A DNA stretch of 25,980 nucleotides from a virus, in the IMG/VR virus record IMGVR_UViG_3300032116_001172, positions 1 through 25,980 of that record; one strand, 5' to 3'. Numbering within the stretch: position 1 is the first letter of the stretch; every line of letters starts with the position of its first letter. Positions 1 to 25,980 of the stretch are shown piece by piece. Under the pieces are notes generated by a model that was given only the letters and a program-made list of their open reading frames with translations, did not search any database and was not told the DNA's origin. The translations under genes were made by a program, and so were the position numbers.

Positions 1-24
1 TACGGCGAGAATTCTTTGTATCAT
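1..24 (-). CDS. start of an unidentified gene, cut by the window edge
   Basis: Eight codons are visible, beginning MIQRILAV with an ATG at 24-22. A strong Shine-Dalgarno AAAGGAG sits seven bases or so upstream (plus-strand ctccttt at 30-36), so the start is credible. A late-promoter-like octamer lies about 31 bases upstream (55-62), the same distance as for other genes here. The product cannot be named from eight residues. Confidence 0.6.
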
Positions 25-54
25 GCGAGCTCCTTTCATTGTGTGTCGCAAAAA

Positions 55-62
55 TATTTAGA
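55..62 (-). promoter_or_regulatory. late-promoter-like element (TCTAAATA)
   Basis: On the minus strand this reads TCTAAATA, one base from the T4 late consensus TATAAATA. It lies 31 bases before the start codon at 24, like the sites before 7938 (35 bases) and 20052 (34 bases). It sits in the only gap (25-94) between the gene at 95-349 and the edge gene. The single mismatch and AT-rich context make it weaker than the site at 7973-7980. Confidence 0.35.
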
Positions 63-94
63 GCCTTGGAGATGAATTTTGTGTGAATTTTTTG

Positions 95-349
95 TTACAG
101 TTTATAATCCCGTTTCGCATCAAATTCGGCCTGCTCTTCATGGGTACCTAATTCATATCCCTTATCGGACATGAGGTCAGCGGCATTAATACAGAGGTTC
201 AGCATCTCCACGATTCTTTGTGGCACTTCTTTATCTTCGGTCTGGTCTGGTAGATAAAACTCTATCAGGTTACCATGCTCATCCAATACAAAGGCGGTAT
301 GGTTTGCTTCTAATTCTATAATGGTCGGTTCTTTATTTGTTTGGGTCAT
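95..349 (-). CDS. hypothetical small acidic phage protein
   Basis: An 84-residue protein starting MTQTNKEPTI and ending EFDAKRDYKL. It is soluble and acidic, with no signal peptide or membrane segment. A short early stretch, FVLDEHGNLIEFYLPDQ, looks like a beta-hairpin. I placed the start at the internal ATG (349), which gives a 17-base overlap with the upstream gene at 333-734. An ATG at 373 would add eight residues but overlap by 41 bases, and neither start has a good Shine-Dalgarno. It is the last gene of the run that starts at 4031. I recognise no family. Confidence 0.6.
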   Translation of the reverse strand: MTQTNKEPTIIELEANHTAFVLDEHGNLIEFYLPDQTEDKEVPQRIVEMLNLCINAADLMSDKGYELGTHEEQAEFDAKRDYKL

Positions 350-734
350 ATGGATACCACTCTGGCGTTTCATACCATTCTATCTTTTTGTTTGCTTTTT
401 CATACATCCATACCAATTGGCAAAATTCCCATATCTCATCGGTTTCAAAGGTGGATAGCCAATCAGAGAATCTATTCCAATCTTCGGAGCGCATAAGTGG
501 TACGGCCATTTCATCGGGGTATGGCGAATGATTGTGAGGATTAAAGAAATCTATGCGGCCACCAGAATATGATACGGTAATTTCATCATACTCTACAACA
601 TCACCTTTTTTCTTATCGGATATTGGAGAGTTTTGCTCCAGAATCTTTGTAACCTTTTGAGTAAATCCACGGTCACGATACCAATTAAGTGATATTGGTC
701 CCATCCAATTGGTACTATATCTTACACGGTTCAT
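333..734 (-). CDS. hypothetical protein, 133 residues, Trp/Tyr-rich
   Basis: The protein begins MNRVRYSTNWMGPISLNWYRDRG and is unusually rich in tryptophan and tyrosine. Visible stretches are YDEITVSYSGGRIDFFN (about 49-65) and a C-terminal helical part ending EWYETPEWYPYDPNK. It has no membrane segment, signal or metal-binding cluster. Only one base separates it from the stop of the upstream gene at 736-984, so it sits in the same tight run. The opening resembles small unknown proteins I associate with T4-like phages, but I cannot assign a family or function. Confidence 0.7.
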   Translation of the reverse strand: MNRVRYSTNWMGPISLNWYRDRGFTQKVTKILEQNSPISDKKKGDVVEYDEITVSYSGGRIDFFNPHNHSPYPDEMAVPLMRSEDWNRFSDWLSTFETDEIWEFCQLVWMYEKANKKIEWYETPEWYPYDPNK

Positions 735-735
735 T

Positions 736-984
736 TTAAAAGTCCGATTCTAATAATGTTCTTTTCTGTATATTCCAATAATGCGATACGGCCTCTTTGG
801 CAAAATCAAGTGCAATGTAGCGACCAAGTAACTCTTCGGTATTTCGCACAATTGCAACGGCCATGTAGATTTTGGTGTGGGCTATATTATGCACCTGACC
901 TATAATTTGACCATTTTCGGTATTATAGTAATAGTGCGTATTATGCTCTGCGTCCTTCCAATCACATTTCACGGGTTTCTCCAT
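736..984 (-). CDS. hypothetical protein, 82 residues
   Basis: Begins MEKPVKCDWKDAEHNTHYYY and ends SHYWNIQKRTLLESDF. The middle (GQIIGQVHNIAHTKIYMAV) looks like beta-strands and the C-terminal half is helical (ALDFAKEAVSHYW). There is no membrane segment. The start overlaps the end of the 52-residue gene at 969-1127 by 16 bases, and the stop is one base before the gene at 333-734. The function is unknown. This type of compact ~80-residue protein is common in early regions of T4-like phages. Confidence 0.7.
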   Translation of the reverse strand: MEKPVKCDWKDAEHNTHYYYNTENGQIIGQVHNIAHTKIYMAVAIVRNTEELLGRYIALDFAKEAVSHYWNIQKRTLLESDF

Positions 985-1127
985 TCACAAAAGGTATTGT
1001 ATTTCTGTTTTGGGTGCTGCTGTGTATATTTCTTCCATGCGGCCTGACAATCGGGAGCTGTCATTTTTGGCCCTAGGTCATTGGTCACACCGTTTAATAC
1101 CAATATCAGGACCCAAGCCTTGACCAT
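969..1127 (-). CDS. small secreted or membrane-anchored peptide, 52 residues
   Basis: A short gene running from ATG at 1127 to TGA at 969. The product begins MVKAWVLILVLNGVTN, a positively charged N-terminus followed by a hydrophobic stretch like a signal peptide or anchor. The rest is polar, with two cysteines (C27 and C48) that could form a disulfide outside the cytoplasm. Its ATG overlaps the stop of the upstream gene as TAATG (1129-1125), the coupling arrangement used throughout this window, and this is the main argument that it is real. Function unknown. Confidence 0.65.
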   Translation of the reverse strand: MVKAWVLILVLNGVTNDLGPKMTAPDCQAAWKKYTQQHPKQKYNTFCEWRNP

Positions 1128-1330
1128 TAGATACGGCGTTGGCAGGTATAGCCTTGGTCACCGATACGAAATGCGTTGAGGAATTTACAATCATTTATAA
1201 TTTTACCTTCAACAACAAAAATACCAATGAGTATGCCAAGTATCAATGCAATTACAATGCCAAGTGATGCAGCCCACCAGCCTTTAAACTTCAAAATAAA
1301 ATCTTTAATGCTAATTAAATCATTACTCAT
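1127..1330 (-). CDS. small single-pass membrane protein
   Basis: A 67-residue protein, MSNDLISIKDFILKFKG, followed by a hydrophobic segment (about residues 18-40, WWAASLGIVIALILGILIG) and a short polar tail with two cysteines (NDCKFLN, GYTCQRRI). I chose the ATG at 1330, which overlaps the upstream gene by eight bases. An ATG at 1336 would add Met-Lys. The topology suggests a cytoplasmic N-terminus and a small periplasmic tail. Its stop overlaps the next start (TAATG), and the next gene also encodes a small two-cysteine exported peptide, so the two may act together. Function unknown. Confidence 0.65.
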   Translation of the reverse strand: MSNDLISIKDFILKFKGWWAASLGIVIALILGILIGIFVVEGKIINDCKFLNAFRIGDQGYTCQRRI

Positions 1331-1505
1331 TTTCATACCCCGTAGGTGGTTTTAATATAATTGGAATTGGCGGTTTCTTTAATGCTTCTGCAGCCGCCTC
1401 TTCTAATGATTTCAATACACGAGCCTTTTTATTTCCTTGGTAGGACTTTGGATTCATCCAATCTGGTAATGGCTCTTCATCGGGTTCGCCCCAATAGTTT
1501 TTCAT
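1323..1505 (-). CDS. hypothetical protein, 60 residues, proline-rich
   Basis: Begins MKNYWGEPDEEPLPDWMNPK and ends with a proline-rich stretch, KKPPIPIILKPPTGYENE. The central part (ARVLKSLEEAAAEALKK) is a likely helix. It has no signal peptide or transmembrane segment. The ATG overlaps the stop of the DUF3445 gene as ATGA (1505-1502), so translation is probably coupled. I do not recognise the family. Confidence 0.65.
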   Translation of the reverse strand: MKNYWGEPDEEPLPDWMNPKSYQGNKKARVLKSLEEAAAEALKKPPIPIILKPPTGYENE

Positions 1506-2215
1506 GGGTTTGCTCCTAGTATTTCTATGACATGGTGTAAATCTTTATAGCCTAGTATTTCATTTGACATACTGTATACCGATTGTCGTATTTTCTCAAT
1601 ATCTACTGACAACAACGGCACGGTATAGGTTCGTATAAAAAACAATGCTGCATCGCCAAGTGGTACGGTTACTTGTCTTTCGGCTCTATACCACATATTC
1701 TCTAGTTTCTCATCGGTCCATGGCTTTTTATTGCTTGGGTGCCGATTGAGGTCAGCAGAGTTCGTTACAGTCCATACAGAGCGTATAAACGGCCCTTTTT
1801 GTGTAATCATTGTAGCAATATGGTCGGCCGCTTTCATTATCATTTCATTGTCGGCCACCGGCTCATGTATCTCTGCAAATGTTTTATTGACCTTCTCGGT
1901 CGGATTCCAACCTGATGGAAAGCATACAGATGCCATTTGTAACGACAACCTGCCTTTTATATCAGGTGCAAATACAACAAAGTCCTCCTGATATTTAGCA
2001 ATGGCCTCTTCTACTGTATTGCATTGTAGATAGGTCAATACTTTATCTCTTAGGTGTGGATTCCAATTGTTACCATAGGCCTGTGCCATGATTTTTTGTT
2101 TCTGCTCAATGTAAGCACCATAATCTTTGTCTTGGTATGTAATTGGCTCATTTTCACCAAGTGGTCGCATATTGGGCCTCATACGATAAGGCACATCAAT
2201 TTCAAAGGGCATCAT
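1502..2215 (-). CDS. DUF3445 / heme-dependent oxidative N-demethylase-like protein
   Basis: A 237-residue protein with the recurring motifs I know from the DUF3445 family: a VCFPSGWNP block (97-105), FAEIHEPV (113-120), an RSVWTVTN block (145-152) and RAERQVTVPLGDAALFFIRT (177-196) followed by YTVPLLSV. Characterised relatives bind heme and belong to oxidative N-demethylase systems for methylated amines. Bacterial members are usually somewhat longer, so this is a compact form. The ATG overlaps the stop of a 2OG-Fe(II) oxygenase gene (ATGA at 2215-2212), pairing two predicted iron-dependent oxidising proteins. No separate reductase or ferredoxin subunit is visible. Family assignment is by remembered motif. 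The reaction in a phage setting is unknown. Confidence 0.75.
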   Translation of the reverse strand: MMPFEIDVPYRMRPNMRPLGENEPITYQDKDYGAYIEQKQKIMAQAYGNNWNPHLRDKVLTYLQCNTVEEAIAKYQEDFVVFAPDIKGRLSLQMASVCFPSGWNPTEKVNKTFAEIHEPVADNEMIMKAADHIATMITQKGPFIRSVWTVTNSADLNRHPSNKKPWTDEKLENMWYRAERQVTVPLGDAALFFIRTYTVPLLSVDIEKIRQSVYSMSNEILGYKDLHHVIEILGANP

Positions 2216-2778
2216 TTTTTTATATTGATATTAATAATTGCACGAGGTCCTGTTTTTGGTTGAAGTGCGGTGTGCCAATGCATACCGTCAAATATAACCA
2301 TGCGACCTTTCTTTGGTTTTATACGAGTGAATTCTTTGAGGTCATTAAATGTAGGAATGTCATCTTTACTTTTCATCTTATTGTTGTAAATGACGGTCTC
2401 AGCATCATTGTCAACCACATAATAGAGCATAACCCAATGCGGTTCAAATAAATCAATGTGCGGTGTATCAATATCTTGGCCTGTGTAGGTTGAATCAAGT
2501 GGTAATTGTAGAAATGACCGTATTTGAATTACATCAACTTCTTTTTTCTTTAATGCCAATGCACCGTTTGTAATCAGAGGTTCAATGAGGTTTAGATATT
2601 GTGATTTTTCGGCGCCTCTTGCAAACCAATGTAGGAAACCAGGTCTTTGCTGATAATTGTTTTTGTCACCATACGAGGCATCAGGCGTATAATACCATGG
2701 AAAATTCAGGCTAAACAATTGCTTTGCTATATTGTTTGCAGCCCACGAATCAATCACATCATCAATTAAGTATATCAT
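2212..2778 (-). CDS. 2-oxoglutarate/Fe(II)-dependent oxygenase
   Basis: A 188-residue protein with the prolyl-4-hydroxylase-type facial triad: H107-x-D109 (TPHIDLFEPHW), a distal histidine in GMHWHTALQ (H169, with H167 as alternative), and R179 ten residues later for the 2-oxoglutarate carboxylate. Spacing and the strand-rich ending (RAIININIKK) fit a double-stranded beta-helix. Enzymes of this kind hydroxylate proteins, nucleic acids or small molecules, and are frequent in large T4-like phages, usually with unknown substrate. Two bases separate it from the upstream gene, and its stop overlaps the start of the DUF3445 gene. The ATG at 2778 lacks a strong Shine-Dalgarno. Confidence 0.85.
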   Translation of the reverse strand: MIYLIDDVIDSWAANNIAKQLFSLNFPWYYTPDASYGDKNNYQQRPGFLHWFARGAEKSQYLNLIEPLITNGALALKKKEVDVIQIRSFLQLPLDSTYTGQDIDTPHIDLFEPHWVMLYYVVDNDAETVIYNNKMKSKDDIPTFNDLKEFTRIKPKKGRMVIFDGMHWHTALQPKTGPRAIININIKK

Positions 2779-2780
2779 AA

Positions 2781-3062
2781 TTAAAATAAATCTTTTTGTA
2801 ATTGAACCCCATATGGAACACCAGACACACGAACCATATCCAAATCTACCTGAACCATGCTGTGTGCTGCTAGTAGTTGCTCAATGATTTCTTTTAGTTC
2901 TCTTTTATGTTTCTTTTCATGCTCAGATAATGGCCATTGGCGTATTTCTGCATCTAACCATGTGACCCATTGTTCAAGTGATTCTTTATTCTTCAGTATT
3001 GTATGATTGACACGGCGTAGGTCACGAAGCTCGCCAACATATCGTTCTATTTCATTGTTCAT
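2781..3062 (-). CDS. hypothetical helical/coiled-coil protein
   Basis: A 93-residue protein, MNNEIERYVGELRDLRRVNH, predicted almost entirely helical with charged heptad-like patterns through about residue 70 (KNKESLEQWVTWLDAEIRQW, HEKKHKRELKEIIEQLLAAH). The C-terminus (VRVSGVPYGVQLQKDLF) is different in character. Its ATG overlaps the upstream stop (ATGA at 3062-3059). No signal or membrane part is seen. I know no family for it; a small oligomeric regulator or host-takeover protein would fit, but that is a guess. Confidence 0.65.
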   Translation of the reverse strand: MNNEIERYVGELRDLRRVNHTILKNKESLEQWVTWLDAEIRQWPLSEHEKKHKRELKEIIEQLLAAHSMVQVDLDMVRVSGVPYGVQLQKDLF

Positions 3063-3283
3063 TGGAGTGTCCTTTGCTCAAGTTCTAGGTGCCTTTTGTT
3101 TGCAATTGAATGTAAAAGCTTATAAAAATCTTCTTCACTACTTACACTTTCATTCATACGAATTAAACGAGCTAAAACAATGCCTGCCAGATTGATTGGT
3201 ATCATATCGGTCTCTTTGATTTTTTCAAAAAGAAAGTTGTCAATTTCATAACTAATTTTTACGAGCTCTTCATCTGTAACCAT
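3059..3283 (-). CDS. hypothetical protein, 74 residues
   Basis: Begins MVTDEELVKISYEIDNFLFE and continues as an acidic, helix-rich protein ending ANKRHLELEQRTLQ. It overlaps the 3' end of the metallopeptidase-like gene by 25 bases. The ATG at 3283 is preceded by AAAGG at about ten bases, a usable ribosome site. No motif indicates a function. Confidence 0.6.
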   Translation of the reverse strand: MVTDEELVKISYEIDNFLFEKIKETDMIPINLAGIVLARLIRMNESVSSEEDFYKLLHSIANKRHLELEQRTLQ

Positions 3284-3675
3284 TTTTTATACAACCTTTC
3301 TTCGTTTCTAAAAGCTTCTTTTTCCCATGGTCGCTTGTGATAGGGCACCGAATCATGGTCTAATTTACGAGACAACCATTTTGTACCAAGCTCATCAATC
3401 TCACCGTAGGCATATTGCTTGACATGAGTAAATTCATGCGCCAAAGTTTTAATTGTTTGTTTCTCTGACATACCGTGTAGTAACTCTAATGTAAACTCTC
3501 TTGGTTTGCCTTTGCTATTATGCCCATCCACTTCTGTAAAGCCATAGACAGGCAAACGCTTCGTAAACTTTATATTTACTATTATATGCGATTTGAGTTG
3601 TTTTGTCAATAGTTCTGTGGCAAAAAACTCTATGGCTGAGGCCTGAGTTTTGTTATATTTGCCAATGACTATCAT
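3259..3675 (-). CDS. HExxH zinc metallopeptidase-like protein
   Basis: A 138-residue protein with the zinc-peptidase signature HEFTH (H80, E81, H84) in TLAHEFTHVKQYAYGE. The two histidines would bind zinc and E81 would activate water. A downstream RPWEKEAFRNEE stretch (115-126) supplies a possible glutamate third ligand. The overall pattern resembles small phage SprT/M48-like putative peptidases. There is no signal peptide or membrane helix, so it probably acts in the cytoplasm. The ATG overlaps the upstream stop (ATGA, 3675-3672). Substrate unknown; a structural (non-catalytic) zinc fold remains possible. Confidence 0.65.
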   Translation of the reverse strand: MIVIGKYNKTQASAIEFFATELLTKQLKSHIIVNIKFTKRLPVYGFTEVDGHNSKGKPREFTLELLHGMSEKQTIKTLAHEFTHVKQYAYGEIDELGTKWLSRKLDHDSVPYHKRPWEKEAFRNEERLYKKWLQMKSS

Positions 3676-4031
3676 CGTCTTTGCTGAGGTTTAGGCTGGG
3701 GTAACTGAGGTAATGTTTTCCAATATTCAATCCACTTGTCTTGCTCGGCACTTCGCATGATTTCAGCATCAAGTAATCGCCGTGTTTCAGCGGCATTTTC
3801 ATTTGTTTTGCTGAGATTTTGTTGTGTATCGTGCAGCTTCTTGTCAATACCAGTCATTCGTTGGTCCATGAGAACAATTCGCTCTTTGAAATACTGCACA
3901 TCATTACCACGGGACCAGGTAATACCAAGAAGAACGGCACAGGTACAAAAGAGAATAACGGCAAGAATGGCAAACATTTCAGCCTTCTCACGGTCGGTAA
4001 AAGACAATAGTTCGGCAATGATATTTTTCAT
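3672..4031 (-). CDS. membrane-anchored coiled-coil protein (i-spanin-like topology)
   Basis: A 119-residue protein with an N-terminal cytoplasmic part (KNIIAELLSFTDREKAEMF), one transmembrane segment (about 20-39, FAILAVILFCTCAVLLGITW), a long predicted coiled coil (45-105) and a proline/glutamine tail (LPQLPQPKPQQRR). That is the architecture of inner-membrane spanins. However, no lipoprotein partner is adjacent, and a better spanin pair lies at 18015-18706. It is the first gene after the promoter-like element at 4038-4071. The ATG has no Shine-Dalgarno and lies only seven bases past the -10 hexamer, so it may be leaderless. Function unproven. Confidence 0.65.
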   Translation of the reverse strand: MKNIIAELLSFTDREKAEMFAILAVILFCTCAVLLGITWSRGNDVQYFKERIVLMDQRMTGIDKKLHDTQQNLSKTNENAAETRRLLDAEIMRSAEQDKWIEYWKTLPQLPQPKPQQRR

Positions 4032-4037
4032 ACAGCT

Positions 4038-4071
4038 ATTATATCACAGGCAAATAACAAAAAGAGGCAAA
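4038..4071 (-). promoter_or_regulatory. promoter with extended -10 and upstream TTTGCCTC box
   Basis: Reading leftward, TTTGCCTC (4071-4064) is followed after exactly 20 bases by TATAAT (4043-4038). The -10 is preceded by TGA, making an extended -10 (TGnTATAAT). The same octamer, spacing and hexamer occur at 8613-8646. It would start transcription near 4031 and drive the small-gene run down to 95. The box does not sit at the usual sigma-70 -35 position, so a phage-encoded or extended -10-dependent mode is likely. No promoter assay is implied. Confidence 0.55.
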
Positions 4072-4073
4072 GG

Positions 4074-5039
4074 TTAATTAACGGTGTAAGTTGTGTTACC
4101 ACCAAAGAAATTATTGGTACTAAATGTGCTATCTCCAGTAAAAGTATGAATTATGTAACCTGGAGAAGTTGTTACTGTACCGCCAGTAGCTTGTTGGCCT
4201 CCAGAATCATTGTAACGAATGATTACGATGCCTGTACCCCCAGAAGCACCGGCAGCTGGATTATCTTGTCCTGTACCGCCTCCGCCTCCGCCGCCAGTAT
4301 TTGTTGTTCCAGGTGTTCCTTGGCCACCAAAATGACCTCCTGTACCGCCGCCGCCACTGCCGCCTGGAGCACCAGGTGAAACTTGAGAACAACCGCCGCC
4401 ACCACCTCCTGCATAAGTTGCTGGTGTACCAGATGGTGCTATTGTTGTGGTTACTCCATTTCCTCCAGTGCCTCCAGCAGCTGCTGGAGCAGGAGCTGCA
4501 CTTCCTGGTGCTCCTGCACCGCCGCCGCCACCGCCGCCGCTGTTTCCAGCTCCAATTCCATTTCCACCATTATTTCCTTGTCCAGGAGTTCCAGGACCGC
4601 CAGATGGAGATACGCCAGGAGAAATTTCTCCAGCTCCGCCGCCACCTGAGCCACCACTTGATGCTGCGCTTAGGCTTTGGCCGCCTCGGCCACCACCAAT
4701 AGATGTAACTAAAGCTGTTGTTGATGCAACATTAATAAAAGAATAAGAACCACTTACCGAAACAGGAGTTGGATTAGTACCTCCAGGTCCACTAGCACCA
4801 ACAACAATAGAATATGAAGTTGATTTTGATAAAGAAAAATTAGATCCTTGACTGAATCCACCAGCACCTCCGCCGCCGCCATGATTAGCTCCGCCGCCGC
4901 CGCCGCCAGCAACTACAACATAATCAACAACAGTATTTGCTGGAATTGCAGCATTTAATCCTGTTGGAAATTTGTAGCCTGTTGGCCGTGATGAGCGTAA
5001 GCTATCTGAATTTGGAACATTAAGAAAACGAATCGGCAT
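4074..5039 (-). CDS. glycine-rich tail fibre/adhesin protein (copy A)
   Basis: A 321-residue protein. The N-terminus (MPIRFLNVPNS...RPTGYKFPTGL) leads into a VDYVVVAGGGGGG strand, then about 200 residues dominated by poly-glycine blocks. It closes with GIVIIRYND, SPGYIIHTFTGD and a short aromatic/Thr tail. Glycine-run domains of this kind form polyglycine-II bundles in some T-even tail-tip adhesins (S16 gp38 type), so host-surface recognition is likely but not shown. It is a clear paralogue of the protein at 5925-7019: both ends match closely and the glycine-rich middle diverges in length. The start overlaps the upstream stop as TAATG. Reverse-frame open frames over it are glycine-codon artefacts. 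Confidence 0.85.
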   Translation of the reverse strand: MPIRFLNVPNSDSLRSSRPTGYKFPTGLNAAIPANTVVDYVVVAGGGGGGANHGGGGGAGGFSQGSNFSLSKSTSYSIVVGASGPGGTNPTPVSVSGSYSFINVASTTALVTSIGGGRGGQSLSAASSGGSGGGGAGEISPGVSPSGGPGTPGQGNNGGNGIGAGNSGGGGGGGAGAPGSAAPAPAAAGGTGGNGVTTTIAPSGTPATYAGGGGGGCSQVSPGAPGGSGGGGTGGHFGGQGTPGTTNTGGGGGGGTGQDNPAAGASGGTGIVIIRYNDSGGQQATGGTVTTSPGYIIHTFTGDSTFSTNNFFGGNTTYTVN

Positions 5040-5377
5040 TATGATATCTCCACGCCAAAAGCTGAGATTGCCAAGCTACCATTATTTGTATTGGCTGCTA
5101 CAACCGTACCAGCTGGCAATGTTAAAGGAAAATCTAGTATAACTGTATCTCCAGAAGGAGCAATAGAACCACGCATTACAAAGTGTCTTGGTAATGGTGA
5201 ACTGGAATTGTCCGTAGAAGGAACAACAATAATACTATATGAAGCATTTGCATCACCGGTATTATCTACATGAATTGCGTTTACAACAGCTGCGGTGGAT
5301 GCTGGTACCACATAGACATTTGTTTGTGTATTGGCAGTTGGATTAATCTGACCAAGAATTGTATGAATATTTGGCAT
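5039..5377 (-). CDS. small tail-associated ILGQ...GVEI domain protein (copy A)
   Basis: A 112-residue protein opening MPNIHTILGQINPTANTQTN and closing AISAFGVEIS, with a strand-rich core containing VYVVPASTAA and SIIVVPSTDNSSSPLP. By eye it aligns nearly end to end with the protein at 7019-7354. The same ILGQ...GVEI frame recurs in the larger proteins at 5377-5892 and 7354-7938. It sits between a larger family member and the glycine-rich adhesin, with TAATG overlaps on both sides. It is probably a virion component of the distal tail or fibre, for instance a connector or chaperone-like subunit, but that is inferred from context only. Confidence 0.75.
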   Translation of the reverse strand: MPNIHTILGQINPTANTQTNVYVVPASTAAVVNAIHVDNTGDANASYSIIVVPSTDNSSSPLPRHFVMRGSIAPSGDTVILDFPLTLPAGTVVAANTNNGSLAISAFGVEIS

Positions 5378-5892
5378 TAGATTATCTCCACACCATAAGC
5401 ATTGACAGAAACATTTGCATTTGTAGCATTTGCACCTGTAATGTTTGCTGAAAGAATTGAACCAACATTAAGTGAAATTCTTGGTTCTAGCACCAATGTT
5501 TCTGCGGCACCAAGAGCATAACTTGTTACAATAAAGTTTCTTGTTGCTACTGCTGAACCACTTAGGTTTGCAGCTACATTGACTGATACTGTATTTGCAC
5601 TTTGATTGCATACAGTAATTGTGGTGACCATTGTATTTGTAGCTGCAGGTACCGTATAGATGGTAGTAAGAACATTTGCTGTTGGTTGCACTTGACCTAG
5701 AATTTTGTATGGAAGGCGACCAGCAGCTGAATCAGGAATAACGCCAACCGCAGAAGAAACGACCGAAAGTTGACCGTTGGAAATTGCAGCGCCAGGAGCT
5801 AACTTTGCAGCCGTGATTGTTGCGTCAGCTATATCGGACCCAACAATACTCCCTGCGGCTATCTCATTTCCTGTGACTTGTTGTAATGGCAT
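5377..5892 (-). CDS. tail-associated protein with ILGQ...GVEI domain (copy A)
   Basis: A 171-residue protein. An N-terminal part (MPLQQVTGNEIAAGSIVGSD, then ATITAAKLAPG) has the ITAAKLAPG-type repeat common in phage tail-fibre shafts. The C-terminal domain runs from YKILGQVQPTAN (about 63) to VNAYGVEII. It is paralogous to the 194-residue protein at 7354-7938, with TITAAKLAPG, SNGQLSVV and the ending conserved. The ATG at 5892 has AAGGAA about ten bases upstream, and a late-promoter-like element lies at 5914-5921, so this is the first gene of module copy A. A role in fibre assembly or attachment is inferred. Confidence 0.75.
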   Translation of the reverse strand: MPLQQVTGNEIAAGSIVGSDIADATITAAKLAPGAAISNGQLSVVSSAVGVIPDSAAGRLPYKILGQVQPTANVLTTIYTVPAATNTMVTTITVCNQSANTVSVNVAANLSGSAVATRNFIVTSYALGAAETLVLEPRISLNVGSILSANITGANATNANVSVNAYGVEII

Positions 5893-5913
5893 TAAGTGAT
5901 TCCTTGAGTATTA

Positions 5914-5921
5914 TATTTATT
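5914..5921 (-). promoter_or_regulatory. late-promoter-like element (AATAAATA)
   Basis: The minus strand reads AATAAATA, one base from TATAAATA, in the 32-base gap between the two tail modules and 22 bases before the start at 5892. The spacing is shorter than at the other candidate sites, so this is a modest call. It would allow copy A to be transcribed separately from copy B. Confidence 0.35.
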
Positions 5922-5924
5922 GTG

Positions 5925-7019
5925 CTAGTTTATAGAGTATTGTGATCCAGTCCAGTTTGTATTGGTATTAAAATTACCATCTCCAGTAAAAGTGTGAATT
6001 ATGTAACCTGGAGAAGTTGTTACTGTACCGCCGGTTGCTTTTTGGCCCTCACTATCGTTATAGCGAATAACTACAATGCCGCTTCCTCCAGAACCTCCAG
6101 TATAAACAGAAATTCCATTGCCGCCACCGCCACCGCCAGTATTTGTTCCGCCAGCACCGCCATTACCAGCGGGTCCAGGTCCATTTCGTGATCCACTTCC
6201 CGCTGTATTAAATGCCGAGTTGCCTCCAACTCCATGCCGGCCAACAGCTCCGCTGTTTGCAGGAAGAGTTCCTGGGCCATATTCAGCACCGCCGCCTCCT
6301 CCACCTAAACCACCATTTCCTGCAACTCCATTCGGGTTTAATGGACTATCATGCTGTCCACCGCCGCCACCGCCGCCAGCCCAATATAGTGATGTGCCTG
6401 TAATAGAAGATATTATTCCTATACCACCATTTCCTGAAGCTGGAGCAGGTCCAAAAACTCCAGCTACGCCAGCAGCTCCAGCTCCACCGCCGCCTCCTGG
6501 GCTATATCCACCCGAACCGTCATATTGTAGGCCGGCTCCTCCATTATTTCCTTGACCTGGAGTTCCAGTACCACCATTGACTGGAGCTGCAGGTCCAGGA
6601 AAAACTCCGCCGCCGCCACCAGATCCTCCAGCTGAACCATCAGCTGATCCTCTGGTTGGTGCGCTATAAGAACCTCCGCCGCCGCCACCTGAGCTAGAAG
6701 TTAACACAACTCCAACTGCGGTGTTTATAAAAGAAAAGCTACCGTTTGAACCTCTAATATCAACACCAGAAGTGCATCCTGGGCCTCCTGCTCCAATTTT
6801 TATACTTGAGCTTGAACTATTTGTAAATGTTAATGATCCAGTTGTAAATCCTCCGGCGCCGCCACCACCAGCACCGCCGCCGCCTCCGCCAGCAACTACG
6901 ATATAATCTACTGTTGCATTTGATGCTAAACCAGACAGTCCAACAGGAAATTTATAGCCTGTTGGTCTTACTGTTTTTCCTTCGTTAGAACTTTGATTGA
7001 CAAGAAATCTAATTGGCAT
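5925..7019 (-). CDS. glycine-rich tail fibre/adhesin protein (copy B)
   Basis: A 364-residue paralogue of the protein at 4074-5039. Shared landmarks are the MPIRFL start, RPTGYKFP, a VDYIVVAGGGGGG strand, a long glycine-rich centre, GIVVIRYNDS and TVTTSPGYIIHTFTGD. The centre is about 40 residues longer than in copy A and has different inter-glycine residues, where variation in receptor binding would be expected. Its TAATG start overlap and gene order match copy A. Likely a distal tail adhesin. Two such genes could be co-assembled subunits or alternative receptor-binding proteins. Confidence 0.85.
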   Translation of the reverse strand: MPIRFLVNQSSNEGKTVRPTGYKFPVGLSGLASNATVDYIVVAGGGGGGAGGGGAGGFTTGSLTFTNSSSSSIKIGAGGPGCTSGVDIRGSNGSFSFINTAVGVVLTSSSGGGGGGSYSAPTRGSADGSAGGSGGGGGVFPGPAAPVNGGTGTPGQGNNGGAGLQYDGSGGYSPGGGGGAGAAGVAGVFGPAPASGNGGIGIISSITGTSLYWAGGGGGGGQHDSPLNPNGVAGNGGLGGGGGGAEYGPGTLPANSGAVGRHGVGGNSAFNTAGSGSRNGPGPAGNGGAGGTNTGGGGGGNGISVYTGGSGGSGIVVIRYNDSEGQKATGGTVTTSPGYIIHTFTGDGNFNTNTNWTGSQYSIN

Positions 7020-7354
7020 TATGTTATCTCCACACCAAATGCTGAAATTGCTATACTTTGATTGCTATTCGCCGCAAGAACTGTTCCTGCTGGCAATGTC
7101 ATAACAAAATCTAGTAATGCTTCATCGTCACCTGGTAAAGAAGCTCCTCTTATCACAAAGTGCTTTGGCAATGGCGAACTAGAGTTATCAGTAGAAGGAA
7201 CAACAATGATACTGTATGAAGCATTTGTTGAACCTAAATTTGTTATGTTTATTGAATTTACAAAAGCTGCGGTAGATGCTGGTACAACATAAACATTTGT
7301 TTGTGCATTTGCCGAAGGATTTACCTGTCCTAAAATTTTTAAAGAATTTGGCAT
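7019..7354 (-). CDS. small tail-associated ILGQ...GVEI domain protein (copy B)
   Basis: A 111-residue protein, MPNSLKILGQVNPSANAQTN to AISAFGVEIT. It aligns with copy A at 5039-5377 with only a one-residue length difference, and long blocks such as YSIIVVPSTDNSSSPLP are identical. Most differences are in the middle (RGASLPGDDEALLDF versus RGSIAPSGDTVILDF). Start and stop overlap the neighbours as TAATG. Its role is inferred to be the same as copy A: a small structural or assembly protein of the tail module. Confidence 0.75.
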   Translation of the reverse strand: MPNSLKILGQVNPSANAQTNVYVVPASTAAFVNSINITNLGSTNASYSIIVVPSTDNSSSPLPKHFVIRGASLPGDDEALLDFVMTLPAGTVLAANSNQSIAISAFGVEIT

Positions 7355-7938
7355 TAGATTATCTCCACACCAAAAGCATTAACCGTTACATTTGATGTAT
7401 TTGCATTTGCTCCAATTATGTTAGCAGCAAGAATTGAAGAAGCATTCATTGTTATATTTGGTTCTAACAGAAGTGTATCCGCTCCGGTAAGATTAAACGA
7501 CCTTACAAGATAATGTTGATTACTTAAAGCTTGTGTGTTTAATCTAGCAAAAAAATCAACGGATACCGTATTAGCAGATTGATTTGTAATGGCAATTGTT
7601 TTTACGACAGTTTGAGTTGAAGCAGGAACAACATATACATTTGTTGTCGTATTTCCAAATGTTGATCCTCCAACTTGAACTTGCCCTAAAATTTTATATG
7701 GAGTTATTGTTGCTGGCGAATCTGGAATTACAGCAAGACCAGCAGTGACAACGGATAATTGACCATTTGAGAGAGCAGTGCCAGGAGCTAACTTTGCAGC
7801 CGTGATTGTGCCATCTACAATATTGTTTGCGTTGATAGCCGTCAGGCCAAGTTTATCGCCTGTGATGGATTGGCTTCCAAATGAATCTACGACTGCGTTG
7901 GCAGCGATAACTCCCGCCGTTACTTTTGTTAAGGGCAA
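7354..7938 (-). CDS. tail-associated protein with ILGQ...GVEI domain (copy B), TTG start
   Basis: A 194-residue protein starting with TTG at 7938 (residues MPLTKVTAGVIAANAV, matching the MPLQQVTGNEIAAGSI start of copy A). A strong Shine-Dalgarno, TAGGAG, six or so bases upstream fixes this unusual start. The N-terminal part repeats INANNIVDGTITAAKLAPG, a fibre-shaft-like pattern. The C-terminal domain runs from YKILGQVQVGG to VNAFGVEII. It is the first gene after the consensus late promoter at 7973-7980 and is 23 residues longer than copy A, mostly N-terminal. Probably a virion tail-fibre component. Confidence 0.75.
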   Translation of the reverse strand: MPLTKVTAGVIAANAVVDSFGSQSITGDKLGLTAINANNIVDGTITAAKLAPGTALSNGQLSVVTAGLAVIPDSPATITPYKILGQVQVGGSTFGNTTTNVYVVPASTQTVVKTIAITNQSANTVSVDFFARLNTQALSNQHYLVRSFNLTGADTLLLEPNITMNASSILAANIIGANANTSNVTVNAFGVEII

Positions 7939-7972
7939 TTTGAGCTCCTACGAATTATAAAATCTGATACTC

Positions 7973-7980
7973 TATTTATA
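7973..7980 (-). promoter_or_regulatory. T4-type late promoter (TATAAATA)
   Basis: The minus strand reads exactly TATAAATA, the T4 late-promoter consensus, 35 bases before the TTG start at 7938. The following bases (GAGTATCAGATTT) closely match those after the site at 20086-20093 (CACTATCAAATTT), supporting a shared functional element. It overlaps the last bases of the upstream small gene, so the tail modules can be transcribed late and independently. Confidence 0.7.
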
Positions 7981-8233
7981 ATTCTACAACCTGCTCGGCG
8001 TCTAGGTCTTGTATGAAATTAATAAAAGAACAGGCGATATCCTCATCTGTAAAATGTCGGATTATCGCCTGCCCGGTGTATTGCGAAATAACAGTAATTA
8101 AAAAGTTATTCCCGTCAAAAATAGAAAACTTGATAATCCAGCCGTTTCTTGCAACTGGATGCCAAGATTTAGTTTTTTGCGCTATTTGTGTATAGCGATT
8201 TAACGGTGCCTGTTTTGATGAATTCTTTTGCAT
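7976..8233 (-). CDS. hypothetical protein, 85 residues, overlapping the phasin-like gene
   Basis: Starts MQKNSSKQAPLNRYTQIAQK; the main part, SWHPVARNGWIIKFSIFDGN to QDLDAEQVVEL, looks like a compact alpha/beta domain. The ATG at 8233 lies 65 bases inside the 3' end of the phasin-like gene in another frame. Its nearest Shine-Dalgarno-like GGAG is only one base from the ATG, so initiation is uncertain; a TTG at 8263 in the same frame is less likely. The C-terminal two thirds do not overlap any gene and have normal coding character. Function unknown. Confidence 0.55.
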   Translation of the reverse strand: MQKNSSKQAPLNRYTQIAQKTKSWHPVARNGWIIKFSIFDGNNFLITVISQYTGQAIIRHFTDEDIACSFINFIQDLDAEQVVEL

Positions 8234-8435
8234 ACTCCGAACCTTGGTTGACGGCCTCTGCAACCTTGGCCGTGTAGGTATAGAAGTATTTATCGGTTAC
8301 ATCATTGAAGAATTTGAGGGATTCTTTGGCAATGGTGTTGTTAAATTCAACGGTTTTGATAGCGAAATCTTTGGACTTCTCAACGGTATCCTGAATTTGC
8401 TCTGGTTTCATAGTCATTTTGGTATAGTCAAACAT
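8169..8435 (-). CDS. phasin-like protein
   Basis: An 88-residue, almost wholly helical protein: MFDYTKMTMKPEQIQDTVEK, then VEFNNTIAKESLKFFNDVTD (29-48), YFYTYTAKVAEAVNQG and EYAKEFIKTG. The alternating hydrophobic/charged pattern, the FNNTIAKESL-like stretch and the A-V-A-E-A-V-N-Q-G segment resemble phasins, which coat polyhydroxybutyrate granules. Bacterial phasins are usually about twice as long. The start at 8435 is fixed by AAGGAG eight bases upstream; the open frame extends further but without a ribosome site. It lies behind the promoter-like element at 8613-8646, after a 36-residue gene. Assignment rests on pattern only; another amphipathic helical phage protein is possible. Confidence 0.5.
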   Translation of the reverse strand: MFDYTKMTMKPEQIQDTVEKSKDFAIKTVEFNNTIAKESLKFFNDVTDKYFYTYTAKVAEAVNQGSEYAKEFIKTGTVKSLYTNSAKN

Positions 8436-8460
8436 TTGATTCTCCTTGTTAAGCGAGTGG

Positions 8461-8571
8461 TTATTCCATGAACTTCTTACCTGTTTTTCTGTAATACTCG
8501 GCACGCTTTTCTTGCGCCTCAATTACAGAATCCCAAATAATTGTTAGGAAAGATTTAAGTTTAGTTAGCAT
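8461..8571 (-). CDS. 36-residue basic peptide
   Basis: ATG at 8571, stop TAA at 8461. It starts MLTKLKSFLTIIWDSVIEAQ and ends RKTGKKFME, i.e. an amphipathic N-terminal helix followed by a basic end. A strong AAGGAGGT Shine-Dalgarno nine or so bases upstream is the main evidence that it is translated. It is the first gene after the promoter-like element at 8613-8646 and precedes the phasin-like gene by 25 bases. The helix could bind membranes or a granule surface, but this is speculation. Confidence 0.6.
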   Translation of the reverse strand: MLTKLKSFLTIIWDSVIEAQEKRAEYYRKTGKKFME

Positions 8572-8612
8572 ATTCTGTGACCTCCTTAAGCATCACAGGA
8601 GTATGTAGTAAC

Positions 8613-8646
8613 ATTATATGACGCAACGCAACATAAATGAGGCAAA
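8613..8646 (-). promoter_or_regulatory. promoter with TATAAT and upstream TTTGCCTC box
   Basis: Leftward, TTTGCCTC (8646-8639) is followed by exactly 20 bases and then TATAAT (8618-8613). Octamer, spacing and hexamer are identical to the element at 4038-4071, although the 20-base spacers differ. It lies 42 bases before the 36-residue gene and would serve that gene and the phasin-like gene. The repetition suggests a defined class of early or middle phage promoter. Confidence 0.6.
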
Positions 8647-8656
8647 TGTGCTAAAT

Positions 8657-8680
8657 TTTTACCTGGTGAGTGAGGTAAAA
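8657..8680 (-). terminator. 8-bp inverted repeat between transcription units
   Basis: TTTTACCT (8657-8664) and AGGTAAAA (8673-8680) form a perfect eight-base stem with an eight-base loop. It lies downstream of the GIY-YIG-like gene and immediately upstream of the promoter at 8613-8646, the position expected of a terminator. The stem is AT-rich and only a short run of T follows, so it may be a weak terminator or a regulator-binding site instead. Confidence 0.35.
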
Positions 8681-8725
8681 CGCCAAAAATCTTATAAGTA
8701 TTGGTGCTGCCGTTGAATGATAAAG

Positions 8726-9133
8726 CTAAAGCTTAATTAGGTGGTCCTTCCTAATTCTACAACTCACCCAAGCATTCCAGTAATTATCAGACAGTAATGC
8801 GTGTCTGGTAAATATCTCCCAGGTTTCATAATAAGAACATTCACTCCGAGTATTACAGAGGTGTAATATCTCTCTGGTGTATTCACTTTCACCATTTTTC
8901 TTTACTTCTTCTTGTAATTCTTTGTTACTTCCCCAATAACTTTCCCAATCCGATTTAACTCGGCTTCGTTTCTTTTTACCTTTTACTTGTTTTGTTTTGG
9001 CTTTGGTGAAAAACTTTTTACCCACATATTTTTTACCAGTTTTTATGTGTGTAATGAGATAGACCATGCCGAAAGCATGGCCTATATTTTCTTCTTTGAA
9101 CTCTGTGGTTGTATTATGAAAGTACCAAGTCAC
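8726..9133 (-). CDS. GIY-YIG-like endonuclease domain protein
   Basis: A 135-residue protein with GMVYLITHI (22-30) and KKYVGKKFF (34-42), the two strands corresponding to the GIY and YIG motifs. A basic loop (43-60), SDWESYWGSN (61-70), a conserved-type YTREIL (R87), a glutamate in YYETWE (E103) and an N near the end (N120) follow. The SDW..YWGS...REIL arrangement is one I know from small putative nucleases in T4-like phages. It starts with GTG at 9133, overlapping the stop of the zinc-ribbon gene (GTGA), with GAGGA six bases upstream. It may be a stand-alone homing or DNA-processing nuclease; activity is unproven. Confidence 0.65.
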   Translation of the reverse strand: MTWYFHNTTTEFKEENIGHAFGMVYLITHIKTGKKYVGKKFFTKAKTKQVKGKKKRSRVKSDWESYWGSNKELQEEVKKNGESEYTREILHLCNTRSECSYYETWEIFTRHALLSDNYWNAWVSCRIRKDHLIKL

Positions 9134-9279
9134 TCATCGTCCTCAACATTATCCATATCTTCTAGTATGTAGGCGCCGCAGAATGGACAATTTTGAGGGT
9201 CTGATTCGGTTTGCTCTTCATCGTATTTAAGTGTGAAATCAGAACCACACTCATCGCAAATATGATGTAATGTTGCCAT
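9130..9279 (-). CDS. small zinc-ribbon protein
   Basis: A 49-residue protein with two CxxC knuckles: C8-D-E-C11 and C31-P-F-C34. They are separated by an acidic linker, with an acidic tail ending EDMDNVEDDE. Four cysteines in this arrangement should bind one zinc ion. The start overlaps the thermonuclease stop as TAATG and the end overlaps the nuclease start as GTGA, which strongly supports the reading. Small zinc ribbons of this kind are common in phages and may bind nucleic acid or host polymerase; no specific role can be assigned. Confidence 0.7.
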   Translation of the reverse strand: MATLHHICDECGSDFTLKYDEEQTESDPQNCPFCGAYILEDMDNVEDDE

Positions 9280-9722
9280 TAGTTACACCATGATTGTTTT
9301 GCATCACCATAATATTCACGAGCAAAACCATTTTGAATTAGCATCGTGCGTAGTGATTGGCCGTTCAGAATGATATCACCAAGAACACGACCACCAAATT
9401 TATCCCAGCCATACAGAACCACTTGGCGTTTCTGTGCAGCCGCTACAACATTTTTTGTAAAGTCAGTAGCTGCACGGCCTCTTTGGTCCTCTTGTGGGCA
9501 TTGAGCTCTGTGGCCTTTCTCTGGAGTATCAACACCAAAGATACGAACCGCCAATTCAGGTTTCAATGGTTGTGGTAGAAATGGTGCTGCAATTACAACC
9601 GTATCACCATCGTTTATTCTTACAATTTGTGCATCATATGTTACACCTTGTGGTGTTTTTTGTGCGTATGCGGCTGGCACTACAATGGCAATGACCAACG
9701 CAATAAAAATATAGAGTTTCAT
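9279..9722 (-). CDS. secreted thermonuclease (staphylococcal-nuclease-like)
   Basis: A 147-residue protein. Residues 1-20 form a signal peptide (MKLYIFIALVIAIVVPAAYA). The SNase fold follows: INDGDTVVI (calcium ligand D40), VRIFGVDTPEK with R60, D65, T66 and E68, and YGWDKFGGRVLGDI with R112. These correspond to D21, R35, D40, T41, E43 and R87 of the staphylococcal enzyme, so the active site is complete. It should cut DNA or RNA in the periplasm or outside. The start overlaps the preceding small gene as ATGA, with AAAGGAG upstream. Possible roles are degrading incoming competitor DNA or recovering nucleotides after lysis; neither is shown. Confidence 0.85.
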   Translation of the reverse strand: MKLYIFIALVIAIVVPAAYAQKTPQGVTYDAQIVRINDGDTVVIAAPFLPQPLKPELAVRIFGVDTPEKGHRAQCPQEDQRGRAATDFTKNVVAAAQKRQVVLYGWDKFGGRVLGDIILNGQSLRTMLIQNGFAREYYGDAKQSWCN

Positions 9723-9898
9723 TTTTCTCCTTTACATACTAGGTTTTTGTCACATTTTTCCATTGTACCATCTTGCGTGTTCATACGAATGATGGTGCCT
9801 TCGCTATCAATGTTGAAAGTGTATTTAGCATTGTTTACTTGAGGCATAAAAACTTGATAGCCTAAAAAACAAGTCATAATTAAGGTAAGTGCAAACAT
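9719..9898 (-). CDS. small exported protein, 59 residues, downstream of isocitrate lyase
   Basis: Begins [20 protein letters not shown], a hydrophobic anchor or signal segment. A small strand-rich domain follows (KYTFNIDSEGTIIRMNTQDG, then MEKCDKNLVCKGEK). The pattern of a strand, I-I-R-M-N-T-x-D-G and a terminal cysteine resembles short periplasmic proteins in which the chain reports a name and value-like beta-hairpin; I know no function. The ATG overlaps the isocitrate lyase stop (TAATG at 9900-9896) and its stop overlaps the thermonuclease start (ATGA), so all three are probably co-translated. Confidence 0.65.
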   Translation of the reverse strand: MFALTLIMTCFLGYQVFMPQVNNAKYTFNIDSEGTIIRMNTQDGTMEKCDKNLVCKGEK

Positions 9899-11175
9899 TA
9901 GTGAAATTGTTCCGTTTCAGTAGAATTTTTCATCGCAGTCGTAGAAGAGTTCGCCTCAATTGTAGTTGTAACGGCATCAAAATATGAAGTTCCAACCTCT
10001 CGTTGATGTTTGACAGCGGTAAATCCTTCTTTTTGTAAATCAAACTCTTGTTCTTGTAATTCAACAAACGCCGACATATTTCGTTCACGATATCCAGAAG
10101 CAAGCCTAAACATTCCAGCATTAATAGAGTGGAAGCCAGCAAGAGTAACAAACTGAAATTTATAACCCATGGCACCCAATTCCTTTTGGAAATTTGCAAT
10201 CGTTTCATCATCTAAATTTTTCTTCCAATTGAATGAAGGTGAGCAATTATATGACAACATCTTACCAGGAAACTCTTTGTGAATTGCTTCTGCAAATTTC
10301 TTTGCATACTCTAAATCAGGTTTCCCGGTTTCACACCATACTAAATCAGCGTAAGGTGCATAAGCCAGTCCTCTACTTATGGCTTGTTCCAGACCTGGTC
10401 TGGTACGATAAAATCCTTCAACCGTTCTCTCACCCGTTAAAAACGGTTTATCATTTTCATCTATATCTGAAGTAACCAAATCAGCAGCTTCGGCGTCTGT
10501 GCGAGCAACCACAAGAGTAGGCACACCGCAGATATCAGCAGCCAATCGTGCCGCATTGAGCTTATTAATTGCTTCTCTCGTTGGAACCAATACTTTTCCT
10601 CCGAGGTGGCCACACTTTTTGACCGATGCAAGTTGATCCTCAAAATGAACTCCTGCGGCGCCTGCACGAATCATTTGCTTCATTAATTCAAATGCATTAA
10701 GAACACCGCCAAATCCTGCCTCTGCATCAGCAACAATTGGCACAAAATAATCTACATCACCTACGCCTTCCATCCATTGGATTTGGTCAGCACGCCGAAA
10801 TGTGTTGTTGATTTTCTCAACAACTTTTGGTACACTATAAGCAGGATACAAAGATTGGTCAGGATACATTTCACCTGCCATATTTGCATCGGCTGCCACC
10901 TGCCAACCAGACAAATAGATGGCCTTTAAACCAGCCTTTGCCTGTTGTAGTGCCTGCATACCAGTTAAGGCACCTAGCGCATTTACAAATGGTTCATTAT
11001 GTAGGTCTGTCCATAATCTACTGGCACCACGAGCCGCCAATGTAAACTGCTCATCAACCGAACCATACAATCTTACAACATCTTCTGCTGTATAATTGCG
11101 TTTGATACCACGCCAACGAATACTTTCAGACCACTCTTTTTGTAATGCTTCTGCTAATTGTTTTTTGTCAATCAT
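9898..11175 (-). CDS. aceA: isocitrate lyase
   Basis: A full-length 425-residue isocitrate lyase (E. coli enzyme 434). It cleaves isocitrate to glyoxylate and succinate, the first step of the glyoxylate shunt. Visible signatures are [10 protein letters not shown] (89-98), DAEAGFGG (150-157), the catalytic KKCGH (186-190, C188), [10 protein letters not shown] (224-233), NCSPSFNW (310-317) and a C-terminal [13 protein letters not shown]. Every catalytic block is intact. Stretches such as [15 protein letters not shown] and FVELQE remind me of betaproteobacterial enzymes. No malate synthase or AceK is present here. AGGAG lies in the loop of a hairpin whose stem contains the ATG. It follows nrdB by 48 bases and is coupled to three downstream genes. 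A host-derived auxiliary metabolic gene is the best explanation. Confidence 0.95.
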
Positions 11176-11201
11176 AGTAAAACTCCTCTGCTTTTACTAT
11201 G
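11173..11201 (-). promoter_or_regulatory. hairpin over the isocitrate lyase start codon
   Basis: CATAGTAAAA (11173-11182) and TTTTACTATG (11192-11201) are perfect ten-base inverted arms around a nine-base loop. In the mRNA the loop carries the Shine-Dalgarno (GAGGAG) and the 3' arm ends in the ATG. The stem would therefore hold the start codon while displaying the ribosome site. This suggests translational control by RNA folding or by a protein binding the stem. Confidence 0.65.
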
Positions 11202-11223
11202 TATGTTGCATTTGCACACAAAA

Positions 11224-12213
11224 TTATGCGGCTTTACCCCATACATCGTCCCATGTTCCAGACAGAGCGCCTTTTGCGTAGTCCGTAACACGATTCTCAA
11301 AGAAATTACCATGTATTGGTGCGTTAATCATTTCTTCAACCCATGGCAAAGGATTCTTTTTAACTTTAAAAATACCTTTCATGCCCATAGAAATCAATCT
11401 ACGGTCAGCTATGTAACGAATGTATTGCTTTACATCTTCTGGCGTAAGGTTTTCCATTTGACCCATTTCAAATGCTAAATCAATAAACTTATCTTCTAAT
11501 TCAACCATTCGTGTTGCAATGGTATAGATTTGTGCTTTGAGTGTATCATTCCAAATTTCATTATTTTCATGGATATAAGTTTTAAACAACTTAATCATGG
11601 ATTCGGTGTGCATGGTTTCATCAACAATAGACCATGTAACAATCTGGCCCATGCCTTTCATCTTACCATGGCGTGGGAAATTCAGTAACATAATAAATGA
11701 ACTGAACAACTGCATACCTTCAGTAAATGCAGAGAATACAGCGATATGTGTGGCCGTGTTTTCTTTTGTTGTATTTTTACCAGAGATATCTAATACATAA
11801 TCGTGTTTCTGCCTCATCGCATCGTATTCCATAAACTGATTATACATTGTCTCTGGTAAACCCAATGTTTCAATTAAATGTGAATAAGCAGCCACATGAA
11901 GTGCCTCTCTTGCAGCAAAGCCAAGAAGCATCATACGAACTTCTGGTTGTGGAAAATATGGCAAATAATTCTTTACATAACCACCAGCAACATCAATGTC
12001 ACCTTGTGTGAAGAAACGGAAAATGTGTGTAAGAAATTGTTTTTCTTCTTTGTTTAATTTATTTTTCCAATCTTTTACATCCTCTAACATAGGAACTTCC
12101 GAGTGAAGCCAGTGGGCTTGCTCATGTTTCAACCATGCTTCATATGCCCATGGATATGAAAATGGTTTAAAGTGTGTTCTATCTTCTGTTAGATTATATT
12201 TTTTCTTTGTCAT
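11224..12213 (-). CDS. nrdB: class Ia ribonucleotide reductase small (beta) subunit
   Basis: A 329-residue protein with the diiron and radical residues of NrdB: D72 (TQGDIDVAGG), E103 and H106 with the radical tyrosine Y110 (REALHVAAY), E165 (AFTEGMQLF), and E199 and H202 (IVDETMHTES). It stores the tyrosyl radical for the alpha subunit in making deoxyribonucleotides in the cytoplasm. Length is close to other phage NrdB proteins and there is no N-terminal ATP-cone. The ATG overlaps the stop of the 42-residue gene (ATGA) and nrdA lies just upstream. The product supplies dNTPs with ThyX. Confidence 0.95.
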   Translation of the reverse strand: MTKKKYNLTEDRTHFKPFSYPWAYEAWLKHEQAHWLHSEVPMLEDVKDWKNKLNKEEKQFLTHIFRFFTQGDIDVAGGYVKNYLPYFPQPEVRMMLLGFAAREALHVAAYSHLIETLGLPETMYNQFMEYDAMRQKHDYVLDISGKNTTKENTATHIAVFSAFTEGMQLFSSFIMLLNFPRHGKMKGMGQIVTWSIVDETMHTESMIKLFKTYIHENNEIWNDTLKAQIYTIATRMVELEDKFIDLAFEMGQMENLTPEDVKQYIRYIADRRLISMGMKGIFKVKKNPLPWVEEMINAPIHGNFFENRVTDYAKGALSGTWDDVWGKAA

Positions 12214-12338
12214 CGGCCTCTTCCTGTAACTCTCTTTTGTGGTTTATTTGGCATTGCTGGTATTTTTGTTTGTTGTTTCTGTGTGTTGTTAAATTGTTGT
12301 TTCTGTTGCTTTAGTTTTAATATTTCTTTAAGATCCAT
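12210..12338 (-). CDS. 42-residue basic Gln-rich peptide between nrdA and nrdB
   Basis: ATG at 12338 one base after the nrdA stop, TGA overlapping the nrdB start (ATGA). The product MDLKEILKLKQQKQQFNN continues Gln/Lys-rich and ends KRVTGRGR, strongly basic with no cysteine. AGGGAT upstream of the ATG is a fair ribosome site. Its main function could simply be to carry ribosomes from nrdA to nrdB. A small RNR-interacting peptide is another possibility without direct support. Confidence 0.6.
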   Translation of the reverse strand: MDLKEILKLKQQKQQFNNTQKQQTKIPAMPNKPQKRVTGRGR

Positions 12339-12339
12339 T

Positions 12340-14136
12340 TTATCCCTCACAAGCTAAACAAACTTCTTCGGTTGCTAATTGTTTCAAATCAATTTCTTGT
12401 ATAACTTCTCTTTCAATTTTCTTGGCCACTTTATCAGCCTTGGCCAATTTTTCACTACGACAATAGTAAAGCGTTTTTAATTTTTGCTTCCAGGCCTGAA
12501 AATGAACTGCATGGAGATATTTTACATTAACATCTGGTCTAAAAAAGAGATTGATAGATTGCGCTTGGTCAATGTAACTTTGTCTGTTAGCTGCATGGTC
12601 CACCACCCATCTTTGGTCAATTTCCATAGAGGTCTTATACACATCTTTCTGCCACTCATCCAGAAAGTTGAGGTGTTGAACGGATCCATCATTTGCGATG
12701 ATTGATGACCAAATCTCATTGTAGTCAAGGCTTTTGTCATTGTCGCATTTCTCCTGTATGATTTTGTCCAGATATTTGTTTTTGTTTAGATATGCACCAC
12801 TTAATGTGTCTTGTCTATAAGCATTAGCCCGAAAAGGCTCAACAGAAGGGCTTGTATTACCCATGATGATGGATGAACTAGCATTAGGAGCAATAGCGAG
12901 CATATGACTAAAGCGTAGACCGGTACCTTTAGCATCAGGAGCTTCACCCCTTTGTTTACCAAGGTATATGTTTGCTTGATCCAAATAAGCTCTAATGTGT
13001 TTGAAGATTTTGTTGTTGGCTGATGTGGCCAAAGCAGATTCCCAAGCAATATTGTTACGCTGCAGGTAAGCATGGAACCCAAGAGCACCAATACCAATAG
13101 AACGCTCTCGCTCGGCACTATACTTTGCACGAGCAATAGCATCAGGAGCATTGTCAATAAAATACTGAAGCACATTATCAAGCATCTCGGCAACATCACG
13201 CAGAAATAATGGGTCAGATTTCCATTCATCGTAATACTCCAAATTAACTGAAGATAAACAACATACAGCTGTGCGCTCTTTATCTGTTGGTAAAATAATT
13301 TCACTACACAAATTAGATTGTTTAATTGATAAGCCTAATTTCTTTTGAAACTCTGGCATTGCTGCATTACTTGTATCAATGAAATGTAGATATGGTTCAC
13401 CAGTCATCATGCGAATCTCAAGTATACGCTGCCACAATTCACGAGCCGAAACTGTATCACGCACCTCGCCGCTATGTGGGTCTTTTAGGTTCCATGTATC
13501 ATCGGCTGCTGGGTCAAGCATACACTTTTCAACCAAGTGCATGAAATCATCGGTAATATTAATACCGTGATGTAGATTCAGACAACGCATATTCTGGTCG
13601 CCTGTTGGTTTTCTCATCTCCAAAAATATGAGAATGTCAGGATGGCTAATGTCAAGATAAGCAGCGTAAGAGCCACGCCGGGTGCGGCCCTGCCTGTAAG
13701 CCAAACTAGAAGCATCATAAGTGCGAAGATGAGGCATGACGCCAACAGATTTGTCGTCAGCCGAACGAATTCCAATACCAATTCCAACACCGCCTCCTAA
13801 CATTGAGAGCCAATTAACTTCCGATAAACAATCAACCAGACCTTCCGCAGAATCATCCAAATACGGGAGAAAACAAGAAATGGGAAGACCACGCTTAGAC
13901 CGACCAAAAGATAAAATGGGAGTAGAATAAGAAAGCCAATGTCTAGAGCTATACTCATAGAGCCTTTGCGAGTGTGCCAAATCCGTCCCAAAAGATTTAG
14001 ATACATATGCGAACCTTTCTTGTGGAGAAGTTTCATCTTCTCTCATATAGCTTTCTTTTAATCGTTTTAAACCTAATTCATCAAATAAGGAATCACGAGA
14101 GAAATCAACGGTGATGCCGTGAACAATGTCTGACAT
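12340..14136 (-). CDS. nrdA: class Ia ribonucleotide reductase large (alpha) subunit, no ATP-cone
   Basis: A 598-residue catalytic subunit. Active-site residues are N275, C277 and E279 (SNLCSEIILP). The redox cysteine pair is C88 (PISCFLPY) with one of C292/C293 (VCCLSSVNL). The radical-transfer pair is Y557-Y558 (LYYCRSEK), and the C-terminal reducing pair is C593/C596 (CLACEG). Typical NrdA has about 750 residues. Here the protein begins near the catalytic barrel, so the N-terminal ATP-cone that senses dATP is missing. GGAG seven bases before the ATG at 14136 supports the start and argues against a truncated call. Followed by the 42-residue gene and nrdB. Confidence 0.95.
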   Translation of the reverse strand: MSDIVHGITVDFSRDSLFDELGLKRLKESYMREDETSPQERFAYVSKSFGTDLAHSQRLYEYSSRHWLSYSTPILSFGRSKRGLPISCFLPYLDDSAEGLVDCLSEVNWLSMLGGGVGIGIGIRSADDKSVGVMPHLRTYDASSLAYRQGRTRRGSYAAYLDISHPDILIFLEMRKPTGDQNMRCLNLHHGINITDDFMHLVEKCMLDPAADDTWNLKDPHSGEVRDTVSARELWQRILEIRMMTGEPYLHFIDTSNAAMPEFQKKLGLSIKQSNLCSEIILPTDKERTAVCCLSSVNLEYYDEWKSDPLFLRDVAEMLDNVLQYFIDNAPDAIARAKYSAERERSIGIGALGFHAYLQRNNIAWESALATSANNKIFKHIRAYLDQANIYLGKQRGEAPDAKGTGLRFSHMLAIAPNASSSIIMGNTSPSVEPFRANAYRQDTLSGAYLNKNKYLDKIIQEKCDNDKSLDYNEIWSSIIANDGSVQHLNFLDEWQKDVYKTSMEIDQRWVVDHAANRQSYIDQAQSINLFFRPDVNVKYLHAVHFQAWKQKLKTLYYCRSEKLAKADKVAKKIEREVIQEIDLKQLATEEVCLACEG

Positions 14137-14158
14137 TCAATACTCCAAATTGTTATTA

Positions 14159-14854
14159 TTATTTTGTTACAAATTCATTCGCCATCGGAAATACTTTGGC
14201 GATTACTTCAGCACATTTCTGTGCAATTTGAATGTGTTCTTTCTGTGTGCCATTTGCTGAACGGAGTTGTATGTAGTGAATCCAACTACGCAAAGTTCCA
14301 TTCATATACAAACGAGAAACAGTATTGCCTTCGGGCAGAACAGCCCTGGCCTGTTCCTTTGCTATACCTTTATTCACCGCCCATGTATATGTTTCTTTGG
14401 CAAGTGCAATAAGGATTTTTTGTTTGTGTAACCATTCATCATTAATAAGGGCATGACCCAAAGTGCCATTCAATGAAACACTATTCTGTCTATTTTTTGG
14501 ATCTTGTAATCTAGCTTCTCTTGTTACAAATTCTAGTTCTTTTGTTGGGTCAGCATAACGCTGAGAAAACTCCTGGAAAGAAAATGAACGGTGACGAAGC
14601 ATTTGTCTGGCGATATCTCTTGTGGTTGTAATTTCTAAACAAACATTGACAACTTCCAATGGTGACCAATGTTGATTCTTTATGAGGTAACGAATTAACT
14701 TCTCACTTGTGTCTGTGTTGTTTTGATTGCTTGGATTAGATACTCTAGCACAAAAAGCAACCAAATCTTGCATATTCATCACATCAATCTCAACATTGTC
14801 CATTTTGGCAAGATCAATTGCTTGCTGAGAATAACTAATCAATTTCACATTCAT
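14159..14854 (-). CDS. thyX: flavin-dependent thymidylate synthase
   Basis: A 231-residue ThyX, which makes dTMP from dUMP using FAD and methylene-folate. The signature RHRx7S is intact (R87-H88-R89 to S97; RHRSFSFQEFSQRY). HWSPLEV precedes it and the substrate-binding EQARAVLPE stretch follows (167-175). I chose the ATG at 14854, which overlaps the primase stop as ATGA and has GGAAG upstream. A GTG at 14866 would add four residues. It sits between primase and nrdA, a dNTP-supply cluster. The presence of ThyX lets the phage make thymidylate independently of host ThyA. Confidence 0.95.
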   Translation of the reverse strand: MNVKLISYSQQAIDLAKMDNVEIDVMNMQDLVAFCARVSNPSNQNNTDTSEKLIRYLIKNQHWSPLEVVNVCLEITTTRDIARQMLRHRSFSFQEFSQRYADPTKELEFVTREARLQDPKNRQNSVSLNGTLGHALINDEWLHKQKILIALAKETYTWAVNKGIAKEQARAVLPEGNTVSRLYMNGTLRSWIHYIQLRSANGTQKEHIQIAQKCAEVIAKVFPMANEFVTK

Positions 14855-15882
14855 ATTTTCTTCCACATATTAAACTTGATTTGCGCTTCAATACTTCTGA
14901 AGGAGTTACTACTTATAATTCTTTCTATCTCATCCACAGTTTTTCCAGCAATAATCATTTCATTTATGTCCTTGCCTTGTGTATTGCTTGGCCAAATTAC
15001 GACATTATGACCCGATTTGATTGCATCTTGCATCATCTTTACGATTTCTTTATTGCGTGGTTCATTATCAAAAATTAATAACTTCTCATCTGCTGAAATT
15101 TCATCTGCTGCAATGGATAAATTAGCATCGCCACTAGCCACACAATTAGTAAGAAACATTGAATCAATAGGGCCTTCTAGTATTTTTACGATGCCATCCA
15201 ATGAAACACGGTCCATACCGTAAATCAACTTATTCTCATTATCATTTGTGCGAATTGTAACATAGCGAAGTGTTTTGTCACTTGTTTCTAGCGCACGGCC
15301 TGACACAGCAATCAAATCATCATACTCATCATAAAAAGGTATGACAAGGCGAGCATCATCTACGATTTGCTTGCCATGGTTTGGCACCAATGCATCTACA
15401 AATTGTTTGTAGTGTTGTGTGAATAATAACTTACTGTAAAACTCTTTTGGTATTTGTCGCTTTGAAATATACTCTAAGCAATAATGTCCACTTGGTAGTT
15501 TGTCACACCATTCGGCGTGTTCAAATACTTTTGCTTTTTCAACTCGGCCAAATTTGGGTGGCTGTATGTTGAGGATTGTGTTCGCTGAATAGGAGTTATT
15601 GGATTCACCTGTCTTATACTTTTCCAGAGTGTATTCTCGGTATAGTGACGAATCAATATGCTTGAGGAAGTTACCAACATTTGCACCAACTCCACAGTTA
15701 TGGCATTTATAGATGAGGTCATTACCTTTTGGAAAGATATAGCCTCGGGCCTTGGATTTATTCTTTTGACTATCGCCGCAATAGGGGCAGCTGAAGTTAA
15801 ACAAATAACTATTCTTCTGCTTGAAGTTACGCAAGCGAGAAGATACTAGGCGGACATATTTTGTATCAATTGGGAGAGACAT
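14851..15882 (-). CDS. DNA primase, T4 gp61-like with TOPRIM domain
   Basis: A 343-residue primase. The N-terminal zinc ribbon has C32-P-Y-C35 and C60-H-N-C63. The TOPRIM catalytic domain has ILEGPID (E236) and LLIFDNEPRN (D272). The length and the CPYCGDSQKNKSKARGY stretch fit T4 gp61-type primases, which lay RNA primers with the replicative helicase on the lagging strand. The ATG at 15882 lacks a Shine-Dalgarno, and a TTGATT-17-TATGAT promoter lies immediately upstream with its -10 only six bases away. The transcript may thus be nearly leaderless, or start further upstream. Translation is coupled to thyX. Confidence 0.9.
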   Translation of the reverse strand: MSLPIDTKYVRLVSSRLRNFKQKNSYLFNFSCPYCGDSQKNKSKARGYIFPKGNDLIYKCHNCGVGANVGNFLKHIDSSLYREYTLEKYKTGESNNSYSANTILNIQPPKFGRVEKAKVFEHAEWCDKLPSGHYCLEYISKRQIPKEFYSKLLFTQHYKQFVDALVPNHGKQIVDDARLVIPFYDEYDDLIAVSGRALETSDKTLRYVTIRTNDNENKLIYGMDRVSLDGIVKILEGPIDSMFLTNCVASGDANLSIAADEISADEKLLIFDNEPRNKEIVKMMQDAIKSGHNVVIWPSNTQGKDINEMIIAGKTVDEIERIISSNSFRSIEAQIKFNMWKKI

Positions 15883-15888
15883 AATATA

Positions 15889-15917
15889 ATCATAACATAA
15901 AACTCACAAAAAATCAA
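15889..15917 (-). promoter_or_regulatory. sigma-70-like promoter before the primase
   Basis: Leftward, TTGATT (15917-15912) and TATGAT (15894-15889) are separated by 17 bases, close to the consensus TTGACA-17-TATAAT. It lies in the 37-base gap after the coiled-coil/TM gene and would give early transcription of primase, thyX and nrdAB. The -10 is so close to the ATG that the mRNA would have almost no leader. Confidence 0.5.
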
Positions 15918-15919
15918 TA

Positions 15920-16354
15920 CTATTTGAATAGTGTGCCTAAAACACCTAAGTTGACATTACCGATAATCCAACCAACAGCAATTGCCGCACCAAGAATCAT
16001 CCACTTATATTTGTCAATCTCTTTAAGTGTATTGCCAACCACATTATCATCCTTTTTGTGATGCATAAGGTCATTTCGGAGTGCGTCAATCCTAGCAGAA
16101 ATATGCCTTTCTACTTGGTCAATTCTATCGTGTAAATCTTTGATATCTTCTTTCAATTCTGTTTCTACTTTTTCGTGTTGCTCATGTCTTTGCTCGTGCA
16201 AAGTAATCATTCTTAAAATGCTCGTGTTTACTTCCTGTAATTTTTCAATTGATTCAGAAAGTTTCGTGCAAAGACGGTCGGTCTGCTCAATATCTTTACC
16301 AAGCAGACCGACACTCATTTCAATATCGTGTATCTTTTGTTCTTCTGGATACAT
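15920..16354 (-). CDS. coiled-coil protein with C-terminal membrane anchor (XhlA-like topology)
   Basis: A 144-residue protein, MYPEEQKIHDIEMSVGLLGK. A long coiled coil (about 20-110) with heptads such as KEDIKDLHDRIDQVERHISA is followed by one transmembrane segment (119-137, MILGAAIAVGWIIGNVNLG). That layout matches XhlA/hemolysin-type accessory lysis proteins and some phage tail-length or membrane-anchor proteins. It is the last gene of the lysis cassette, and its ATG overlaps the upstream stop as TAATG. Likely a holin partner; direct evidence is lacking. Confidence 0.65.
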   Translation of the reverse strand: MYPEEQKIHDIEMSVGLLGKDIEQTDRLCTKLSESIEKLQEVNTSILRMITLHEQRHEQHEKVETELKEDIKDLHDRIDQVERHISARIDALRNDLMHHKKDDNVVGNTLKEIDKYKWMILGAAIAVGWIIGNVNLGVLGTLFK

Positions 16355-16554
16355 TATTTCTTTTCAGGAACTTTTGTGCCTTCTAGTTTCTTGTGAACTT
16401 TAATTTCTTTGCACTCCTGTACCGGCTTTCCGTCTTTACCTTTTACAACTTGGCCTTTGGCATCTACCTTATCTTTACAAACCTTTTTAATTTCAGCTTC
16501 GGCCATTGCTGATACTGAAAAAATTAAACCTGCAACGAAAATAAGTGTTTTCAT
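16354..16554 (-). CDS. small exported lysine-rich protein
   Basis: A 66-residue protein. A signal peptide (about 1-18, MKTLIFVAGLIFSVSAMA) is followed by a lysine-rich mature part with two cysteines (KKVCKDK and VQECKEI) that probably form a disulfide. It lies between the holin candidate and the coiled-coil/TM gene and overlaps both. It has no lipobox. In this context it may act in the periplasm during lysis, but no homologue is known to me. Confidence 0.65.
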   Translation of the reverse strand: MKTLIFVAGLIFSVSAMAEAEIKKVCKDKVDAKGQVVKGKDGKPVQECKEIKVHKKLEGTKVPEKK

Positions 16555-16772
16555 TTTTGATCCTTTTTAGCGAATTTTTCTGATGCTGTAAATCCTAAAC
16601 CTGCTACCACAATATACATCATAGCTTCAAACACATTTGGGTCAACTTTGTAATCCCAAATCATATCACCAATAAATCCTGCTGCACACAATAAAAACGC
16701 AGCAATTGTAACTGCACGCTTACTACTAATGCCATCATCCGTGCCGTCTGTAAAAAGAGAAAGTAATTTCAT
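16551..16772 (-). CDS. two-TM holin candidate
   Basis: A 73-residue protein with a short N-terminus (MKLLSLFTDGTDDGISSK), two hydrophobic segments (about 19-40, ending GFIGDMIWDY, and 46-65, FEAMMYIVVAGLGFTASE) and a charged tail (KFAKKDQK). Size, two helices and direct adjacency to the endolysin (stop/start overlap at 16772) fit a class II holin that releases endolysin through the inner membrane. Final assignment would need functional evidence, since other small membrane proteins are in the same cassette. Confidence 0.7.
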   Translation of the reverse strand: MKLLSLFTDGTDDGISSKRAVTIAAFLLCAAGFIGDMIWDYKVDPNVFEAMMYIVVAGLGFTASEKFAKKDQK

Positions 16773-17401
16773 TAATGACCACCCATTACATGAAGTGCGT
16801 GTTCATAGTGTTTGATTCTATCTTCTAATCCAATATAACCACCGTTGATGCGGCGTGTAAGTTCTTTAATGTCGCCTGTATCGGCCCATTTATTAAGATT
16901 GTTTGTTTCCCAGAACCAGCAGGCCGATTGTGCAGCTCCTTCAAATGTAGCAAGATATTCAGGTACATCTTCAACAGGTGTTTCAATGCTCATTGCAAAG
17001 TTTTGATAATTGCTTTTACCTGTTAACTGAATGAGGCCACGACCGCAATATCTCCATCCATCACCACTTTCTTCAGGTCCATTTCCCATGCGACTTGCGT
17101 AAATACGATTGGCAATGGCCTCTTGTTTGTTTGGTCGTGATGCATAATCATTTGCTAATTCATCTGTTGGAAAATATTTTGGAAATAATTTACGCAACGA
17201 TGCAGCACGGTAGTTTAAGTTTTCTTTCAATGCAGTAAAGCCACCAGATTCGTGAGCGCATTGTGCTATGAAAGCGGCGATTCTCTGTGGTGTATTGATA
17301 TCATAATCTGGCAATAATTGAGCAAGGGCCCGATGCCAATGCTCAACATATGGGTTTTTAGGCAGTAATTGTTTGAGTTGGTCTAAAGTCAGTTCGGTCA
17401 T
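16772..17401 (-). CDS. GH19 chitinase-like endolysin
   Basis: A 209-residue glycoside hydrolase family 19 protein. The catalytic glutamate lies in AHESGGF (E51), with a second acid in KENLNY (E60). The family blocks WRYCGRGLIQLTGKSNYQNF (116-135) and RINGGYIGLEDR are both present. It should cleave the glycan chains of peptidoglycan at the end of infection. No signal peptide or cell-wall-binding domain is seen, which agrees with holin-dependent release. AGGATAAG before the ATG gives a good ribosome site. It precedes the holin candidate and follows two lipoproteins. Confidence 0.9.
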   Translation of the reverse strand: MTELTLDQLKQLLPKNPYVEHWHRALAQLLPDYDINTPQRIAAFIAQCAHESGGFTALKENLNYRAASLRKLFPKYFPTDELANDYASRPNKQEAIANRIYASRMGNGPEESGDGWRYCGRGLIQLTGKSNYQNFAMSIETPVEDVPEYLATFEGAAQSACWFWETNNLNKWADTGDIKELTRRINGGYIGLEDRIKHYEHALHVMGGH

Positions 17402-17404
17402 CTC

Positions 17405-17614
17405 TTATCCTAACATAGAAGCGGCTGAAATTGCGGCACTAATAGCCGTATGGAGGTTTTCTTTATACTGCAATTCTTCGGCATTCATTGTAACTGATTT
17501 TTCTACCTCTAAACCTTCTAAAAGAGATTTGTATTCATCAGCTGCAATTTGGCCTTGTTCAAAGGCAAATTTGTATGCCTCAAAAGATTCTTGTATTTGT
17601 GCTAGATTGCTCAT
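17405..17614 (-). CDS. hypothetical helical protein, 69 residues
   Basis: MSNLAQIQESFEAYKFAFEQ continues as a helical, acidic protein. It ends with an alanine-rich amphipathic stretch (LHTAISAAISAASMLG). It has no signal or clear membrane span. The ATG overlaps the lipoprotein stop (ATGA) and three bases separate it from the endolysin. It may act with the lysis proteins, but its role is unknown. Confidence 0.65.
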   Translation of the reverse strand: MSNLAQIQESFEAYKFAFEQGQIAADEYKSLLEGLEVEKSVTMNAEELQYKENLHTAISAAISAASMLG

Positions 17615-18018
17615 CTTGGTTTCTTTCCTATGACTTCTTGGGCCACTTTAGCAGAGCGGTTAATTTGGCCCAGCTTGAGCTTACAAAATGTTTCAGAGAT
17701 TGTAGCGCCTTTTTCATACATTTCCTTTCCTTGCTTCGTTAGTTCTACCATGTTGGCAGTTAACTTTTGTGTTTCTGCATTACGAGGAATATATTGTGAA
17801 AAGTTACGAAGTTCTACCGCAGTCCAATAAAGACCTTCAAAGTTACCATATGATTTGTTTTGGTCTTTGCAATCACTCACGGATAATTCTGAAAGTGTAT
17901 TAATTTTGTTTAACAATGCATACTCTACATTGTCATATCTTGCCATAAAATATGCATCAATTAATGCACAGCCCGACAATGTTGTAGTAAGTATAACAGC
18001 TGCAATTAGTTTTTTCAT
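17611..18018 (-). CDS. phage lipoprotein, 135 residues
   Basis: Starts MKKLIAAVILTTTLSGC, a signal peptide with lipobox L-S-G-C17. The mature part is mainly helical (NVEYALLNKINTLSEL, ANMVELTKQGKEMYEKG) with two further cysteines (C54 and C112). It should be anchored to a membrane from the periplasmic side. It directly follows the o-spanin candidate gene (ATGA overlap), so it is a second lipoprotein in the lysis region and may be a spanin accessory or a superinfection factor. No family recognised. Confidence 0.7.
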   Translation of the reverse strand: MKKLIAAVILTTTLSGCALIDAYFMARYDNVEYALLNKINTLSELSVSDCKDQNKSYGNFEGLYWTAVELRNFSQYIPRNAETQKLTANMVELTKQGKEMYEKGATISETFCKLKLGQINRSAKVAQEVIGKKPR

Positions 18019-18278
18019 TTTACACTATCACTTATTTGTTTTTGTAATTTGTGCCATTCTATCCATGCATTTACTTTGTTTTTACACTCATGGTAGGTTG
18101 CATAGTTTGCCGTAACCACTTGTAAAATATCACTCATTTCTGCATTGTCTTTTACTTCTTTAAGTTCTGGGCAAACCACTTTCATCTCGGCTGGCGCATC
18201 AGGAAAACTCATTTTTACTGGTATTGATTTAAAACAACCAGTTAAAAATAACGGCAATAGTAGTATGGCGTATTTCAT
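18015..18278 (-). CDS. o-spanin-like lipoprotein
   Basis: An 87-residue lipoprotein with lipobox L-T-G-C15 (MKYAILLLPLFLTGC). A short mature region contains VVCPELKEV and a helix NYATYHECKNKVNAWIEWHK. Size and placement immediately after a membrane-anchored coiled-coil gene (ATGA overlap at 18278-18275) fit the outer-membrane spanin that pairs with the protein at 18275-18706 to fuse the inner and outer membranes at lysis. Two cysteines could form the intermolecular disulfides known in spanins. Confidence 0.7.
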   Translation of the reverse strand: MKYAILLLPLFLTGCFKSIPVKMSFPDAPAEMKVVCPELKEVKDNAEMSDILQVVTANYATYHECKNKVNAWIEWHKLQKQISDSVK

Positions 18279-18706
18279 TTCAATTTAGCCGCATCATTGA
18301 GTATCTTTACAACTTCAGGTGCAACTTTACATTCTGCATTTACTTTGACCTGAACTTCTTTAATCTTTTCTTGTATTACAATTTGTTGTTGTTTTACAGA
18401 ATTGTTTTTATCTGCAAGTGCCTGACCTAATTTGGTGTTTGCTTCTTGCGATTGTTTCTCTACAATCTTTACTTTTTCTTCAAATTTCTTTGCTTCTTCT
18501 ATCCAAGATTTTGATGCAAACAAATAACCTTCTGCAAATACGGCAACAACAAGTAGTGGCATTGCAATTGCTTTTACAATCGCACCATAATTGCCAACTA
18601 CGGGAATTCTTGCGACTATTGAACCAAAGAATGTACCAATGACACCTGCGATTAAGGCAGCGTGAACAATGTAACTAATCCAAGAATTCAATAACCATAA
18701 TATCAT
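18275..18706 (-). CDS. i-spanin-like inner membrane protein
   Basis: A 143-residue protein. It has hydrophobic segments near 7-33 (IVHAALIAGVIGTFFGSIVA) and 42-66 (AIVKAIAMPLLVVAVFAEGY). A periplasmic coiled coil follows (about 70-120, KVKIVEKQSQEANTKLGQAL) with a single cysteine near its end (AECKVAPE). Classical Rz-type i-spanins have one TM helix, so the extra hydrophobic segment is atypical. Its stop overlaps the o-spanin start and its start overlaps the preceding gene, both as ATGA. Function is inferred from topology and order. Confidence 0.65.
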   Translation of the reverse strand: MILWLLNSWISYIVHAALIAGVIGTFFGSIVARIPVVGNYGAIVKAIAMPLLVVAVFAEGYLFASKSWIEEAKKFEEKVKIVEKQSQEANTKLGQALADKNNSVKQQQIVIQEKIKEVQVKVNAECKVAPEVVKILNDAAKLK

Positions 18707-18882
18707 TTAACTGGAGGCTTTCTAGCGAAAATAGCAAATGGCATTACTTTTTTTCTTTTCTTTAGATTTACGCCTGGTTCACCTTGTTTGCCAACGCCAA
18801 GACCTGCAATTTGGCCACCACCAACCGTATTGGCTGGTGAACCACCAACCATACTTACGCCATCTTCTTTTAGTTTTTTCAT
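18703..18882 (-). CDS. 59-residue glycine-rich basic protein of the head region
   Basis: Begins MKKLKEDGVSMVGGSPANTV. A glycine-rich GGGQIAGLGVGKQGEPGVN block follows, then a basic stretch (LKKRKKVMPF) and IFARKPPVK. Both ends overlap neighbours as ATGA. I recall the VGGGQIAGLG...GEPGV pattern from short conserved proteins next to structural genes of T4-like phages, where function is unknown. Length and overlaps make it a solid gene. Basic character and position suggest a capsid-associated role. Confidence 0.65.
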   Translation of the reverse strand: MKKLKEDGVSMVGGSPANTVGGGQIAGLGVGKQGEPGVNLKKRKKVMPFAIFARKPPVK

Positions 18883-19271
18883 TTTAGATTTCTTAGCGCC
18901 TGTGCAATTGACATATCTACGGGTATCTCGGAAGAAATAATATCGTGCCCTTTAATTCCTCGCACTCTATCGGGCATACAACTCAAAAACAACAAATATG
19001 TTTTGAGTGCTGAATAATCATCTTTTGCCATTTTGAAGAACAACAATCGTGTTGATACTTCGGGACCAAAAACATTGCTGAGAACAACTAAATGATTAAG
19101 AACTAATTGCTCTCTTAATTCACCTAGCTTACGATATCGTTTAAATAACCTTTTGAGGTAATTAAATCGTTTCATATCTTCTCTAAACTCACTCATTATG
19201 CAATTTGGCTTATCATAGGCTTTTGCTGCATAAATCATTACATTATCATTATTCAAATCATCAAAAGACAT
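18879..19271 (-). CDS. conserved T4-like phage protein of unknown function (DUF7207-like)
   Basis: A 130-residue helical protein, starting MSFDDLNNDNVMIYAAKAYD. RFNYLKRLFKRYRKLGELRE and LVLNHLVVLSNVFGPEVSTR with LLFFKMAKDDY are the most characteristic stretches. I associate this KYIKRLF...GEL...ILNHL..L.NVFGP..TR pattern with a conserved unknown of marine T4-like phages and have it in memory as DUF7207; the family name should be verified. It is coupled to neighbours on both sides (shared stop/start bases). A structural or assembly role is likely from context. Confidence 0.7.
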   Translation of the reverse strand: MSFDDLNNDNVMIYAAKAYDKPNCIMSEFREDMKRFNYLKRLFKRYRKLGELREQLVLNHLVVLSNVFGPEVSTRLLFFKMAKDDYSALKTYLLFLSCMPDRVRGIKGHDIISSEIPVDMSIAQALRNLK

Positions 19272-19699
19272 TATTCTATTTCTTCGTTGTCCTCCTCACC
19301 ATCCGCCATTAGTTCATCCATTCTTGCATCATCGCCTACTTCAGCAAAAAAATCATAACTACCTTCATCGGTGAGATAATATAAAATGTAAAGATTTGTT
19401 GATAGATTTGCTTGACCAAACTGCTCTATCTCAAAAACAATTTCATCTCCTTCAGGGTTAGCATCGTAAAGTGCTGGCATATCAAATCCAAACCTATGCA
19501 GCACTTTACGAATTGCCTGTATACCACCTTCAGGAGAGAGAAAAGGTTCATATAGTTCGTTTGTTAACCGATAGTTCATTTCCATACGGATTTTAGGGTT
19601 GTCAATAGCTGACGAAGCCTCACCCGTAGGTTCGTGTGCATCTATCGCTTGACCAGCTTCAATACTGGTCAATTCTTCAACAAACTGCTTAAATCGCAT
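19271..19699 (-). CDS. head-region protein with MRFKQF N-terminus
   Basis: A 142-residue acidic protein, MRFKQFVEELTSIEAGQ, with NPKIRMEMNYRLTNELYEPF, YILYYLTDEGSYDFFAEVGD and a strongly acidic tail (DGEEDNEEIE). The short basic-aromatic start resembles the capsid-targeting starts of T4 internal proteins (compare MKSFKSYITE at 24776). The stop and start overlap neighbours as TAATG. Possibly an acidic scaffold-like or structural protein. No family known to me. Confidence 0.65.
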   Translation of the reverse strand: MRFKQFVEELTSIEAGQAIDAHEPTGEASSAIDNPKIRMEMNYRLTNELYEPFLSPEGGIQAIRKVLHRFGFDMPALYDANPEGDEIVFEIEQFGQANLSTNLYILYYLTDEGSYDFFAEVGDDARMDELMADGEEDNEEIE

Positions 19700-20052
19700 T
19701 AAGTACCAGCTGTATCTTTAAGTGTAGCATCGTCAGCTGCATCACCAGTCATGGATCCCATTGCTACAATAGTTTCAACTTGAATACGACCTGCACGACC
19801 TCCTGTGCCTTCTTTACGAATAACCCAACCAGCATGAGCTCCAGTATTTGCTTTAGTTGCAGTATTTGCTTGCTCCGAAGCATCAACACCAAAAACACCA
19901 ATTGCTTGGCCAGCAACACCTAATGATGTGCTAATCGTAGCAAAAGTTGTATTTCCAAAAAGTTGTTGTGTATTTGCCGTTAGACCTACTCCGCCAGTAG
20001 GACCAAATTTTGGTGCATTATTGGCAGCGTCTAAATTTCCCCAAAGTGTCAT
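19699..20052 (-). CDS. small virion structural protein (T4-like)
   Basis: A 117-residue protein that starts MTLWGNLDAANNAPKFGPT. It has a strand-rich middle with FGNTTFATISTSLGVAGQAI and a conserved-looking HAGWVIRKEGTGGRAGRIQV (73-92). The M-x-LWG start and HAGW...GRAGR..E block recur in small structural proteins of T4-like cyanophages and pelagic phages. It has a strong Shine-Dalgarno (TAGGAGAG) and a late-promoter-like element 34 bases upstream, so high late expression is expected. Confidence 0.75.
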   Translation of the reverse strand: MTLWGNLDAANNAPKFGPTGGVGLTANTQQLFGNTTFATISTSLGVAGQAIGVFGVDASEQANTATKANTGAHAGWVIRKEGTGGRAGRIQVETIVAMGSMTGDAADDATLKDTAGT

Positions 20053-20085
20053 TGTTTCTCTCCTAAAATATGAAATTTGATAGTG

Positions 20086-20093
20086 TATTTATG
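20086..20093 (-). promoter_or_regulatory. late-promoter-like element (CATAAATA)
   Basis: The minus strand reads CATAAATA, one base from the T4 late consensus, 34 bases before the structural gene start at 20052. The following CACTATCAAATTT resembles the bases after the 7973-7980 site. It lies in the 54-base gap behind the large lysine-rich head protein gene. Confidence 0.5.
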
Positions 20094-20106
20094 CCTGCAC
20101 TCAATC

Positions 20107-21972
20107 TTATAATTTTGTAAGTGTAGTTGATAGCTCAGGGTCTTTCTGAAAGGCATCTTCAGAAGCCGTTTTTTTCTTTTTCATAACATCTTTGACGATT
20201 GCAGCCTTCTTTGATTCTTCTTTGATGGGCGCTTTCTTCATTTTTTCTACTTGTTTTTGCATGGCCATACGAGCAAGATGACGAGCAGTAGAATACGCTT
20301 TGCCATGTTTGCCTGCTATTACTTTATCTTTTGGCTTGGTACCGCCTTCAAAAGGAGGTTTTGTTTCCTCTGTTGAAAGACCTGCCTTATAAGATTTTTC
20401 ATAATCTTTTTGCATAGCATCTTGTGATACTTTTCTTGTTGCTCTTTGTATACCTTTTTGAGTTTGTGGGCTGTGGTCTTTGTAACCTTTTGTATCGTAT
20501 GTTTTGTGAAGGTAACTCATGGCAGTTTTAGCTGAGATTTCATCAATCTGCTCAACTTCTTCACTCACAGATTTCCAACCACCGCCTTTTGATTTGTACC
20601 ATTTTGATGCCCAACCATTTGCGTAGGCTGATGGGTATACATCAAATTTGGAACGAGCAAGAGCTTTGGCCCGAGACCAGAGGCCAGGGTTTGTTGGTAC
20701 ATTCTTTTCATCTAGTTGCTCTACTTCTTCTTTTATTTTATTTTTAAGGTTGAGATAAGCATCATTATGTTTTACCGCCATGCTATTATGTTTATAAAAC
20801 TCTGAATTTTCTTTATGATTGTTTTTTATGAAAGCTTTTGCAGCAAGATTTCCATAATGTTTTTCCATATGTTTATGGTAATTTAACATATCACCATTTT
20901 TCTTAAAAGTTTTTGCTTTTTCCAAGCCCTCATCAATTTGTTCTACTTCTTCATTCATTTCAGCTGTCATATAGTTTGCAACAGTTGAAATATAATCTTC
21001 TGCAAGAGTAACTTTATTTTGACACCATTCTGGCAAATTATCATCATCGTCAAGCATATCAATTAAACGATTTGCATTGGCAATAATTGAGCGTAAATCT
21101 GACTTTACCATTTCGCCTTCATAATCATATTCTCTTTTGTCATCTTTGGCTTCACTAAAACCTTTTTTCTTAAAGTTAGCAAATTGTTTATTGGTTGCTT
21201 TGACAACACCAGAGAACCGTTTGTTGCCTCGTTCAAAATTACCTGCTTTATCAGCTTTAGAAGCATCAGCTGCAGCTTTTTCTTTGTAACGATGTAAGAG
21301 CTCTGTTGATAACTCTGTAATGTTTTTGAGTTGTTTATAAGTTTTCATAGGTTCTTTATTTGGTTTATCTGTTAAAGTTGCTTGTGCTGATCCTGCCACT
21401 TGTTGTGGTCTATCACCTGCAAAATCTTCGTTCATTTCTTTTCGGCGTTGTGCATTACTTTTTACATTTGGCGCATCAGGATTTTTATATGGTGTTTTTC
21501 TCATTCCTTCTTTATCATAATTACCAGATTTCTTTTTAGCAATGGCCGTAGCAGCTGCAATTGCGGCTGCATTTGCTTCACCAATTGTTTTCAGTCGTGT
21601 ATAGTAATCAGGCTTTTCATTTAAGTGATCTAGTGCAATTTCTGTTGCAGCCTGAATGTCTGAAGTATGCTCTTTTTCTACTTTAAGACCCATTTCTAGT
21701 TGTTTCTGTATTTGCTCTTCTGAAACACCATGCTTCTTTGCAATAGATTGTATAGACGGAGCATCTTGTGGTATCTCAACAGAATCTTGCACACAATTTG
21801 GTACCATGCGGTCACCTTTTTTCTTCATACCAATTTGCCGATAACCAGTCCAACACCGTTCATCTAATTTTGGTGTAGCAACAACTCTACTTAGCACATT
21901 CCGAGGAACGGTAGGTTTAAACCTACCTTTCTCTCGGTGTTGCTCGCTGAAAACTTCAGACAACTTTTTCAT
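20107..21972 (-). CDS. large lysine-rich modular head/internal protein with EEVEQIDE repeats
   Basis: A 621-residue mosaic protein, MKKLSEVFSEQHREKGRFKP. Modules in order are a cysteine segment (KLDERCWTGYRQIGMKKKGD, then VPNCVQ), an alanine/lysine helix (AAAIAAATAIAKKK), MKTYKQLKNITELSTELLHR with a KRFSGVVKATNKQF helix, an EMVKSDLRSIIANANRLIDM/LPEWCQNKVTLAEDYISTV helical domain, and LWSRAKALARSKFDVYPSAY with WASKWYKSKGGGWK. EEVEQIDE-type motifs lie at 341-348, 415-422 and 471-478. Each has the I/L-x-E form cut by T4-type prohead proteases. I used the ATG at 21972, since an earlier ATG at 22011 lies inside the upstream gene without a ribosome site. The role is inferred to be packaged, DNA-associated peptides. 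Confidence 0.75.
   Translation of the reverse strand: MKKLSEVFSEQHREKGRFKPTVPRNVLSRVVATPKLDERCWTGYRQIGMKKKGDRMVPNCVQDSVEIPQDAPSIQSIAKKHGVSEEQIQKQLEMGLKVEKEHTSDIQAATEIALDHLNEKPDYYTRLKTIGEANAAAIAAATAIAKKKSGNYDKEGMRKTPYKNPDAPNVKSNAQRRKEMNEDFAGDRPQQVAGSAQATLTDKPNKEPMKTYKQLKNITELSTELLHRYKEKAAADASKADKAGNFERGNKRFSGVVKATNKQFANFKKKGFSEAKDDKREYDYEGEMVKSDLRSIIANANRLIDMLDDDDNLPEWCQNKVTLAEDYISTVANYMTAEMNEEVEQIDEGLEKAKTFKKNGDMLNYHKHMEKHYGNLAAKAFIKNNHKENSEFYKHNSMAVKHNDAYLNLKNKIKEEVEQLDEKNVPTNPGLWSRAKALARSKFDVYPSAYANGWASKWYKSKGGGWKSVSEEVEQIDEISAKTAMSYLHKTYDTKGYKDHSPQTQKGIQRATRKVSQDAMQKDYEKSYKAGLSTEETKPPFEGGTKPKDKVIAGKHGKAYSTARHLARMAMQKQVEKMKKAPIKEESKKAAIVKDVMKKKKTASEDAFQKDPELSTTLTKL
20539..20562 (-). repeat. 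EEVEQIDE motif, third copy in the large head protein
   Basis: The protein reads SEEVEQIDE followed by ISAKTA. The same eight-residue motif is at 20929-20952 and 22619-22642, with L in place of I at 20707-20730 and a shortened EEVELDE at 24555-24575. All fall between unrelated modules, as linkers with a potential I/L-x-E protease site. Confidence 0.75.
20707..20730 (-). repeat. EEVEQLDE motif, second copy in the large head protein
   Basis: Codes for KEEVEQLDE followed by KNVPTNPGLWS. It separates the KHMEKHYGNLAAKAF-type module from the LWSRAKALARSKF module. The nucleotide sequence is diverged from the other copies, so this is a protein-level repeat. Confidence 0.75.
20929..20952 (-). repeat. 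EEVEQIDE motif, first copy in the large head protein
   Basis: Codes for NEEVEQIDE followed by GLEKAKTFKK. The E-G junction after the motif matches the preferred T4 prohead protease cleavage context (I/L-x-E before G or A). Confidence 0.75.
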
Positions 21973-21973
21973 T

Positions 21974-22840
21974 TCAGGCTTTCTCTTTTGCGATGCGGGT
22001 TGCGGTAGCATACATTACATTTTTAGCACGCTCACCATAACGCTCTTTAAAACCAGGCATTTTCTTTTTCATTGATTTAACAACTTCTTCTTTTTTCTTT
22101 GCTTCTGGTTTTGTAAGTGAACGCTCTTCTAAATCAATCGTAGAAACTTTAATTTCATTTGCATCGGTCATATCAATAACCTGCACTTGATTATGGGTTT
22201 TAGATTGAGTTTCTTCAGGCATTTGCTTTACGCCTTGTGTAGAAGCTGCTGAAACAGATGGTTGTTTCTTTTTACCCATCATAGAAGCTTCTTGGTCTTT
22301 TAATTCTTTTGTAAACTGCTCATTGTCCGGTTCTTCAGCAATTACAGCAAGACCATGCTCTTTGTATGCAGCCATCATTTCAGAGAAAGTCATTGATTTT
22401 TCTTCTTCTTGCTCAACTTCTTCTTTATTATAACCTGGAACTTTTGGTACAACACCATATTTACCTATTTTTCCGGATCTAGCTTCTAATCTCCTAACAG
22501 CATCTCTTTTTCCAATAGATTGATTTTCATAAGAAGAACCAGATCCTTGGCGGCCGCCACCGCCACTTTCTACTTCTTTTGTCTTTTTTAAGTAAGATTT
22601 GAGTGTTTCATTAGAAAGCTCATCAATTTGTTCTACTTCTTCTTTCTTTACTTCTTTTTTAGCACGAAGAAGTTTGAAGTCGTGAGCATCAATCTTATTG
22701 TTTTTGTTGGCATCAATCTTGTGTTGATTGCCTTTCAGTCCTTCTTCTAACATCTTTGGTTCTTGTTTAGCAGATTCGCCAGCCAAAATTTTGGCAACGG
22801 CATCTGCAACATTACGAGTTTTTTGGTTGTCGAAATGCAT
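21974..22840 (-). CDS. modular head protein with EF-hand-like loop and EEVEQIDE motif
   Basis: A 288-residue charged protein starting MHFDNQKTRNVADAVAKILA. Residues 43-54 (DANKNNKIDAHD) have D-x-N-x-N-x-K-I-D-x-x-D, a plausible calcium-binding EF-hand or dockerin-like loop. EEVEQIDE at 67-74 is followed by LSNETLKSYLKKT. A degenerate EEVEQEEE is at 140-147. The C-terminal MPGFKERYGERAKNVMYATA (261-280) is a module I recall from head-region proteins of T4-like phages. The start has TAGGAGAA upstream, and the stop is one base before the next ATG. Probably a prohead-internal protein; function unproven. Confidence 0.7.
   Translation of the reverse strand: MHFDNQKTRNVADAVAKILAGESAKQEPKMLEEGLKGNQHKIDANKNNKIDAHDFKLLRAKKEVKKEEVEQIDELSNETLKSYLKKTKEVESGGGGRQGSGSSYENQSIGKRDAVRRLEARSGKIGKYGVVPKVPGYNKEEVEQEEEKSMTFSEMMAAYKEHGLAVIAEEPDNEQFTKELKDQEASMMGKKKQPSVSAASTQGVKQMPEETQSKTHNQVQVIDMTDANEIKVSTIDLEERSLTKPEAKKKEEVVKSMKKKMPGFKERYGERAKNVMYATATRIAKEKA
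22619..22642 (-). repeat. EEVEQIDE motif in the EF-hand-like head protein
   Basis: Codes for KEEVEQIDE followed by LSNETLKSYLKKT. Shared with the downstream large head protein (20929-20952, 20539-20562). Confidence 0.75.
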
Positions 22841-22859
22841 AGTTTTCTCCTAAGTTTTT

Positions 22860-24275
22860 TTAATAAATTTCTCGCCATTGTAAGGCAGCAGCAACCGTTG
22901 CAACTGCTTGAGCGGCTGTTGTAATTGTTCTTACCACTACTACATATACTTCTGAATTTGATGAATCATAATTTTGCGTAATAAAATTCTTTTTTGCTTC
23001 AGAAATGCCTCCAGTATTTACTGGTGATAGTGCGTTTTGTGAAGCACCCGCAGGAACAAATCCGGCAAGAAGAATTTCTGCGTTTGCGGATGTGTAAGTA
23101 TCAGCATTAACACTATATTCACAACCACTATCTGGATCGGCTGAAATCCAAACAATTGGACCGGTACTGTTTGCTAAATCTCCAGTATTAGGTAATTTTA
23201 CAATCTTAAAAATAATACTGTTTGTTTCTGCATACATTGAGAGTGTATCTAATTTCACACTCAATCGGTTTGGATAAGTTTTAAATGTGTTCTTTAATCT
23301 TAATGCAACAAGAGGCAATTCTGTTGCGGCTGGTGATTGAGTTGTTCTTGCATTGTTAACAATTCCCCAATCAAGACCAGATTCATTGTAACCACCTTCT
23401 GAAATAACAGTAGCACAAATTTGACCCATAGAACCGCCAGAAGTTGTTCCAGTATTTCTTATTTCACAACGAACTGGTAAGTTTGGATTTGAAAGATAAA
23501 CTGTATCCAATACATTTGAATTATAGTATTCGTGTGCTATAATAAACTCACCATCATGGACAAAACCAACACGAACACGGCCAACACCTAGCCATTGAAA
23601 GTCAATGTAAATTAATTGTGTTTTTGAAGTATCAATGTTGAAACCTGATGGGCCTGTACCGTCACAAGGGTCACGGTTCCATTGTGATTGTGGCACTCTA
23701 CGCTTATAAGAACCAACATCTGTTTCTTCTGGTGTTCCATTTACAAAAGAACGAATTACAAAATTTAATGTTCCGTTATCTGTATTGTTTGAAGTGTTTG
23801 AACCAACTTGCTCAAAATAAATTCCATCACGGTCATCAAAGTATCCAGTTCTCTTTGTCACATTTTGTTGTGCGTACCCAAACACAACAGAAGAAAGAAT
23901 AACTTGTGATTTGCCTGGTTGATAACTGTGATAAAATTTACTTTGGTGTACCGATACAGATGATGTGCTATTGTTTGTTGATAATGTGGCAGAAGCAGTA
24001 TTTCCTGTAAACACAACTGAACCGCCATTTGCAGTAAAATCTATAAAATTTGGATCAATTCCATAAAGATGTTTGTAGTCGCCAAGTGTAAATGGTTCTG
24101 CAACACGCAAACGCCCAAAAGCATCACCAGTAGGGCCAGAAAATGCAGCATCCACAGGTAATCTATTTTCAGTTGACACAATATCACCATTGGCACCATT
24201 GGCCAAATACATGACCTCATAGATGTGCCTATTGGTATTTAAAAACTGATTTGTTTGTGTCGTAAATTGAGTCAT
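22860..24275 (-). CDS. large virion structural protein
   Basis: A 471-residue protein, starting MTQFTTQTNQFLNTNRHIYE. It contains FGRLRVAEPFTLGDYKHLYG (53-72), a jelly-roll-like strand-rich core with repeated GYFDDRDGIYFEQVG, QLIYIDFQWLGVGRVRVGFV and EFIIAHEYYNSN, and a C-terminus ending ALQWREIY. The AFGRLRV(S/A)EPFTLGDYKHLYG block is known to me from abundant structural proteins of marine and freshwater T4-like phages, probably of the outer capsid or tail. It has no membrane segment and its cysteines look unpaired. Context among head proteins supports a virion role; the exact location is not resolvable. Confidence 0.75.
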   Translation of the reverse strand: MTQFTTQTNQFLNTNRHIYEVMYLANGANGDIVSTENRLPVDAAFSGPTGDAFGRLRVAEPFTLGDYKHLYGIDPNFIDFTANGGSVVFTGNTASATLSTNNSTSSVSVHQSKFYHSYQPGKSQVILSSVVFGYAQQNVTKRTGYFDDRDGIYFEQVGSNTSNNTDNGTLNFVIRSFVNGTPEETDVGSYKRRVPQSQWNRDPCDGTGPSGFNIDTSKTQLIYIDFQWLGVGRVRVGFVHDGEFIIAHEYYNSNVLDTVYLSNPNLPVRCEIRNTGTTSGGSMGQICATVISEGGYNESGLDWGIVNNARTTQSPAATELPLVALRLKNTFKTYPNRLSVKLDTLSMYAETNSIIFKIVKLPNTGDLANSTGPIVWISADPDSGCEYSVNADTYTSANAEILLAGFVPAGASQNALSPVNTGGISEAKKNFITQNYDSSNSEVYVVVVRTITTAAQAVATVAAALQWREIY

Positions 24276-24281
24276 ATTATA

Positions 24282-24776
24282 TTAGCAGTTCCACTTTCTT
24301 AGTGCTTTGTTGATGCGGCTATCTGGATCATTGGCAGTTTTTGCTGATGTTAAACGCTTTTTCATTCCACCCATACGAGCGCAGAATGATTTACGGCGAT
24401 TGGCTGCCTTTGAACCAGGTTTTAATTTACTAGGTTTTGTAGTAACTGCCATAGAAAGTTTTGAACCTGGATTTTCACGGCGATATGATTCAATACCTTT
24501 ACGATTCAAACCGCCAGATTCAGATTTACCCTCTTTGCGTTGCCATGCAGCAACTTCATCAAGTTCTACTTCTTCACCCATGTGCTTACCTTGAATGTCC
24601 TTGTAGTGACGAGCACCGGTTCTTTTACCTTCGTTATCCACTTCAGCATATTCGTAGGTCTTTTTGCCTGTTGCTGTATGTGTAGCAGTTTTACCTGTTG
24701 GATGCCACATATGACCTTTTTCACCAGGATAATCTTTTGGTTGTTCTTCTGTGATATAAGATTTAAATGATTTCAT
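24282..24776 (-). CDS. internal head protein candidate with capsid-targeting-like start (DUF6321-like)
   Basis: A 164-residue basic protein. Residues 1-10, MKSFKSYITE, resemble the capsid-targeting sequence of T4 internal protein III (M-K-T-Y-Q-E-F-I-A-E as I recall it). They end in I-T-E, a prohead-protease-type site. EEVELDE lies at 68-74. The C-terminal module RRKSFCARMGGMKKRLTSAK (127-146) to ALRKWNC matches a small basic phage domain I have in memory as DUF6321. High lysine/arginine content fits DNA contact in the capsid. The ATG overlaps the upstream stop (ATGA at 24776-24773). The internal-protein role is inferred. Confidence 0.7.
   Translation of the reverse strand: MKSFKSYITEEQPKDYPGEKGHMWHPTGKTATHTATGKKTYEYAEVDNEGKRTGARHYKDIQGKHMGEEVELDEVAAWQRKEGKSESGGLNRKGIESYRRENPGSKLSMAVTTKPSKLKPGSKAANRRKSFCARMGGMKKRLTSAKTANDPDSRINKALRKWNC
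24555..24575 (-). repeat. EEVELDE motif, short form
   Basis: Codes for GEEVELDE followed by VAAWQRKEGK, a seven-residue form of the EEVEQIDE linker, containing the L-x-E protease-like site. Confidence 0.6.
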
Positions 24777-25980
24777 CCTATTGGCCTTTTTGCTTTAAAT
24801 GTTTTAATGTTGATACCTTTTTGTTTCAATACATTATCATTAAAATCACTCATTGATGTAGCATCTTCACCGCCGGCACCAATTGCTTCTTCAAAAGGTT
24901 TTACATTTTGTTTTGTTTTTAATCCTTTGCGAGTTAGATTTTCGCCACTTTGACTCATAGACAAACCTGGTTCAATGCCTTTATCAATTGACTCTTTTAC
25001 TTTTTCTTTTTGCCGTTGCCGGATTTTTGCGAGCGTGATTTTGGTTGACTTGTCGGCTTGGCTGCCGGCTTGGAGTTGGATGCCTTCGTCTTTGGCGTAT
25101 TCGTTGGCGCTGGTGAGCTCGGCGTATCCTTCGGTGATAGGTCTACTGGCTTGCTCAGCGAGGCCTGTGTGACCGCTTCCATTGGATGTGGCTCGGAAGT
25201 TTTGAATAGATTTTTGATGAATTTTAACATTGTCATTCTCCTCATTTAATTTAATAACATAGCCATTTTTATATGGCATGACTGTACCATTAATCGTATG
25301 TGCTTCCTTTGCAGCTGCTCTACGAAGCATGAATGTTCTTACTTTGCCGGTTTTATCTTTAAGTAATTTAATTTCTTTCTTTTCTTCCTCAAAGTTATCG
25401 TAATCATGCTCATCAACTTTAGTGCCAAGTAACAATAGATTCATAGCACTTGAATCAGATAATGAATATGATTCTGATATTTTACCTTTGCCAAAATTAG
25501 AAACATTAATTGGTGGGCCTTTGCGCTCAGGATTTGGATCATGCCGGCGTTTGGCTGATACTGCTGCAGCTCTTTCTTTTTTACTTAACTTAGCTCGTTT
25601 TTCATTTGACATACATTTTGGTTTTGCTTCGCCTGGTTCACGAGCACATGGACCAATTGCTTCACCTTTTGCATTAATTCTTTTCCATCCGCCTTTTGGA
25701 TGTTTTGGGTCAAACCATTGGCGTAAATCTTCAGCAAACACTTCTTCAAACTCTTCATCAACAGAAGCTTCTTCTTTAAATATTTTATCAAAATCAGAAT
25801 CTTTTTTGTTTAATGGTTTTTCGGTTGAAGAAGTGTTCAATTGTTTAGATTCTTCTCTTTGAACTTCAACCAATTTGTCGTGTATTGACCGATACATTAC
25901 TTTACCATTCTTTCCGTAGCGGCCAAAGCCGTAGTATTGTAAACCCATCTTACGAGCTTCTTCAGATGCCTGTGAACTTG
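24773..25980 (-). CDS. modular basic head protein, 5' end beyond the window
   Basis: At least 402 codons. The frame stays open to the right edge (residues SSQASEEARK before an internal MGLQYYGFGRYG), and no ribosome site precedes that ATG (25948), so the gene is probably partial. Modules are the AEEARKMGLQYYGFGRYG-like start, an acidic linker (EEASVDEEFEEVFAE), a basic DUF5872-like domain (RQWFDPKHPKGGWKRIN, GPCAREP...PKCMS and KKERAAAVSAKRRHDP), a middle with MLRRAAAKEAHTINGTVMPY, and a lysine-rich end (KGINIKTFKAKRPIG). RPITEGYAE carries an I-x-E-G site. It overlaps the nested gene at 24997-25230 and couples to the next gene. Likely prohead-internal; function unproven. Confidence 0.7.
   Translation of the reverse strand, partial: SSQASEEARKMGLQYYGFGRYGKNGKVMYRSIHDKLVEVQREESKQLNTSSTEKPLNKKDSDFDKIFKEEASVDEEFEEVFAEDLRQWFDPKHPKGGWKRINAKGEAIGPCAREPGEAKPKCMSNEKRAKLSKKERAAAVSAKRRHDPNPERKGPPINVSNFGKGKISESYSLSDSSAMNLLLLGTKVDEHDYDNFEEEKKEIKLLKDKTGKVRTFMLRRAAAKEAHTINGTVMPYKNGYVIKLNEENDNVKIHQKSIQNFRATSNGSGHTGLAEQASRPITEGYAELTSANEYAKDEGIQLQAGSQADKSTKITLAKIRQRQKEKVKESIDKGIEPGLSMSQSGENLTRKGLKTKQNVKPFEEAIGAGGEDATSMSDFNDNVLKQKGINIKTFKAKRPIG
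24997..25230 (-). CDS. nested out-of-frame gene for a basic Pro/Ser/Lys-rich protein
   Basis: A 77-residue protein within the partial head gene in a different frame on the same strand. It starts at the ATG at 25230, seven bases after a strong GAGGAGA Shine-Dalgarno. The product begins with an amphipathic helix (MLKFIKNLFKTSEP), then SLSKPVDLSPKDTPSSPAPT and a histone-tail-like basic end (TSQPKSRSQKSGNGKKKK). The segment is about 55% GC, against about 20-30% in flanking lines, as expected where two frames constrain the same bases. It may be a DNA-binding or phosphoprotein-like virion component. Translation is unproven. Confidence 0.6.
   Translation of the reverse strand: MLKFIKNLFKTSEPHPMEAVTQASLSKPVDLSPKDTPSSPAPTNTPKTKASNSKPAAKPTSQPKSRSQKSGNGKKKK

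Follow-up and report, generated by a model that had tools for sequence, protein, structure and literature searches.

Isocitrate lyase (ICL) is the first enzyme of the glyoxylate shunt and cleaves isocitrate into succinate and glyoxylate. Among viruses, an aceBA operon has been described in the 179-kb marine T4-like genome TARA_ERS478052_N000008 (Nishimura et al. 2017; PMC5332604), and aceA and aceB gene families were reported from Pacific Ocean viromes (Hurwitz et al. 2013; PMC4053976). Viral genes mentioned from beneath the Ross Ice Shelf (PMC10721903) and from a Tibetan proglacial lake (PMC12783922) also include isocitrate lyase; the papers on phage tetrapyrrole genes and on glacier streams that were examined for it do not mention the enzyme. 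During infection of Pseudoalteromonas by phage HP1, host aceA and aceB rise about threefold (PMC7082346), and the shunt can therefore matter during infection.

The gene described here is carried by a 25,980-base IMG/VR virus record (the window, meaning this stretch at its full length), all main genes of which lie on the minus strand. Compared by description, the window phage resembles TARA_ERS478052_N000008 in having a phage-borne ICL with a proposed shunt role, a large genome and T4-like structural genes, but the marine genome has malate synthase in the operon, whereas the clade of the window carries a lone ICL by nrdAB. The Pacific Ocean genes are likewise virus-associated shunt genes, but they were reported as gene families, with neither a genomic setting nor a clade specific to phages.

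Among 50,697 GenBank phage records, a convincing ICL was found only in Phage C48C1 (OQ984149, Kyanoviridae), a 156-kb circular genome in which WJE87928.1, annotated as 'hypothetical protein' (L002 9995-11236), has all checked ICL motifs, as does the window protein, but shows 57% identity to it, a very long branch and a different gene neighbourhood. Hits H1-H4 and H6-H10 of the 'phages' collection are bacterial contigs or host fragments by annotation, record names and lengths and were not counted. The window ICL had no match in PHROGs and no significant match in the viral structure library. IMG/VR, in contrast, holds at least 219 contigs with an ICL relative, some of which may be bacterial edges; by comparison, collections of cultured phages hardly reveal the gene. 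The preliminary description, which did not place ICL among the usual auxiliary metabolic genes of T4-like phages, needs correction in that there are two precedents (PMC5332604, PMC4053976). A phage ICL per se is not wholly new; the phage-specific, nrdAB-linked clade has been little noticed so far, and a limited literature search found no earlier account of such a clade that is free of malate synthase.

Gene identity, active site and fold

The aceA-type gene (9898..11175, minus strand) is an intact open reading frame of 425 amino acids with an ATG start. Its product scores 790.5 bits with the NCBIfam equivalog for isocitrate lyase, NF011645 (cut-off 562 bits), over residues 3-424, and matches TIGR01346 at 613 bits and the Pfam ICL family with E=2.6e-102; the closest solved structure is the Burkholderia pseudomallei ICL (PDB code 3i4e; TM 0.91, 78% identity). 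That this is a phage-borne ICL is, in our judgement, virtually certain, and the earlier claim of a complete gene containing every named catalytic block is borne out. A function in propionate metabolism, as methylisocitrate lyase or as an enzyme with both activities, might also be considered, given that methylisocitrate is a side substrate of some ICLs, as is established for Mycobacterium. However, the methylisocitrate lyase (prpB) model scores 101.8 bits, far below its cut-off of 354.4 and against 790 for the ICL equivalog, and the solved structures nearest to the protein are ICLs throughout; this identity was dropped on model score and we regard it as highly improbable.

The active site was examined at 23 catalytic and substrate- or metal-binding positions, chosen from known ICL structures. 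All 23, including K186, K187, C188, G189 and H190 (the KKCGH motif), D106, D150, E152, H177, E179, R225, N310, S312, S314 and T344, show no variation across ICL rows from viral records (66) and bacteria (112). The predicted model (pLDDT 83.7, pTM 0.86) matched only ICLs among the 50 PDB matches listed, with best TM scores of 0.91-0.94. Its low-confidence parts are the C-terminal tail and loops 97-109 and 184-192; both loops bear residues of the catalytic site and, in ICLs, are mobile elements. Pairwise dN/dS values of phage ICL range from 0.02 to 0.19, several of the dS values being near saturation. The gene is intact and, as judged from these substitution ratios, under purifying selection, and the enzyme is apparently catalytically competent.

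Operon context in the window

On the minus strand the genes run in the order primase, thyX, nrdA, nrdB, ICL, a 59-residue ORF, a nuclease and an endonuclease. The phage-type DNA primase (14851..15882; PHROG 47, 2e-69) is followed by the FAD-dependent thymidylate synthase ThyX (14159..14866; Pfam PF02511, TIGR02170) and by the large and small ribonucleotide reductase subunits NrdA (12340..14136; PHROG 84, 3e-157; NF006577, 744 bits) and NrdB (11224..12213; PF00268, 4e-76; PHROG 86), the latter separated from ICL by a 48-nt gap. A strong Shine-Dalgarno sequence, AGAGGAG (11183..11189), read directly from the sequence, stands 7 nt ahead of the ATG at 11175. Downstream, the ICL stop codon and the start of the 59-residue ORF (9719..9898) share TAATG, and this ORF in turn overlaps by 4 nt (ATGA) with the start of a staphylococcal-nuclease-like gene (9279..9722; Pfam SNase, 3e-11; PHROG 452 endonuclease), beyond which lies a SegE-like GIY-YIG endonuclease (8726..9133; Pfam PF19835, 2.6e-31), all again on the minus strand. 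The placement of ICL between nrdB and nuclease genes on one strand, as first described, is therefore correct; the coupled downstream overlaps are also present, but the link to the nuclease runs via the 59-residue ORF. A scan for sigma-70-like promoters returned 20 sites, no excess over the 23.1 in shuffled sequences.

Further markers of phage context on the same strand are a GH19-like endolysin (16772..17401; PHROG 181, 5.9e-79) and a virion structural protein (22860..24275; PHROG 1645, 1.7e-108). The latter lies among adjoining structural-region proteins (20107-22840 and 24282-24776) that have a common repeated peptide motif near EEVEQIDE. Elsewhere in the window (4074-7938) there is a tandem duplicate of a three-gene set, comprising a Gly-rich tail- or adhesin-like protein and two small proteins, the copies of which are still alike.

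Phage origin and phylogeny

IMG/VR does hold bacterial edges, and ICL could in principle be bacterial DNA in the form of a chimeric contig, a prophage edge or a transduced host fragment. One such case is probably L022, where ICL sits at the extreme contig end and is nested in Oxalobacteraceae; it resembles a prophage edge, and its ICL is best left out of any count of phage genes. For the window, the neighbours of ICL match phage PHROG families (primase, NrdA, NrdB, ThyX, endolysin and virion protein), and eight other distinct IMG/VR sequences (L005/L006, L008/L009, L010, L011, L012, L013, L015 and L016) likewise have NrdB upstream of ICL, at a distance of 15-911 nt, as does the 100% identical contig L003. 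The order nrdB-ICL thus recurs in nine distinct sequences beyond the window. ICL identity to the window protein is 100% in L003, 92% in L005/L006 and 89% in L008/L009, and between contigs the ICL, NrdB and NrdA identities run in parallel (92/90/94, 89/87/92, 87/85/88 and 88/85/86%), which argues for long inheritance of ICL with the reductase operon.

Composition agrees with this: GC3 of the window ICL is 0.29, within the 0.20-0.37 of other phage genes and against a bacterial median of 0.85, and over 59 viral loci the GC of ICL follows that of its flanks (r=0.89). The 95.7-kb contig L008, of the same lineage as the window, encodes a T4 gp23 capsid protein (484 bits) and a terminase (105 bits), and ribosomal protein S8, for which the model was positive in 14 of 14 control genomes, was found in none of the 50 ICL records. 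Together with bacterial ICL identities of at most 80% in the genomes searched, the recurrent gene order, the co-divergence with NrdA and NrdB and the phage-like GC3 leave a bacterial source scarcely credible and in practice refuted. The chimeric assembly that the preliminary description named as a refutation does not apply, and ICL is an auxiliary metabolic gene of a virus genome, with phage genes on either side. Separately, a 99-100% relative, L014 (1925-3575), has two in-frame deletions, one of 144 nt in ICL and one of 288 nt spanning the nrdA/nrdB junction, by which NrdA and NrdB would become a single fused protein; these are probably an assembly fault, for which reason L014 was excluded from the tree, although a genuine variant is conceivable.

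The window ICL groups, in a 178-sequence tree, with viral sequences alone: 44 rows form a clade (SH-aLRT 93) whose sister group consists of Burkholderiales and Xanthomonadales-type enzymes; a more careful tree of 64 rows recovers a phage clade of 28 rows with support of 99/93. The best bacterial identity to the window protein is 80% among 300 Burkholderiales genomes, 153 of which gave a match, and 79% in a wider genome scan. ICLs of the Burkholderiales and Xanthomonadales, as exemplified by 3i4e, have the fold and active site in common with the window enzyme, but the latter stands in its own clade, with low GC3 and within a phage reductase operon. It had been anticipated that a phage clade would be nested in Burkholderiales enzymes; the clade is instead sister to them. 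The trees indicate a phage-specific lineage that split off before the sampled betaproteobacterial diversity, although, because the node joining the bacterial sister group is weak (88/72), the clade may be basal within that group. Perhaps the host is a betaproteobacterium, to which the ICL tree points weakly. By their positions in the trees, other phages have captured ICL separately, namely L020, the L063-L082 groups, L068/L077 and Phage C48C1; the ICL of L020, a 251-kb record positive for gp23, derives from Oxalobacteraceae in the 64-row tree.

Gene neighbourhoods and proposed function

The observation as a whole is confirmed, and its original interpretation, a glyoxylate shunt that also feeds glycine and purine synthesis, is supported in part, the exceptions being its prediction for the tree and the degree of novelty that it claimed. 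As a full mechanism, we consider it rather probable that the ICL of this T4-like phage opens a glyoxylate branch with the malate synthase of the host; activity of the enzyme, the timing of its expression, use of the host malate synthase and a benefit to dNTP supply are the parts that we infer. The adjacency of ICL to nrdAB suggests that the enzyme would be made during DNA replication, from a nucleotide-metabolism operon nrdA-nrdB-ICL-nuclease. It would then cleave host isocitrate to succinate and glyoxylate, host malate synthase would condense glyoxylate with acetyl-CoA to malate, and the infected cell would skip the two steps at which the TCA cycle loses CO2. Acetate, lipid or storage polymer would be the source of the acetyl-CoA carbon thereby kept for oxaloacetate, aspartate, gluconeogenesis, ribose and nucleotides.

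A tie of phage ICL to the shunt follows from eight loci, in groups of 64-67% identity, in which malate synthase (aceB) directly precedes ICL. Malate synthase was present in six of the 50 ICL records scanned, none of them from the window clade, even though contigs of 222-337 kb are included there, and none of the window genes adjoining ICL encodes it, so that the window gene is not part of an aceBA operon. In the window clade the pathway would therefore depend on the host. Two further findings count against the mechanism: a strong ICL match was obtained in just 153 of the 300 sampled Burkholderiales genomes, and the catalytic loops of the model are those predicted with low confidence.

The lack of malate synthase in window-clade records speaks for the main alternative, in which ICL alone, independently of that enzyme, supplies glyoxylate, transaminated to glycine for purines and one-carbon units, and succinate for respiration. 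ICL would then be a dNTP-supply enzyme, fitting its site by nrdAB and thyX. Such a role is also favoured by the fact that several distinct phage lineages have ICL next to reductase genes or among them. Besides the window group and L020, these lineages comprise L034/L044, with the gene order nrdA-ICL-nrdB, and the aceBA group, in which NrdA is 2-5 kb distant. In L034 (7664-12378), NrdA (775 residues), ICL and NrdB (366 residues) nearly touch or overlap, and the reductase is of a type unlike that of the window. Such phages often carry nrdAB, however, and the functional tie of ICL to ribonucleotide reductase is for that reason suggestive and short of proof; the proximity may be due to chance or to regulation. 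Moreover, no glyoxylate aminotransferase was recognised in the neighbourhood of ICL, and the phages with aceBA favour the classical shunt. We consider the glycine route rather unlikely.

A broader proposal is that a phage-specific ICL lineage, long resident in large and jumbo T4-like phages, is a dedicated, malate-synthase-free part of a nucleotide-supply module. ICL would recur beside or inside reductase operons, co-travelling with fatty-acid desaturase and class II aldolase, and DNA synthesis would be supplied with glyoxylate, glycine and succinate made from host lipid or storage carbon. Of 65 loci, 23 do have a desaturase near ICL and 13 a class II aldolase, and phages of the window clade usually carry the desaturase. 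Desaturase genes adjoin ICL at L008 9303-10004, L017 8848-9588, L018 11995-12720, L046 12113-12826 and L061 11272-11979. Pfam desaturase matches fall on 26 of the 50 records, every one of which belongs to the window clade; the 14 records from other ICL groups (G037-G050) have none. The association may come partly from shared phage ancestry. The module is, to our mind, a doubtful proposition.

Since ICL and isocitrate dehydrogenase are established competitors for isocitrate, a diversion of isocitrate that lowers 2-oxoglutarate and NADPH, altering nitrogen signalling or 2-oxoglutarate-dependent host functions, was also weighed. The recurrent neighbours of ICL include no aceK-like or other gene directed at isocitrate dehydrogenase, and we hold this effect to be very unlikely as the purpose of the gene.

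The glyoxylate branch with host malate synthase thus remains the preferred reading, and phage ICL probably helps infected cells to turn carbon into viral DNA. If active, the enzyme would alter the split of carbon between CO2 and biomass in infected aquatic bacteria. The gene points to central carbon metabolism at the TCA/glyoxylate branch point as a standing target of large phages, reached through a phage-only clade rather than by occasional capture, and the repeated link of ICL to ribonucleotide reductase offers a testable hypothesis for the use of the carbon.

An 88-residue protein of the window (8169-8435) appears phasin-like on visual inspection, and similar small ORFs accompany ICL in other phages (L013 4101-4364 and L017 10385-10618); a role at PHB granules was considered for these small ORFs, which we treat as mere look-alikes because Pfam gave no phasin match. 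In window-type phages, the surroundings of ICL also contain other metabolic genes that vary between phages, seen at L005 9250-9946, L012 1956-3027 and L013 2849-3781: IscU/IscA-like genes, a phosphoribosyltransferase together with a nucleoside-phosphorylase-family protein, and a phosphate-binding-like protein.

Follow-up and report, generated by a model that had tools for sequence, protein, structure and literature searches.

The window, i.e. the whole stretch of 25,980 nucleotides analysed here, comes from a T4-like aquatic phage, of whose genome it is a 26-kb fragment, and its minus strand carries genes that probably encode core or internal head polyproteins, made of exchangeable domains, cut by gp21 at phi-x-E sites (phi = I, L, V, M or F, with phi at P3 and E at P1) and retained in part in the virion. 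An earlier note had taken the EEVEQIDE-type linkers of these proteins for gp21-type sites in head-internal polyproteins. Comparison across relatives strongly supports this reading of the linkers, while the earlier interpretation as a whole is partly supported. A modular extension of the T4 internal protein (IP)/Alt/gp67 theme is the best reading: small proteins and enzymes, in an assortment that changes, would probably be packed in the capsid and cut apart, and might be injected along with the DNA.

We propose that the module genes encode strings of small exchangeable domains, each of which would begin directly after phi-x-E, with EEVEQIDE as the commonest form of the junction. In this reading the phi (I, L or V) would occupy P3 and the E would occupy P1 of a site recognised by a gp21-family prohead protease of the phage itself. 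The polyproteins may enter the prohead core, some of them through a T4-type N-terminal capsid-targeting leader, and gp21 would then cut them into separate domains, at least some of which would be retained in the mature virion and may pass into the host together with the DNA. With the same site at the start and end of every domain, recombination at the linkers could swap domains and leave processing unharmed.

Linkers and modules in the window

Six EEVE-type linkers are seen in the window (four EEVEQ[IL]DE, one EEVEQEEE and one EEVELDE) versus 0.0005 expected from shuffled proteins (20,000 shuffles of the window proteins, maximum one motif). The motif, of which at least five copies had been claimed, is thus real, but not every copy holds I/L-x-E: the tripeptide precedes the predicted scissile bond in five of the six and is missing from EEVEQEEE. 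By itself the tripeptide carries little weight, as these proteins have further I/L-x-E sites away from the linkers (12 sites in the 634-aa ORF).

Three linkers are located in the 634-aa ORF (20107..22011; all features given here are on the minus strand), namely EEVEQIDE↓GLEKAK (20929..20952), which is the copy correctly noted as being followed by G, EEVEQLDE↓KNVPTN (20707..20730) and EEVEQIDE↓ISAKTA (20539..20562), where arrows mark known or predicted cuts. The ORF further comprises a CW..GY module, DUF5661, an LSTELL helical hairpin and a VYPSAYANGW module. Its true start is probably the internal ATG at 21972, one base past the upstream stop codon, which would give the leader MKKLSEVFSE. An ITE↓LSTELL junction (21313..21321) follows an internal leader-like stretch, MKTYKQLKNITE. 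A single-sequence fold of the ORF was uninformative (pLDDT 45), and in a Foldseek search of the LSTELL hairpin against the PDB the best hits, MIT-like hairpins with E 0.27, were not significant.

The middle segment of the adjacent 288-aa module protein (21974..22840) is replaced in relatives. DNA homology to relatives ends at the linker EEVEQIDE↓LSNETL (22619..22642), i.e. at nt 221 of the gene with the motif at 199-222, and restarts at nt 412 or 712, which are the next junction sites. Homology to L172, L175 and L169 restarts just before the degenerate linker EEVEQEEE↓KSMTF (22400..22423), which lacks phi-x-E, and homology to L129 and L135 restarts at an LEE↓RSLT junction (22124..22132) before an SMKK...RYG..AKxVMYATAT module. 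Orthologues exchange modules exactly at the sites, which bears out the shuffling at linker boundaries that the earlier note had suggested looking for. In a masked BLAST comparison 38% of alignment starts fall within two residues of phi-x-E versus 13% at random, but masking itself favours such a result and we do not rely on it.

The sixth linker, EEVELDE (24555..24575, predicted cut L-D-E↓V), lies in a 164-aa protein (24282..24776) between a leader resembling the T4 capsid-targeting sequence (CTS), MKSFKSYITE↓E, and a DUF6321 module. The three motif genes had been described as adjacent; this holds for the first two, but the third is set apart by the gene for a 471-aa virion structural protein (22860..24275; phrog_1645, E=1.7e-108), which is a neighbour and no module protein. 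Beyond it lies the 3' part of a larger gene truncated by the contig end (24773..25978), whose full-length counterpart in L127, from the same population, encodes 855 amino acids. This protein consists of the leader MKFSEFLRE↓A, a nucleotidyltransferase (cytidyltransferase/NMNAT-like), an LIE↓GVHD junction, a zeta-like P-loop kinase and an FAE↓DLRQWF...GGWKRI module. The window module genes adjoin the nucleotidyltransferase gene, and they lie upstream of primase-nrdA-nrdB. A 142-aa acidic protein with the leader-like N-terminus MRFKQFVEEL (19271..19699) is a weak candidate for a further member. The segments are mostly basic, as had been described, but not all of them are: the predicted fragments range in pI from 4.8 to 11.1, and several are acidic.

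Head protease, leaders and virion labels

T4 gp21 cleaves after L/I-x-E, and Asp at P1 blocks cleavage (PMC9026906). No gp21 was found in the 26-kb window, while the gene is present in 21 of 21 related records of at least 79 kb, the five records without it being fragments of 43-75 kb. The gp23 proteins of relatives contain L-x-E in 18 of 20 cases. The gp23 sites are almost all L-x-E followed by a small P1' residue, whereas the linkers mostly read I-D-E followed by L, I or K, and cleavage of the linkers could therefore be slow or fail altogether. T4 Alt is cut at ITE-6 with P1'=L (PMC5694885), and P1'=L is also found in most linkers of these phages.

The N-terminus of T4 ipII and ipIII reads MKTYQEFIAE↓A. 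A CTS-like leader is present in the 164-aa protein and the L127 855-aa protein, likely in the 634-aa ORF, and absent from the 288-aa protein; in relatives, leaders directly precede the same modules, as in MKTLKDFIAE↓QKPCWKGY and, before the DUF6321 module of L036, MLKFKDFILE↓VAAWQRKEG. We considered whether the motif requires a leader and rejected this, since the strict leader pattern occurs in 10% of motif proteins versus 7.6% of other ORFs at the same loci (P=0.31). A looser pattern is enriched (21% of motif proteins versus 10% of other ORFs).

Four relatives (L273, L277, L274 and L125) encode module proteins between portal and gp21, i.e. in the slot of T4 genes 67 and 68, while the window genes lie elsewhere. 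The record of S-SCSM1, tied to a mass-spectrometry study that reports 974 peptides (PMC9602691), labels as 'virion protein' two proteins with EEVE linkers, ORF89 (EEVENVDE) and ORF92 (EEVELDE), as well as ORF29 and the NMNAT ORF91 (MKSFLQFLKE↓A); we count 48 such labels versus 45 reported, so that a few may rest on homology. The gene position in these relatives would suit T4 gp67/gp68-like core proteins that are cut by gp21 and whose pieces exit the prohead, with a role in assembly only and no injected cargo, and T4 core fragments mostly leave the head (PMC9026906). We regard this as unlikely, though a serious alternative, given that the labels of the S-SCSM1 homologues place them in purified virions, that the cargo includes enzymes for which a scaffold role is not obvious, and that the fast module turnover suits a role in conflict or towards the host better than a scaffold.

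Junctions across related phages

To map the junctions we defined module families by unbiased core regexes and determined the frequency of phi-x-E at each upstream offset. LSxxTLxxY modules have phi-x-E at one fixed offset in 138 of 149 cases (other offsets, mean 2%), and the tripeptide is still there in 66 of the 77 linkers of this family without EEVE. Fixed-offset phi-x-E is likewise found for RYG..ATAT (13/13) and MGDVVKDF modules (7/7). In the HMM set of junctions P1 is Glu in 157 of 157 and P3 is I, L, V or M in 153 of 157. The rule does not hold universally at one spacing: phi-x-E lacks a single fixed offset before the CW..GY module (14 non-redundant cases) and has two offsets before the DUF6321 module.

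An acidic peptide that docks basic modules onto the scaffold or portal core, uncut or incidentally cut, could also account for EEVE..phi-x-E. The upstream EEVEQ is kept beyond what a gp21 site requires, the hydrophobic P1' (L or I) begins a predicted helix, and targeting and cutting residues adjoin in the T4 CTS (PMC9026906). However, a docking role predicts the opposite of what junctions without EEVE display, which is that only phi-x-E is retained (44 of 48 distinct linkers). The junction between nucleotidyltransferase (NMNAT) and kinase likewise retains only L-x-E↓G, reading L-x-E↓GVHD in 15 of 15 with eight different residues at the free position x. Docking is therefore improbable as the main role.

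Still less probable is a linker that serves mainly as a DNA recombination handle for domain shuffling and whose peptide has no special role. Breakpoints do lie at linkers, linker DNA matches several places per genome, and Gln is encoded by CAG in 80% of the copies versus 49% of other Gln-Ile pairs, which is a trace of shared ancestry. Yet the 137 EEVEQIDE copies derive from 66 different 24-mers with a wobble identity of 0.66 versus 0.58 expected, and on this codon variation we rejected a pure DNA site as the sole cause, the trace in the Gln codon notwithstanding. Moreover, P3 shifts among I, L and V via first-base changes but stays hydrophobic, P1 is always Glu, and the junction rule holds also between unrelated DNAs. 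That the linkers are ordinary flexible and acidic stretches, as parts of structural proteins rich in glutamate, and owe I/L-x-E to composition is hardly credible. The tripeptide is frequent, and phi-x-E occurs at 2.5% of positions, but fixed-offset values of 86-100% versus about 2%, the presence of phi-x-E after 77% of EE[VIAT]E copies versus 17-49% for control tetramers, and the excess over shuffled window proteins all argue against this reading.

The motif was also considered as a general bacterial one and rejected: 257 Gb of sequence gave 21 matches, of which 20 are isolated and chance-like and one lies on a viral contig that had been assigned to an archaeal MAG. The literature searched contained no mention of EEVEQIDE, EEVEEIDE, KKTLGSYV or KSTLGSYV.

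Possible cargo cassettes and the closest known systems

More tentatively, and with slightly less than even confidence, we suggest that the polyproteins of T4-like aquatic phages form a cassette system for capsid cargo, in which any small domain placed between phi-x-E linkers would be loaded, freed by gp21 and injected, and recombination at linkers would re-deal early effectors, probably for host takeover or anti-defence and including the nucleotidyltransferase and the zeta-like kinase. T4-like phages that infect cyanobacteria, SAR11 and freshwater bacteria occur in very large numbers and encode many lysine-rich hypothetical proteins without assigned function. If the junctions are gp21 sites, the single rule of a cut after phi-x-E would divide dozens of hypothetical proteins into testable domains and would explain the nucleotidyltransferase (annotated NMNAT) in cyanophage virions. 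It would also suggest that the pool of injected domains, a class that includes anti-defence proteins such as T4 IPI, is large and changes fast, and it would offer linkers that could be used directly to load T4 capsids with cargo.

The module proteins resemble T4 IPI-III in the leader (MKTYQEFIAE↓A in T4, MKSFKSYITE↓E in the window, MKSFLQFLKE↓A in S-SCSM1), in the I/L-x-E processing site, which is predicted here, in being mostly small and basic, and, in the related records of at least 79 kb, in co-occurring with gp21. In contrast to these single-domain proteins with one cut at the leader, they carry many domains in one polypeptide, in which internal sites recur, and a strict leader is missing from most motif proteins. 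As the cargo also includes enzymes, T4 Alt and the polyvalent proteins offer parallels just as close. Alt is an enzyme loaded into the capsid, with NAD-related chemistry and a cut at either end (ITE-6↓L and LTE-619↓S), whereas the enzymes here are others, a nucleotidyltransferase and a zeta-like kinase, linked by an L-x-E↓G junction. With T4 gp67, a precursor to internal peptides, and gp68 the module proteins share the portal-gp21 slot in several relatives and multiple predicted gp21 cuts, but gp67 is acidic, has 80 amino acids and lacks exchangeable folded modules, and the window genes are at another place.

Polyvalent proteins of phages and conjugative elements, as described by Iyer et al. 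2017 (PMC5512222), are multi-domain proteins of the injected type whose domains are thought to be freed by proteolysis, and zeta-like kinases occur there too. The searched passages of that paper mention neither a gp21-linker system nor cyanophages. Release there is credited to an embedded metallopeptidase domain, whereas here we predict cutting at a repeated linker by a separate head protease. By Pfam, we found no peptidase or other recognised polyvalent domain, only the zeta-toxin-like kinase (in the full-length L127 protein), DUF5661 and DUF6321. Finally, a gp21 homologue cuts the ejection proteins of SPN3US and phiKZ, which are capsid proteins, at several AxE or S/A-x-E sites (PMC10052503, PMC9026906), comparable to the several head-protease sites per protein predicted here. 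There the multiple sites lie in discarded propeptides, while in the module proteins they lie between exchangeable folded domains.

Linkers and gene content of the window

Three minus-strand genes of the window, a 634-aa ORF, a 288-aa gene and a 164-aa gene (DUF6321), encode six linkers (EEVEQIDE three times, EEVEQLDE, EEVEQEEE and EEVELDE), compared with a mean of 0.0005 such motifs in shuffles of the three proteins. These genes most likely encode head-internal polyproteins of T4-like phages that are cut by the prohead protease gp21 at φ-x-E (I, L, V, M or F at P3, Glu at P1) into exchangeable domains. The earlier note had placed the motifs in three adjacent proteins, with I/L-x-E in each and basic pieces between them. 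The six motifs do fall in three genes, but a structural gene separates the third from the other two; EEVEQEEE (1/6) lacks I/L-x-E; and the predicted pieces, mostly of pI 9-11, include two internal ones of ~4.8 and one of ~5.9. The 634-aa ORF probably starts at MKKLSEVFSE, 13 codons further downstream and one base past the preceding stop codon.

Although the 25,980 bases constitute the entire IMG/VR record, they represent just part of a phage genome. T4-like genes comprise ribonucleotide reductase subunits, thymidylate synthase, primase, endolysin, spanin-like genes and a virion structural protein; no gp21-type prohead protease was found within the 25,980-base window. A strongly acidic 142-aa protein (19271-19699, pI 4.05) with the leader-like start MRFKQFVEEL is possibly another internal head protein. 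At 4074-7938 a phrog_2295-like and phrog_1276-like gene pair occurs in two tandem copies with a GC content of 0.49-0.51, higher than elsewhere in the window; Lys+Arg make up just 2% of the 321-aa phrog_2295-like protein. These may be duplicated fibre or exported proteins.

The rule at module junctions

If EEVEQIDE were merely inherited, the whole motif should decay evenly in distant phages, whereas a gp21 site should retain only the hydrophobic P3 and Glu at P1. We searched for module cores using patterns blind to the upstream sequence. LSxxTLxxY modules carry φ-x-E at one fixed offset in 138/149 cases, including 66 of the 77 with a non-EEVE linker, as do 13/13 RYG..ATAT and 7/7 MGDVVKDF modules, against a mean of about 2% at other offsets. 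The binomial values are tiny but not literal, since the counted sequences share ancestry. An HMM-based set gives Glu at P1 in 157/157 and I/L/V/M at P3 in 153/157, but the core-pattern counts are the cleaner test because the HMM seeds already had an acidic residue and Glu upstream. Linkers of Caulobacter phage Cr30 are far from EEVEQIDE yet follow the rule (EMINE↓A, NLNE↓R, ALDE↓V and ILAE↓I; arrows, predicted cuts).

T4 gp21 cleaves after L/I-x-E, and Asp at P1 of the T4 targeting leader prevents cutting (PMC9026906). T4 Alt is cleaved at ITE-6 and LTE-619 (PMC5694885); its sequence MELITE↓LFDE shows that Leu, the most frequent P1' residue in our linkers, is tolerated there. Counting against the fit, gp23 sites combine Leu at P3 with a small P1' residue, whereas the linkers favour I-D-E and might be processed slowly, if at all. 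The LSTELL module alone is predicted as a helical hairpin (pLDDT 91) whose first helix starts at residue 3 past the predicted cut, without a significant structural match in the PDB. The confident prediction makes at least one module plausibly a free-standing domain.

The same modules follow both linkers and T4-type N-terminal leaders, as in MKTLKDFIAE↓QKPCWKGY (L059) and MLKFKDFILE↓VAAWQRKEG (L036), related loci whose leaders have a counterpart in MKTYQEFIAE↓A of T4 ipII and ipIII. The gene cut off at the right end of the window is full length in the related record L127 (4936-7503), encoding an 855-aa protein with the leader MKFSEFLRE↓A, a nucleotidyltransferase, a zeta-type P-loop kinase and further modules. 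The junction of the two enzymes is L-x-E↓GVHD in 15/15 sequences, with eight residues seen at x (I, N, V, S, T, L, A and F), and two loci (L070, L192) have the kinase alone directly behind the leader MNLHES/QILAE↓G. Fixed P3, P1 and P1' with a free P2 is the form expected of a site for a T4-kind protease. T4-CTS-like leaders occur on about 8% of all ORFs in L001-L247, compared with 0.2% in shuffles, so that many further hypothetical proteins may be capsid-targeted.

Module exchange and distribution

The shuffling of modules at linkers that the earlier note proposed to look for is borne out by comparison with relatives. The 288-aa gene retains about 85-90% DNA identity through nucleotide 221, the exact end of its first linker (199-222), followed by unrelated DNA; homology returns at 412 (second linker, 418-441) or at 712 (LEE↓RSLT site), and the middle segment of the protein differs among the window, L129 and L132. 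The 137 EEVEQIDE copies are encoded by 66 different 24-mers, with clear codon bias limited to Gln, which is CAG in 80% (L001-L247), whereas CAA makes up about 70% of the Gln codons in these ORFs and other Gln-Ile pairs have CAG in 49%. This excess is consistent with linker DNA being handed on during swaps.

Scanning IMG/VR with the EEVEQIDE codon pattern returned at least 120 stretches; among the matches listed, the following sequence differs in almost every copy, the commonest being LSKKTLGSYVKKA. Across bacterial and archaeal genomes totalling 257 billion bases the pattern has 21 matches; 20 resemble isolated chance matches, and the other belongs to a viral contig within an archaeal MAG. This contig (NHGE01000016.1, 'Euryarchaeota archaeon TMED129') carries a CW..GY module and EEVEQIDE, and is almost certainly a misplaced T4-like phage. 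Isolates sharing the modules are T4-like phages (P-TIM68, S-SKS1, P-RSM6, BUCT-ZZ01 and Cr30). No description of the motif or modules was found in the openly accessible literature searched.

Link to the head and known systems

gp21 (PF03420) is present in 21/21 module-carrying records of at least 79 kb; the five without it are all fragments of 43-75 kb. When gp23 N-terminal regions from these phages are aligned, the maturation site shows L-x-E in 18/20 sequences. Module genes lie between portal and gp21 in L273 (751 aa, with EEVEQIDE), L277 (three proteins), L274 and L125 (BUCT-ZZ01), the slot that in T4 holds two genes encoding gp21 substrates, 67 and 68. In S-SCSM1, 'virion protein' labels are attached to ORF29, ORF89 (EEVENVDE), ORF92 (EEVELDE) and the nucleotidyltransferase ORF91 (leader MKSFLQFLKE↓A). 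Mass spectrometry identified 45 proteins, ORF91 included, in CsCl-purified virions (PMC9602691); we counted 48 labels, so a few may lack a peptide basis. The order nucleotidyltransferase, module protein, ..., primase, nrdA, nrdB is common to S-SCSM1, P-TIM68 and Cr30 (in Cr30 primase and nrdA flank thymidylate synthase), and to the window population if L127 stands in for the truncated end.

In the proposed mechanism the polyproteins, some with T4-type targeting leaders, would be head-internal, and gp21 would cut the φ-x-E linkers and free the domains; domain injection and module function we infer. Their working would combine that of the T4 IPs, Alt and gp67. The 855-aa protein resembles NadR, an adenylyltransferase plus kinase, in its architecture but differs in having L-x-E↓GVHD between the two enzymes. 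Polyvalent proteins (PMC5512222) are similar in idea, with release there attributed to an embedded peptidase rather than, as proposed here, to the head protease.
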